This document shows positions 1 to 54,014 of a DNA stretch of 54,014 bases, piece by piece. Position 1 is the first letter of the stretch; every line of letters begins with the position of its first letter. This DNA comes from Sphingobium sp. (GTDB taxonomy: Bacteria > Pseudomonadota > Alphaproteobacteria > Sphingomonadales > Sphingomonadaceae): positions 1-54,014 of the forward strand of contig JACESO010000005.1 of the NCBI GenBank assembly GCA_013911745.1, in the 5' to 3' direction. The translations under genes and the position numbers were made by a program. The notes beneath the pieces were generated by a model. The model searched no databases. It was not told where the DNA came from and saw only the letters and a program-made list of their open reading frames with translations.

Positions 1-394
1 AGCGTATCTCATGGGTCCCCACCACCTCGTCCAGATCGCCCGCCCGCGCCTCGATTGCCTTCAGCCGCATTTGCGCGAGCTCGTCCTCCCGCAGCCCCCA
101 TTGGACCAGCCGCTTCTGGTAGAGATCGTAGTCCTGGCAGACGATCAGCCCCACCTCGCCGGCCTGCAACGCGAGCCCCGTTTCCCTCGACGGCTCGTCA
201 GCAGCCCTCATCTTCGCCTGATAGTGATCGCGCATAGCTCCGTCGCATTGCTCAACCAGCAGGCCGTAATCCTTCTGGTGCCAACGCATAACCACCTCGC
301 GCCATATCGGCAGCGCCAACCATGCGAGCAGCGCTCCAGCGATCAGAGCAGCCGCATGGGTGACGACGCTACTGCGCGCGAATGCGAAGCGCAT
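1..394 (-). CDS. His-Xaa-Ser system-associated membrane-anchored protein (TIGR03982-like), 3' end beyond window
   Basis: The frame is open from an ATG at 394 to the window edge, about 131 codons with no stop, so the C-terminus is missing. The protein has a basic start (MRFAFARSS), one hydrophobic helix around residues 13-30 (ALIAGALLAWLALPIW), then a polar, helical region rich in Glu, Gln and Arg with a Cys in EQCDGA and another in IVCQDY. The start overlaps the end of hxsA by 26 bp and is preceded by GAGG at about 6 bp, so translational coupling is likely. From memory, small membrane proteins of the TIGR03982 family accompany His-Xaa-Ser loci; the position here fits, but the family call rests on topology and context. 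Its role in the system is unknown. Confidence 0.55.
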   Translation of the reverse strand, partial: MRFAFARSSVVTHAAALIAGALLAWLALPIWREVVMRWHQKDYGLLVEQCDGAMRDHYQAKMRAADEPSRETGLALQAGEVGLIVCQDYDLYQKRLVQWGLREDELAQMRLKAIEARAGDLDEVVGTHEIR

Positions 395-968
395 CCAGCA
401 CCTCGGGCGTGATCGTGCCGGTCACGGACAAGCTTTTGTCGGTCTGGAACCTGACCAGCGCCGCCCTGGTTTCTTTGCCGACGATCCCGTCGAGCGCTCC
501 GTGATAGTAGCCCTGCGCCTGTAAGCCTATCTGCACTCGCCGGACGACCAATTCAATCGTCGCCGTGTTGGGGCGAGTGGAAGGGGAGAACGGGTTATCG
601 GTGATCGCCGGCGACGAAGGGAGGACGGAGGAGTCCGGCGTGCTCCTTCGATTGCGCGAGCGAGATGACGACGGCGCCGGCGCCGGTGTGACGCGAGGTC
701 GGCTCGGCGCTCGCGGGGTAGAGGATGGTGCACGATACGTCCCGCTCGAACCGGACCGATGACTGCTGTGTGAGGCGTGGCTGGAGTGCGAACGGTGCTG
801 CGCAAGGAGGAAGCCGTGATCCTGCGCGAACCGCTGCACCCACTGTCCGTCGTTCGGATCGGGTCCGCCAGCGGGCGGCGCCAGGCCGGCGTCCTGCGCG
901 TGCAGGGGCGGCAGCGGGGCAATGCCTGCCATAAGAAGGCTGGAGATCATGAACCTACGCTTCTTCAT
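369..968 (-). CDS. hxsA: His-Xaa-Ser repeat protein HxsA (putative modified substrate)
   Basis: This 199-residue protein has a signal peptide (MKKRRFMISSLLMAGI...LHAQ, cleavage near residue 24) and five consecutive His-Xaa-Ser triplets at residues 58-72 (HRS HSS HAS HSS HRS), followed by a Ser/Thr/Pro/Arg-rich linker. The C-terminal peptidoglycan-binding-type domain spans about residues 137-195 (GLQAQGYYHGALDG, LVRFQ, GTITPEVLDAL). In the known Hxs system HxsA is the presumed substrate of the radical SAM pair HxsB/HxsC, with modification expected in or near the His-Xaa-Ser stretch. The start at 968 overlaps the hxsC stop by 4 bp (ATGA). The signal peptide and cell-wall-binding domain suggest the product acts in the periplasm or envelope. 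The nature of the modification cannot be read from the sequence. Confidence 0.88.
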   Translation of the reverse strand: MKKRRFMISSLLMAGIAPLPPLHAQDAGLAPPAGGPDPNDGQWVQRFAQDHGFLLAQHRSHSSHASHSSHRSGSSGTYRAPSSTPRAPSRPRVTPAPAPSSSRSRNRRSTPDSSVLPSSPAITDNPFSPSTRPNTATIELVVRRVQIGLQAQGYYHGALDGIVGKETRAALVRFQTDKSLSVTGTITPEVLDALRIRAQ

Positions 969-2038
969 AGGGGTGTTACCTCTTCTCGGAGGGCTGGAGG
1001 ATGCCATTCGAAAAACCCACAGCAGGCCGATCTCGCCCGGCAGGCGGAGCAGGACTCGCCGAACCGCTGCTTCCAGTCGGAGATGGAGGCCACCGCCGCG
1101 TGACGGAACGGCTCCGGCACATGGCACAGCGGCACGTTGAAGAGACGAGCGCGGACACCGCGGAGCGTCGCTACGTCGAGGGCCTGCCCGACGGGCGCGA
1201 ACCCGCCACGCAGATCGACATAGAGTTCGCTCCACCGGTTGCGGGCGAAGCCGATGTTCTCCAGACCCATGAGCGACCACTGCTCGACATGTGCGAGATC
1301 GCGCACCACCATGTCCGCCAGATCCACGATGCCCTTGATGGTCGCGCGCGTCAGCACCGTCCGGAGTTCGATCCGGGCTCCGGCCAGCATCAGGTGCGCG
1401 AAGCTGTTGATCAGCCGCTCGTAAGCGCCGACCTTGCCGACGATGCAGTCGTGCGTGAGCGGATCGGCCGAGTAGAGCGGGATGCCCCAGACGACCTTCG
1501 CGTACTCCGGACTCCTCAGGCGGAAGACGTCTTCCTGCCGGAAGTGCTGGGCGTTGGTGAGCACGTGGAAGGACAGGTCCGGCCGGGCCGCGAGCACGTC
1601 CTCGATCATGCCGAGCAGCCTCTCGCGATGCAGCGTCGGCTCCCCGCCCGTGATGCCAATGGTCATGTCCGCGTCGGCCAGCAGACACGCGTCGCGCAGA
1701 AGGTCGAAGCGGTCGTCGTGCGTCTTCTTCGGAGGCTGCGAACACATCACGCACAGTTGGTCGCACTGTTCGGTGACCAGCAGCGAGTTGTGCCGCGATC
1801 CGGATCGAAGAAGCCGGTCGAGCCGCCCCTCGGCGGGACGGACCAGCACGACGTCGCCAGATACCGCCTCGTGCGGATGCTCGATCCTGAGCAGTCCGTG
1901 AGGTCCGCTCCACAGGCTGTCCTCCGAAGACGAGGCGATGCACCGACTGTCGCCTGGATTATTACCTTCCGAGCCGGCCAGCCGCGTCACGAACGGCGCT
2001 TCGGAATCGCTGGATGCGGCGAGAGCGAGCGGGATCAC
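965..2038 (-). CDS. hxsC: His-Xaa-Ser system radical SAM maturase HxsC
   Basis: This 357-residue protein has the radical SAM cluster motif CDQLCVMC (Cys92, Cys96, Cys99) followed by SQPPKK, a pattern typical of HxsC. The SAM-binding GGEP motif is at about residues 131-134. A Cys-rich C-terminus (ESCSACRARSACCGFFEW) could bind an auxiliary iron-sulfur cluster. The GTG start at 2038 overlaps the hxsB stop (GTGA), and its own stop overlaps the hxsA start, so the two maturases and the substrate are translationally coupled. It probably acts with HxsB in the cytoplasm on the HxsA precursor before export. The long open frames on the opposite strand here are composition shadows. Confidence 0.9.
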   Translation of the reverse strand: MIPLALAASSDSEAPFVTRLAGSEGNNPGDSRCIASSSEDSLWSGPHGLLRIEHPHEAVSGDVVLVRPAEGRLDRLLRSGSRHNSLLVTEQCDQLCVMCSQPPKKTHDDRFDLLRDACLLADADMTIGITGGEPTLHRERLLGMIEDVLAARPDLSFHVLTNAQHFRQEDVFRLRSPEYAKVVWGIPLYSADPLTHDCIVGKVGAYERLINSFAHLMLAGARIELRTVLTRATIKGIVDLADMVVRDLAHVEQWSLMGLENIGFARNRWSELYVDLRGGFAPVGQALDVATLRGVRARLFNVPLCHVPEPFRHAAVASISDWKQRFGESCSACRARSACCGFFEWHPPALREEVTPL

Positions 2039-3489
2039 CGTCGCACCCCCAATCGGACATCGTCCCCCGCCAAGTCGAGCCAGCGCCGCATGGAGAAGAG
2101 CACGGCCTGATCCTCCGAGTGGATTAGCTCGAAGGCGAGATCGAACAGGTGCAGGTGACGGCGGCAGAACTCGGTCTTCGGCCGCGGCAGGTCGATCCTG
2201 CCGTAGCGGGCGACGTCGTCAATGAGGTCCCGGCCGCAAAAGGGCTTGTAGGCGCACGCCTCACAGTGCGGATCGCCGTCGTTCGTGGAGGCGGCGTCCA
2301 GCGCCGCGCGCTCAGTCGTATCCCAACCGCGCTTCGCATCCCCGATGGCGAGGTCGATCACGCCCGACCGGGTCAGCATGCGCGCCTCGTCGGTCGGATA
2401 GACCTGCCCGTCGTGGTCGATCACGACGTAGTCGCGACCGACAGGGTTCGGGTTGCGCAGATCGACATGGCGGTCCTGTCCCGGCCGGAATATCCTCCGC
2501 AGCAGTAGGCTGAAGTAGCTCTCCTCGAGGACCATGGTGCGATCGGCCCAGTTCCGCGCAATCAGCGTTCGGACGAACTCCTCGTGGTAGCGCCGCCAGT
2601 CCGCGTTCAGGTCGCGGGCGTGGGGATGCCGCTTGCGGGCAAACCCCTGATAGTTAATCGGCCTGAGATAGATCGAGTGGAGACCACGCGAGGAGAACGC
2701 CTCGATCAGCTCGGAGGCGGGGGGAGGCGAAGCGGGATCTATGGTCGGCAGTGCGGAGATCTTTCCCGGGCCGTAGCGATCGAGCAGGAAGTCCAGGTTG
2801 CGGAGGAAGAGGTCGGTGCGATCAACCGCGCCCGTGCGCTGGCGTCCATGCGTGGCAGCCGCACCGTCGAGCGACGTGCTGATCTGGACGTCCTCCCGGT
2901 CGAAGACGGACAGCACCTCCGATCCGACTTCTTGAAGATTCGTGCAGATGACGAAGGTGGCGTCGACGGCGGCAGGAACCGCGTCCATCACCCTGCGGAG
3001 CAGGTCCGGCCGAAGGGTCGGCTCGCCGCCCTGGAACTCGATTTTGATTGCACGCGCGTCCAGACCGCGAACGATGGCCAGCACGGCGTCGAGCGTCTCC
3101 TCGGACCAATCGTGCCCCCGGGAGCCGACATCCGCCCTCGACACCTGACAGTAGGAACAGGCGAGATTGCAGCGCAGCGTCGGAACGAGGATGAGGTAGT
3201 CCAGCGGACCGGCCGTGCAGCGTCTGCGGGCGGCGGCGAACGTCGCGGCGTGCGTCTGCAGACCCGGTCGGCGTAGGTAACCGGTCCGCGCGAGGAACGC
3301 GGCGTCGCCACCGTCGAGTTCGTCGGCATCGAGGCGAGCCTGCATCCCCTCGTCGGCCAGGAAGAACCTGCCGGCGTCGTCGACGTGCAGGACACCCCCG
3401 ACCACCTTCCTTTGCCTCGTTCCAAGCGAGGAACGGGCGGATGGGCGCCATCGGTCATCGCTGATCACCACCCCCACGGCAGATGCCAT
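2035..3489 (-). CDS. hxsB: His-Xaa-Ser system radical SAM/SPASM maturase HxsB
   Basis: This 484-residue protein has the radical SAM motif CNLACSYC (Cys107, Cys111, Cys114), GGEP at residues 154-157 and a C-terminal SPASM-type Cys set (CEACAYKPFCG at 409-419 with FC near 442) for auxiliary clusters. The N-terminal 90 residues look like a precursor-recognition region ahead of the TIM barrel. ATG at 3489 is preceded by a purine-rich GGGGG/AAGGG ribosome site. It is the first radical SAM gene in the run and is followed by hxsC with a 4-bp overlap. SPASM radical SAM enzymes of peptide-modifying systems make C-C, C-S or C-O crosslinks or epimerise residues; which applies to HxsB here is not known. 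Confidence 0.9.
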   Translation of the reverse strand: MASAVGVVISDDRWRPSARSSLGTRQRKVVGGVLHVDDAGRFFLADEGMQARLDADELDGGDAAFLARTGYLRRPGLQTHAATFAAARRRCTAGPLDYLILVPTLRCNLACSYCQVSRADVGSRGHDWSEETLDAVLAIVRGLDARAIKIEFQGGEPTLRPDLLRRVMDAVPAAVDATFVICTNLQEVGSEVLSVFDREDVQISTSLDGAAATHGRQRTGAVDRTDLFLRNLDFLLDRYGPGKISALPTIDPASPPPASELIEAFSSRGLHSIYLRPINYQGFARKRHPHARDLNADWRRYHEEFVRTLIARNWADRTMVLEESYFSLLLRRIFRPGQDRHVDLRNPNPVGRDYVVIDHDGQVYPTDEARMLTRSGVIDLAIGDAKRGWDTTERAALDAASTNDGDPHCEACAYKPFCGRDLIDDVARYGRIDLPRPKTEFCRRHLHLFDLAFELIHSEDQAVLFSMRRWLDLAGDDVRLGVRR

Positions 3490-3595
3490 CCCTTACCCCC
3501 TGGTTCAGTCGACATCGAGTTCCGACCGCAACTTTCGAAGGCTAGAACGGCGGCGACGACATTGGAAGATATATCCTCGGTATGCGCTTCAAGTT

Positions 3596-3844
3596 TTACT
3601 TGAATGGATTTGCTACCGTTCCGGAATCCCCGCCGTCGCTCTCGATGCGTTCAGGCAGAGTCCCCGTCTGAAAAGCCTCGAGCAGAGCGTCGGCGAACTC
3701 CTTCAACCTCCTGGCAGCTTCGAGACCCTCCCGATCTCGCGATATCGAGAGGTTTCCGGTGACGACGATTGTGGTCGTCCCGTTCTCCACGGACATGCCG
3801 GCTATGGTCGTCGAAGTGTCGTCGTCTGCGAAGGGCCTTATCAT
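3596..3844 (-). CDS. Small protein of unknown function upstream of hxsB (occupies the HxsD position)
   Basis: This 82-residue protein starts at ATG 3844 (a GTG one codon earlier is possible). It lies 14 bp after the nuclease stop and 106 bp before hxsB, on the same strand. It has a predicted beta-rich first half (TTTIVVTGNLSI) and an amphipathic helix (GLEAARRLKEFADALLEAF), then a polar tail. HxsD proteins normally carry a LLNDYxLRE-type motif, and that motif is not present, so this is not called HxsD. It could be a divergent recognition or leader protein of the Hxs system or an immunity/accessory protein for the adjacent nuclease. No family was recognised. Confidence 0.6.
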   Translation of the reverse strand: MIRPFADDDTSTTIAGMSVENGTTTIVVTGNLSISRDREGLEAARRLKEFADALLEAFQTGTLPERIESDGGDSGTVANPFK

Positions 3845-3858
3845 CACTGCCTCTCTGA

Positions 3859-4638
3859 TTAATCAGCTTGGGATTCCCCGAAGAGCGGGAACTTTGGCAC
3901 CCGGCGCTTCTCCTGGGCGGATAGAGCAGGGAACGGGTCCACGCCGGTGCGATCCGTCAAGGCCGCCAAGGACACAACTCGCCAGCGCGATCGTGCCTCG
4001 TTGGTCGCGATCCAGGCGCCCGCACCCTGTCCGGGCACATAGACCGCCTTCCACACGTGACTGGGAACGAGCACGCGCCCCCCGATGGTGCGGAGCTTGC
4101 GCGACTCGTAGCTCGGACCGGTCACCACATAGACTTTGCCGAGCGTGACAGCGAGCGACCGCACATACTGTTCGAGAGCCGCCCACCCGCTGCGGTTCAG
4201 CGCTCCGGCCTGCGGGACCATGTTCGCGAGGCTGAATGTCTCGAAGTCGTCCTCGGACTTGCTCATGTCGCCGGACGGAGCCATGTGTCCCCTATCGAAA
4301 CCGCCGCCGACGTAATCGGCGAGCTCGGCACGTTCATCGGACGGCAGACGCGCCTCCGGATGAAAGCGGTTGTCGCGGTATTCGAACGCCATCGCCGCCC
4401 GCGCGGTGTCCCGGGTGATCGCTTCGGCGGCATAGAGCGGCGAGCGCGTCATCCCCGAGTGAAGGACAGAGAAGGAGCGGAAGCACAGCGGTCTGGTAGT
4501 CCTACCCCTCGCATGATCGATCACGACAGGTGGTCGCTCATTCGCATAGAGCACGGCGCAACTAGACGGAGCCTGAGAGGACGCACCAGCACACAGTACG
4601 AGTGCGAACGGCAGGAGCATGAGCCGGAGTCGATGCAT
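3859..4638 (-). CDS. Secreted DNA/RNA non-specific endonuclease (NucA/NUC1 family)
   Basis: This 259-residue protein has a signal peptide (MHRLRLMLLPFALVLCAGASSQA) and the family's catalytic motif DRGHMAPSGD at residues 115-124, with His118 as general base. It also has the downstream metal-binding set Asn148 (GALNRSGWAALE) and Glu155. The fold core (VYVVTGP, VPSHVWKAVYVPG) is also typical. Such enzymes are Mg-dependent, sugar-non-specific nucleases exported to periplasm or medium. The gene ends 14 bp before the small protein and is followed by hxsB, hxsC and hxsA on the same strand, so it may be part of the Hxs operon. Whether it is a functional partner or a chance neighbour is not settled. 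Confidence 0.9.
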   Translation of the reverse strand: MHRLRLMLLPFALVLCAGASSQAPSSCAVLYANERPPVVIDHARGRTTRPLCFRSFSVLHSGMTRSPLYAAEAITRDTARAAMAFEYRDNRFHPEARLPSDERAELADYVGGGFDRGHMAPSGDMSKSEDDFETFSLANMVPQAGALNRSGWAALEQYVRSLAVTLGKVYVVTGPSYESRKLRTIGGRVLVPSHVWKAVYVPGQGAGAWIATNEARSRWRVVSLAALTDRTGVDPFPALSAQEKRRVPKFPLFGESQAD

Positions 4639-5220
4639 GCATAGCGCTATACGAGCAGCTCGACGCCTTCGCGATCACTTTCGCTTCCAAGGCCTGCGGT
4701 CTGATGCATGGCTTGCCTCCCGTGACCTTCACGCGATCGGTTAGTAGGAGCGAGCCTAGAGACCTGAATGAGAGTCCAGACCTGGGAAGTCAGAAGTGGC
4801 CGCCAAATGGGCTTGGGGGTCTTAGCGACTTAGAACCCGCGCGAACGCGCGTCCGCTTTTTGTCCTTTGGCGGCTAAAGCGGCCAGTCAGCAGCCGGCCC
4901 AATTGCCGCCCCAGTCCTTGCCCAGTGGACCGTGCGGCGAGTGTCAGGTTTTAGCGATAGACCTGCCATTGTACCGGCCGTGCGGGAACGGCGAGATTGT
5001 CCCAAACTCCGGCTTTCACGGGGCGCATTCTCGGCCGCTAACCCGTAGATGAACAAGCGACCGGAGTGGGGGGCCGGGAGAGGAACGGGGGCGTCTGCTT
5101 CTGGGTCGTCGTCACTGCGGCGGCAAATATCGACCACCCCTAATCGTTCAGATCAGCCATCGCGAAGGTCCTAACCTGACGAAAGCTGCCGCTGACCCGT
5201 ATTTTTTCGATGCCATTCCG
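4639..5220. other. Intergenic region between the nuclease and the HsdR-N-like gene
   Basis: About 580 bp with no supported gene. Short open frames exist on both strands (for example 4874-5137 minus) but have unlikely composition, no ribosome site and no recognisable domain. The upstream part (4640-4760) is the likely promoter region for the nuclease/Hxs run. A stretch near 5047-5066 resembles one near 7424-7443 (17 of 18 bases), too short to interpret. Confidence 0.4.
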
Positions 5221-5919
5221 TTAAGCGGACACAGGCCAGCTCAAACTCGGTGTCTCGCTGAAATCCGCAAGGAGCAGGAGCGATGCTCCTCCGGCCCGGT
5301 CGACGATCCTTTCCATGTGACCGGGAATCGCAATTGGACGCGATGCCAACGGGTGCAGATTATCGTGATGGAAGGTCTCGAGGAAACCGCGGAAGCGTCC
5401 TGCGACATCCCATTCGTCTAGTGCCCGATCGAGCCCGAACCGCAAACCGGCATAACATCGCCTGCCCGTACCATCGGATGGCAGCGCCTTGAACAGCCGC
5501 CAATCGACACCGTCGGTTAGGATGCTGAATCCCGTCGGATAGTGGTCGAGATAGGTCAGGCACTGGTCGACCGGGGAGCGAAAGCGGCCCTTCGGAAATT
5601 GCTGATCCAGATCGGCGCCGACGCGCTTTGCCTCGATCATGCAGAGCGGCCCGAAAAATCCCCGGACTTGCATGTCGGCGCGCAGACCGCTCCTGTCGGA
5701 AGGACGGATCAGGTCGACCGTCTGCCGCACCGCCGAGGACGGGAATGAGAGCCATCGCAGCATCGGGATGATCAGCATGCAGATCGTATCGGCTTCGTCC
5801 CACGATGGCCGATCACGCTCGAACTCAGCCTGGATCTGGCGAAACGCGATCTTCGACTCGTAGCAGACGTGATCCGAAACCCTGATCTGGTTCCAGTTGA
5901 TCGCGTGCCCGCCCGTCAT
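5221..5919 (-). CDS. Type I restriction HsdR N-terminal-like nuclease domain protein (orphan)
   Basis: This 232-residue protein, read from ATG 5919, shows a PD-(D/E)xK nuclease pattern: Asp82 in ADMQVRG and Glu96-x-Lys98 in MIEAKRVG. A Gln119 follows in VDQCLTYLDHY, and then SILTDGVDWRLFKAL. This order matches the HsdR_N domain found at the N-terminus of type I restriction subunits and in many stand-alone proteins. There is no helicase part and no hsdM or hsdS gene nearby, so it is not a complete restriction system. The ATG overlaps a stop in the upstream frame (ATGA at 5916-5919), which suggests coupling to an upstream, perhaps broken, reading frame. Its role is unknown; defence or plasmid-related functions are possible. 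Confidence 0.65.
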   Translation of the reverse strand: MTGGHAINWNQIRVSDHVCYESKIAFRQIQAEFERDRPSWDEADTICMLIIPMLRWLSFPSSAVRQTVDLIRPSDRSGLRADMQVRGFFGPLCMIEAKRVGADLDQQFPKGRFRSPVDQCLTYLDHYPTGFSILTDGVDWRLFKALPSDGTGRRCYAGLRFGLDRALDEWDVAGRFRGFLETFHHDNLHPLASRPIAIPGHMERIVDRAGGASLLLLADFSETPSLSWPVSA

Positions 5920-6324
5920 TCGCCCCCCGTTCCGCGTCGTGCAATGTAGCAGGTATAGTCGCACCGCTGCCGCTGGACCACCTCGCGTTTGAGCCTGAAG
6001 CTGAAGCACCGCCGCTTCCCCGTCACCATCCAGTGCAGCGTGTCATCAGGCGAGATCGTGAGGCCAGCGCCGCTGAACTTGGGATCGGCGCCGCCGCCGC
6101 GGTTCGATCTGTCCAAATGGCCGCTTCGCTCGTGATGAAGCAAGCGCTCGCGTGTGCCCCGATCCACTCTTTCTCAGCCGAACTGAACGGATGTCGGGAG
6201 TTGCAGAGCCGAACCGAGATCCCGAATGACCGGAGCTGGGTCTCCTTACTCGAATAGGTGCTCCCTTGGCTCGATGCCTAGGCTGAGCCATGCACATGCG
6301 CAATGACGACCTGGAGTGGCGAGC
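5920..6324 (-). other. Possible remnant of a gene upstream of the HsdR-N-like protein
   Basis: On the minus strand, a frame ending at 5916 encodes ISPDDTLHWMVTGKRRCFSFRL and continues to TCYIARRGTGGE. It shares ATGA with the next gene. Upstream, a different frame reads SFGISVRLCNSRHPFSSAEKEWIGAHAS and looks protein-like, but it begins after a stop with no ATG. The two could be one gene broken by a frameshift near 6105-6115. No family was recognised; a 37-residue peptide from ATG 6029 is the only intact option. Confidence 0.25.
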
Positions 6325-7221
6325 ATGAGCGCTGAGGACGATTACGAGACCTTCCTGGAGACGTGGGAGCCAGATGAGAGGCTGCGCTACGCCAGCCTCC
6401 CGCAGCATCTGGATGATCCGGTCGTCGCGCGGCAACTGCTTGCCGACGAGGGCGATGGGAAGGTTGAGCGCACGCCCTATGCTGTGGGGATCAAGCTCAT
6501 GACCAGCGAGGAAGAGCGTGACCGGCGGTACGAGTTCTTCGTCGATCGGCAGCCGAAATGGGCGGCTCAGTTCGAGGACTATGTCCTCTCCAAGGGTGTC
6601 CCGCGCGCGAAGCTCGTCAAGTTCGTGGATCGCATGGCCAGGATCTGGGTGGACGGTCGGGCTCGACAGGAGTCGAAAGAGATGCTCGCCGTCAAGGCGT
6701 CAGTTCAGGCGCTGGACGAGGCGTTGCACCGCAACGCCGCCGGAAGGTTCGTCCTCAATGCGGTGCCCCGAGGCGCGAAGCCGCTCTTCACAGTCGACGA
6801 GATGCAGGTAATATTCGACGCGAACAGCGGGCTTATCGAGGCCTTGCTGCCCGATTATGTAGATGCGCTTGGCGTTGACGGCCCAGGGTCCGTCGGCTCC
6901 CTGCATGTTCATCGAGGCGTCCGCATGCCATCAGTGGAGACGATCCGCCGCGAGGTTCACTATCTTAGTTCCTTCTCGCTGGCCCTCGGTCCCGTAGAGC
7001 AGTTCGCTCAGACCTGGACGCCTGCCACCAAGAGCAGCGGGGTGCCGTCGATCTTCTCAGCGCCCTTACCGGCGATACAGCATCGCGTCGTCGCATTTGC
7101 GCCGTTCATCGCCGGCATGAGCCTTCGACAGCTCGAGTTCGTCGTTGCTCCTCCGATAGCGGAGACGATCCTCTCCCGCGATGGGGCCTTCGGCGGGGTC
7201 GAACAGTTTAGCTTCAGGTAG
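6325..7221 (+). CDS. Hypothetical protein, 298 residues
   Basis: The protein starts at ATG 6325 (MSAEDDYETF), with GGAG about 9 bp before; a GTG three codons earlier is less likely. The sequence is charged, with no signal peptide or membrane segment. The first half looks helical (RRYEFFVDRQPKWAAQFEDYVLSKG, LVKFVDRMARIWVDG). The second half has mixed strands and ends in ...GGVEQFSFR. No known domain was recognised. It is the first gene on the plus strand after the Hxs/HsdR-N block and is followed 45 bp later by a truncated DUF1643-like frame, so it seems to belong to an island of poorly conserved genes. Function unknown. Confidence 0.65.
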   Translation: MSAEDDYETFLETWEPDERLRYASLPQHLDDPVVARQLLADEGDGKVERTPYAVGIKLMTSEEERDRRYEFFVDRQPKWAAQFEDYVLSKGVPRAKLVKFVDRMARIWVDGRARQESKEMLAVKASVQALDEALHRNAAGRFVLNAVPRGAKPLFTVDEMQVIFDANSGLIEALLPDYVDALGVDGPGSVGSLHVHRGVRMPSVETIRREVHYLSSFSLALGPVEQFAQTWTPATKSSGVPSIFSAPLPAIQHRVVAFAPFIAGMSLRQLEFVVAPPIAETILSRDGAFGGVEQFSFR

Positions 7222-7266
7222 CGCAACCATGCCGCCGTCTGCGCTTACCACCATGTAAGGAGCGTC

Positions 7267-7422
7267 ATGACCACGAAGACCGCCACGCATCATACCGAGG
7301 CTTTCTACGGTGATGACGAGAGGTACCGCTTCGACCTGCAATGGAGGCGGGGAGAGAGCCGCCTTCTCGTCGGCTGGCTACTGAACCCCTTCACCGCCAC
7401 GGAGGTGGTCCTCGACCGTTAG
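7267..7422 (+). pseudogene. Truncated DUF1643-like protein (N-terminal fragment)
   Basis: ATG 7267 follows a good ribosome site (AAGGAG). The 51-residue product contains RYRFDLQWRRGESRLLVGWLLNPFTATE, matching the start of DUF1643 proteins (RYRY-LLWRRW ... MLNPSTADA). Full-length members are about 150-200 residues and continue with DPT-RRC, but here the frame stops at VVLDR. The following sequence does not resume the family in any frame I could follow. Best read as a gene remnant. Confidence 0.5.
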
Positions 7423-7963
7423 GTTGTTGAAGATGAACAGGCGACCGGTTCTGGGGATCGCGGATGGACGTACGAACGTCCAATCTTGGGTCTTCCCGAA
7501 CACGACGGCCCGGTAAACGAATGTCAGCAAGGCGACTCGGCTCATCCGGAGCCTGCCAGAGCACAAACGGCCAGGGTGGTCGGCCCATGAGATCAGAGGT
7601 GCAATCGCTGAGCGTCGGCATTTAATAAGATCCGCCGTTCGCCACGTCGCCGGTGAACGGCAGGAATGTCCCACTACGCGACGTTTGGCGCTCAGGCGAA
7701 ACCGACCCAAATCGGTCGTTCATTCCGCAATTTATGGCTCTCAAAAACTGCCGGTCCGCTTTCCCCGTTTACGGCAGTGGCTGACTCAGACTGCCTATCA
7801 AATTTCAAGCCGCATAGGTTGTTGCCCCAGTCCAAATTCTACCACTCTAGTCATTGGAAAATAGCAAAAATGAGGAGACTTATATATGCTAATGCGAATC
7901 TCTTGCATTAAGGTTTAAACTGAACTAGCAGACCCACCCTAAGCCGGAAAAAGGGGTCGCACA
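7423..7963. other. Intergenic region upstream of the first TonB-dependent receptor
   Basis: About 540 bp without a supported gene. The first 200 bp may be decayed island sequence; a minus-strand frame at 7378-7710 has no recognisable domain. The last 200 bp are clearly more AT-rich than the surroundings and contain the Fur-like motif at 7884-7909, so they probably hold the receptor promoter. Confidence 0.45.
7884..7909 (+). promoter_or_regulatory. Candidate Fur-type iron operator upstream of the TonB receptor
   Basis: AATGCGAATCTCTTGCATT (7891-7909) matches 14 of 19 positions of the Fur-like consensus AATGAGAATCATTATCATT and has 5-bp inverted arms AATGC/GCATT. The 24-mer from 7884 shares 19 of 24 bases with the one at 11959-11982 next to tonB. 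The site lies 55 bp before the receptor start. Confidence 0.5.
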
Positions 7964-10468
7964 TTGAGACAGATCGTAACGCGGGCGCTGCTCGCGAGTG
8001 CTGCGCTATTGCCTGTTCAGATCGCTACCGCACAGGATAACGGCACCGATGCCCGCCTGCTGCCTGAAGTCGTTGCCGATGGCGAGCGCACCGACGACAG
8101 CTATGTCATGGGCACCGGCGCCGACGCCGGCACCACGCGCATCACTGAAAAGGAAATTCGCGCTCGCACGCCCGGATCAGGCGACGTCAATCAACTGCTC
8201 AAGGCGCTACCCACGATCCAGTTCCGCGGCGACGAGTTCCTCGCGACGCGGGAGGACATTCAGGACATCCGCCCGTCGGACATCGCCATTTCAGGCGGCC
8301 GTTTCTACGAAAACCTCATCAGCATCGACGGTATCGATGCCAATGCCCGTGTCGATATAACACAGGACAATCCCCAGCATTTTGCAGAGCCGACTGGGGC
8401 CGGCGCGCAATCTCTTTGGGTCGATGCCAATCTGGTTGGCGAGATCGTGGTGCGCGATTCCAACATTTCTGCCGAATATGGACGCTTCACCGGTGGCGTG
8501 CTGGACATCAAGACGCGCGATCCCAAGCGACGCTTCGGCTTCACGAGCACCCTGTCCTACACGTCCGACGCACTGACCCATTTCAAGATGTCGGACGCTT
8601 CGCGTGAGGCAATCGGCGACGATGCCATGCCAGAAAAGCCCTCCTTCGAAAAATGGCGCTACGGTGTTACAGTCGATGCCCCGCTCAACGACGATATCGG
8701 GTTGCTGCTGGGCTACAACCGGTCGCGCGCCGATGTGGTCTATACGCGCGGGGCCAATTATGGGAACAGCCGCTTCGGCCAGTCCAGTGTCAGCGACAAT
8801 TATCTAGCCAAGCTGGCCTACGACATCCGCACCGACCTGAAACTGAGCGGCCAGTTCGTCTACACGCCTTATGAGAGCGAGTCCGCATCTGCCAACGGCG
8901 TGGACAACATCGTCACGTCCCACGGCGGCGGCATTACCAGCAAACTGGAACTGAGCAAATCGGGCGATACCAATTGGTCGATCTCAGCCAGCCTCTCGCA
9001 CAGCGACACCAGTCGCGAGGCCTCTTCAGACAATTATTCAATCCCGTCCTGGACGACAAACGGCAATGTGTGTTCGGCTACCAATTGCACAATCGGTGGC
9101 TTTGGCGATGTCGATCAGTGGCAGAATAACTATGCCCTGACCGGCCGCTGGTCGACCATCTTCGGACCTGGTCGCCTGAGCCTCGGCGTGGACTATCAGA
9201 GGATCGAGGCCATGCGCAGCCGGCCCGATGATAATTATGCCTATTCGCGCGGGACCGACGAGGAGGACGCCGCCAATATCGTCTGCGCTGACGGCAACAG
9301 CCTGACCTGTGTCACCGGTGAATATGCACTGGAGCAATATTCGGTCTATGAAGCCTATCGGGCGCGGGTAAATCTCGACAGCTACGCTGCCTGGGCAGAA
9401 TATCAGTTGAAGCTCGGCACCGTCTCACTGCGCGGTGGCCTGCGCTATGATTATGAGAGCTTCCTGGGCAATCATAATTTCTCGCCGCGCCTGTCGGCCA
9501 GCTATGATCTTCCCTGGGACGGCTGGAACATCACGCTGGGCGCCAATCGCTATTATGGCCGTTCCATGCTCGCTTATGCCCTTCGCGAGCAATATCCTGA
9601 CAATTTCGTCTATCGTCGCGCCGCCACCACATCGGACTCCAGCCTGATCTATGCGGACAGTGACTGGTATCTCTACAGCACCAGCAAATCCGCCAGCTAT
9701 TCCGACGGCAACAAGAAGACACCCTATTCGGACGAACTGTCGGCGGCGCTGACTGCAGGCGTGCTGGGCGGGAGCCTGCGGATCAAGGGCATCTATCGCG
9801 AAGGCAAGGATGAATTCGTCCGCTCGGTTGGTGAAACGCTCACCACGACGCTCGCCAACGGCCGCACAACGACCTACACCAACTATGTCGTCACCAATGA
9901 CGGGTTTAGCAAATATCGTGGCCTGTCACTCGAATGGACACGCAGCTTCGGCAAACATTCGATCGCACTCAGCACAAACTTCTCCAAGACCAAGAGCAGC
10001 AACGACGATTATATCGTCGACATCGAGGATCTGATCGAAAACCCTCTGGTTGTGTTCGATGGAGAGGTGCGCAGCTATGCCGATGTGATGGCAATGAACC
10101 AGCGCCCCGACATGGCCGCCCCCCTGATCGTCAATGCCACCTGGACCGCCAACTGGCTGGACGATCGCATCACCACCAACATGAACCTGCGCTATCGCAG
10201 CGGTTTCGACAGGATTGAGGATACCGGCCAGAGCGCTACCGTGGATGGCACATCCTACGACCTTTACGACTATGTCCATTATCCCGATGCGTTCGACATG
10301 AACATGAACGCGCAGGTGGAGGTGATCCGCTCCCGCTATGGCACGCTGACCGCCGATGTGCGTGTGGCGAACCTGCTCGACAACACGCCGTCGCCCAACA
10401 GCAGCTCCACCTCTCAACCTTATCAATATGGCCGTTCCTTCTGGTTCGGGCTGAATTATCGCTTCTGA
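7964..10468 (+). CDS. TonB-dependent outer membrane receptor
   Basis: This 834-residue protein uses a TTG start (MRQIVTRALLASAALLPVQIATAQ signal peptide), with an AAGGGG-like ribosome site upstream. A plug domain follows (EIRARTPGSGDVNQLLKALPTIQF, then GGRFYENLISIDGID), then a long beta-barrel of alternating aromatic strands ending in FWFGLNYRF with the usual terminal Phe. A Cys pair in the barrel (NVCSATNCTIGG) may mark an extracellular loop disulfide. The di-haem peroxidase gene follows 4 bp after its stop and tonB lies nearby, all near the same candidate iron operator. This suggests a metal- or metallophore-linked uptake unit; the ligand is unknown. Confidence 0.88.
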   Translation: MRQIVTRALLASAALLPVQIATAQDNGTDARLLPEVVADGERTDDSYVMGTGADAGTTRITEKEIRARTPGSGDVNQLLKALPTIQFRGDEFLATREDIQDIRPSDIAISGGRFYENLISIDGIDANARVDITQDNPQHFAEPTGAGAQSLWVDANLVGEIVVRDSNISAEYGRFTGGVLDIKTRDPKRRFGFTSTLSYTSDALTHFKMSDASREAIGDDAMPEKPSFEKWRYGVTVDAPLNDDIGLLLGYNRSRADVVYTRGANYGNSRFGQSSVSDNYLAKLAYDIRTDLKLSGQFVYTPYESESASANGVDNIVTSHGGGITSKLELSKSGDTNWSISASLSHSDTSREASSDNYSIPSWTTNGNVCSATNCTIGGFGDVDQWQNNYALTGRWSTIFGPGRLSLGVDYQRIEAMRSRPDDNYAYSRGTDEEDAANIVCADGNSLTCVTGEYALEQYSVYEAYRARVNLDSYAAWAEYQLKLGTVSLRGGLRYDYESFLGNHNFSPRLSASYDLPWDGWNITLGANRYYGRSMLAYALREQYPDNFVYRRAATTSDSSLIYADSDWYLYSTSKSASYSDGNKKTPYSDELSAALTAGVLGGSLRIKGIYREGKDEFVRSVGETLTTTLANGRTTTYTNYVVTNDGFSKYRGLSLEWTRSFGKHSIALSTNFSKTKSSNDDYIVDIEDLIENPLVVFDGEVRSYADVMAMNQRPDMAAPLIVNATWTANWLDDRITTNMNLRYRSGFDRIEDTGQSATVDGTSYDLYDYVHYPDAFDMNMNAQVEVIRSRYGTLTADVRVANLLDNTPSPNSSSTSQPYQYGRSFWFGLNYRF

Positions 10469-10472
10469 CGGG

Positions 10473-11555
10473 ATGACGATCCGCTTCCTGCGCCCCGTTC
10501 GCCTCGTGATGATGCTGGCCTGCGCCGCCATAGTTGCGGGGCCGATGGTGCGGGCAACCGCCGAGCCGGCGAGCCTGCGACTTCTGTATGCGGGCTCGCC
10601 GGGAAGCTGGCCGCGCCCATTGCTAAAGGATGGCGCGGCCTTCAGCGAATTTGCCCCCTTGCCCGCAAGGCCGGCGATGAGCGATCGGGACAAGGCCCTT
10701 GCCGAGATCGGCCTGCGCCTGTTCGATGATCCAGCACTGTCCCGATCGGGCCAGATCGCCTGCGCATCCTGCCATAACAGCGAATTAGGTCTGGCCGATG
10801 GAATTCGCACATCCTTTGGCCACGACCGCCAGCGCGGCCGACGCAACGCCCAGTCGCTGTTCACCGCCGCGTGGATGACACCCCTCTTCTGGGATGGCCG
10901 CGCCGCAGACCTGGAGGCGCAGGCGCCGCATCCGCTGGTCGACGGCAAGGAAATGGCGAGCAGCATCCGCATCGTCGAGCGCCGGGTCAATCATGACCGG
11001 AGCTATCGGACTGCCTTCGCCAAACTCAATGGCCGGCGGCGGATAAGCATCGCCGACGTGAGCGCCGCGCTTGCCGCGCATGAGCGGACCCTACGACCGC
11101 CGCAATCGAAATGGTCCCGCTTCATCGCCGGCGATCATCGGGCACTGGATGACCAAGAACTGGAAGGGATGCATCTGTTCCGCACCAAGGCAGGTTGCGT
11201 CAATTGCCATAATGGACCGCTGCTGTCCGATCGGCAGTTCCACAATCTGGGCCTGAGCTTCTATGGCCGCCGGCTGGAGGATCTGGGCCGCTACGAGGTG
11301 ACCGGCGCAGCCGCAGATGTCGGCCGGTTCCGCACGCCTTCGCTGCTCGGCGTCAAGCAAACCGCTCCCTATATGCATGTCGGCCTGTTCCAGACACTCG
11401 ACAATGTCGTTGCCTTTTACAATGGCGGCGGCGGAAAGGACCGCACGAAGAGGCCCGGCAATGTGCCCAGCCCTCAGCCCGATCCACTGCTAGCACCGCT
11501 CGGGCTCAGCAAAACGGAGCGCGATGCCCTGATCGCCTTCCTCCAGACATTATAG
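10473..11555 (+). CDS. Di-haem cytochrome c peroxidase family protein (MauG/MbnH-type)
   Basis: This 360-residue protein has a signal peptide (FLRPVRLVMMLACAAIVAG...RATA) and two c-type haem sites, CASCHNSELGLADG in the N-terminal half and CVNCHNGPLLSDRQFH in the C-terminal half. It also has FWDGRAADLEAQAPHPL and RTPSLLGVKQTAPYMHVGLFQTL, which are standard for bacterial di-haem peroxidases and MauG/MbnH oxidases. It acts in the periplasm, either reducing peroxide or oxidising a protein residue. It starts 4 bp after the receptor stop, so the two are almost certainly co-transcribed. No MbnP-like partner was recognised in the window. Whether it is a peroxidase or a modifying oxidase is open. Confidence 0.88.
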   Translation: MTIRFLRPVRLVMMLACAAIVAGPMVRATAEPASLRLLYAGSPGSWPRPLLKDGAAFSEFAPLPARPAMSDRDKALAEIGLRLFDDPALSRSGQIACASCHNSELGLADGIRTSFGHDRQRGRRNAQSLFTAAWMTPLFWDGRAADLEAQAPHPLVDGKEMASSIRIVERRVNHDRSYRTAFAKLNGRRRISIADVSAALAAHERTLRPPQSKWSRFIAGDHRALDDQELEGMHLFRTKAGCVNCHNGPLLSDRQFHNLGLSFYGRRLEDLGRYEVTGAAADVGRFRTPSLLGVKQTAPYMHVGLFQTLDNVVAFYNGGGGKDRTKRPGNVPSPQPDPLLAPLGLSKTERDALIAFLQTL

Positions 11556-11559
11556 CCAT

Positions 11560-11949
11560 TCAGAGCGGAGAGCGCCGCGCCATGTTGTCGAGCGCGAAGC
11601 CGATCAACGCGGCCGCGCAGGGCGTAACGAACAGGACGAGGAACCCCCAGGCCACGGGATCGGCAAAACCTACCATCAGTGCAGGCAGACCGAGCAGCGC
11701 AATCAGGATGTTGGGCGTCACCAGCGCCATCCTGGCCCAGGCGCGGTGCGGCACTAGGAACAGCATGTTGCAGAGATAGAGGACGGCCGTGCCCGCTGAT
11801 AACCAGGCGATCATCTCGTCCGTTCCCGCGCCCACACGGTCCTCCAGGAAATACCAGGACAGGTAGCTCAGGAACTGAAAACCATGCAGAGCCAGGAACA
11901 TGAAGTTCACACTGCGCGCCACGAAATGGGGAATGGAGAGCACTGCCAT
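11560..11949 (-). CDS. Four-helix inner membrane protein of unknown function
   Basis: This 129-residue protein has four hydrophobic segments: NFMFLALHGFQFLSYLSWYFL, MIAWLSAGTAVLYLCNMLFLV, MALVTPNILIALLGLPALMVGF and VAWGFLVLFVTPCAAALIGFAL. It is convergent with the di-haem peroxidase gene (4 bp between stops) and divergent from tonB, sharing the 52-bp intergenic region that holds a Fur-like motif. No family was recognised with certainty. The context suggests an iron-regulated membrane accessory to the receptor/TonB unit. Confidence 0.65.
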   Translation of the reverse strand: MAVLSIPHFVARSVNFMFLALHGFQFLSYLSWYFLEDRVGAGTDEMIAWLSAGTAVLYLCNMLFLVPHRAWARMALVTPNILIALLGLPALMVGFADPVAWGFLVLFVTPCAAALIGFALDNMARRSPL

Positions 11950-11958
11950 CAGTTAATA

Positions 11959-11984
11959 ATATGCTATTGAGAATCTTGAGCAAC
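11959..11984 (+). promoter_or_regulatory. Candidate Fur-type operator in the tonB divergent promoter
   Basis: ATTGAGAATCTTGAGCAAC (11966-11984) matches 13 of 19 positions of the Fur-like consensus. The 24-mer ATATGCTATTGAGAATCT plus TGAGCA shares 19 of 24 bases with the motif before the TonB receptor. It sits in the 52-bp gap between tonB and the divergent membrane protein, so it could control both. Confidence 0.5.
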
Positions 11985-12001
11985 AAGATTAGGGCGCGGG
12001 C

Positions 12002-12712
12002 ATGGATTTTTCGCGCACGACTTCCGGCCTGCTGACGCTGGGTGTTCATGGGTTAGTTATCGGCCTCGTCCTGATGCAGCGATCCTTCGGCGCTGCTCCC
12101 ACGACCGACACTGCAGCCCTCTCCGTCTTCGCCCTGCCCGCCCAACCGCAGTCCACTCCCAAGGTTGAACCGCAGCCGGAAAGAGCTCAACTCGCTTCAC
12201 CGGCACCGCCCCCAAGCCTGGCGCTACCCACAATGATGCCCGCTCAGCCGCTTCTGCGTCAGCCTGCTCCCCTGGTGCGATTGGCAACCCCGGTCCATAT
12301 TGCGGCGCCTCCGCAGATGATTGCTTCGCGCTCGGCTCAAAGCAGCACGTCAATGGGCAGCGCTCCCGCAGCGGATATAGGCGATACCGCCCCGAACGCA
12401 GCCCCATCGCCCGATCCCGGCAAGGATGATGCCTATGCCCGCAAAGTCCTGGCCTGGATCGGCCGACACAAGGATTATCCCCGCAGCCTCGCACGCGAAG
12501 GGACCGAAGGCACTGTCCTCGTCCGCCTGCATCTCGCGTCGGACGGCGATCTGGAGGATGTCGCGCTAGCCCGCAGCAGCGGTTTTGCGGAGTTGGATCG
12601 ACTGGCGCTCGACCAGTTGCGCACAGCCACGCCCTATCCCCGGCCGCCGCGGAATTTGCCGGCAATGGCACGCCGCTTCCTGGTGCCGATGCGCTATCGT
12701 CTGGCAGGATGA
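12002..12712 (+). CDS. tonB: Energy transducer TonB
   Basis: This 236-residue protein has an N-terminal membrane anchor (LLTLGVHGLVIGLVLMQRSF), a Pro/Ala/Gln-rich periplasmic spacer (about residues 38-135) and a C-terminal TonB domain (about 140-236: WIGRHKDYPRSLAREGTEGTVLVRLHL, FAELDRLALDQLRTATPYPRPP, RFLVPMRYRL). It transmits proton-motive force from ExbB/ExbD to outer membrane receptors. No exbB or exbD gene is in the window, so it must use complexes encoded elsewhere. The position next to a receptor and a shared Fur-like motif suggests a dedicated TonB for that receptor. Confidence 0.9.
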   Translation: MDFSRTTSGLLTLGVHGLVIGLVLMQRSFGAAPTTDTAALSVFALPAQPQSTPKVEPQPERAQLASPAPPPSLALPTMMPAQPLLRQPAPLVRLATPVHIAAPPQMIASRSAQSSTSMGSAPAADIGDTAPNAAPSPDPGKDDAYARKVLAWIGRHKDYPRSLAREGTEGTVLVRLHLASDGDLEDVALARSSGFAELDRLALDQLRTATPYPRPPRNLPAMARRFLVPMRYRLAG

Positions 12713-13353
12713 CCTATCGCGTATCGACCAACATACGTCGTTCCGATACGATGGTGGGAATGTCGCCTTAGGCCGGAACCGGCCATTCAGAAGTTGACAG
12801 CTGGCGGGCAGCAAGCGCCATTAGTTGCCGTCTGCCCGGCGCTCCGATGAGACCAAAAGCGACCGTTCCAACCCAATGTAATCCAGCGGGCTGGCGATGC
12901 GTATTTCGTCGTATCGGCGGCTTGAGATCTGACAGGCAGAGGCTCCGAATATTGTCGGCTGCAACACTTTGATCCACCTTAACGCTTAAAGTGTCACCCA
13001 AGTCGAGATCGTCCAAGAGCTGCGCCCAGCGCTGCTAATGCCCGATAGGCACCTCGGGTCATCTGGCGACGCATCTTCGTCGACAAGGCTTTCCATCGTG
13101 CGCTGGACGCGTTGCACGTTCATGGCGCCCGTGGTCTTGCTAAAACCACCCTCACCGGGCGGGATTATCTGACCGAGGTCTATGTGAAGAGCGCCGCCGG
13201 CTTCGAGATCCGGGCGCAGTTGATCATGCGTCGACGGCTGGTCCAGCAGAGATTGGCGGGTCCATTTTTCCCAAGCGAGGTTCTCAAACTTTTCCACAGC
13301 GACGTTGCAAAATATACCTCGTGCTGACGCCGAATGGTAATTGTTTGTTTTAG
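12713..13353. other. Intergenic region between tonB and the first SDR gene
   Basis: About 640 bp. Several short frames exist on both strands (12768-13016 minus, 13112-13327 plus) but none has a recognisable domain, a clear ribosome site or a plausible length. The minus-strand frames could be decayed coding sequence. I see no RNA gene or terminator of note. Confidence 0.4.
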
Positions 13354-14112
13354 CTAACTGCCATCTGTGATCAGGGTGCCCCCATCGACAACCAGATTGT
13401 GGCCCGTGACAAACGCACCTGCCGTCGAAGCGAGGAAGACTGCGCTGCCTGCTACTTCCTCCATCTCGCCCGGCCGGCGCAACGGCGTCATCTGCATTCG
13501 CCGTGCCATAAATGCGTCGTCGGCCAGCAGCGACGCCGACAGTTCGGTGCGGATGAGGCCCGGCGACAGGGCGTTGACCCGCACATTGCGCGGCCCCCAC
13601 TCGACCGCAAGGTTGCGGGCGAGCTGTGCCACGCCCGCCTTGGCCAGAGCATAGGCGTTGATCGCACCATTGCCGCGCAAGCCCGACAGGCTGGCGACCA
13701 GGATCGCGGACCCACCGCCTGTCGCGGCGATGTAGGGCAAGGCGAGATTGCACAGGCGGACCTGGCTGCGCAGGTTGATCGCCATCACCCGATCATAATC
13801 CGCCATGTCGATAGTAGCGAACGGCCCCGCACGCCCGGTGATCCCGGCGTTGCAGACGAGAATGTCGAGGCGGCCGAAATGGGCCATCGTGCCATCGACC
13901 AGCGCATCAAGTTGCGCGTCGTCGGCCACGTCCGCCGCAATTGCCAGCGTATTCAGTTGCTCCCCGACCCTCTGGCTGTCTAAGGCATCTTCGCTGGAGA
14001 TTACGACCTTCGCGCCATGGCCCTGAAGCGCCCGCGCGATGGCAAGGCCAATGCCCCGCGTCGATCCGGTAACGATCGCGACCCTGCCGGCAAGATCGAA
14101 CAACGGCGTCAA
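13354..14112 (-). CDS. SDR family oxidoreductase
   Basis: This 252-residue classical short-chain dehydrogenase has the cofactor motif TGSTRGIG (residues about 15-22), NAG in VCNAGITG, the catalytic YALAK and a C-terminal DGG (VVDGGTLI). It probably oxidises or reduces a hydroxyl/keto group using NAD(P). It starts at 14112, overlapping the cupin stop by 4 bp, so it is the third gene of a coupled unit with the FAH-family and cupin genes. The substrate cannot be inferred from the sequence alone. Confidence 0.88.
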   Translation of the reverse strand: MTPLFDLAGRVAIVTGSTRGIGLAIARALQGHGAKVVISSEDALDSQRVGEQLNTLAIAADVADDAQLDALVDGTMAHFGRLDILVCNAGITGRAGPFATIDMADYDRVMAINLRSQVRLCNLALPYIAATGGGSAILVASLSGLRGNGAINAYALAKAGVAQLARNLAVEWGPRNVRVNALSPGLIRTELSASLLADDAFMARRMQMTPLRRPGEMEEVAGSAVFLASTAGAFVTGHNLVVDGGTLITDGS

Positions 14113-14624
14113 TGCTTGTCTTCGGGCTTGTCTTCGGGGAGCGGCTGGCCGTTGTGCAGATAGGCGGGCGCCTCAATCAGGATGAAGGCGATGCGGCAGG
14201 GCTTGTCGGTGACGTTGCGCCAGAGATGATTGGTGCCGCGCTGGATGATGACGCCCCCCTCCCGAACTGTGGTCTTGCGACCGTCGTCCAGTTCCAGTTC
14301 GACCTCGCCCGACATCACGATGCCATAGTCGATGCTGTTGGTGCGGTGCATCGGCGACTCCTTGCCTGGCAACATGTCGACAATGCGGATCACCGAGCCC
14401 TGGTTGAGGGTGAGGCCGGCGTCGCGCAAGCGACCATCGGTTTCGTCATTATTGTCGGCCGGCACGGTGGACGTCGTCCACAGGAGCAGGAAGGAGGCGT
14501 CGCCCGACGGGATCATCCGGGTCGGCGTGACATCTTCCGACTTGAAGATCGCGCGGCCATCGGCATCGTGGCCGGTAACGACGCGCTGGACCGGGGAAAG
14601 GCCGGAATCGCTGAGGTCGGTCAT
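14109..14624 (-). CDS. Cupin domain protein
   Basis: This 171-residue protein, read from ATG 14624 (MTDLSDSGLS), has a single C-terminal cupin barrel. Motif 1 includes SPMHRTNSIDYGIVMSGEVELELD and motif 2 GGVIIQRGTNHLWRNV. The His in MHRT, the E in GEVELE and the His in NHLW could bind a metal, although the set is not the full canonical one. Single cupins beside FAH-family hydrolases and SDRs in aromatic catabolism can be isomerases, decarboxylases or regulatory sensors. It lies 2 bp after the FAH-family gene stop and overlaps the SDR start by 4 bp. Confidence 0.82.
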   Translation of the reverse strand: MTDLSDSGLSPVQRVVTGHDADGRAIFKSEDVTPTRMIPSGDASFLLLWTTSTVPADNNDETDGRLRDAGLTLNQGSVIRIVDMLPGKESPMHRTNSIDYGIVMSGEVELELDDGRKTTVREGGVIIQRGTNHLWRNVTDKPCRIAFILIEAPAYLHNGQPLPEDKPEDKH

Positions 14625-14625
14625 T

Positions 14626-15582
14626 TTATTGCTCTCCACGATGGGCGATGACCTGCTGGTCGATGATGCCGAAGGGCGCGCGCCCGTCTGCGAGGCGGCC
14701 CTCCATGCGGATACGGTCGCCAAAGCGCATGAAGGCGGTGCGGGCCGCGCCTTCGTCGACGATCTCGATCCCGCGCCGTTCGGCGATGCAGGAGGACCCG
14801 ACCTCGCGGAAATTGGCGTTGGAAACCGTGCCTGAGCCGATCACCGTGCCGGCCACGAGATGGCGGGTCCGCGCCGCATGGGCGACCAGTTCATGAAAAC
14901 CGAAGCCCATATGTTCACCGTTGGCGGCGCCAAAGCGCTGGCCATTCCAGTCGACCAGCAGGTCCATGGCAACCCGGCCATCGCGCCATTGGTCGCCCAG
15001 TTCGTCCAGCGTCACCGCAAAGGGCGCCATGGAGCAGGCAGGCTTGGCCTGAACCCAGCCAAAGCCGCTCTTCATTTCGGGACCGGCGAGCGCGCGCAAC
15101 GACCAGTCGTTGATCTGAACGATCAGGCGGATATGCGCCATCGCATCTGCGGGCGTGATGCCCATCGGCACGGCGTCGACGATGACGCCGAACTCACCCT
15201 CGAAATCGATGCCGAGAGTCTCGTCAGGCATGGGGACATCGTCATGCGGACCGTAGAAATGATCCGAGACACCCTGATACATCAGCGGCCGCCCGGTTTT
15301 TTCCGGAGTGATGCCGAGTACCTTGTCCATCAGCGCGCCATGGCTTTCGAACGCCGAACCATCGAGCCACTGCCAGGCGCGCGGCAGGGGGGCGGCGAGG
15401 TCGGCAGAATCGAGCGGATGCGGAAAATCGGTGATGGCGGCGAGCGTCGGCAAAACGTCCGTCCAGCTTTCGAGCGCAGCCTGGAGCGTGGCGACGGCGG
15501 GCTGCGCATAATGGCTGCCATCGGGCGACAGGAGGACCAGTCGCCCATCCCTGCCGCCATCCCTGATCGTCGCCAGCCGCAT
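14626..15582 (-). CDS. Fumarylacetoacetate hydrolase (FAH) family protein
   Basis: This 318-residue protein has the FAH catalytic domain in its C-terminal two thirds: GIDFEGEFGVIVD with the metal ligands Glu128 and Glu130, QINDW with Asp159, and the loop GSGTVSN near 249-255, with Lys180 in QAKP. Members hydrolyse C-C bonds of acylpyruvate-type products of aromatic ring cleavage or decarboxylate/hydrate such intermediates. It is first in the FAH-cupin-SDR unit and is divergent from the alpha/beta hydrolase gene. Together with the VOC ring-cleavage protein at 17504-18574 it suggests a downstream step of aromatic degradation. Confidence 0.88.
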   Translation of the reverse strand: MRLATIRDGGRDGRLVLLSPDGSHYAQPAVATLQAALESWTDVLPTLAAITDFPHPLDSADLAAPLPRAWQWLDGSAFESHGALMDKVLGITPEKTGRPLMYQGVSDHFYGPHDDVPMPDETLGIDFEGEFGVIVDAVPMGITPADAMAHIRLIVQINDWSLRALAGPEMKSGFGWVQAKPACSMAPFAVTLDELGDQWRDGRVAMDLLVDWNGQRFGAANGEHMGFGFHELVAHAARTRHLVAGTVIGSGTVSNANFREVGSSCIAERRGIEIVDEGAARTAFMRFGDRIRMEGRLADGRAPFGIIDQQVIAHRGEQ

Positions 15583-15759
15583 CGCTTCTCCTCTCGTTCT
15601 TGTCGGCAGAAGCGATGGGACAGGGCAGCGGCATGGTCAAAGCCAATTGATGGATAGTGGGCTTCCACGGTTTCAATTTGATCCGGGCCATCCATGTGGG
15701 TTTGTGATGCGGTGGATGAAGCTGCCCATGCCGGCGGCGCGACAATCGAGAGGATCTGC

Positions 15760-16911
15760 ATGTTCGAGCCCTTCCCCGGAAATTATGTCTGGAATCTCGC
15801 CACCAATCTGGCGCTGGTGTGCGGCGGCAACCATGGCGAGATCGACGAGGCGAACCGGCCCATCATGGAGGCGGCCAAGGCCGGGGCCGACGCCGGCAGC
15901 GCGCTGATGTTCGACAGCTGGCTGCGGGTGGCGGATCAGGTCGCGGCCAATGGCGCGGCGGACGAAGCGGCCGGCTATGCCTTGTCCGCGGGGACCAAAT
16001 ATCTGCGCGCTTCTGGCTATTATCTGGCGGCCGAACGGATGCAGAGCCGCGACTATGCGCCGCGCTGGGCCGCCTATGATCGGGGGCTGGAGCTGTACGC
16101 CAAGGGGGTGGCGCTGCGCGGGCTGCATGTCGACTTTGTCGAGATCCCTTATGAGGACAGCGCCTATACTGGCATCTTCGTCCATGACGGATCGGGGACG
16201 CCGCGCCCCACTCTGGTGTCGGTCAACGGCCTCGATTCCATGAAGGAACAGGTCAATATGGCAGGGCACGGCGCGTCCAATCTGGAACGCGGTATCAACA
16301 CGCTGTTCGTGGACCAGCCCGGCACCGGCGAAGCGCTGCGCAAGCGCGGACTGACGGCGGTGTTCGATGCCGAACGCTGGGGATCGCCCGCCTTCGACTA
16401 TCTGCTGACGCGCGACGACGTACTCCATGAACGGATCGGCATTTTCGGCCTGTCCTTCGGCGGCTATCATGCGCCGCGCATCGCCGCCAATGATCCGCGA
16501 TATGCACTGTGCGCGGTGATGGGCGCGAACCATGTCTGGGGCCGGCGCCAGCGCGAGCGGGTCGCCAATGAAGGCGAGAACCCGGTGCCGCATTATTGGG
16601 ACCATGTGATGTGGGTGTTCGGCTTCGACAATCAGGCCGATTTCCTGGCCTATGCCGACCAGATCACGCTGGACGGACAGGTCGAGAAGATCGGGGTGCC
16701 ATTTCTCATCACTCATGGCGAGAATGACCGGCAAATACCCGCCTTTAACGCGCAGTTGAGCTACGACCAGGCGGTCAATTCCTCCAAGCGCACACTGCGC
16801 ATGTTCACGAAGGCCGATTTCGAGGTCGAGCATTGCGGCGCCGACAATGGCACGGGGATGCGCGACTATATCGCCGACTGGTGCGCGCAGACTTTCGCGG
16901 AGATGGGTTGA
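15760..16911 (+). CDS. Alpha/beta hydrolase resembling C-C bond hydrolases (2,6-dihydropseudooxynicotine hydrolase-like)
   Basis: Read from ATG 15760, which follows GAGAGG at 6 bp, the protein has 383 residues; an earlier ATG at 15694 lacks such a site. It has the nucleophile elbow GLSFGGY (Ser232), Asp323 in HGENDRQIP and His358 in EVEHCGAD. The helical N-terminal region of about 130 residues (AAGYALSAGTKYLRASGYYLAAERMQ) ahead of the hydrolase core is typical of the DHPON hydrolase / FrsA-like group. Such enzymes cleave a C-C bond in a diketone-like intermediate. The VOC gene follows with a 1-bp overlap (TGATG). Confidence 0.85.
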   Translation: MFEPFPGNYVWNLATNLALVCGGNHGEIDEANRPIMEAAKAGADAGSALMFDSWLRVADQVAANGAADEAAGYALSAGTKYLRASGYYLAAERMQSRDYAPRWAAYDRGLELYAKGVALRGLHVDFVEIPYEDSAYTGIFVHDGSGTPRPTLVSVNGLDSMKEQVNMAGHGASNLERGINTLFVDQPGTGEALRKRGLTAVFDAERWGSPAFDYLLTRDDVLHERIGIFGLSFGGYHAPRIAANDPRYALCAVMGANHVWGRRQRERVANEGENPVPHYWDHVMWVFGFDNQADFLAYADQITLDGQVEKIGVPFLITHGENDRQIPAFNAQLSYDQAVNSSKRTLRMFTKADFEVEHCGADNGTGMRDYIADWCAQTFAEMG

Positions 16912-17318
16912 TGGCCGAGTTCAGCTTTCATCATGGCGGCGTGAGCGTGCCCAGCCTGGACGCGGCAATCGACTGGTATGGCCGGGTGCTGGGCTTCGTG
17001 GTTGAAAAGTACTTCTACATCGAGGCAGCGCGGTCCCATGCGGCGATGGTGCGCAAGGGACCGTTGCGGTTCGAGCTGTTCGAGGTGGAGGGCGCCGCCC
17101 CGCTGCCCGAAGCACGCCGCCATCCGCCATCGGACCTTAAGACCCATGGCAACAAGCATGTCGCCTTTAGGGTCGATGACCTGGAGGCGTTTCTGGTCGA
17201 GATGGAGGAGAAGGGAGCGGACATCGCCTTTGTTGTGCGCGAGGCATTCGGCAAGGGGTGTTTCCTGCGCGATTGCGCGGGCAACCTAATAGAATTCGTC
17301 GACGAGCCAATCCCCTGA
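16911..17318 (+). CDS. VOC (glyoxalase/bleomycin resistance) family protein
   Basis: This 135-residue protein begins at ATG 16911, overlapping the preceding stop (TGATG). It has one pair of beta-alpha-beta-beta-beta modules: FHHGGVSVPSLDAAIDWYGRVLGF at the start, KHVAFRVDDLEAFLVEM in the middle and FLRDCAGNLIEFVD at the end. His7 or His8, the His in KHVAF and the Glu in LIEFVD provide a plausible metal site. It could be an isomerase, lyase or small dioxygenase acting with the hydrolase. It is followed by a strong terminator-like palindrome. Confidence 0.85.
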   Translation: MAEFSFHHGGVSVPSLDAAIDWYGRVLGFVVEKYFYIEAARSHAAMVRKGPLRFELFEVEGAAPLPEARRHPPSDLKTHGNKHVAFRVDDLEAFLVEMEEKGADIAFVVREAFGKGCFLRDCAGNLIEFVDEPIP

Positions 17319-17455
17319 AAAAAGGATATCCGCCGCTTAACTTCGCACTTTTCCTGCCCCTTTCGGCATGATCGAACAAAAGCGGGAAATATGATTGCGC
17401 CCGTCACGCCACCGAACAGTTTGAGGCGGCACGGATGGATATAAGCCAAAGGGCG

Positions 17456-17499
17456 TTCTATAGGACAGGCCGGCACGACTGCCGGCCTGTCCTATAGAA
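17456..17499. terminator. Perfect 20-bp inverted repeat, likely bidirectional terminator
   Basis: TTCTATAGGACAGGCCGGCA (17456-17475) and its exact complement at 17480-17499 enclose a 4-base loop (CGAC). It lies between the convergent VOC genes ending at 17318 (plus) and 17504 (minus). The stem is unusually long and perfect for a simple terminator. Confidence 0.75.
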
Positions 17500-17503
17500 T
17501 CCT

Positions 17504-18574
17504 TCATATGGCGTGTTCATCCGCTTCGCTGATATCAGCCAGCTTCCCTTCGACCGGCCGCTTGCCCGGCTGGCTCTTGCGATACGGTTCGAAGCTCGCG
17601 CGATCGGCGTCGAAGGCCATGTCCCAGGGGATGTTGTCGCCGCGAAAGATGGGTGGGGCGTTGTTGGACCAGAGCAGCGAACCGAAACGGAAGTCCCAGG
17701 CGCGCGGCACCCAGTTGTCGTCCAGATAATCGGTGTCGGCGTGATATTCCGCTTCCCCTGCCTTGCCCGGCATGTCGCAATAATAATAGATGGCCGACGA
17801 GATGCGGTGGCGCGATATGCCGCCCGAACTGTTCATCGTCTGGTTCTTCCAGCCCTTCGCCTCCATGATATTGGCACCGAGCATGACCTCGTCGATATCG
17901 TCCATGCCGAAGGCGATATGCATGAACTTGAAATGGTCGGGCGCTATCGGGAGGTCGCAATTCACCCAGAAAATCGAATGATGTTCGAACGTGCCGTCGG
18001 CGCGGGAAAAGATACCAGTGCCCTTGCTATGGTCGACATAGCGAAAGCCCAGATGCCGTTCGTAAAATTCGAAGCTGCCGACATAGTCGGGCGAGAAGAA
18101 GACGACATGGTTGATCGTTTTGGGGATCGCCCGACGCCGCCAGATCCGGTGCTGGTTGAAGCGCGGATAGGAACCCGGCGTGTTGACCGGGCTGGCTTCA
18201 CTGACCACCGGGCGCTTGGCCCAGACCCGCAGGGCGATGGGCTGGCCATCGGGGCAGGTGCAATGGATGGTGCCGTCCCCGTCGCGGCGAACGGCGACTT
18301 CGGTCGCCAAGCTCGCCGCAATCCGGTCGAGCGAGGCCACCGTGTCGACGCCCCAGACGGTTTCCTTCAGGCCATCGCCGGGGAACGGATCAGGCGTCGG
18401 CAGGCGCGGGTCGCCATGGCGGTAGAGGATGATGCGCGAACCCGAAGCGAGGCGGAAGGTCGCTTCCTGCTCGTCCGCCGCCTCCAGCGGCAGACCGAAG
18501 TCGGTCCAGAAACGGATATGTTCCGCCATGTCCGCGACCCCGAAGACCGCCGTTTCAACTCCCAATATGCTCAT
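17504..18574 (-). CDS. Two-domain VOC protein, probable extradiol ring-cleavage dioxygenase
   Basis: This 356-residue protein has an N-terminal VOC domain (residues 1-120) and a C-terminal VOC domain (about 150-290). The second domain has candidate Fe ligands His156 (INHVVFFS), His219 (MHIAFGMDD) and Glu276 (EAEYHAD), in the order of type I extradiol dioxygenases. Length and domain order match 2,3-dihydroxybiphenyl/catechol 2,3-dioxygenase-like enzymes but the sequence is not close enough to name a substrate. A C-terminal extension of about 60 residues is charged. It would open a catechol-type ring and feed the C-C hydrolases nearby. Confidence 0.78.
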   Translation of the reverse strand: MSILGVETAVFGVADMAEHIRFWTDFGLPLEAADEQEATFRLASGSRIILYRHGDPRLPTPDPFPGDGLKETVWGVDTVASLDRIAASLATEVAVRRDGDGTIHCTCPDGQPIALRVWAKRPVVSEASPVNTPGSYPRFNQHRIWRRRAIPKTINHVVFFSPDYVGSFEFYERHLGFRYVDHSKGTGIFSRADGTFEHHSIFWVNCDLPIAPDHFKFMHIAFGMDDIDEVMLGANIMEAKGWKNQTMNSSGGISRHRISSAIYYYCDMPGKAGEAEYHADTDYLDDNWVPRAWDFRFGSLLWSNNAPPIFRGDNIPWDMAFDADRASFEPYRKSQPGKRPVEGKLADISEADEHAI

Positions 18575-18638
18575 GCATGACTCCTCATCCTGGAGAGCAT
18601 CTTGGAGAGAGGTGCGGAGGAGCGGAAACGCATTTCAT

Positions 18639-18675
18639 GGTGGGCTGCTATCGGTGACGCCGATAGCAGCCCACC
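18639..18675. terminator. Perfect 16-bp hairpin after the desaturase-SDR operon
   Basis: GGTGGGCTGCTATCGG (18639-18654) pairs exactly with 18660-18675 around a 5-base loop (TGACG). It lies 4 bp beyond the minus-strand gene ending at 18680 and upstream of the extradiol-type gene. No clear U-tract follows, but the position fits a terminator of the 21302-18680 operon. Confidence 0.65.
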
Positions 18676-18679
18676 AGCC

Positions 18680-18910
18680 CTACCCCTTGCGGAACAGGAG
18701 CGTGAGCAGGAACAGGATGGTTTTGAAATCCAGCAATTTGAGTGCGGCGCGCGCTTCCGCCGGGGTCAGTTTGGCGACCATAGGCATCGCGCCGAAAATC
18801 TTGCCGCGGATGATGAGGGCGTTGCCGTCCCGCTCGATCTTGCGGACGGTCATCAGTTCCTTGTCCTGCGCGTCGAGGATTTTCATGACCGGAGGTTTGC
18901 TGTTCGTCAT
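18680..18910 (-). CDS. Small conserved-looking protein, 76 residues
   Basis: The start at 18910 overlaps the upstream flavoprotein stop (ATGA), so it is translationally coupled. The sequence has a beta-rich first half (MKILDAQDKELMTVRKIERDGNALIIRGKIFGAMPMVAKL) and a hydrophobic C-terminal helix (LLDFKTILFLLTLLF). No domain was recognised. The coupling suggests it serves the flavoprotein, for example as a membrane tether or small subunit. Confidence 0.6.
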   Translation of the reverse strand: MTNSKPPVMKILDAQDKELMTVRKIERDGNALIIRGKIFGAMPMVAKLTPAEARAALKLLDFKTILFLLTLLFRKG

Positions 18911-20496
18911 TGCACGGCTCCTGCGCAGACCTTGTCATAATCGATGCCCATATCGTCCATCATCTGGATTGCGGTGGCGCGGCCCGCGCCGAACACGCCG
19001 CCGCCCGGATGCATGAAGGGACCGACCAGATAGAGGCTCTCGATCCCTGGCACGCGGAAATGGCCAAGGTCGGGCGTCGGGCGGTGGCCTACCGACTGGT
19101 ACATGAAGGGCGCGCAGCCATGGATGTCGCCCTTGACGAAGCTGGCGGGACTGTCGCGTTCATGGTCGAGCGGCGAGCGCACCAGGGCGCCGATGATATT
19201 ATCCTCGTCCAGATTGCTGTAGAAGAGGCGATATTGCGCCAGGCTTTCCTGTGCGATCTCTTCCTTCATCCGGTCCCAGGCCGCCGGGCCGCCTTCGTGC
19301 AGGTCGTAGGGGGCGAAGGTAACGCCGTAGAAGACGCCGCCGCCCGCCGGCGCGCGGCTGGGATCGTTGGACGTGTTGTCGCCGCCCGCGATCAGGCGGC
19401 GGGGCGGCACGGTGCCGCGCCGCAGATGGTCATAGTCAAGCAGCATGTCGCGCATGGTATGGGTCTGGAGCAGTTCGGTCATGACACCCCCCTCCCCGTC
19501 CGACCAGCGCAGCTTCGCCCTTTCCTTCAGGGCCATGTGCAGCAGGTTGATCGAGAAGGTCGACGGCGTAACCCGCTCGGCGCGTTGCAGCACAGGCTCC
19601 GGCGTTTCCGACACGAAGCGGCGCAGGACATGGGGATGGATCGCGCCGATGACCCCATCCTTCGCCATGATCGTTTCGCCATCCGTAAGTTCAAGGCCAG
19701 TCGCCCTGCCAGACGAGACGATGACCCGCTTCACCTCCGCATTGCAGCGTACCTCCCCGCCCATATGCTCGATCGCGCGGACCAGCGCCTTGCTGAGTTC
19801 GCCCGATCCGCCCTTGGGCATCGAGACGCCATAGGTGTGGATGATGCCGGGCATCAGTAGCGCGCCCATGCCGGTGCCCAATTCGTCGGGCATCTGGAGA
19901 TTTTCGGTAACAAGCCGGACGATATGGATTTTGAGGCGGTCGCTCTCGAAATATTGGTTCACGACATCGAGCGCAGAGCGCTGCATCACGGCGAGCAGGA
20001 AGCGGCCCTCGTCCGACTGGTCCATCATCGCAACAAAGGCACCCATCGGGAAGGGCGGCGCGTAGAGGCCGCCCATGAACATCGGCAGCACGCCCCGGCT
20101 GATGCCGACAAAGCGGCGGTAGGCGTCCGCGTCGCGCGGGCTGTATTGCGCGATTTCCTGACAGGTGCGGTCGAGATCCTTCCATGATCGCATCACGGTG
20201 CCATCATCCCAGATGCTGACATGCGGCAGTTCGGGATAGATATAGTCTAGGCCGAATTTGCCGATCAGGCCCAACTCGTCCTCGCGGATCATCGGGTTGC
20301 CCTGGATCATGATATGGACGTTGCTATGTTCGTCATGCCAGTAGCCCGGCGTGATGAGTTCGCGGGTGGAGACGCCGCCGCCGAAATGGGGCTTGCGTTC
20401 GAGGACCAGCACTTTCTTGCCCGCCTTGGCCATATAGGCCGCGGCGGTCAGGCCATTATGGCCCGCGCCCATGACGACGATGTCGTAATTGCTCAT
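18907..20496 (-). CDS. FAD-dependent oxidoreductase, phytoene desaturase-like
   Basis: This 529-residue protein starts with the FAD-binding Rossmann motif VVMGAGHNGLTAAAYMAKAGKKVLVLERK (Gly10, Gly12, Gly15, Glu33) and ends with the family's second FAD motif (LYLVGPFMHPGGGVFGAGRATAIQMMDD). This pattern is that of the phytoene desaturase/all-trans-retinol saturase superfamily, which dehydrogenates or isomerises lipophilic molecules. It overlaps the SDR stop upstream (20493-20496) and the small gene downstream. Nothing else suggests carotenoid synthesis here, so a catabolic dehydrogenation is more likely. Confidence 0.85.
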   Translation of the reverse strand: MSNYDIVVMGAGHNGLTAAAYMAKAGKKVLVLERKPHFGGGVSTRELITPGYWHDEHSNVHIMIQGNPMIREDELGLIGKFGLDYIYPELPHVSIWDDGTVMRSWKDLDRTCQEIAQYSPRDADAYRRFVGISRGVLPMFMGGLYAPPFPMGAFVAMMDQSDEGRFLLAVMQRSALDVVNQYFESDRLKIHIVRLVTENLQMPDELGTGMGALLMPGIIHTYGVSMPKGGSGELSKALVRAIEHMGGEVRCNAEVKRVIVSSGRATGLELTDGETIMAKDGVIGAIHPHVLRRFVSETPEPVLQRAERVTPSTFSINLLHMALKERAKLRWSDGEGGVMTELLQTHTMRDMLLDYDHLRRGTVPPRRLIAGGDNTSNDPSRAPAGGGVFYGVTFAPYDLHEGGPAAWDRMKEEIAQESLAQYRLFYSNLDEDNIIGALVRSPLDHERDSPASFVKGDIHGCAPFMYQSVGHRPTPDLGHFRVPGIESLYLVGPFMHPGGGVFGAGRATAIQMMDDMGIDYDKVCAGAVQ

Positions 20497-21302
20497 GCAT
20501 GTTCTCCGAAAAAGGCACGGAACTGGCTGATGCCGGGGACGTGGCTGGCACAGCCGCCATCAGCGACGAGCAACTGGCCGGTGATATTGCGGGCAGCGTC
20601 GGAAGCGAGGAAGGCGACGGTTTCGGCAATGTCCTCCGGCTCGCCGAGGCGGTCGCGCAGGGTTTCAGCCTCCACCGCCTGACGCAATGGCGGCGGGAAG
20701 GCGGCGCGCAGCGCGGGGGTCATCGTCATGCCCGGCGCGATCGCGTTGCAGCGGATCCCGTGCGGGCCATGGCTGGCGGCGATCGAGCGGGTCATCTGGA
20801 TGATCGCCGCCTTGGACGAGCTGTAGGCCGCCTGGATCATATGGCCCTGCAACGCCAGGTTGCTGACGGTGTTGACGATATTGCCGCGCGTGGCCCTCAA
20901 ATGGGGGAGCGCGGCGCGGCAGGCGACCATGGTGCCGCGCACATTGACGGCATAGGTGCGGTCCCACAGCGCGGTGCTCATCTGTTCGATGTCGCCATCC
21001 TGCCGCGCGACGTCGGGGCCGAGCAGGGCGGCGTTATTGTGCAGGATGTCCAATTGGCGGAAATGGTCGATGGTGTCGGCGATCATCGCCTGCGTGGAGG
21101 CTTCGCTTTCCAGGTCGAGCGCGACGGCAAGCGCATCGGGCAGCTCCGCCGCAAGCACGCGCGCCGCGTCGAAGGCGATGTCGGCGATCACGACCCGCGC
21201 GCCGCGCGTCGCCATCAATCGCGCGGTCGCCGCGCCGATGCCGCCCGCCCCCCCGGTGATGATCGCCACTTTTCCATCCAGACGGATCGCGTCTGTGGGC
21301 AT
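20493..21302 (-). CDS. SDR family oxidoreductase
   Basis: This 269-residue protein has the cofactor motif TGGAGGIG, LHNNAALLG for the NNAG position, the catalytic YSSSK and DGG near the end (VADGGCASH). The C-terminus HVPGISQFRAFFGEHA is slightly longer than in the other SDRs of the window. It is the first gene of the SDR-flavoprotein-small protein unit and is divergent from the HxlR-type regulator, with a 74-bp gap that must hold the promoters. Confidence 0.87.
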   Translation of the reverse strand: MPTDAIRLDGKVAIITGGAGGIGAATARLMATRGARVVIADIAFDAARVLAAELPDALAVALDLESEASTQAMIADTIDHFRQLDILHNNAALLGPDVARQDGDIEQMSTALWDRTYAVNVRGTMVACRAALPHLRATRGNIVNTVSNLALQGHMIQAAYSSSKAAIIQMTRSIAASHGPHGIRCNAIAPGMTMTPALRAAFPPPLRQAVEAETLRDRLGEPEDIAETVAFLASDAARNITGQLLVADGGCASHVPGISQFRAFFGEHA

Positions 21303-21376
21303 CGCCCTCTCCTCTCTTGCTCTTGTCGGCGAGCATCATATGCTGCGCAGCATGAGCGGGAAGACGGCACTTTTTT

Positions 21377-21844
21377 GTGCCCTTCAAAACGCATGGGCAG
21401 ATGATGGATTTCGACGACTTCGATGAGGTAGCGCGCGAGGGGCTGACGGCGCTGGCGTGGGAGATGGCGGAGCATGGCGCGCAACGCGACGCGCCGATCC
21501 GCACTATTTTCGGCCTGCTGGGCGACCGCTGGTCGATGCTGATCCTGTTGCTGCTTGCTATCGTACCATTCCGCCATGCCGAACTGCGCCGCCTGCTCGA
21601 CCGGCTGAGCGCGGAAGGCAGGATTTCGCAGCGGGTGCTAACGCTCAAGCTGCGGCTGCTGGAGCGCAACGGGCTGGTGGCGCGATCGGTCAGCGAAGAT
21701 GTTCCGCCCAAGGTAGGCTATGCGCTGACGCCCTTGGGCGCCGAACTGGTGGAGGAAGCGCGCCGGCTGCTGGGCTGGGTGCAGGCCAGCAGCGTGCAAA
21801 TCAATCAGGCACGGGCGGCCTTCGACCGGATGGAGGACGTCTAA
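21377..21844 (+). CDS. HxlR-type winged-helix transcriptional regulator
   Basis: This 155-residue protein has a winged-helix domain matching the HxlR family: IFGLLGDRWSMLILLLLA, RHAELRRLLDRL, ISQRVLTLKLRLLERNGLVARSV and VGYALTPLGAELVEEARRLL. The start is uncertain: GTG 21377 is the longest, ATG 21401 or 21404 are alternatives. It is divergent from the SDR-flavoprotein operon and probably regulates it. Its stop overlaps the convergent LysR gene by 4 bp. Confidence 0.82.
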   Translation: MPFKTHGQMMDFDDFDEVAREGLTALAWEMAEHGAQRDAPIRTIFGLLGDRWSMLILLLLAIVPFRHAELRRLLDRLSAEGRISQRVLTLKLRLLERNGLVARSVSEDVPPKVGYALTPLGAELVEEARRLLGWVQASSVQINQARAAFDRMEDV

Positions 21845-22854
21845 CCGCGCGACTTGGGCGTCGAATCGCTCAGGAATTGCGCGGCCAGTTCCTCGCGCGA
21901 TACCCGCGCCTCGTCCAGCGATACGACGGAAGGATCGCGTGTCGGGTCGGCGGGCATCTGCGTATAGGACATGATCCGTTCGACGACCCAGCGGATCGCC
22001 GGATCATTGTTGCTGGAAATATGCCACTGGATCGCTTCGCGAATGGGAGGGATGTCCATCGGCACTTCGCGCAGGGTCAACGGCAGATAAGCAGCCATGC
22101 GGGTCGCCAGCCGCCGGTGCATAGTTGCGATCCGGTCGGAGCCGATGACGAGGCCGGGAAGGGAAAGAAAACTGTGGGTTACGATGTCGACCCGGCGCTG
22201 ACGCTTCTGACGACGTACGAACCAGTCCTCGAACGCCGACACCCGTGCCCGGCCGAAGCGGGCGGTGACATGGCCAAGCTCGAAATAGAGCTCCTTGGTC
22301 ATCGGCCCGTCCATCGCCGGATTGCCGTTCCAGCCGACGACGACATAATCATCCTCGAACAATATCTGGCTGGGGTGGTCGGCAGAAATCGCATAGTCGA
22401 TAGTGATGAGCAGGTCGATGGCGCCGCGTTCAAGCGATTCCAGCAAGGCTTCGCTCAGCGACTGGATTTCGAACCGCATACCGGGCGCCTGCCGTTGCAG
22501 GTCGGTCATGGCCGCGGCCAGCAGCACTTCGGTGATATAGTCCGACGCCATGATGCGGATCGTCCGGTCGGACGTGGCGGGATCGAACGGCGGCGGCACG
22601 GCGATGGTCGAGCGGATCTGTTCCAGAACGGCGCGGACCGGATCGACCAGCCCTTCGGCGCGGGCGGTCAGCACCATCTGCCGCCCCTTCTGCACCAGCA
22701 GATCATCGGCGAAATAGTCGCGTAGACGACCCAGGGCGGAGGATGTGGCGGACTGGGACAGGCAGATGCGGTCGGCCGCCAGGCTGACGCTGCGTTCGGC
22801 AAGCAGCGCGTCGAGCGCCACCAGCAGGTTGAGGTCCAGCCTGTCGAAACGCAT
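21841..22854 (-). CDS. LysR family transcriptional regulator
   Basis: This 337-residue protein has the N-terminal LysR helix-turn-helix (LDLNLLVALDALLAERSVSLAADRICLSQSATSSALGRLRDYFADDLL) and a substrate-binding domain beginning near residue 90 (RTIRIMASDYITEVLLAAAM). The HTH wording LNLLVALDALLAE is the NodD/LinR-like branch, often tied to aromatic compound responses. It follows the epimerase gene by 13 bp on the same strand and may control the sulfatase/receptor side of the region. Confidence 0.9.
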   Translation of the reverse strand: MRFDRLDLNLLVALDALLAERSVSLAADRICLSQSATSSALGRLRDYFADDLLVQKGRQMVLTARAEGLVDPVRAVLEQIRSTIAVPPPFDPATSDRTIRIMASDYITEVLLAAAMTDLQRQAPGMRFEIQSLSEALLESLERGAIDLLITIDYAISADHPSQILFEDDYVVVGWNGNPAMDGPMTKELYFELGHVTARFGRARVSAFEDWFVRRQKRQRRVDIVTHSFLSLPGLVIGSDRIATMHRRLATRMAAYLPLTLREVPMDIPPIREAIQWHISSNNDPAIRWVVERIMSYTQMPADPTRDPSVVSLDEARVSREELAAQFLSDSTPKSRG

Positions 22855-22867
22855 GATCCCCTCCTCC

Positions 22868-23797
22868 TTAGCCTGCGGCTATGACCGACAGCGCGTTGGC
22901 GACCAGTGTAGCAGCATCGCCGTCATGGACAAAGCCCGCGCGGTCGGCAGCGGGGGTGGCAAGCGGCGGATGCGCGCCAAAGGCCGCTTCCAGCGCGGCA
23001 TTGGGTTCATAGGTGACGAGATCGGTCGATGCCCCGCACTGATGCGCGATTTCCGCCGCCAGATCGCCCATGGTGATGCGCTGGGCAGGCAAGGTGACGA
23101 CGCGGGTGACGGGCATCAGCGCTGGGTCCATGGTCAGGGCATGAGCCAGATTGCCGGCGCAGCACGCGACCGATTGCGCCCAGATGGTCGCACCCTGCGA
23201 CACCGGGCTGACGAACGGTTCACCGCCACGCAGCGCGTGGAACAGGTCGCTCATGAAGGCTGATTTCATCCCCGATGGTCCCTTGGGCCGGGCAAGGATG
23301 CCGGGCAGGCGGACGCTGATCCCCTCGATCTCGCCGCGATGGTGCATCATGGCGATAGCGGTTTCCATCATCGCCTTATGCCCGCCATAGACCATGCGCG
23401 GGGCGAGCGGGGTTGCGTCATCCACCCCGCCAGCGGGCAGCGGATCGCCGAACACCGCGATCGAGCTGGCATAGACGATGCGGGGGCGGTTGCCCGCTGC
23501 TTTCGCCGCGTCCAGTAGGTCATACATCGCATCGATATTGATGCGGCGCGAGGCGGCGGGATCGGCTTCGGCCGCGCCGCCCGGCACGGTGGCCAGATGG
23601 ACGAGCGCGCTGCATCCGTCCGCAAAAGCGTCGGCCCGGACAGGGAGGGACGCGATGTCGCCCACCACGGCCCGCGCGCCTGCCGGGATGCCGCCCGCCG
23701 CGCTGTCCATGCCGACGACGCTCTCACCCGCGTCCAGCAGGCGTTGCACAAGCTGGCGGCCGACGAAGCCGCCCGCGCCCGTTACGATGATGGTCAT
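22868..23797 (-). CDS. NAD-dependent epimerase/dehydratase family protein (extended SDR)
   Basis: This 309-residue protein starts with MTIIVTGAGGFVGRQLVQRL, giving the extended SDR motif TGxxGxxG. It has YASSIAVFGDP and the catalytic YGGHK (Tyr and Lys about 170-174). The central region (VRLPGILARPKGPSGMKSAFMSD) is typical of the D-erythronate dehydrogenase/DenD-like and lactone-forming members. It sits between the sulfatase (3 bp upstream) and the LysR gene. The substrate is not clear; sugar acids are as likely as ring-derived compounds. Confidence 0.85.
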   Translation of the reverse strand: MTIIVTGAGGFVGRQLVQRLLDAGESVVGMDSAAGGIPAGARAVVGDIASLPVRADAFADGCSALVHLATVPGGAAEADPAASRRINIDAMYDLLDAAKAAGNRPRIVYASSIAVFGDPLPAGGVDDATPLAPRMVYGGHKAMMETAIAMMHHRGEIEGISVRLPGILARPKGPSGMKSAFMSDLFHALRGGEPFVSPVSQGATIWAQSVACCAGNLAHALTMDPALMPVTRVVTLPAQRITMGDLAAEIAHQCGASTDLVTYEPNAALEAAFGAHPPLATPAADRAGFVHDGDAATLVANALSVIAAG

Positions 23798-23800
23798 GAT

Positions 23801-25189
23801 CTAATATCTGTCCGCATAATGAGCACGCACATCCTCGCTATAGCTTCCGAGCGGGTAGGCGAGCATCTGGCTGTTCCAAGCATCCCATTGCAGGCGCATC
23901 GCCTTGAGCCGCGCGGGATCGTCGGGCGCGAGATCGGCACGTTCGCGCGCGTCGCTGGCGAGGTCGAACAGATGTTCCTTGTCGCCCAGTTTGAGATATT
24001 TCCAGTTGCCCTGGCGCAAGGCGGCCTGGCCATTGGCATTGAACCGCCAGTAGAGGGTGCGATCGATGGGGGCAGCACGGCCGGTGAGTTGCGCCGACAG
24101 GTCGAGGCCGTCGAACGTGCCGGCCCTTGCACCATTGCCGCCAGCCATGGCGAGCAGGGTCGGGAGGAAATCCATCGAGATCATCACCTGATCGCTGGTC
24201 GAGCCTGGGGCGATATGGCCGGGCCATCGGGCGAGCAGGGGTACGCGTATGCCACCTTCCAGCAGCTCGCCCTTTACGCCGGTGAAGGGCCAGGTTTCGG
24301 AAAAGCGTTCGCCGCCATTGTCGCTGGTGAAGATGATGATTGTATTCTCGGCCTTGCCGCTGCGCTCCAGCGCCGCCAGCAGCTTGGCGACATTCTGGTC
24401 CATCGCCTCGACCATCTCCTTATATTTGGCGAGGCTTCCGCCATTATAGTGAAAGGAGCCATCGAGCATCGGCGCAACTGCGGCGTCGTCGCGCCCTTCC
24501 CAGGGCCAGTGCGGCGCATTGAAATGCAGGCTGAGAAAGAAGGGCTTGTCGCCCGCCTGCTCGACCGTCTTCACGGCTTCGTCACCGAACAGATCGGTGA
24601 GATAGCCGTTACGCTCGATCGGCGTATCACCTTGGGCCAGGCCGACGCCCACGTCCTTTTTGCCCATCACCATGTGATGTCGGAAATAGTCGGCCGCGCC
24701 TTCGACGATCCCGAAAAATTCGTCATAGCCGTGGCGGAGCGGGCTATGTTTGGGCGGTTCGCCCAGATGCCATTTCCCCACTAGCTTTGTGCGATAACCC
24801 TGGCCGCGCAGGACCGAGGCGATGCTAGGTCGGTCGACCGGCACGCCAATGCCGTCCGGTGCGCCGGGGCCTAGCGGCTCCTCGACGCCGATCGGGAAGC
24901 GATATTGGTAGCAGCCCGTCAGCAGTGCGGTACGGGTTGGCGAGCAGATGGCGCTGTTGGCATAGCCCTGCCGCAGCGTAATACCCTGGGCCCCGATGCT
25001 GTCGATAGCGGGGGTGCGGATATGGTGCGACCCGGTGCAGGACAGGTCGGCATAGCCCAGATCGTCGGCCATGATGAAGATGATGTTGGGGCGGACCTTG
25101 CCGACCGGCGCAGTAGCACCCTCCCCGCTGGCGGCCAGTGTCCCGAGCGCGCCTACGCCGGCAATAAAAGCCCGTCTGTCCAACTGCAT
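23801..25189 (-). CDS. Tat-exported type I sulfatase
   Basis: This 462-residue protein has a Tat-like signal (MQLDRRAFIAGVGALGTLAASGEGA), the N-terminal metal-binding site ADDLGYADL (Asp42-Asp43) and the formylglycine motif CSPTRTALLTG with Cys82, Pro84 and Arg86. GKWHLGE and FTSDNGGE complete the active site. Such enzymes remove sulfate esters from aryl or carbohydrate substrates after maturation by a formylglycine-generating enzyme or anSME; no such gene is in the window. It follows the TonB receptor on the same strand, a pairing that suggests uptake followed by periplasmic desulfation. Confidence 0.92.
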   Translation of the reverse strand: MQLDRRAFIAGVGALGTLAASGEGATAPVGKVRPNIIFIMADDLGYADLSCTGSHHIRTPAIDSIGAQGITLRQGYANSAICSPTRTALLTGCYQYRFPIGVEEPLGPGAPDGIGVPVDRPSIASVLRGQGYRTKLVGKWHLGEPPKHSPLRHGYDEFFGIVEGAADYFRHHMVMGKKDVGVGLAQGDTPIERNGYLTDLFGDEAVKTVEQAGDKPFFLSLHFNAPHWPWEGRDDAAVAPMLDGSFHYNGGSLAKYKEMVEAMDQNVAKLLAALERSGKAENTIIIFTSDNGGERFSETWPFTGVKGELLEGGIRVPLLARWPGHIAPGSTSDQVMISMDFLPTLLAMAGGNGARAGTFDGLDLSAQLTGRAAPIDRTLYWRFNANGQAALRQGNWKYLKLGDKEHLFDLASDARERADLAPDDPARLKAMRLQWDAWNSQMLAYPLGSYSEDVRAHYADRY

Positions 25190-25211
25190 GATCGTCCTTC
25201 CGGAAGTGTCG

Positions 25212-25237
25212 GGAGCAGGACCGCCAGGCCCTGCTCC
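25212..25237. terminator. Hairpin between TonB receptor and sulfatase genes
   Basis: GGAGCAGG (25212-25219) pairs with CCTGCTCC (25230-25237) around a 10-base loop. It lies in the 69-bp gap between the receptor stop and the sulfatase start, both minus strand. It might reduce read-through or stabilise the upstream message; a full stop is not certain. Confidence 0.45.
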
Positions 25238-25258
25238 TTTACCCTATCCTCGTTTGCT

Positions 25259-27712
25259 TCAGAAATTCGCAGAGAAGCGCACGCCATAGGTTTGCGGTGC
25301 CGTGTACCGGGCGACGGCCATACCGATCGGCGAGCGCTGGGGCGTAGCTATGCGGCGCTTATTCTCCAGATTGTAAAGGAAGGCGCCCAGCGACCAGCCG
25401 CCATCGGCCGCGCGCAGTGTGAGATTGAGGTCGGTCTGCCAATAGGCGCGGATATGTTCGAAATCGAGATATTCGAACGCGCCCCATTGGTCGTCGCGCC
25501 AGGCGGTGGCGATATTGCCGACCAGTTCGAGCGAACGGCCGAGCGGCACCACCTGTTCCGCGCCCAGATTAACGGTCCATTCGGGCGAATAGAGCAAGGG
25601 CTTGCCCGAACAGTTGAAGTCCTTGACCGGCGCGCCGCCGGCGGTCGCGCCGGTGAGGGTAAAGGGACAGGCGATATTGTCGCGGGGCGAGGCGGTATAG
25701 AGGTGCAGGTCATCATAGGTGGCTTTGAGATATTGCACTTTGGCGTTGAGCGTGGTCGTCGGTGTCGCCTTGACGATGGCATCGACGTCGAAACCCTTGA
25801 TCGTCGACTTGCCCGCATTCTCGTTGGAATTGATCAGCGTGCCACTGGTGTCGACGGTGAAATAGGTGATCTGCTGGTCTTTGTATTTCCAGTAGAAGCC
25901 CTCGACGTTCAGCTGCACCCGATTGTTGAAGAAGCGGTTCTTCGACCCGACCGTATAGGCGGTGATGAATTCGGGGTCGTAGCTCGACTTGCCCTCCGCT
26001 AGCTGGAAGCCTCCGGCGCGATAGCCGGTTTCGACGGTCGCATAGAGCAGGTTCGCCGGGCCGAGATCGAACTCCGCCGACGCCTTCCACGTCACGCGTG
26101 AATAGGTGCCGCTGTCGACCACGGGATTGTAGGTCTTGAGGATGGTGCCCACGCCATTCAGCAGCGGGAAGACCTGCGCATTGGCCTGGTCGGTGCTGCC
26201 CGCCGCGATCCAGCCATTGCTGACCAGCCAGTTGACCGTGTCGCCCGTCGTCAGGAAATTGGGATAGCGCGGCAGCGCATTCGGTGCCGCGCATCCCGCC
26301 GCGAACGAGGCCGGCGGCACGATATTGGCGGGCGGCAGGCCACCACAGAAGGTGATGAAATTGTTGATGATGCCGTCCATCGACTTCTTGTCGCGCGTGT
26401 AGCGCGCACCGCCGACCAGACGGAAACGATCGCTGACATGCGCGGTCAGCTGACCAAAGGCCGCCCAGCTCTTGGTCTTGTGGGTGTAGGACTGGATCGG
26501 CAGCACGAACTCCTGATTATATTCATTCTGCGCATCGATCTTTTCGTTGAAGTAGAAGCCACCCAGCACATAATCGATCATGCCGACCGACCCGGCGAGG
26601 CGGGCTTCGAGGCTATATTGCTTGTCCGTTTCGGCGCTGTAGGCGGTGTTGAAGGCCGGGCCGTAGAAGAAGCTGTCACCCTTTGATTTGCGGAAGGCGG
26701 GGACGAGGGTAAAAGTCCCGATATCGGTCTTCCAATTCAGTTCCGCATTCACGCCCCAATAGGTGAAGTCGGTCGAGGCTTGCTGGTTCATGGCATTCAA
26801 GAAGCCGAAACCTGGCGCGCCGATCAGCGTCTGGCGGTAGGCATTGGCGGCGTCGGTATTGAACCCCTCCGACGTATCGAAGCCGCTGGGGGTAAAGCTA
26901 TAGCCCGAAGCGCCCGGCGTGTAGGCGCCGATATAGCTGCCTCCGGGGCCGACGCCGCCGACCTTGGTCCAGTCGGCGCCGATGCGCAGGGTAATGGCGT
27001 CGGTCGGTTCGATCAGGAACTGGCCGCGAAGGCCGGTGCGCTTCAAATCGTCGCTGCCGTCGCGATTATAACCGTCATGCACCTGGCGCGTGGCGGCGAG
27101 ACGCAGGGCGCTGGTGTCGCTGGTGGAAAGGTTCAGATAGCCATCGACATTGACCGCGTCATAATTGCCGAAAGAGACGTTGAACCCCGCGCCATTCTTG
27201 CCCAGTTCCGGGCGGGCGGGGATGATGTTCACCGCACCGCCGGTGGCGTTGCGGCCGTAGAGGATGCCCTGCGGCCCCTTCAACACCTCTACGCGGGCGA
27301 GGTCATAGAAGGCAGAACCAAAGGCCCCCGCCGCGCGGCCGAGCACGACGCCGTCATAGCTGGGCGTGACCGCCGGGTCGTTATAGCTGCTGGACGTGAT
27401 ATTGCCGACGCCACGGATGAAGATGGAGGTATTGGAGCCGCCGCCATTGGTGACGGTGATCGCGGGAACGCTCTTGGTGATGTCCTCCGCCTTGGTGATG
27501 CCCTGCTGGATCAGCGTGTCGCCGGTGACGGCGTCGATCGCGATCGCCGCCTTCTGGGCGCTTTCCGCCTTGCGCTGCGCCGTCACGACGATTTCGTCGA
27601 TGCCGGCCGGCGACTGATCGGCGGCCTGTTCCGCGACCTGCGCCCGGACGGTGGCGGGGATCGCCGCCGTAGTCGCGATGGCGGCCGTGGTGGCGAGTAG
27701 AATCTTGCGCAT
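25259..27712 (-). CDS. TonB-dependent outer membrane receptor
   Basis: This 817-residue protein, read from ATG 27712 (MRKILLATTAAIATTAAIPATVRAQ signal peptide), is preceded by GGGAGAGGG. It has a TonB box (DEIVVTAQRK), a plug (ITKAEDITKSVPAITVTNGG, SIFIRGVGNI) and a beta-barrel ending in GVRFSANF. The plug phrase RVEVLKGPQGILYGRNATGGAVNI is the standard form in sphingomonad receptors for organic nutrients. It is followed by a sulfatase gene and lies next to an oppositely oriented FAD monooxygenase, so it probably imports the compound that the region degrades rather than iron. Confidence 0.92.
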   Translation of the reverse strand: MRKILLATTAAIATTAAIPATVRAQVAEQAADQSPAGIDEIVVTAQRKAESAQKAAIAIDAVTGDTLIQQGITKAEDITKSVPAITVTNGGGSNTSIFIRGVGNITSSSYNDPAVTPSYDGVVLGRAAGAFGSAFYDLARVEVLKGPQGILYGRNATGGAVNIIPARPELGKNGAGFNVSFGNYDAVNVDGYLNLSTSDTSALRLAATRQVHDGYNRDGSDDLKRTGLRGQFLIEPTDAITLRIGADWTKVGGVGPGGSYIGAYTPGASGYSFTPSGFDTSEGFNTDAANAYRQTLIGAPGFGFLNAMNQQASTDFTYWGVNAELNWKTDIGTFTLVPAFRKSKGDSFFYGPAFNTAYSAETDKQYSLEARLAGSVGMIDYVLGGFYFNEKIDAQNEYNQEFVLPIQSYTHKTKSWAAFGQLTAHVSDRFRLVGGARYTRDKKSMDGIINNFITFCGGLPPANIVPPASFAAGCAAPNALPRYPNFLTTGDTVNWLVSNGWIAAGSTDQANAQVFPLLNGVGTILKTYNPVVDSGTYSRVTWKASAEFDLGPANLLYATVETGYRAGGFQLAEGKSSYDPEFITAYTVGSKNRFFNNRVQLNVEGFYWKYKDQQITYFTVDTSGTLINSNENAGKSTIKGFDVDAIVKATPTTTLNAKVQYLKATYDDLHLYTASPRDNIACPFTLTGATAGGAPVKDFNCSGKPLLYSPEWTVNLGAEQVVPLGRSLELVGNIATAWRDDQWGAFEYLDFEHIRAYWQTDLNLTLRAADGGWSLGAFLYNLENKRRIATPQRSPIGMAVARYTAPQTYGVRFSANF

Positions 27713-27940
27713 TGCCCTCTCCCTGATGGGTTTTAATTTTGAGGGACTTTGGTCGGTGGACGGGGCCGATGTCACATTGATTTTCTGGATGGCACCTATC
27801 TGCGCACGCGGACGGCGGCGAAACGATCCCGCCGTCTATCCAGCTTTCCGATAGCAGATATTGAGGCAAAGGATTTTCGCCGCCGCCCGGCGCCCGATAG
27901 CAGAAACAGTGAGAAGAGTTTCCGGGAGAGGCATGGCATC

Positions 27941-29065
27941 ATGATTGCGGGCAAACAGATATTGATCGTTGGCGGAGGCATTGGCGGCATGGCCGCCACC
28001 ATCCGATTGGGCGAACTGGGCGGCAAGGTCACGCTGATCGACATCGACCCGGAATGGCGGGTCTATGGCGCGGGGATCACCATCACCGGCCCGACGCTGC
28101 GCGCGTATCGCCGCCTTGGCCTGCTCGACGCGATCAAGGAACAAGGCGCGATCGCCAAGGGATCGACCATCTTCCGCCATGACGGGTTGCGCTTGCAGCA
28201 ACTGGATGAACCCGCGCTGGAAGAAGGGCTGCCTGCGACCGGCGGCATCATGCGGCCGAAATTGCACCGGATCATGCAGGCGCGGGTCAAGGCGCTGGAT
28301 ACCGATATTCGCCTGGGCCTGTCGGTCAGCGCGCTCGACAACCGCGATGGCGGGGTGGACGTGACCTTCACCGACGGGTCGCAGGAGCGCTTCGACCTGG
28401 TGGTTGGCGCGGATAGCATCTATTCGGCGGTGCGGCGCATGGCCTTCCCGCACATGGCCGAGGCGCAACCCACCGGCCAGGGATGCTGGCGGGTGTCGAT
28501 GAAACGCCCGCCCACGCTGGAGAGCGGGGAGATTTATCTCGGCCATCGCTATCCGGCGGGGATCAACCGCTGCGCGCAGGACATGGTCTATCTGTGGATG
28601 CTGACCCCGCATGAACATCGCGAAGTCCATTTCACCGACGAGGAACTGTTCACCAGATTGCAGGAAAATCTTGCCGATTTCGGCGGTAACATCGCCTGGG
28701 TGCGGGAGAATATGACCCGTAACGACTGGATCAACTATCGCCCGCTGGCCGCCGCCTTGCAGCCTGGACCTTGGCATATGGGGCATATCGTGCTGCTGGG
28801 CGATGCCGTCCATGCGACCACGCCGCACATGGCGTCGGGCGCGGGCATGGCGGTAGAAAGTGCGCTGGTGCTGGCGGAAGAACTGGACCGGGCGGCTACT
28901 ATAGAGGCTGGTCTGGAAGCCTATGAAGCGCGACGCTACGACCGGTGCCGCCATGTCGTGGAGACCAGCATCGCCGTCGGCAGGATGCAACTGGCGGGCG
29001 ATCCACCCGAAGCGATCGGTGCGGCGCTGGGCGCGGGACTGCACCGGCTGGCGGACGATTATTGA
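27941..29065 (+). CDS. FAD-dependent aromatic-ring hydroxylase-type monooxygenase
   Basis: Read from ATG 27941 with GGGAGAGG upstream, the protein has 374 residues. It starts with the FAD motif ILIVGGGIGGMAATIRLGELGGKVTLID, has the central DG motif (LVVGADSIYSAVRR) and the GD motif HIVLLGDAVHATTPHMASGAGMAVES, which define class A flavin monooxygenases. These add a hydroxyl group to phenols using NAD(P)H and oxygen. It is divergent from the TonB receptor and ends at a shared terminator hairpin. The substrate is unknown. Confidence 0.88.
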   Translation: MIAGKQILIVGGGIGGMAATIRLGELGGKVTLIDIDPEWRVYGAGITITGPTLRAYRRLGLLDAIKEQGAIAKGSTIFRHDGLRLQQLDEPALEEGLPATGGIMRPKLHRIMQARVKALDTDIRLGLSVSALDNRDGGVDVTFTDGSQERFDLVVGADSIYSAVRRMAFPHMAEAQPTGQGCWRVSMKRPPTLESGEIYLGHRYPAGINRCAQDMVYLWMLTPHEHREVHFTDEELFTRLQENLADFGGNIAWVRENMTRNDWINYRPLAAALQPGPWHMGHIVLLGDAVHATTPHMASGAGMAVESALVLAEELDRAATIEAGLEAYEARRYDRCRHVVETSIAVGRMQLAGDPPEAIGAALGAGLHRLADDY

Positions 29066-29072
29066 ACGCGGC

Positions 29073-29106
29073 GAAAGGCCCGGCGGACGAAACCGCCGGG
29101 CCTTTC
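29073..29106. terminator. Shared terminator hairpin between convergent genes
   Basis: GAAAGGCCCGGCGG (29073-29086) pairs exactly with 29093-29106 around the loop ACGAAA, and T residues flank the stem on the plus strand. It is 7 bp after the monooxygenase stop and 1 bp before the stop of the minus-strand SDR, so it likely serves both. Confidence 0.8.
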
Positions 29107-29107
29107 C

Positions 29108-29875
29108 TTATTCGGCGGTCCAGCCGCCATCAACGACCAAGCTGGTGCCGGTCATCAGCACGCTGGCGTCGGACGCGAGGAAGACCACAACGCCCATCAG
29201 ATCCTCGACCGTGCCGAGCCGCCCCAGTTTGATCTTGTCGAGCACGCTGGCAAGAAACGCCTTGTCCTCGAAAAAGGGCCGCGTCATCGGGGTTTCGATG
29301 AAGGTCGGCGCGATCGTGTTGGACCGGATACCGTGCTGCGCCAGGTCCAGCGCCATGGCCTTGCTCAGCCCCTCCAGCCCCCATTTGGACGCGCAATAGA
29401 GCGAGCGGCGCGGGCCGCCGACATGGCCCATCTGCGACCCCATATGGATGATCGATCCGCGCCGGCCCGCAGCGATCATGCCCCGCGCCACGATCTGCGC
29501 GGCAAAGAAGGCGGCGCGCAGGTTGAGGCCGAGCACCGCGTCATAATCCTCCTCACTCACCTCGGTGAACGGCTTGGGGCGATTGGTCCCGGCGTTGTTG
29601 AGCAGAATGTCGAATGGGACGAGCGCGCCGAGCGCCGCGGTCATGCTTGCCACGTCATTGACGTCGATACGGACCGCCTCCGCCTGGCCACCCGCGGCGC
29701 GGATCGCCTCCGCCCCGGCCGTGATCTCTTCCCCGCTGCGGGCGGCAAGCGTCACATGCGCGCCCGCCTGCGCCAGCGCGGCGGCGCAGGCGAGGCCGAT
29801 GCCTCGCCCTGCACCCGTCACCAGCGCGCGCCTGCCATCCAGCCGGAAGCTGGGCGTCGTTGGCAAAGCCTCCAT
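29108..29875 (-). CDS. SDR family oxidoreductase
   Basis: This 255-residue classical SDR has the motif TGAGRGIG, LLNNAGTN, YCASK as the catalytic Tyr-Lys and VVDGGWTAE at the C-terminus. It begins 2 bp after the HisD-like gene stop and is therefore part of an operon that includes the MFS transporter, another SDR, an ABM protein and the HisD-like dehydrogenase. It likely oxidises a hydroxylated intermediate. Confidence 0.88.
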   Translation of the reverse strand: MEALPTTPSFRLDGRRALVTGAGRGIGLACAAALAQAGAHVTLAARSGEEITAGAEAIRAAGGQAEAVRIDVNDVASMTAALGALVPFDILLNNAGTNRPKPFTEVSEEDYDAVLGLNLRAAFFAAQIVARGMIAAGRRGSIIHMGSQMGHVGGPRRSLYCASKWGLEGLSKAMALDLAQHGIRSNTIAPTFIETPMTRPFFEDKAFLASVLDKIKLGRLGTVEDLMGVVVFLASDASVLMTGTSLVVDGGWTAE

Positions 29876-29877
29876 CG

Positions 29878-31209
29878 TCAGGCGGCCGTCGCCGGCGTGG
29901 GTTTGGCTGCCCCGGCATAGGGGACGTCGCGGCCGCCATAGCGGCGGACCCGGATGTTCGCCTGCTCACCATGGCCGGCAAAGCCTTCGAGCGCGCACAG
30001 GCGGCTGCAATATTCGCCGACCAGCGCCGATGCTTCGTCCGTCATGACCTTCTGATAGGTGCAGGTCTTAATGAACTTGCCGACCCACAGCCCGCCGGTG
30101 TAGCGCGCCGCCTTCTTCGTCGGCAGCGTGTGGTTGGTACCGATGACCTTGTCGCCGAAGCTGACATTGGTGCGCGATCCCAGGAACAGCGCGCCGTAAT
30201 TGGTCATGTTCTTGAGGAAATAATCAGAATCAGCGGTCATCACCTGGACATGTTCCGACGCCAGATCATCGGCGATGCGGACCATTTCCGCATCATCCTC
30301 CGCCACGATCACTTCGCCGAACGTCTCCCATGCCTTGCGCGCATAGTCGGCGGTGGGCAGTATCTGTAGCAGCCGCTCGACCTCCTTCATCGTCTCGCGC
30401 GCCAGCTTCTCGGAAGTGGTCAGCAGCACGGCCGGGCTGTCCGGGCCATGTTCGGCCTGGCCGAGCAGGTCGGTGGCGGCCAGTTCCGCGTCGCAGCCGA
30501 TCTCGTCGGCGATTACCAGCGTCTCGGTCGGCCCGGCGAACAGGTCGATACCGACCCTGCCGTAAAGCTGGCGCTTGGCTTCGGCGACGAAGGCGTTGCC
30601 CGGCCCGACGAGGATATCGACCGGGTCGATGCTCTGGGTGCCGAGCGCCATCGCGCCGACGGCCTGGATACCACCCAGTGCATAGATGGCATCCGCGCCC
30701 GCCATGGCCTGCGCCGCGACGATCGCGCGGGCCGGCTGCCCCTGGAAGGGCGGGGCGCAGGTGATGACGCGCGGCACGCCCGCGACCTTGGCGGTGATGA
30801 CCGACATATGGGCGGATGCGAGCAGCGGATATTTACCCCCCGGCACATAGCAACCGGCCGAATTGAGCGGCAGATTCTTGTGGCCCAGGATGACGCCCGG
30901 CATCGTCTCGACCTCGACGTCGTGCAGGCTGTCGCGCTGGATCTGCGCGAAGTTGCGAACCTGAGTCTGGGCGAATTCGATGTCCTTGCGCTCCTGCGGC
31001 GTCAGGCTGTCGACGCAGGCGTCGATTTCCGCCTGGCTCAGGCGATAATCGTCCCGCTCCCAGCCATCGAATTTGATCGACAGGTCGCGCACCGCTGCGT
31101 CGCCACGCTGTTCGATGTCGGCCAGCGTCGCTTCGACGATATCACGGACCTTCCGGTCGGCATCGGCCTTCGCCTGTGCGGTCGCGCCCCGCTTGAGATA
31201 TTGCGCCAT
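29878..31209 (-). CDS. Histidinol dehydrogenase-family enzyme, likely catabolic alcohol dehydrogenase
   Basis: This 443-residue protein aligns with HisD through its catalytic residues: Gln251 and His254 (QAEHGPDSP), Glu319-His320 (ASEHVQ), Asp353 (FGDKV), His360 (GTNHTLPT) and His413 ([10 protein letters not shown]). The [10 protein letters not shown] signature is also present. All Zn and acid/base residues of histidinol dehydrogenase are conserved, but there are no other his genes here. Members of this family in catabolic clusters (for example HpsN-type sulfopropanediol dehydrogenases) oxidise alcohols to acids in two steps. The context favours that role over histidine biosynthesis. Confidence 0.8.
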
Positions 31210-31251
31210 ATATTCGTCCTTTCTTATGGGCCATCCAAGCCCGAAAATGAG

Positions 31252-31551
31252 TTAGAATCCGCCGATCGCGGGTTCGATGTGGAAGACGTCAGGCGTCGCC
31301 TTGAAAAAGGGACCCGCCAGCGCGCGCCAGGCCTGGAAGCCGTCGGACGCGCGGAAATCGACCATGTGCGCGTCGACGCTGTCCCAGCCGACGACCAGCA
31401 GATAATGGCCGGGCCGGTCGACCGCGCGTTCCAGCACGAAGCTGCGGCAGCCGGGCGCGGCGCGAAAATGGGGCTGCGCCTGCGCGACGGCCGCCTCGAA
31501 ATCAGCGGCTTGGGCCGGATCGATGTCGATCCGGGCAATTTCCTTGATCAT
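31252..31551 (-). CDS. Antibiotic biosynthesis monooxygenase (ABM)-domain protein
   Basis: This 99-residue protein starts at ATG 31551 (MIKEIARIDID). It has the dimeric alpha/beta barrel pattern AADFEAAVAQAQPHFRAAPGCRSFVLERAVDRPGHYLLVVGWDSVDAH followed by FRASDGFQAWRALAGPFF. Small ABM proteins degrade or modify quinones or act as cofactor-free monooxygenases. It lies between the HisD-like gene and an SDR on the same strand, with 22 and 42 bp gaps. Confidence 0.82.
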   Translation of the reverse strand: MIKEIARIDIDPAQAADFEAAVAQAQPHFRAAPGCRSFVLERAVDRPGHYLLVVGWDSVDAHMVDFRASDGFQAWRALAGPFFKATPDVFHIEPAIGGF

Positions 31552-31573
31552 GTCCACTCCTTCCCTCGTCGCA

Positions 31574-32287
31574 TCACCAGGCGGTCGCGCCCGCATCAAT
31601 CGCCATGTCGGCGCCGGTCACATAGCGGGCCTCGTCCGAGGCCAGCCACAGCGCGCACCAGCCAATGTCGTCGGGCTCGCCCAGCCGCTTGAGCATGTTT
31701 TTCGCCAGCACCTTTGCCTCGAACGCCGGGTTTTCCGCCAGATGACGCCCCGTCGCGGCGGTGCGGATGAAGCCGGGCGCGATGCTGTTGGCGCGGATAT
31801 TATGCGGCGCGCCCTCCATCGCGAGTTGGCGGGTCATCGCCAGCACTCCGCCCTTGCCGGCGCAATGGGCGAGCGCTGGAGAGCCTTCGAGCGCGTGGCG
31901 GGCATTGGCCGATGCGAAATTGATGATGGAGGCATGGCCGCTTGCCTTGAGCCAGGGCCAGGCGGCGCGGGTCGCGAGAAAGACGATATCGAGTTCGCCG
32001 GCCAGCGTTGCTCTCCAATCGGCATAGGAAAGCGCCTCGATCCAGTCGAAAATGGCGAAGGCGGCGGCATTGACGAGAATGTCGATGCGGCCATGATCGG
32101 CACCGATCCTGTTGAACAGCGCATCGGTCGCGGCTTCGTCCAGCAGGTCGCAACTCTCGTCCGCGCCTGCCCGGTCGACGCCGATGACATGCGCGCCTTC
32201 CGCAGCAAAGATGCGCGCGCAGCCCTGGCCGATGCCATTAGCCGCACCTGTGACCACCGCCACCTTGCCCTTCAGCCGATCAGCCAT
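31574..32287 (-). CDS. SDR family oxidoreductase
   Basis: This 237-residue SDR has TGAANGIG and a C-terminal DAGATAW. The usual NNAG is replaced by NAAAF (ILVNAAAFAIF), and the catalytic YxxxK is not in its usual form: the position after SAN reads HCAGK (AHCAGKGGVLAM), with His in place of the Tyr. The His for Tyr change could alter or remove dehydrogenase activity. The gene overlaps the MFS gene stop by 8 bp and precedes the ABM gene. Confidence 0.82.
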   Translation of the reverse strand: MADRLKGKVAVVTGAANGIGQGCARIFAAEGAHVIGVDRAGADESCDLLDEAATDALFNRIGADHGRIDILVNAAAFAIFDWIEALSYADWRATLAGELDIVFLATRAAWPWLKASGHASIINFASANARHALEGSPALAHCAGKGGVLAMTRQLAMEGAPHNIRANSIAPGFIRTAATGRHLAENPAFEAKVLAKNMLKRLGEPDDIGWCALWLASDEARYVTGADMAIDAGATAW

Positions 32288-33500
32288 GGACGATCATGCT
32301 TTCCACCGGCTGTGCACCGCGACGGAGCGGCGCTAGCAACGCGATACCTGCGCCGACCAGCGCGCCAACCGACATCAGCAGGAATGCCCCCATCAAGCTG
32401 CCGGCCTGACGCCCCAGGAGCGTGACGACGACGGGGCTGAGAAACTGGCCGAAGGCGAAAGCGCTCTGCCACATGCCGGCACCCCGTCCACGTATCTCGA
32501 ACGACAACAGGCTCATCGACCAGACCAGCAGCGTGGGCAGCAGCAGGCCGGCGCCGACCTGATTGAGGAAGCAGCCGACCAGGAAGGGCGTCGGGCCCTT
32601 TGCCAGCGCCATGGTCGCGAAGCCCGCCGCCAGCAGGGCGAATTCGATGAGCAGCAGACGGCCAATGGGCCAGCGTCCGACGCGAGAATAGACGAAGGTG
32701 CCCAGCGGCACGCCGATGCTGGCGATCGATGTCAGCAGGCCGATGCGGGCGGGATCGGTCAGGCCCAGATGCACCAGCCCCGACGATGCCTGGATCTGCA
32801 CCGTGTAGAAAAAGATCGACCCATAGACGGTGATCGCCAGGATCATCATCATGCGCCGCCAGGGGAAGCCCCCATCGGCGACAGGCGCCGCTACCGCCGC
32901 CGGATCGCTGCGCTCGCCCTTCGGTTCCCAGGTGAAGCGCAGCACCAGCGCGAACATCAGCAGCGCGGACGCATAGACCCAGAAGGGCATACGCCAGCCG
33001 AACGCGCCGAGCTGCCCCCCGATGTTGAAGAAGAGCAGGGCCGACAAGGACGCGAATGCAGTCTGCCCCGCCAGCCATTTGTCGCGCGCTGCGCCGGTGA
33101 AATAATCGCCGATCAGCGTGGTGGACAAGACCATGATCAGCGCCTCGGAGAGCCCCACGCCGACGCGCGACGCCAGGATGGCGGGAAGGCTGGTGAGAAA
33201 GACCGGCGCAACGCCGGTCAGCGCATAGAGCAGGAAGGCGGCCAGTAGCAGGCGGCGGCGGCCGAAACGGTCCCCCAGCAGTCCGGCTATTGGCGAAAGG
33301 AAGGCCACGCAGAGCGCCGGGACGGTCAGGATCATCGGCACCCAGAATTCATATCCGGGCACCGCACGATAGGCGTGCAGCAGTTGCGGCAGAATGGGGG
33401 CCAACAGGACGATCGCCATGGTCGACAGGGTGATCGGCAACAGCAGCGCGATTCCGGTCAGCGGGCCGGGCATAGGGTGGGAAAGGGTTTCGCCTGCCAT
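32280..33500 (-). CDS. MFS transporter
   Basis: This 406-residue protein has about 12 hydrophobic segments and the MFS motif GLLGDRFGRRRLLLA between helices 2 and 3. It has a second-half helix with VYSRVGRWPIGRLLL. It is the first gene of the minus-strand operon that continues through the SDR, ABM, HisD-like and SDR genes, and is divergent from the TetR regulator. It likely imports or exports the substrate or a product across the inner membrane. Confidence 0.88.
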   Translation of the reverse strand: MAGETLSHPMPGPLTGIALLLPITLSTMAIVLLAPILPQLLHAYRAVPGYEFWVPMILTVPALCVAFLSPIAGLLGDRFGRRRLLLAAFLLYALTGVAPVFLTSLPAILASRVGVGLSEALIMVLSTTLIGDYFTGAARDKWLAGQTAFASLSALLFFNIGGQLGAFGWRMPFWVYASALLMFALVLRFTWEPKGERSDPAAVAAPVADGGFPWRRMMMILAITVYGSIFFYTVQIQASSGLVHLGLTDPARIGLLTSIASIGVPLGTFVYSRVGRWPIGRLLLIEFALLAAGFATMALAKGPTPFLVGCFLNQVGAGLLLPTLLVWSMSLLSFEIRGRGAGMWQSAFAFGQFLSPVVVTLLGRQAGSLMGAFLLMSVGALVGAGIALLAPLRRGAQPVESMIVHG

Positions 33501-33688
33501 GCTGCTAATCGCTCCGCCACAATATGGTGCAAGCGCGCATCGTCTTTTCCCCTCCGCGGTTTTTCTGGGGGCAGGATCATGCCGCGGGGCGATCCGGTCA
33601 AACCGAAAGGATCAAATCGACCTATTCATGGAAGTGCGCCGCGATCCGGGCGCTTGCAACATGTCGGCATCGCGGCGAATGTCCCACC

Positions 33689-34348
33689 ATGTCCGCGCCC
33701 GCTTCCGTCTCTGTCCCGTCCGCCAATGGCAAGCACCGCGCCGCCGACGCGCGCAAGGCCGCGCTGATCCATCACGCCCGCGAACAAATGGCCGTGCATG
33801 GCATTCAGAACGCGAGTCTGAACGACATCATCCGGCTCGCCGGCGGATCGAAGGCCACGGTCGTTAAATATTTCGGCAACAAGGCAGGACTGTTCGCTGC
33901 AGCCATGGCCCTCACGGCGCGTGAAGTAATGGCTGGACTGACGCTGGACACCGGGGCGGAGGACCGGCTGGAGCCTGCGCTCCAGAGCCTGCTACGCGGG
34001 TTGCTCGCCTTCTACCTGCGCCCGGATTCGCTGAGGGTCTATCGCGGTGTGATTGCGTCGGCGGAGGCGGCGGAGGGATTGGGTGACAGCTTCTATCGTG
34101 AGGCGCATCTTCTGGTGGTCGACGAGGTTGCGACCTTCCTGTCGAAATGGGTCGGACGCGGCATCCGCGCCGACATCGACCTGCACGACAGCGCCGGACG
34201 CCTGACCCACATGATCCGTAGCGATCTGTATGAGCGGCGACTGCTGGGATTGGTTCCGCCACCCGATGAGGCGGCAATCGCACGTCAGGCCGCCGCGACG
34301 GCAGCCCTTTTCCTGAACGGAGTGGCGGAAGGCAGAGCGCCAGCCTAA
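33689..34348 (+). CDS. TetR family transcriptional regulator
   Basis: Read from ATG 33689 (MSAPASVSVPSANGKHRAAD) the protein has 219 residues; an earlier start in the same frame gives an unlikely leader. The N-terminal HTH is ARKAALIHHAREQMAVHGIQNASLNDIIRLAGGSKATVVKYFGNKAGLFAAAM. The C-terminal ligand domain is typical of TetR repressors of the AcrR-like group. It is divergent from the MFS operon and is followed 89 bp later by the Rieske oxygenase gene, so either or both are likely targets. Confidence 0.87.
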   Translation: MSAPASVSVPSANGKHRAADARKAALIHHAREQMAVHGIQNASLNDIIRLAGGSKATVVKYFGNKAGLFAAAMALTAREVMAGLTLDTGAEDRLEPALQSLLRGLLAFYLRPDSLRVYRGVIASAEAAEGLGDSFYREAHLLVVDEVATFLSKWVGRGIRADIDLHDSAGRLTHMIRSDLYERRLLGLVPPPDEAAIARQAAATAALFLNGVAEGRAPA

Positions 34349-34437
34349 GCCCCCACTTGACTCGCCCCGAAACCAAAGTGTACCACTGGTACATAACATA
34401 GCCGGGCCTGCACAGCCGGCGGGATGAGGAGTATGTC

Positions 34438-35490
34438 ATGGCTTATCTGAAAAACGCCTGGTATGTCGCCGCCTGGGACCATGAAGTGCCCGAAGGCGGC
34501 CTGCTGTCCCGCCGCCTGCTGGGCGACCCGATCCTGTTTTTCCGCGATGAAGCGGGCGTTGTGAAGGCGCTCTATGGCGTGTGCCCGCACCGCTACGCAC
34601 CGCTCGCGCGCGGCAAGCTGGTCGGCGACATGGTCCAGTGCGGCTATCATGGCCTGGGCTTTGGCGCCGACGGCGCGTGCGTTCATAATCCGTTCGGCGC
34701 ACCGCCCAAAACTATGAGCCTGCGCCCCTATCCGGTCGTTGAACTGCACAGCGCGATCTGGATCTGGATGGGCGAAGCGGACCGCGCCGACCCAGCGCTC
34801 ATCCCCGATTTCGGCTTCAATGATCCTGAGACGGCCTGGGTCGGCAAAGGCTATCTGAACGTCAAGGCGGGCTACGAGCTGGAGATCGAGAATATCCTGG
34901 ACCTCAGCCATGTCCAGTTTCTGCATCCCACCACGCTCGGCAGCGACAAGGTGTCCGAGGGCATCTACACCTGGAAGCAGGAAGGGGACGAAGTCTGGTC
35001 GAACCGCGACATCCATGGCGAAATGATGACGCCCGAACTGGCGGAAGCCATGGGGATCGACCCTGACGCCCTGGCCGACCGCTGGATCAACGTCCGCTGG
35101 AACGCGCCGGCCAATTTGGCGATTTTCGCCGGTGCGGTGACGAGCGGCCGTCCCAAGGCGGAAGGCCGGGAAGCGCCGACGGCGCATCTGTTCACCCCGG
35201 AAACGGCAACCAGTTCGCACTACTGGTATTCAATCGCCTTTCCCAAGGCCATGGGTCCGATCGGCGACCAGATGGCACAGGAGCAGGTCCGCTTCCTGAG
35301 CGTCCCGTTCGAACTGGAAGACCTGCCCATGCTCGAAGATCAGCAGGCCAATATCGGCGAACGCGATCTTCGAAAGATGAAGCTGGGTTGGCTCCCCGGT
35401 GATGCGGCCGGCGCAAAGGCGCGCAATCTGCTCTACGCGCGTATAGATGCTGAAGTCGCAGCAAGAGAACGGGCGACAGAAATCGCATGA
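34438..35490 (+). CDS. Rieske non-haem iron oxygenase, vanillate O-demethylase VanA-like
   Basis: This 350-residue protein has the Rieske motif CPHRYAPLARGKLVGDMVQCGYHG (Cys49, His51, Cys68, His71) and the mononuclear iron site DLSHVQFLH (Asp155, His158, His163). The N-terminal AYLKNAWYVAAWDHEV and length match VanA-type demethylases and related oxygenases, which need a separate reductase. No ferredoxin or reductase gene is adjacent. The ribosome site GAGGAG lies before ATG 34438. The likely reaction is O-demethylation or hydroxylation of an aromatic substrate. Confidence 0.88.
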   Translation: MAYLKNAWYVAAWDHEVPEGGLLSRRLLGDPILFFRDEAGVVKALYGVCPHRYAPLARGKLVGDMVQCGYHGLGFGADGACVHNPFGAPPKTMSLRPYPVVELHSAIWIWMGEADRADPALIPDFGFNDPETAWVGKGYLNVKAGYELEIENILDLSHVQFLHPTTLGSDKVSEGIYTWKQEGDEVWSNRDIHGEMMTPELAEAMGIDPDALADRWINVRWNAPANLAIFAGAVTSGRPKAEGREAPTAHLFTPETATSSHYWYSIAFPKAMGPIGDQMAQEQVRFLSVPFELEDLPMLEDQQANIGERDLRKMKLGWLPGDAAGAKARNLLYARIDAEVAARERATEIA

Positions 35491-35601
35491 TGCGGCTCGC
35501 TCACATCGTTGCTGGTAGCAATTCTGATGGAGAACGGGCTTCTCCCTTCTCTTCGTCACAAGGCGGACCCTCGGCCTGCGCTGACGTCCGCTATCGCCCC
35601 C

Positions 35602-35793
35602 CTAAACGATTAAGCCGCCGTTCCGCTCACGGCCAGTCTTTGCGTTTCGAACGGTGATCTGCGCAACCAAGTGAACGTCCGGTGTCGCGTAAACCAGCCA
35701 TTGGCAGTTCTGATCACGAACGACAGCAATGTCCCATCCGTTGCCATGAGACGGTCCGAACTTAACGCCGGTTGCGCTCCAACAGCCGCTCAA
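35602..35793 (-). CDS. Possible small protein overlapping the excisionase-like gene
   Basis: A 63-residue frame from TTG 35793 reads SGCWSATGVKFGPSHGNGWDIAVVRDQNCQWLVYATPDVHLVAQITVRNAKTGRERN and ends at 35602. The composition looks protein-like and it overlaps the end of the HTH gene by 32 bp on the same strand. No ATG or clear ribosome site was found. It may be a remnant or a small coupled protein. Confidence 0.35.
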   Translation of the reverse strand: MSGCWSATGVKFGPSHGNGWDIAVVRDQNCQWLVYATPDVHLVAQITVRNAKTGRERNGGLIV

Positions 35794-36022
35794 GACTCGC
35801 GACAGGAATGAGCGTTGACGAACCGATCTTGACGATGTCGATCGCGCCTTCCTGGATAAGTTCATAGAGCTTGGATCGCCCGATGCCGGTCATCTTGACC
35901 GCTGCCGAGATGCGGACGCTGAGCGGCCTGATCTCCGCTGCGATTGAATCCGATGAGGTATCAAAATCAGGGCGAGGCGTTTCCTTGGGTTCGGGCGTCC
36001 TGTTCCGCGTCAGCCGGTGCAT
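35762..36022 (-). CDS. Excisionase/MerR-type helix-turn-helix protein
   Basis: This 86-residue protein ends with a helix_turn_helix_17-type domain: RISAAVKMTGIGRSKLYELIQEGAIDIVKIGSSTLIPVASLERLLE. The N-terminal 35 residues are polar and disordered-looking. It lies downstream of a ribbon-helix-helix gene and relaxase on the same strand. Such proteins act as recombination directionality factors or plasmid/mobilisation regulators. No integrase is in the window. Confidence 0.75.
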   Translation of the reverse strand: MHRLTRNRTPEPKETPRPDFDTSSDSIAAEIRPLSVRISAAVKMTGIGRSKLYELIQEGAIDIVKIGSSTLIPVASLERLLERNRR

Positions 36023-36056
36023 GACCTTGCTCCTTCCTCAATTCATGGATGAATGA

Positions 36057-36473
36057 TCATTTGCTCTGCTTCTCCGACAGTGCGCCTGGGGTGTCAGGAA
36101 GGTGGGTCCGCGCCAACCGCCGCTCGACCAGTTCCATGAACCGCTGGAAACGGGCTAACCCCAGCCGCTGCGTATCGGGATCGAACGGCGGCTGATGCGC
36201 CACCAGCGTTAGTTGATGCTGGACGAACACCCCGAGCATTTCGGTCAGCACATCGATCTTTCGCTCCAGCCTTTCGTCGGTCCGGCTGAGCCGATCAAGA
36301 CGCGGCCCGAACCGCTGATCCAGTTCATTGCCGGCCTTGCGCTCGAGCCAGGCGTTGAGCGCATCGGTCAGGATCGCGGTCTTCGACGTGCCGGGGCTGG
36401 CGGTCAGCGCGTCCAGTTTTTCTGACAGCGCGTCCGGCAGATAGAATTGATGGCGGGTCTTGAACGTCTTCAT
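36057..36473 (-). CDS. Ribbon-helix-helix (CopG-like) protein linked to the relaxase
   Basis: This 138-residue protein, read from ATG 36473, starts with MKTFKTRHQFYLPDALSEKLDALTASPGTSKTAILTDALNAWLERKAG, a ribbon-helix-helix pattern. A helical middle follows (RLDRLSRTDERLERKIDVLTEMLGVFVQHQLTLVAHQPPF). Proteins of this layout occur with VirD2-type relaxases and probably bind oriT or regulate mobilisation. It lies 103 bp after the relaxase stop on the same strand. Confidence 0.75.
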   Translation of the reverse strand: MKTFKTRHQFYLPDALSEKLDALTASPGTSKTAILTDALNAWLERKAGNELDQRFGPRLDRLSRTDERLERKIDVLTEMLGVFVQHQLTLVAHQPPFDPDTQRLGLARFQRFMELVERRLARTHLPDTPGALSEKQSK

Positions 36474-36576
36474 GGTGGCTGATGTCCTTCGCCGTCCATG
36501 ATGGCCGCGAAGGCAGCGAAGCCGAATAACGCTTTCACCCCCATCCGCACATTTGGAGCACAGGTCCGCCGGCACG

Positions 36577-38517
36577 CTACAGGCTGATACCCCGCGAACG
36601 GCCGCCGATGGTCCAGTTGATGCCATCCTCGCGCATGATGCCCGACACCTGCTTGCCGACCGCTCGCTCCAGCACAGGCCGCCAAGGCACAAGGCTGAAC
36701 TCCCGGCTCTTCTCGATCAGCGCATAGCGCCGGTCACCCACCTCAACCGCCTTGCGGTAAATGCCTTCCGCCCGCTCGCCGGGGCGCAGGACATGATGTC
36801 GCAGGCCAGTCTCGCTCTCGGTCTGGGCGACGGCGCGATCATAATCCCGCTGTCGCAGCTGCATCAGCATGTTCGCGCGAAAGCGCAGGACGCCATCCTG
36901 CTCCTGCACCAGTTGCTGGTCGATCAGCCATTGCCGCCGTTGCACCATGGCCGCGCGAACATCGCCGCCAAATCCCCCGCCGGTCGCTTGCCTGTTGGCG
37001 GACGTCAGCTCCCGATCCAGCCAGGTCTCGCCATCATGGGTAGGCAGCTGTTCCAACGGCCGGGAGGAGAGCGTCTCGATCTCGACCGGAAGCCGGCCAT
37101 TGCGATAGCGCTCATAGGCGTGAGCAGTTTGAAGATGATTGGCGCCGATTTGCCATGTTCCATCATGCTCGCGATCCAGTTGCCCTATGGCCCGGCGCAT
37201 GGCCTCAAGCCGCCGGGCATGGGGCTGCACCCTGTCCTGGCTGGCAAGCGGATCATGGCGCAGATGGATATCGATGCTGTAGCGCCCGTGATGGGCGGCA
37301 GCGATACCGGCTACGACATGGTCGACCTGACGGATAGCAATCGGGCGCGCCGAGATGCGGACGATCGATCCGGCCGCATAGCGCCCATCATCCTCCCCGA
37401 TATCGGCATAGTGGCTACGACCGTCGATACCGTCGATGACCATGTAGCGCCGGTCGCGATGCTCGTCGGAAAGACCAACGGCGACGACGCGCCCAACGAT
37501 CGGTTCTGCCTCGCCCTCCTGGGGCGAGAAGAGGGCATGATGCTGGGGCGGCCGGTGGATGCCCGCCTCGCGCATTTCCCGGTTCAGGGTGCGAATGATA
37601 TCGCCCCGCTCACCCAGCCGCCGCAAGGTCGGCTCCAGCTCGGGATCGAGCGTCCAGCGCTCGTCGCGCGCCGGTGTGGCCAAGCCCAGCCGTTCGAGTG
37701 TCCGGAGCCGCCCGATCCGCTGACTATGCTCCTGCGCATTCAGGCCGCTCAGCGTCAGCTCTCGATCCGTCCCGACGTCGCGCAGCAAGCGTCGGTCGAT
37801 GCCGGTGAGGCGCTCCTGGCTGATCTCGCGATCCTGCGCCGCCATGATCTCGCGATCAGTGCGGGGGCCAAGATCGAGATTCACCAGTTCGGCCGCACGA
37901 GCGCGCAAGCCTTGCGTCAGATATTCGCGAGCGATGACGATATCCTTGCCCCGGACATCGGCGCCACGCAGCATGATGTGGCTATGGGGATGGCCGGTGT
38001 TGAAATGGTCGACCGCCACCCAGTCAAGCTTCGTGCCCAGATCCTGTTCGACCTGGGTCATCAGACGCCGGACCAGCGGTTTCAAATCCTCATATTCCGC
38101 AGCATCCTTCGGCGCGACGATGAAGCGGAACTGGTGGCGGTCGCCTGCACCGCGTTCGAGAAAGGCCTTGCCGTCCACGCGATCGGCGTCAGGACCATAG
38201 AGGGTGCCGCGCTCGCCATCGCGGGTTGTACCGTCGCGCTGGAGATAGCGAAGATGGGCAGCGGCAGCCATGCCCTTGCCCAGCTTCACGATCCGCGCCT
38301 TCACCACCACGCGACGGGATCGGAGGCCGGCATGGTGATCGGCCGATCGTAGCACCCGACCAACGCCCGCGCCGCGACCGATTGCGGCGCCGGTAAAGCG
38401 GCGCCCGCGCGCCGTCGCCCGGCCGCCTACGCGCCGGGCGCGGGCGAGGGTCTGACCGACGCTACGATCACGCGCGCCGATCTTCCCCAACCAGAGTTCG
38501 AAGTCGTCACCATTGCT
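36577..38517 (-). CDS. Relaxase/mobilisation nuclease, VirD2-like with DUF3363
   Basis: Read from ATG 38517 after AAGGA the protein has 646 residues (starts up to 38580 are possible). It has a catalytic Tyr candidate (Tyr92, RYLQRDG) and the three-His metal motif in DHFNTGHPHSHIMLRG (His177, His179, His181). A long C-terminal DUF3363-type region follows (ending GKQVSGIMREDGINWTIGGRSRGISL). It nicks plasmid DNA at oriT and pilots the strand in conjugation. No type IV secretion or coupling-protein genes are in the window, so mobilisation would rely on others. Confidence 0.85.
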   Translation of the reverse strand, partial: SNGDDFELWLGKIGARDRSVGQTLARARRVGGRATARGRRFTGAAIGRGAGVGRVLRSADHHAGLRSRRVVVKARIVKLGKGMAAAAHLRYLQRDGTTRDGERGTLYGPDADRVDGKAFLERGAGDRHQFRFIVAPKDAAEYEDLKPLVRRLMTQVEQDLGTKLDWVAVDHFNTGHPHSHIMLRGADVRGKDIVIAREYLTQGLRARAAELVNLDLGPRTDREIMAAQDREISQERLTGIDRRLLRDVGTDRELTLSGLNAQEHSQRIGRLRTLERLGLATPARDERWTLDPELEPTLRRLGERGDIIRTLNREMREAGIHRPPQHHALFSPQEGEAEPIVGRVVAVGLSDEHRDRRYMVIDGIDGRSHYADIGEDDGRYAAGSIVRISARPIAIRQVDHVVAGIAAAHHGRYSIDIHLRHDPLASQDRVQPHARRLEAMRRAIGQLDREHDGTWQIGANHLQTAHAYERYRNGRLPVEIETLSSRPLEQLPTHDGETWLDRELTSANRQATGGGFGGDVRAAMVQRRQWLIDQQLVQEQDGVLRFRANMLMQLRQRDYDRAVAQTESETGLRHHVLRPGERAEGIYRKAVEVGDRRYALIEKSREFSLVPWRPVLERAVGKQVSGIMREDGINWTIGGRSRGISL

Positions 38518-38625
38518 CATGAGCATCATCCTTGCCGGGTCCACTGGCCAAGGATGGTGCCGGTCCAAATGGTGCTTCAAGGGCCTCCATCGCGGTTCCA
38601 GCGATAGCGGTCCTTTCCCAGGATC

Positions 38626-38698
38626 ATGGAGGCATGGCTATGCGGATGCCTCCATCCCGAACCCTGTGCAGACGCCAATCCCGGCCTCCTTTGGAGGC
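38626..38698. other. Candidate origin of transfer: inverted repeats upstream of the relaxase
   Basis: ATGGAGGCAT (38626-38635) and its exact complement at 38646-38655 form a hairpin with a 10-base loop. A second palindrome GCCTCC-TTT-GGAGGC lies at 38684-38698. Both share the core GGAGGC. They sit 110-180 bp before the relaxase start, where oriT is often found. No nic consensus was recognised. Confidence 0.4.
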
Positions 38699-38715
38699 AG
38701 GGCTTTAATCTTGCC

Positions 38716-39037
38716 CTCTTAATTGGGCCAGAATCTTCGCCTGTAGCCACGTCATTTCTCCTTTCACTTCGCGATATCGGGCAGGGCGATAAGGCGGTCG
38801 CGCAGCTATCGAGATCTGGTGCGCCGTGCACTCTTCCGCATTCAGCGAAGGCATTGAGGGCCGCATATAAGCGGGCTGGAAGCCTTCGCGATGCATGTCG
38901 ACATCGGATTGCCGGGGCAACATCACAGGCACTCATGCGTGGTTCGACGAAGGCCGACCACAGGCAAGATATCGTGCTTCCCGGTTCCAAGTCTGCACCA
39001 GTTCTCATCCGCCAGGGCGGACCTCCTTATCGGTTTG
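38716..39037. repeat. 322-bp direct repeat, copy A
   Basis: It is identical to 39538-39859 except for one base (A near 38936 against G in copy B). It lies 18 bp beyond the stop of an IS110-type transposase fragment, as the non-coding end of such an element would. It contains short inverted sequences such as GTCCGCCCTGGCGGA. It could carry the element's guide (bridge/seek) RNA. Confidence 0.75.
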
Positions 39038-39055
39038 CGAGCGACAAAAAGCGGA

Positions 39056-39537
39056 TCACAGGACCGCGCTTATCGCTCGGGGTTCATGATGTGTAAGCTT
39101 GCGGACAAGGTCGGCAGGCATGCTTTCCGGCGCCCCTTCGTAGCAGGTGCCGTCCTTCCACATGGCGTGCATGATGACCGCCAGCTTGCGCGCAACAGCG
39201 ACGCAGGCCTTGGGATGGGACTTCGCTTTGGAAAGCTTCTGTCCCCATTCCTTGAGGCGATCAGGGCGCTTGTAGCGGGTCAGCAGCACTGTCGCGGCTT
39301 CATACAGTGTTTTGCGCACATCGGCATCGCCCGCCTTGCTAATCCTGCCCTTCACGTCGATCGATGTGCCGGACTGCCAGCGTTTTCCGGTCAGCCCGAA
39401 GTAGGCGGCAACATCGCGCGATCGACGAAAACGGTGCGGATCATCGATAGCGGTTGCGAAGGTCAGCGCCGTCACCGGGCCGACCCCTGGTATCTCAAGG
39501 AACCGGCGGCAAAGCTCGTCGCGCGCCACCACCTGCA
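39056..39537 (-). pseudogene. IS110-family transposase, C-terminal half
   Basis: The fragment encodes VQVVARDELCRRFLEIPGVGPVTALTFATAIDDPHRF, AAYFGLTGKRWQSGTSIDVKGRISKAGDADVRKTLYEAA and ARKLAVIMHAMWKDGTCYEG. This is the C-terminal (transposase_20) domain of IS110/IS1111 transposases with its catalytic Ser expected in WQSGTS. The open frame extends to 39820 only because it runs into repeat copy B. The N-terminal DEDD domain is missing here; a matching N-terminal half lies at 40907-41267 on the same strand. Confidence 0.85.
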
Positions 39538-39859
39538 CTCTTAATTGGGCCAGAATCTTCGCCTGTAGCCACGTCATTTCTCCTTTCACTTCGCGATATC
39601 GGGCAGGGCGATAAGGCGGTCGCGCAGCTATCGAGATCTGGTGCGCCGTGCACTCTTCCGCATTCAGCGAAGGCATTGAGGGCCGCATATAAGCGGGCTG
39701 GAAGCCTTCGCGATGCATGTCGACATCGGATTGCCGGGGCAACATCACAGGCACTCGTGCGTGGTTCGACGAAGGCCGACCACAGGCAAGATATCGTGCT
39801 TCCCGGTTCCAAGTCTGCACCAGTTCTCATCCGCCAGGGCGGACCTCCTTATCGGTTTG
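39538..39859. repeat. 322-bp direct repeat, copy B
   Basis: This is the second copy of the segment at 38716-39037, offset by 822 bp with one mismatch. It abuts the truncated 5' end of the transposase C-terminal fragment and precedes the toxin-antitoxin genes. The arrangement suggests duplication of an element end by recombination or tandem insertion. Confidence 0.8.
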
Positions 39860-40028
39860 TCCTCATGAGATCCGCTAGGATCGCGCGTCAGCGATCATCA
39901 CCCACCAGGGACGAGACAGGTCAAGCCTGGCTCGGTGGAGCTTAGCGGAATAGAGCGCGGCCCGGAGAGGACGCCGTATGATCTATACTTCAGACCTCTG
40001 AATGCATAACAACGGAACGAAACCGTTT

Positions 40029-40066
40029 GCAGTTATTGCAGTTATTTAACTTATTGCGGCTATACA
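40029..40066 (+). promoter_or_regulatory. Candidate promoter/operator of the toxin-antitoxin pair
   Basis: GCAGTTATT is repeated head to tail at 40029-40037 and 40038-40046. TTGCAG (40036) and TATACA (40061) could serve as -35 and -10 with a long 19-bp spacer. The stretch is AT-rich compared with its surroundings and lies 50 bp before the antitoxin start. Tandem repeats there fit autoregulation by the antitoxin. Confidence 0.4.
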
Positions 40067-40115
40067 ACGAAATCCTATCTGCTTATCCTCCACCCCGACC
40101 CCATTGGAGACCCAT

Positions 40116-40565
40116 ATGAGCGAGCAAGCGCTTTTCGAGCGGCCGCCTACCGAAAAAGAGGTCCGTGCGGCTTCCGAAGCCGCACGTCTTCTGGCCAAGG
40201 CCCTGAGCCCGGCTGGCCTGCCGATCAGCGTCGAAAAAAATGGCGATCAGTTCCAGCTCGAGCTCCCTGCTCCGCTGGGGCAGCTCATACTCGACGTCCT
40301 GACGCATGTCGGACGCGGTGAGATGATCACTCTCGTTGCCTATGGCGCGGAGCTGACCACCAAGGAGGCTGCCGATCTTCTGAACGTATCGCGCCCCTTC
40401 CTGATAAAGCTGCTCGACGAAGGCGTGATCGGCCACCACAAAGTCGGCTCTCACCGTAGGATATGCGCCAGCGAACTACTAGCCTACAAAGCCAGGAGAA
40501 ATCAGGACCGCTGCGCCGCGCTGACGGAGCTACAGTGCCTTGGCCAGGAGTTTGACGCCGATTGA
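40116..40565 (+). CDS. Antitoxin with excisionase-type DNA-binding domain
   Basis: This 149-residue protein, read from ATG 40116 after GGAG, ends in a helix-turn-helix: AELTTKEAADLLNVSRPFLIKLLDEGVIGHHKVGSHRRICASELLAYK. The first 80 residues (EKEVRAASEAARLLAKAL, ISVEKNGDQFQLELPAPLGQLILDVL) match the antitoxin layout found upstream of PIN-domain toxins. The following frame encodes a broken PIN toxin and starts at the antitoxin stop. It probably represses its own promoter. Confidence 0.78.
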   Translation: MSEQALFERPPTEKEVRAASEAARLLAKALSPAGLPISVEKNGDQFQLELPAPLGQLILDVLTHVGRGEMITLVAYGAELTTKEAADLLNVSRPFLIKLLDEGVIGHHKVGSHRRICASELLAYKARRNQDRCAALTELQCLGQEFDAD

Positions 40566-40900
40566 GTGATATATTGGATCGCTTTGTCGTCATACTCGAC
40601 GCCGATGTCCCCTATCCATTTGAGGGCAAGGGATATCCTGCTTCGCTTTGTCGAAGCGGGGCTGTTCCGCGCCCGCTGGTCGTCGACAATCATGGACGAG
40701 TGGACGCGCAACCTGTTTGCCAAGAGGCCGGACATGGGGCCCAGCATCCGATCACAGATCGCCGCGAGGGAACGCGCTTTCCCAAAGAGCTGTGTTCGCG
40801 GCGCGGAAAGCCTCATTCCGCGCACGAGCTTCCGGACGCCAATGATCGCCATGTGCTGGCGACAGCCATCCGCCCGGGCGCCGAACACGGGCACGGCGCT
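40562..40900 (+). pseudogene. PIN-domain toxin, frameshifted
   Basis: The start region reads SDILDRFVVILDADVPYPF with the first acidic residue of a PIN domain (LDAD). The homology then continues one frame on (RARDILLRFVEAGLFRARWSSTIMDEWTRNLFAKRPDMG and ERAFPKSCVRGAESLIP) and returns to the first frame at ELPDANDRHVLATAIRPGAEH. Two compensating shifts lie near 40620 and 40810-40830. The C-terminus is lost where an IS110 remnant begins. The toxin is therefore probably inactive while the antitoxin is intact. Confidence 0.75.
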
Positions 40901-40906
40901 GGTATC

Positions 40907-41267
40907 TTGCGATGCCACCGATTTTGCATGAACCGGCCGGTACCAGCCCATCCTCAGCAATTGAGCGATCCAGCGAGCATCTTTCCGGTCAGTTTTCACC
41001 GTCATCGCCGAAAGCGCCGCCTTCACGTGTCGCGCCTCCAGCAAAACAGTGTCGCGGCCAGCGGCAACAAGACCTGGATGCCACCATTGTGATAACGGTC
41101 CCGCCTCGAGCCCAATCCGGCACATTGGCAATCCCAGTTCGTCGAAATACCTCGCTACCCCCTCTAGCTCGCTCGCGACTTTGACCTCCCGGACGACCTT
41201 ACCCTTCGCGTCCACGACACACGCTGCTCTCTTTCAGAGAGACATAGATTCCGGCATAATGCTCCAC
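40907..41267 (-). pseudogene. IS110-family transposase, N-terminal half
   Basis: From GTG 41267 the sequence reads EHYAGIYVSLKESSVC, then after a one-base deletion near 41218 VDAKGKVVREVKVASE, GLEAGPLSQWWHPGLVAAG, LLEARHVKAALSAMTVKTDRKDARWIAQLLRMGWYRPVHAKSVASQ. This is the DEDD RuvC-like domain of IS110 transposases. Homology ends abruptly at 40907 and is joined to the toxin gene. The first Asp of the DEDD set (GIDVS in the family) is Tyr here (GIYVS), so it would be inactive even without the frameshift. Confidence 0.8.
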
Positions 41268-41581
41268 GGCTGTTCATTTCTTGATGCTTGGGGCCGATCT
41301 CTCGGACCCCGATCCGAACACCATCTTTAAGAGGGACAGCCATTAACCTGGCTACTCTTGAGACGCCGGCCCATCACGGCATCTACGGAAGCGGCGGTGA
41401 TCGATCGAACGGAAACGTCTTCGGTGCCCAACTATCCACTCCGAAACCGGAATCCTTGATGCGCGCGAAGACGTAAGCTGCTTTCCTATCACTGCAGAAA
41501 TGAGCAGCGGGCATTCGGGTGCTCAGTTTGCCTGACATCTCACCGTCTGGCGGGTGCAGAAGGATGGACGAGGAATCACGT
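41268..41581. other. Region between IS110 remnant and adhesin gene
   Basis: About 310 bp with no supported gene. It probably holds the left end of the IS110-type element and the adhesin promoter. A GC-rich near-palindrome GGGGCCGATCTCTCGGACCCC lies near 41289-41309. Nothing else was recognised. Confidence 0.4.
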
Positions 41582-44500
41582 ATGGCGGTCGACATTATCG
41601 ATAAAACTACTGGGGCAGTGGAGCAGAGCGCCTTAGAGTCCATCGATTTGGATAGTGCAAGCATTGTTCGTCTGAACATGAGCCGCGATGCTGTACTCTC
41701 ACTGGAACAGGCTGAGAAGGATTTGGTTGTCCGATTGGCGGATGGCCAAGTCATCCGTGTGTCCAACTTCTACGAACGCTTTGATGGTCGCGACAACAAT
41801 CTGATCCTGCAGGAAGCCGATGGCACCCAGTGGCTGACCCATTCCAGCAGCCGTTTTCCACGCTTTTCCTTCTTGAACGACCTTGACGAACTGATTGGCG
41901 CAGCCGGATCGGCCGGTGCAGCTGGGTCCTCTTTGATCCTGCCCGCCATTCTGGGTGGCGTGGGCCTTGCCGGCGTCGCGGCAGCAACCAGCAGCGTTGA
42001 TGACGAGTCAGATGATGGCGACGCGGACGCGGACGCGGACGCTGATGCAGACGCCGATGCCGATGCAGACGCTGACGCAGATGCCGACGCCGACGCCGAC
42101 GCCGACGCAGATGCTGACGCCGACGCTGATGCAGACGCCGATGCTGATGCTGATGCTGATGCCGATGCTGATGCTGATGCCGATGCCGATGCAGACGCCG
42201 ATGCGGACGCCGACGCCGATGCTGACGCAGATGCCGATGCAGATGCAGATGCGGATGCGGACGCCGATGCTGACGCTGACGCTGATGCTGATGCGGACGC
42301 AGATGCTGACGCCGACGCCGACGCCGACGCCGATGCCGATGCGGATGCGGATGCGGATGCGGATGCCGATGCAGATGCAGATGCAGATGCAGACGCCGAT
42401 GCAGATGCAGACGCCGACGCCGATGCTGACGCTGATGCTGACGCCGACGCTGATGCAGACGCCGACGCAGATGCAGATGCGGATGCCGATGCCGATGCAG
42501 ATGCAGACGCCGACGCCGACGCCGATGCAGATGCGGATGCGGATGCCGATGCAGATGCGGATGCAGACGCCGATGCAGACGCCGACGCCGACGCCGATGC
42601 TGACGCAGATGCAGATGCAGATGCTGACGCTGATGCTGACGCCGACGCGGACGCGGACGCGGATGCTGACGCTGATGCAGATGCTGACGCTGATGCAGAT
42701 GCTGACGCAGATGCAGATGCGGATGCGGATGCGGATGCGGATGCCGATGCAGACGCCGATGCCGATGCAGACGCCGACGCAGATGCCGATGCCGATGCTG
42801 ACGCTGACGCTGACGCTGACGCTGATGCTGATGCTGATGCTGATGCAGACGCCGATGCAGACGCCGACGCGGACGCGGATGCTGACGCTGATGCAGATGC
42901 TGACGCAGATGCAGATGCAGATGCAGATGCAGATGCAGATGCAGATGCGGATGCGGATGCCGATGCCGATGCAGATGCAGACGCCGATGCCGATGCAGAC
43001 GCCGACGCCGACGCCGACGCAGATGCCGATGCAGATGCGGATGCAGACGCCGATGCAGACGCCGATGCCGATGCCGATGCAGACGCAGATGCCGATGCCG
43101 ATGCTGACGCTGACGCTGACGCTGACGCTGATGCAGACGCCGATGCAGACGCCGACGCGGACGCGGATGCTGACGCTGATGCAGATGCTGACGCAGATGC
43201 AGATGCAGATGCAGATGCGGATGCGGATGCGGATGCGGATGCCGATGCAGATGCAGACGCCGATGCCGATGCAGACGCCGACGCCGATGCAGATGCGGAT
43301 GCAGACGCCGATGCAGACGCCGATGCCGATGCCGATGCAGACGCTGATGCTGATGCTGATGCTGACGCAGATGCGGATGCGGATGCCGATGCCGATGCTG
43401 ACGCTGACGCTGACGCCGACGCCGACGCCGACGCAGATGCCGACGCCGATGTTGATGAGCCTGCGCCGCCTTCGGCCGCGGTGAATGCGTCTGGGACGGT
43501 GTGTGCGGGGGTGGGCGAGCCGAACGCCCGGATCGAGATCCGCTCGGTAGAAGGTGTACTGATCGGCAGCGGGATGGCTGATGCCGATGGCAGCTATGCA
43601 ATCACGCTCGATCCGCCGCTCGACGATGGCGAGAGGGTGCAGGTCACGCAGATAGACGCTGCGGGCAATGTATCCGCGCCGACCCTTGCGATCGCGCCCG
43701 ATCTGACTGCGCCGGTGACCCCCGATGCGACACTGGATAGTCCAACCAGTGTGTCTGGCACAGGCGAACCAGGAGCGACGGTCACGGTGTCGGACCGCGA
43801 TGGAACGGTGCTGGGCACCGCGCAAGTCGGAACCGACGGCAGCTTCACTGTGGCGCTGAGCGCCCCGCAGACCAATGGCGAGACGCTGAGCGTCACCCAG
43901 CGCGACGCTGCGGGCAATGAATCCGACCCAGTGCTGCTGGTCGCCCCTGATGCCACTGCGCCCGAAGCGCCGACCGCCACAATCGCGGGTGACGGGTCGA
44001 CCGTCACCGGGGCGGGCGAACCGGGCGCGACCGTCCGCGTCTTTGGGCCGGGCGGCGCCCTCATCGGCTCTGCCACGGTGCTGGGCGATGGCAGCTACAC
44101 GATTGTTCTCGACGAAGCGCAGACCAATGGGCAGATGTTGACGGCGATCCAGACAGATAATGCGGGCAATGCATCCGACCCGGTTGGGCTGACCGCGCCC
44201 GATCTGGATGCGCCCCTGGCGCCGGTGGCGGCGATCACGCCGGATGGCGCGATCCTGTCGGGTACGGGCGAGATCGGCGCCACCATCGAAGTGCGCGATG
44301 CGGACGGGACGCTGATCGGCACTGATACGGTCCAGCCGAATGGCAGCTACAGCATCACCCTGACGCCGCCCCTCATCGACGGCGAAAGCGTGGCCGTCAT
44401 CCAGATCGACGCGGCCGGCAATGTGTCCGATCCCACCCCCATCGTCGCGCCCGACCTGACCGCGCCGGAAGCGCCGACGGGCCTGATCGCGGCCGATGGC

Positions 44501-47500
44501 GGATCGATCAGCGGGACCGGCGAAATCGGCGCGACCATCCGGGTGCGCGACGCGAGCGGCGCGGTGATCGGCACGGTTACGGTCGATAGCGACGGCAATT
44601 ATCGCGTCGATTTCGATCCTGCGCTGACGGATGGCGAAGCGTTGAGCGTCACCCAGAGTGACGCGGCCGGCAATGTGTCGCCCGACATCGACATGATCGC
44701 GCCAGACTTCACCCCGCCGCCTGCGCCGTCCGCGACGATCGACGGCACCGGATCGGTGGTGACGGGCACGGTGGTGACGGGCGAGGGCGTCGCCGGATCG
44801 ATCATCGAGGTTCGCGACGCGGACGGCACGCTGCTTGGCACCGCGACGGTTGACGCGCAGGGCAATTACACGGTGATGCTCGACACCCCGCAGGTGGATG
44901 GCGAAGCGCTTGCGGTGACGCAGGTGGATGGCGCGGGCAATGTGTCCGATCCCACCCCCATCGTCGCACCCGACCTGACCGCGCCGGAAGCGCCGACGGG
45001 CCTGATCGCGGCCGATGGCGGATCGATCAGCGGGACCGGTGAAATCGCCGCTACCATCCGGGTGCGCGACGCAAGCGGTGCGGTGATCGGTACGGCTACG
45101 GTCGATAGCGACGGCAATTATCGCGTCGATTTCGATCCCGCGCTGACCGATGGGGAAGCGCTGAGCGTCACCCAGAGCGACGCGGCCGGTAATGTGTCGC
45201 CCGACATCGACCTGACCGCACCCGACTTGACTGCGCCTCCGCCGCCGACAGCGACCATCGGCGCGTTGGGCGCGGTCGTGACCGGAACGGGTGTCGCGGG
45301 CGCCGACATTGAAGTGCGGTCGCAAGATAGCACTTTGCTGGGCACCGCGACAGTCAACGCCCAGGGCAATTACGCAGTGACCCTGTCACCGCCGCGAGTG
45401 GACAGCGAGCCGCTGACCGTCACGCAGGTGGACGACGCGGGCAATGTCTCCGATGCTGTCGACCTGATCGCCCCGGACCTCACGCCGCCGGCCCCGCCGA
45501 CCGCCGACATCGCTGGTGATGGCGCAAGCATGAGCGGCACGGGTGAGGTCGGCGCGACAATCACCATAACGGACCCTACCGATGTCGTGATCGGCACTGC
45601 GACCGTCAATGCGGATGGCGACTGGACGGCAACGCTTACACCCGCGCAAGTACATGGCGAACCGCTGACGGTGGTGCAGAGCGATGCCGCCGGCAATGAG
45701 TCCACGGATGTGACCGTAGTAGCGCCCGACCTAAACGGCCCGGATGCGCCCGATCCGGTAACGGCGACCATCTCCGCCGATGGTGCGGTCGTGTTCGGTT
45801 CGGGCGAACCGCTTGCGACCGTAACGGTCACGGGCCCGGGCGGTATTCCGCTGGGCACGGCGCAGGCGGATGGTGATGGCAATTATAGCATCACCCTCGA
45901 TACCCCGCAGCGGGATGGGGAAACCCTGGTCGCGGTGCAGACGGACGCGGAAGGCAACAGCTCTGTCCCGACGCTTGTCACCGCGCCAGACTTGACTGCC
46001 CCCGAAGCGCCAATAGCGGTCATCGACGATAGCGGGTCTGTTGTAACTGGAACGGGCGAGGCGGGCGCAGATGTCACCGTCCGGGACGCTGGCGGAACCA
46101 TCATCGGCACCGCCATGGTGGATGGCCAGGGCAATTACGCTGTCACTTTGAACCCCGCGCAAAATGACGGATCGACGCTGAGCGTCACGCAGACAGACGC
46201 CGCGGGCAATGAATCCGACGCGATGATGGTGCCCACGCCCGACTTGGTCGCGCCTGACGCGCCAACAGGGATGGTTTCAGCGGATGGCAGCGCGGTGACG
46301 GGCAGCGGTGAAGCGGGCGCGACGATCAGCGTTACCGACGGCGCCGGCAATGTGCTGGGCACGAATATAGTGGATGGCAATGGCAACTACAGCGTCGCAA
46401 TCACGCCCCCGCTGATCGATGGCGAGCCGTTGACGGTGGCGCAGACCGATGCAGCCGGCAACGCTTCGCCCTCCATCGGTCTGGTCGCGCCCGATCTCAC
46501 CGCGCCCGATGCCCCGACCGGAACCGTCACGCCCGATGGCAGCGCGGTGACGGGCATGGGCGAGGCCGGTGCGACGATCAGCGTTACCGATGCCGAAGGA
46601 TTGGTGCTGGGCACCGCTACGGTCGGCGTAAATGGCGCCTTCGTGGTCATGCTGAGCACCGCGCAAGTGAACGGCGAGACGCTGAACCTGGTCCAGACTG
46701 ACGGGGCGGGCAACGCGTCGATCGCGGTCGATGTGTTCGCGCCCGACATCACACCACCTGCGGCGCCGGCCGGCACCATTACTCCCGATGGCGCAGTTGT
46801 GAACGGCAGCGGCGAGCCGGGCGCCATCATCCAGATCACCGATGCCGCCGGCACGGTGCTTGGAACGGCGACGGTCGCCGGCAATGGCAGCTTCAGCGTG
46901 ACGCTGGACGTCCCGCAGACCAATGGCGAGGCGTTGACGCTGGTGCAGACCGATGGGGCGGGCAATGAGTCGCCGCAGGTGCCGATCACGGCGCCCGACC
47001 TCACCGCGCCCGACGCCCCGACGGGGACCGTTTCTTCCGACGGCATGGTCGTCACCGGCACCGGCGAGGCGGGTGCGACGATCGAGGTTACGGACCCGGA
47101 CGGCGCCGTCATTGGCACCGCGACGGTCGGCGCCAATGGTACCTATATTGCCGCGCTGACGAGCCCCCAGGTCAACGGCGAAACGCTGAGGATCGTTCAG
47201 ACCGACGCGGCTGGCAACATATCCGACGATGTCGATATCATCGCCCCTGACATCACCGCACCCGATGCGCCGACTGGCGTGATCAATGGTGAAGGCACGA
47301 AGGTGGATGGCACGGGTGAGCCTGGCGCTACCATCCGCATTACCGACCCCGAAGGCGTCGTGATCGGCACGGCCACGGTGGCGGCGAACGGCACCTACAG
47401 TGCGACGCTGACGCCGCCGCAGATCAATGGCGAGACACTGGGCGTCGTGCAGGCGGACGCGAGCGGGAATGCGTCGCCATCCGTTTCGACCATCGCACCG

Positions 47501-50500
47501 GATCTGACGGCGCCGGCTGCGCCCACCGGGACCGTCACATCCGACGGCACGGTCGTGACCGGCACCGGGGAGGCGGGCGCCACCATCCGCATCACCGATC
47601 CCGAAGGCATGGTGATCGGCACGGCCACGGTGGCGGCGAACGGCACCTACAGCGCCGCGCTGACGACGCCGCAGGTCAATGGCGAGATGCTGGGCATTAC
47701 CCAGGCGGATGATGCCGGCAATGTCTCGCTTCCCACGACGGCAGTCGCACCCGACATCACGGCGCCAGCCGCGCCGACCGGCAGTGTATCGGCGACCGGC
47801 GTGACCGTCACCGGCACAGGTGAGGCGGGCGCGACGATCCGCATCACCAGCGCCACCGGCCAGTTGCTGGCGACCGCCATTGTCGCGGCCAACGGGAGCT
47901 ACAGCGCCACGCTGTCGACGCCACAGGTCAATGGCCAGAGCCTGACCCTGGTGCAGGCGGACGCAGCAGGCAATATATCGCCACCGGTGCCGTTGACCGC
48001 GCCCGATATCACGGCGCCCGACACGCCGACGGCGGCGATCGCCGCCAATGGCGGCTCCGTCACCGGCACGGGCGAGGCGGGCGCAACGGTCACGGTCCGC
48101 GACGCTGAGGGCCTGATCCTGGGCACTGGCATTGTTGCTGCGGGCGGTAGCTATACCGTCACGCTCAGCCCGGCGCAGCGCAATGGCGAGGCGCTATCGG
48201 TGACGCAGACGGATGGGGCGGGTAACGAATCCGGCGACGTGCCGCTGACCGCGCCCGACCTGACTGCGCCGGACGCCCCGACCGCGATCGTATCGGCAAA
48301 TGGCGCGACCGTCACGGGAACGGGAGAAGCAGGCGCGACCATCACCATCACCAACGAGGCAGGCGTCATCATCGGCACTGCGCTGGTGGCGGCCAATGGC
48401 AGCTACACGGTCATCCTGACTACGCCGCAGGCCAACGGCCAGACCATCGACGTCATCCAGACGGATGCGGCCGGCAATGTTTCGCCCGAAATCAGCGTCG
48501 ATGCGCCCGACATCACGGCACCGCCGGCGCCAGCCAATCTGGCGATCGACGACAGCGGCACGGTGGTGACCGGTGTCGGCGAAGCGGGCGCGACCGTGGA
48601 GGTGCGCGACGCCACCGGGACGCTTATCGGGACGGGCGTGGTCGCAGCCAACGGGTCTTTCCTCGTGACCCTGTCGGACCCGCAAATCGGCGGCGAGGAT
48701 CTGACGGTGACCCAGACCGACTTGGCTGGCAACCAGTCCGACCCCGGAATCGTGGGTGCGCCATTTGATATTGCCGCATTCGACAACAGCACCATCGCGC
48801 TGGCCGATCTGCTGCCGGTGACCATCCCGGTCAATCATGGCAATGCCAGCTATGTGGCGTTGGTCTCGCTGGGTATTCTCGATCTGGATGCGCAGGTGCT
48901 GGGTACGCCCAGCGTCGGCTTTACCGTAGCGGACGGCCACAGCCTGAACGCGGTATTCACTTATGACTCCACGCTGAGCATCGGCGTTCTGAGCGGGTAC
49001 AGCGTTGCCGTGCAGCAGTGGAACGGGTCGCAATGGGTCGCGGTAGACGGCGGCGGCGGTGCTTCCTTGCTTGAGTTGACGTTGCTGAACGGCAATCTCG
49101 TCAGCAAAGAGGCGCTTGGGCCGGGGCAATATCGCGCTTTCGTGACGTTCAATGACGTTCTAGGCGTGGGCTTGCTGGGGTCGCTGAACGTATCGGGAAT
49201 TGATGCCGATTTCACCGACGTGGGCAGCATTGTCCCGCAGCAGATCGAAGGCAATGTCATTACTGATGCCGGCCCGACCGGCCAGGTCGATATTGTCAGC
49301 CCCCAAACGGAAATACAGAGCGTAACCGTGAACGGCGTGACTACGGCGGTGACCGCCGATGGCACGGTGGTGAACGGAGCGTTCGGCCGACTGATCATCA
49401 ATCTGGACGGAAGCTATAGCTACACGCCCTCGGCCAGTGCAGCCGCGATCGGCAAGACGGATGTGTTCCAATATACGCTGATCGATCGCAGCGACGGGGA
49501 GACGGAAACGGCCAACCTGTCAATCGCGATCGGCAGCGACGACATCACCGCCGCCCCGATCGCCAATGACGACAGCGCTACGGCCGGGGCCCAATATCGC
49601 AATGTCGTGGAAACGGTGCCGACCAGTCAGGAATTTGCGTTCAATACGCCGATCTTGAGCACGAGGTCGGGTAATGACAGTTTCTCTGTGGCGGCGAACA
49701 GCGAAGCGGACATTACCATCACGGTGATCCGCGGCGGCACGATCGCCTTGCTACCGACCTACACCATCACGGTTCGCAACGGCGCCGGGCAGGTGGTCGA
49801 CAGTTATACGGGAACCACGGTCGCCGGGCTGCCGCTTGGATCGGGCATCACACACACCTTCGAGGATCTGCCATCCGGCAACTATACCTATACGGTGTCG
49901 AGCACCAATCTGTTGGGCACGGCCTATAGTTCGACGGTGTATATCAGCCAGTCGATCACGCATCTGGACCAGTTTGAGGTCGCAGGCGTCACCGGCACGC
50001 AGGGCGACCTGCTTGCCAATGATGTCACCGGCACCGACTTCCCAGTCGTGAAAGTTGGCACGGGCAGCGGTTTCGTCGAAGTCGGCGACACCCCCGTGAC
50101 GGTGCAGGGTAGTTACGGCACGTTGACGGTGACCGAGACGGGCGATTACAGCTACATGCCGCGGGGCACCATCCCTTATTCAACGGTCGATCTGGCCGAC
50201 AGCTTCACCTACCAGATCGTCCAGCCCAACGGCGTCACGTCGACCGCAACGCTGAACGTCACCATCGATGTCGGGACGGGCGTGGCCGGGGCCGCGATAT
50301 TGGCCGAGCCGAGCAGTCTGATGATGGACGAGGCGGTCCTGACAAGTGACGAGAGCACGGTCGTACTCAGTGCTTCTCCCGAAGCGGAGCTATCTATCGA
50401 GGACGATGCGATGGCGCGCCTTTCCAGCGCAGACCTTATCATGGCGGCGACGGAGCCGGAAACCGGCGCGATCGATCCGGGCGACCGGCCTGTCCTGTCC

Positions 50501-50776
50501 GATCCCGACGCAGCGGCATCGCTGCTGCCCAACGACATATTGGGCGAACTCGCCTATGAAATGTTTGAGGGACAAGGCCAGTTGGAGGATGTGCTGGCCG
50601 CCTATCTCGGCCGGCAGCCGATGCCGGAACAAGTCGCACTAGCGACGCCAGCCGATGAAGGATCGCCTCGTTCAGACGATCTGACATCGATAGATGTGCC
50701 TCAGGATCCGCTCGCCTACCTTGCACCACCGGAAGATCTGGATAAGCACACAATCAATAGCACCCCACAAATATGA
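41582..50776 (+). CDS. Giant BapA-like adhesin with Asp-Ala stalk and Ig-like repeats
   Basis: Read from ATG 41582 (GAGG at 8 bp) the protein has 3064 residues. Residues 1-105 are a BapA-prefix-like domain ([33 protein letters not shown]). Next come a Gly/Ala-rich hydrophobic segment at 118-135 ([18 protein letters not shown]), an unbroken Asp-Ala tract at 147-622, 21 Ig-like repeats of about 84 residues to about 2400, a different beta-rich C-terminal region and a hydrophobic-acidic C-terminus ([11 protein letters not shown]...DVLAAYLG) fitting a type I secretion signal. It should be exported by the TolC/ABC pair downstream and mediate biofilm or surface attachment. It is the only very long coding frame here; long frames on other strands over the Asp-Ala tract are artefacts. 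Confidence 0.92.
42020..43447 (+). repeat. Asp-Ala dipeptide tract, 238 units
   Basis: The 1428 bp encode 238 consecutive Asp-Ala dipeptides with no other residue. At DNA level it is a GAYGCN hexamer repeat that uses both Asp codons and all four Ala codons. An 89-bp block at 42842-42930 recurs exactly at 43130-43218 (offset 288 bp, 48 units), showing that the tract grew by duplication of larger blocks. The absence of stops in all frames creates long spurious frames. Confidence 0.95.
43448..48780 (+). repeat. Array of 21 Ig-like repeats (about 252 bp each)
   Basis: Each unit of about 84 residues follows the pattern [84 protein letters not shown]. The DNA period is 252 bp, with slightly longer units at repeats 6 and 10. 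Repeats 4-5 and 6-7 are nearly identical at DNA level over about 230 bp (44422 and 44941, offset 519 bp), a recent duplication. These belong to the bacterial Ig-like/Bap repeat group. Confidence 0.92.
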
Positions 50777-50889
50777 CAGTGTTTGATAACATAAATAACA
50801 GAAGTGGGAGGACAATGGTGGCAAATCATTAGCTTATCGGTAATCTGTGTCGGGCATGCTGTTCATCACTGGATGAGGATGTGACCGAC

Positions 50890-52212
50890 ATGGGAACTTG
50901 GTTCCATAGCGGCAAAGCCTGTCTTGTGGCGACGGGCAGCTGGATGTTATTCGTCGCTGCTGCGCCCGTCGGCCCGGCAGCGAACCAGGCCGCTCCCCTG
51001 ACGCTGGAAGCGGCAGCCCGCGAGGCCATTGCCTGGCACCCCGCACTGACCCAGGCTGCCGGCGAACTCAGCGCGCGCGAAACCGAAGTGGATGTGGCGC
51101 GCGCGGGCTATTCGCCGCAAGTCAGCGCGGGGCTGGCGACCGGGCTGGACAGCCGGTTGACGGCGGACTGGCGGCCCCGTCTCCAGATCAACGCATCGCA
51201 AATGCTCTTCGATTTCGGGAAGGTGTCGAGCGCGGTGGATCTGGCGCGGGCGGGGACGCGCGTGGGCGAGGCACGGATGCTGCTGGCGATCGACCAGCTG
51301 GTTCGCGACACTGGCTATGCCTTGATCGAGGTACAGCGCGGCGAGGCGCTGCACGCCGTCGCGCTCGAGCAGCTGGAGCGAGTGCGGGCGATCAGCGAGC
51401 TGGTTGGGAATCGCGTCACCATGGGTGCCGCCACCAAGTCGGACCGGTTGCAAGCGCTGGCGCGCGTCGAAGCGGCGGTTGCCACCTTATCGCAGGTGGA
51501 GGCGGCGCGCCGCCGCTGGTCGAGCAATCTGGCCTATCTACTAGGGCGCACTGCACCGCCCGACGAGGTAACGGAAAATGCACCCAACTGGTTGATGTCG
51601 GCGTGTCGGCAGCCGCCCCCCAATTGGGGACAAGTGCCCGCCGTGATGGTGGCAGAGGCGCAACGGGAAGAGGCGTCCGCCGACCTCAAACGCCGCCGCG
51701 CGGACCAGTTGCCGACCGTATCAATTGGCGGAACTGGTACGATCGACGTGTCGGATCCCTTTTCCAATCGCCGTAGTGCCTATTCGCTGGGCCTTAACGT
51801 GACCGGCAATGTCCTTGGCGGCGGCATCAGCAAGGCCCGAGTGCGCGGCGCGATCTTCGCCTTGGAGGCTGCCGACGCCGCCGCCGAGCGCGCGCGCAAC
51901 GAATCCGAGCAGCGGCTGGCCGAGGCGCAGCAGCAGATCGATAGCCTCACCGCCCTCCTGCAGACGCTGGCGTCGCGCCAGGACAAGATGGACGAAACGG
52001 GCAAGCTGTATCGCATGCAGTATCTGCAGATGGGAACTCGGACGCTAGTCGACCTGCTGAACGCCGAGCAGGAATTTCAGCAGGTCCGATTCGAGGCGGT
52101 CAACACCGCCCATGATCTGCGTCGGCTGCAACTGGACTGCCTTTATAATTCAGGACGCACCCGCGCTGCCTTTCACCTGAGCGGCACCGTTGTGCGCGGG
52201 GTGACGTTGTGA
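50890..52212 (+). CDS. TolC family outer membrane protein of a type I secretion system
   Basis: Read from ATG 50890 (GTG 50881 is possible) the protein has 440 residues with an N-terminal signal (VATGSWMLFVAAAPVGPAANQAAP). It has the two TolC/OEP repeats: LTLEAAAREAIAWHPALTQAAGELSARETEVDVARAGYSPQVSAGL and the second half with RRSAYSLGLNVTGNVLGGGISKARVRGAIFALEAADAAAERARNESEQRLAEAQQQIDSL. LYRMQYLQMGTRTLVDLLNAEQEFQQVR is diagnostic. It forms the outer membrane channel for the adhesin. Its stop overlaps the likely start of the ABC gene. Confidence 0.9.
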   Translation: MGTWFHSGKACLVATGSWMLFVAAAPVGPAANQAAPLTLEAAAREAIAWHPALTQAAGELSARETEVDVARAGYSPQVSAGLATGLDSRLTADWRPRLQINASQMLFDFGKVSSAVDLARAGTRVGEARMLLAIDQLVRDTGYALIEVQRGEALHAVALEQLERVRAISELVGNRVTMGAATKSDRLQALARVEAAVATLSQVEAARRRWSSNLAYLLGRTAPPDEVTENAPNWLMSACRQPPPNWGQVPAVMVAEAQREEASADLKRRRADQLPTVSIGGTGTIDVSDPFSNRRSAYSLGLNVTGNVLGGGISKARVRGAIFALEAADAAAERARNESEQRLAEAQQQIDSLTALLQTLASRQDKMDETGKLYRMQYLQMGTRTLVDLLNAEQEFQQVRFEAVNTAHDLRRLQLDCLYNSGRTRAAFHLSGTVVRGVTL

Positions 52213-52214
52213 AG

Positions 52215-54014
52215 ATGACGCCGCCGATCAGTCCGGCCGACGCCACGCCAGTCGATAGCTGGCTGGACATGCTACAGCAGGTCGCGCGCCATTATGGACT
52301 GCCCAACAGCGGACAGGTCGCCAAGCTCACAGGCCAGTGGGCGGGACTGGACGGCGAACAGGCGCGGGTACGCGGCATGGCGCGGGCGCTGGGCCTGTCT
52401 GTGCGTTTTCGTCCGGTGGGCGGACGCGAGCCGCTGACGGGGTGGCGCCTGCCGATGATCGTGCGGATGTCGGATGGCGCGTTAGCCCTGGTCACGGCGA
52501 TCGGAGAGGATGGCGAGGCGACACTGACGCTGTCGGGCGAAGCGGGCCTGATGGCGCATCGCCCGATAGCCGACATTGCGCGCGAAGCATCCATGGTCGT
52601 CATCGCCCGGCCTGCGCGGGCGGCTCCGGACATGCGGGTGGACCCTCATATCCACAAGCAGGAGGAGAATTGGCTGCGCCGTGTATTGTGGCAGGACAGC
52701 CGATCCTATGTGCATGTGATGGTGGCATCGTGCATCGCCAATCTGCTGGGGTTGGCAGGCGTCATTTTTTCTATGCAGGTCTATGACCGCGTGGTCCCGG
52801 CCGAATCCTATCCCACGCTCTACATCCTGGCGTTGGGCGTCGCGCTGGCGATCGGATTCGATTTCCTGCTTCGGCGGTTGCGCATGAACATCGTCGATGT
52901 GCTCGGAAAGCGGGCAGACCTGCGCATGTCGGACAGGGTGTTCAGCCATGCGCTTCACGTCCGCAACCGGGCGCGGCCGACATCTACGGGCACATTCATA
53001 GCGCAATTGCGCGACCTAGACCAAATGCGTGACCTGTTGACCTCCACCACCGTGGCGGCGATGGCGGACCTGCCCTTCTTCCTAATTTTTTTGGTGATCC
53101 TCTGGTCGATCGGCGGGCCATTGGTGCTGGTGCCTATCGCCGCCCTGTTCGTGCTGATCCTGCCCAGCTTGCTAGCCCAGCGGAAATTGCGGGTCTACGC
53201 CACCGCATCGATGCGAGAATCGTCGCTGCGCAACGCCATGCTGGTCGAGGCCGTGCAGGGCATCGAAGACATCAAGTCGCTACAGGCCGAGGAGCGTTTT
53301 CGCCAGCATTGGAACCGGTACAATGCTGAAGCAGGAGAGGCGCAGCTGAAACTGCGCGGCCTTACCAACAATCTGACCGTATGGACGCAGAATGTGCAAA
53401 ATGGCGTTTACGCCGGCATCGTGTGCGTGGGCGCACCGATGGTCATCGCCGGGGATATCACTACGGGCGCCTTGGTGGCTTCTTCAATCCTGGGATCACG
53501 GATGATGGCGCCCATGTCGCAAGTGACGGCGCTGCTCAGCCGGTTCCAGCAGTCGCGTGTCGCAATGGGCAGCCTTAACCAGATCATGCGCCTGCCGGTG
53601 GATCGGCCCGAAGCCGAACATCGCATCTCCGTCGATGCGATAAAAGGCAGCTTCAGTATCCGCAGCGGCACTTTCACCTACGCGGATCCCAACAGCCCGC
53701 CGGCGTTGACCATCGATACGCTGGAAATCGGCGCAGGGGATAAGATCGCGCTGCTGGGCCGCAACGGTGCGGGCAAGTCGACGCTGCTGCAAGCCCTGTC
53801 CGGCATGTTGCCGCCGGTGTCGGGAGAAATGCTGATAGACAATCTGGCGATGCACCATGTGGACCCTGCGGACCTGCGCCGGGACGTCGCCTTCCTGTCG
53901 CAAAGCAGCCGCCTGTTCCATGGCAGCATCCGCGAAAATCTGACGCTGGGGGCGCCCGATGCGTCCAATGAGGAAATCGTGTCGATGCTGCAGATGTCCG
54001 GCGCCCTCCAGTTC
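52215..54014 (+). CDS. Type I secretion ABC transporter (LapB-like), 3' end beyond window
   Basis: The frame is open to the window end, 600 codons from ATG 52215 (GTG 52209 overlaps the tolC-like stop as GTGA). Residues 1-130 are a C39-peptidase-like domain without the catalytic Cys (LDMLQQVARHYGLPNSGQVAK, ARALGLSVRFRPV). A six-helix membrane domain follows (SYVHVMVASCIANLLGLAGVIFSMQVYDRVVP onward) and then the ATPase with Walker A GRNGAGKST near residue 515 and an SSRLFHGSIRENL Q-loop region. Such transporters with degenerate C39 domains export giant adhesins and RTX proteins. The membrane fusion protein is expected just outside the window. Confidence 0.9.
   Translation, partial: MTPPISPADATPVDSWLDMLQQVARHYGLPNSGQVAKLTGQWAGLDGEQARVRGMARALGLSVRFRPVGGREPLTGWRLPMIVRMSDGALALVTAIGEDGEATLTLSGEAGLMAHRPIADIAREASMVVIARPARAAPDMRVDPHIHKQEENWLRRVLWQDSRSYVHVMVASCIANLLGLAGVIFSMQVYDRVVPAESYPTLYILALGVALAIGFDFLLRRLRMNIVDVLGKRADLRMSDRVFSHALHVRNRARPTSTGTFIAQLRDLDQMRDLLTSTTVAAMADLPFFLIFLVILWSIGGPLVLVPIAALFVLILPSLLAQRKLRVYATASMRESSLRNAMLVEAVQGIEDIKSLQAEERFRQHWNRYNAEAGEAQLKLRGLTNNLTVWTQNVQNGVYAGIVCVGAPMVIAGDITTGALVASSILGSRMMAPMSQVTALLSRFQQSRVAMGSLNQIMRLPVDRPEAEHRISVDAIKGSFSIRSGTFTYADPNSPPALTIDTLEIGAGDKIALLGRNGAGKSTLLQALSGMLPPVSGEMLIDNLAMHHVDPADLRRDVAFLSQSSRLFHGSIRENLTLGAPDASNEEIVSMLQMSGALQF

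What the first reader, a model, noticed from the sequence alone, without database searches (positions are those of the whole stretch)
369..4638. Hxs peptide-modification locus headed by a secreted nuclease
Seen: six same-strand genes with short gaps or 4-bp overlaps: DRGH nuclease, small protein, hxsB, hxsC, hxsA, membrane protein. Known: HxsA/B/C form a predicted radical SAM modification system of unknown product function. Inference: the nuclease (14 bp from the next gene) may be co-expressed with the modified envelope protein, hinting at a role in DNA uptake, competition or defence. I do not know of a described nuclease link.
Basis: partly seen in the sequence, partly recalled or inferred. 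Interest (0 to 1): 0.72.

Follow-up and report, generated by a model that had tools for sequence, protein, structure and literature searches.

The report
Mobile nuclease module heading Hxs locus
A known but unexplained bacterial peptide-modification gene set sits behind a separate, widespread secreted-nuclease gene pair; nucleases lie beside this gene set far more often than chance in one bacterial order, most likely because both travel on mobile DNA and possibly because they work together.

Summary
The genes are as described (minus strand): secreted Endonuclease_NS nuclease, 83-aa protein, hxsB, hxsC, hxsA, and a sixth gene cut by the contig end, which is TIGR03982, a known Hxs protein. No hxsD was found. 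In 37 hxs-bearing Sphingomonadales genomes, 7 of 14 PF01223 nuclease genes lie within 10 kb of hxs (about 0.1 expected under uniform placement); in 42 other alphaproteobacterial hxs genomes, 0 of 13. The near-hxs nucleases fall in three clades and show three same-strand, operon-like layouts: before hxsB, after hxsA, after the MauG-like gene. But the nuclease is not an Hxs part. Nuclease plus 83-aa protein is a stand-alone pair: all 3 of 397 family genomes with the small protein, and 21 of 23 plasmid loci checked, have a nuclease beside it; two of those three genomes lack hxs. Other hxs-near nucleases have hxs-free relatives beside lipase or CBASS genes. Sphingomonadales hxs neighbourhoods hold conjugation, transposon and anti-phage genes. 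Best reading: two accessory modules united on mobile DNA, the nuclease working like element-borne DNases that block DNA uptake. A joint envelope function stays possible and untested.

The parts
3859..4638 (-). DNA/RNA non-specific endonuclease (Endonuclease_NS, PF01223), 259 aa, N-terminal signal-peptide-like segment (by eye), DRGH at residues 115-118, N148 and E156
   Evidence: 152 bits; PDB relatives NucA 2o3b/1zm8, EndoG, EXOG, Serratia nuclease; motif positions
3596..3847 (-). 83-aa cytoplasmic-looking protein, constant partner of the nuclease, no known family; proposed inhibitor/immunity protein (inference)
   Evidence: no family; 3 of 397 genomes, each next to a nuclease; 21 of 23 plasmid loci checked; no detectable link to HxsD
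3490..3595 (-). 106-bp gap between small gene and hxsB, 71% identical to the L049 gap; no E. coli-type promoter or terminator seen
2035..3489 (-). hxsB, radical SAM/SPASM maturase, CNLACSYC cluster motif
   Evidence: (TIGR03978 337 bits, below cut-off 370)
965..2038 (-). hxsC, radical SAM maturase, CDQLCVMC motif
   Evidence: (TIGR03977 308 bits)
369..968 (-). hxsA, secreted His-Xaa-Ser repeat protein (HRSHSSHASHSSHRS) with C-terminal peptidoglycan-binding domain
   Evidence: TIGR03979 131 bits; PF01471
2..394 (-). TIGR03982-family His-Xaa-Ser system protein, cut by the contig start; in relatives a TIGR03981 MauG-like gene follows
   Evidence: (81 bits, cut-off 40)
4639..4706 (-). upstream edge of the block shared with L049; homology stops 68 bp before the nuclease start; presumed promoter region

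Best explanation
Two accessory modules sit in tandem. (1) A class-A Hxs cassette (hxsB-C-A-TIGR03982, normally followed by the TIGR03981 MauG-like gene, here beyond the contig end): HxsB and HxsC are predicted to modify the His-Xaa-Ser repeats of HxsA, a secreted protein with a peptidoglycan-binding domain; the MauG-like di-heme lipoprotein may finish the oxidation outside. (2) A self-contained secreted-nuclease module: an exported Endonuclease_NS enzyme and an 83-aa partner, likely its cytoplasmic inhibitor. The nuclease most likely degrades DNA in the periplasm or outside the cell and so blocks uptake of competing DNA, as DNases carried by mobile elements do. The two modules were brought together on mobile, defence-rich DNA and are now inherited as one block, perhaps as one transcript. 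Shown: gene content, block structure, separability of module 2, enrichment. Inferred: enzyme activity, inhibitor role, transcription, physiological role.
For: Small protein in 3 of 397 family genomes (G000, G103, G226), each directly after a PF01223 nuclease; G103 and G226 have no HxsC match at E<=1e-50. On plasmids the small protein is in 36 records; of 23 checked, 21 have the nuclease just upstream on the same strand (13 by coordinates; 8 of 10 viewed), in Alpha-, Beta- and Gammaproteobacteria; the ten viewed stretches (about 5.2 kb) hold no hxs gene. Window 1-4706 matches L049 at 86% and homology ends 68 bp before the nuclease, so nuclease and hxs are one inherited block. A 10.6-kb block with nuc-small-hxs and more is 99.98% identical in L049 and L050 with different flanks. 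Near-hxs nucleases lie in three clades that also hold hxs-free members. L075's patatin-nuclease pair recurs without hxs in L188; L202 (hxs-) has nuclease after a Tle1-like lipase and a CBASS cyclase. Neighbour ORFs of 21 Sphingomonadales hxs loci: 69 PADLOC families matched by 138 ORFs against 6 by 117 control ORFs; Pfam finds TraH, TraN, TraF, CagX, RepB, resolvases, IS66 there. Mobile-element DNases that cut transformation are in print (PMC4774983, PMC10893306, passages).
Against: Three same-strand, operon-like placements next to hxs (window/L049/L050, L064, L083) look more intimate than shared island life needs. The window contig itself shows no integrase, conjugation or plasmid gene by eye, and its GC (65.0%) is close to the rest (63.3%), so mobility rests on relatives. 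The 83-aa protein is found without a nuclease in 2 Sulfuricurvum plasmids. The G226 nuclease looks disrupted. The structure model of the small protein is poor (pLDDT 57.6) and says nothing on inhibition. No activity data. Whether Campylobacter Dns and IdeA are PF01223 enzymes was not checked here.
Confidence: 0.6

Rival explanations
1. Functional partnership: HxsA, modified by HxsB/C and fixed to peptidoglycan, and the secreted nuclease act together in the envelope, for example HxsA anchoring or gating the nuclease as a barrier to phage, plasmid or free DNA, or feeding on DNA.
For: 7 of 14 PF01223 genes in 37 hxs+ Sphingomonadales genomes lie within 10 kb of hxs, expected 0.098, P 2e-12; 5 of 12 without G663 and G664, P 1.2e-8; 0 in 40 control regions of 20 kb. 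Several nuclease clades and three operon-like layouts: before hxsB (window, L049, L050), directly after hxsA (L083, 1 bp), after the MauG-like gene (L064, 7 bp). Defence-gene neighbourhoods.
Against: 31 of 38 Sphingomonadales and 42 of 42 other loci show no such nuclease in the DNA held. A Klebsiella plasmid with hxsD-B-C-A has no annotated nuclease in 21 kb. The P value assumes uniform gene placement, which islands violate. Nuclease presence is not associated with hxs in the even family sample (2 of 10 against 45 of 387, p 0.34). Three of the seven (L054, L069, L075) are 1.5-4.2 kb away and beside lipase genes; L054 and L069 on the other strand.
Confidence: 0.27
2. Plain island co-residence: nuclease and hxs are unrelated cargo that pile up in the same variable sites, with no selection on the pairing.
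For: Conjugation, plasmid-partition, transposase and defence families around hxs; two further PF01223 genes lie about 45 kb from hxs on the same contig (G670, G696); relatives of the same nucleases live in hxs-free contexts.
Against: Random cargo would seldom land within 10 bp, on the same strand, directly behind hxsA or the MauG-like gene (L083, L064), or be kept as one 86% identical block in the window and L049.
Confidence: 0.3
3. The 83-aa protein is a diverged HxsD, so the nuclease is followed by a complete hxsDBCA operon.
For: It stands where hxsD stands in other loci; HxsD-like ORFs overlap or abut hxsB in 50 of 81 loci.
Against: Profile comparison with HxsD-like proteins gives 0.3% probability; the protein follows nucleases where no hxs exists; hxsD is also missing in relatives without a nuclease, such as L051-L053.
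Confidence: 0.03

Closest known systems
His-Xaa-Ser (Hxs) system, TIGR03976-TIGR03979, TIGR03981, TIGR03982 (Haft and Basu 2011, recalled; cited in PMC9062424, passage seen)
   Same: hxsA with HxS repeats and peptidoglycan-binding domain, hxsB, hxsC, TIGR03982 in conserved order
   Different: hxsD not found; headed by a nuclease module; HxsB scores under the curated cut-off; MauG-like gene beyond the contig end
Mobile-element DNases that inhibit transformation (Dns of CJIE1, CJIE2/CJIE4 nucleases, IdeA; PMC4774983 and PMC10893306, passages seen)
   Same: exported nuclease on accessory, mobile-looking DNA
   Different: different hosts; has a conserved 83-aa partner; activity and effect on transformation not measured; common enzyme family not checked here
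Endonuclease_NS enzymes such as Anabaena NucA (2o3b, 1zm8) and Serratia nuclease (1ql0)
   Same: PF01223 fold by sequence, conserved DRGH/N/E motif region aligned to NucA
   Different: NucA's known inhibitor NuiA (recalled) was not compared with the 83-aa protein

Membership tests
Hxs system | HxsA with His-Xaa-Ser repeats | tested here: met
   TIGR03979 131.3 bits, cut-off 121.65; repeats read
Hxs system | HxsC maturase | tested here: met
   TIGR03977 308.2 bits, cut-off 267.9
Hxs system | HxsB maturase at or above the curated cut-off | tested here: not met
   TIGR03978 337 bits against 370; best family and residues 86-471 matched, so a diverged HxsB; 54-60% identical to HxsB of seven related loci
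Hxs system | HxsD | tested here: not met
   No HxsD-like ORF in the window by iterated profile; 83-aa protein unrelated by hhalign
Hxs system | TIGR03982 companion protein | tested here: met
   81 bits, cut-off 40, gene cut by the contig start
Hxs system | TIGR03981 MauG-like companion | tested here: inconclusive
   None over cut-off in the 81%-complete genome; contig ends where the gene would be; found in 26 of 80 related loci
Endonuclease_NS nucleases | PF01223 domain with DRGH motif and N/E metal site | tested here: met
   152 bits, cut-off 23; alignment to NucA; roles of the residues recalled
Mobile-element transformation-blocking DNases | secreted DNase activity that lowers transformation | not testable with these tools
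   needs DNase plates and transformation assays
Known anti-phage defence systems (PADLOC) | match to a defence model | tested here: not met
   nuclease: none; HxsB: only weak viperin matches of the radical SAM superfamily, best 40.8 bits
Toxin/nuclease-inhibitor pair | constant adjacent small partner gene | tested here: met
   3 of 3 family genomes, 21 of 23 plasmid loci checked of 36
Toxin/nuclease-inhibitor pair | the partner binds and inhibits the nuclease | not testable with these tools
   needs co-purification and inhibition assay

The most novel reading that the evidence does not exclude
Sphingomonadales Hxs cassettes form, with recruited secreted nucleases of several lineages, an envelope barrier against incoming DNA: the radical-SAM- and MauG-modified, peptidoglycan-bound HxsA holds or activates the nuclease where phage or plasmid DNA enters, which is why the pair recurs in defence islands.
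Probability: 0.12. Interest if true: 0.8.

Novelty: new variant of a known kind. Interest (0 to 1): 0.45.

Why it matters
The product and purpose of the Hxs system are unknown to the papers found. A repeated pairing with exported nucleases in one order, among conjugation and defence genes, gives the first concrete place to look: DNA entry across the envelope. Separately, the 83-aa partner family of plasmid-borne Endonuclease_NS nucleases is a candidate new nuclease inhibitor that a simple co-expression test could settle.

Tried and rejected
Small protein as HxsD: rejected (hhalign 0.3%; pair found without hxs). Nuclease as a fixed Hxs part: rejected (7 of 80 related loci; canonical Klebsiella plasmid locus without it). 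Presence association genome-wide: weak. In the even family sample 2 of 10 hxs+ against 45 of 387 hxs- (p 0.34); 13 of 37 hxs+ Sphingomonadales against 45 of 387 gives p 4e-4 but compares different samples and slightly different E limits.

Structure: AlphaFold of the small protein from two sequences gave pLDDT 57.6; no fold search was run on it. SNase idea: an iterated profile found SNase-like ORFs in 17 of 81 hxs loci and 0 of 40 control regions, but the profile drifted; with PF00565 itself 47 places in 27 of 37 genomes were found and only two (L071, L078) coincide with hxs loci, so I make no claim. L050's block edges at first looked like element ends; on reading they look like insertion-sequence ends (by eye), so only the window/L049 edge is used. 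No terminal repeats of 8 bp or more were found at the L049 block ends. The PADLOC control is coarse: it counts matched families, not proteins; 138 of 145 picked hxs-neighbour ORFs (core and companion genes removed by hand) from 21 of 38 loci, and 117 of 146 control ORFs from 17 of 40 regions (cut to fit the size limit); no Pfam control was run. The P value uses rounded genome sizes, a 24-kb span and uniform placement.
Full report
What is there. The six minus-strand genes exist at the stated places. They are a PF01223 nuclease, an 83-aa protein without a family, HxsB, HxsC, HxsA, and a sixth protein that runs off the contig and is TIGR03982, a known Hxs companion. HxsB misses its curated cut-off (337 against 370 bits) but no other family comes near. 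HxsA carries five tandem HxS triplets and a peptidoglycan-binding domain. No HxsD-like ORF was found.

Relatives. The genome (2.89 Mb in 147 contigs, 81% complete) is closest among the loci found to Sphingomonas (89% identical HxsC). HxsC over the cut-off is sparse: 11 of 94 genomes of the genus, 10 of 397 of the family, 12 of 346 of the order sample. A scan of named genomes gave 80 loci (the best 80 of 243 matches), all with hxsA, hxsB and hxsC: 38 in Sphingomonadales (37 genomes) and 42 in other Alphaproteobacteria (by record titles). TIGR03982 was found in 27 of 80 and the TIGR03981 MauG-like gene in 26 of 80 (two checked with the NCBIfam model). In the window's own genome no TIGR03981 protein passes the cut-off; the only matches are fragments of a different MauG-like gene at 10473-11555.

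The refutation test. A nuclease lies in the locus DNA in 7 of 80 loci: L049, L050, L054, L064, L069, L075, L083; 7 of 38 Sphingomonadales, 0 of 42 others. Flanks are up to 10 kb; 54 of 80 loci (26 of 38 Sphingomonadales) have them in full, so the counts are lower bounds. Whole-genome searches give the background: 14 PF01223 genes in 13 of 37 Sphingomonadales genomes and 13 genes in 12 of 42 others. Seven of the 14 are the near ones. Uniform placement predicts 0.098 (P 2e-12); without the window's close kin G663 and G664, 5 of 12 remain (P 1.2e-8). No such nuclease was found in 40 control regions of 20 kb, nearly all from hxs-bearing genomes. In the genus 6 of 94 genomes have a PF01223 gene and in 2 of the 6 it is near hxs, the window's included. 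Against this, presence of the nuclease is not linked to hxs in the even family sample (2 of 10 against 45 of 387, p 0.34).

How close. Before hxsB on the same strand: window, L049, L050. Directly after hxsA: L083. After the MauG-like gene: L064, 7 bp. L075 is 1.5 kb away on the same strand, L054 2.9 kb and L069 4.2 kb on the other strand. A maximum-likelihood tree of 44 nucleases (those up to 480 aa, identical ones dropped) puts the near-hxs ones in three clades that also hold hxs-free members; the label needs at least 5 changes, 4 forced by well-supported branches. Changes may be gains or losses.

The nuclease is its own module. The 83-aa protein occurs in 3 of 397 family genomes, each time right after a PF01223 gene; two of the three (G103, G226) are not among the ten HxsC-bearing genomes. 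In 72,556 plasmid records it occurs in 36. I checked 23 of the 36: 13 by comparing coordinates with nuclease hits and 10 by viewing about 5.2 kb each. 21 of 23 have the nuclease upstream on the same strand, once with an RDD gene between; two Sulfuricurvum plasmids do not. None of the ten viewed stretches holds hxs; the 13 others were not checked for hxs. The nuclease kinds near hxs in L054, L064, L075 and L083 have relatives in hxs-negative genomes: L188 repeats the patatin-nuclease pair of L075, and L202 has the nuclease after a Tle1-like lipase in a cluster with a CBASS cyclase (481 bits).

One inherited block on variable DNA. Window 1-4706 aligns to L049 at 86% and the match stops 68 bp before the nuclease start; nothing else in the window matches L049. 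Identity is 84% for the nuclease, 80% small, 71% gap, 90% hxsB, 87% hxsC, 82% hxsA. L049 and L050 share 10.6 kb at 99.98% with different flanks; L050's flanks look like insertion sequences. ORFs beside 21 Sphingomonadales hxs loci match PADLOC models for Pycsar, CBASS cyclases and E1-E2 partners, Lamassu-type and other candidates (69 families for 138 ORFs) against 6 families for 117 control ORFs; Pfam finds conjugation, partition and transposase families there (no control). In the window itself mobility is not visible.

Mechanism. From the families: HxsB and HxsC (radical SAM) modify HxsA's repeats in the cytoplasm, HxsA is exported and binds peptidoglycan; the MauG-like enzyme may act outside. 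All this is prediction. The nuclease has an export signal by eye and keeps the DRGH/N/E region aligned with NucA, so it probably cuts DNA in the periplasm or medium. Mobile elements in Campylobacter, Vibrio and Bacillus carry DNases that lower transformation 10- to 1000-fold (PMC4774983, passage; PMC10893306, passages); this is the working analogy. The 83-aa protein lacks a signal by eye and is proposed as the inhibitor that protects the producer; nothing here tests it, and its AlphaFold model is poor.

Literature. Passages read: PMC9062424 (HxsB/HxsC named, no product), PMC8446631 (hxs genes on an island of Pseudomonas aeruginosa), PMC6537148 (Hxs on a variable Vibrio locus). The founding paper is not held and is recalled. 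No nuclease link appeared.

Verdict. Real observation, and a real neighbourhood enrichment limited to Sphingomonadales; the nuclease is a separable module, so the link is most simply mobile-DNA bookkeeping with perhaps a shared transcript. The bold alternative, an Hxs-nuclease envelope barrier, is not excluded.

Noticed in passing
window 7964-11555, + strand: A long outer-membrane-receptor-like gene (no Pfam match at E<=0.01) is followed 4 bp later by a CCP_MauG di-heme gene (143.6 bits) distinct from TIGR03981.
   Followed up: partly
L049 13301-14002 and 20 further hxs loci: An unnamed membrane protein with a conserved Y-S-x-N-C-Y motif lies beside hxs in 21 of 80 loci, mostly divergent from the hxsD/hxsB side, in three downstream of the cassette; a candidate new Hxs companion in Sphingomonadales.
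   Followed up: partly
L049 14204-17719; L102, L118, L121, L125, L128: A von Willebrand-type protein and a kinase-like protein (TerY-P-like triad by eye) follow hxs in two Sphingomonas and five rhizobial loci.
   Followed up: partly
L202 2827-8306: In an hxs-negative genome a secreted PF01223 nuclease ends a run of same-strand genes with a CBASS cyclase, an AAA-like protein and a Tle1-like lipase.
   Followed up: partly
L083 3298-6647: Pycsar cyclase (695 bits) beside an E1-E2 protein (641 bits) about 2 kb from an hxs-nuclease locus.
   Followed up: no
L057, L058, L060, L085, L113: SNase-like exported proteins whose usual D-A-P-E stretch reads A-A-R-E lie near hxs; catalytic residues are recalled, activity doubtful.
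   Followed up: partly
window 41519-54014, + strand: A 3085-aa repeat-like ORF followed by outer-membrane-channel-like and transporter-like ORFs, resembling a giant adhesin with type I secretion (by eye).
   Followed up: no
plasmid records: 317 of 411 plasmid records with an HxsB relative are Klebsiella; the one viewed carries hxsD-B-C-A between insertion sequences in a resistance region.
   Followed up: no
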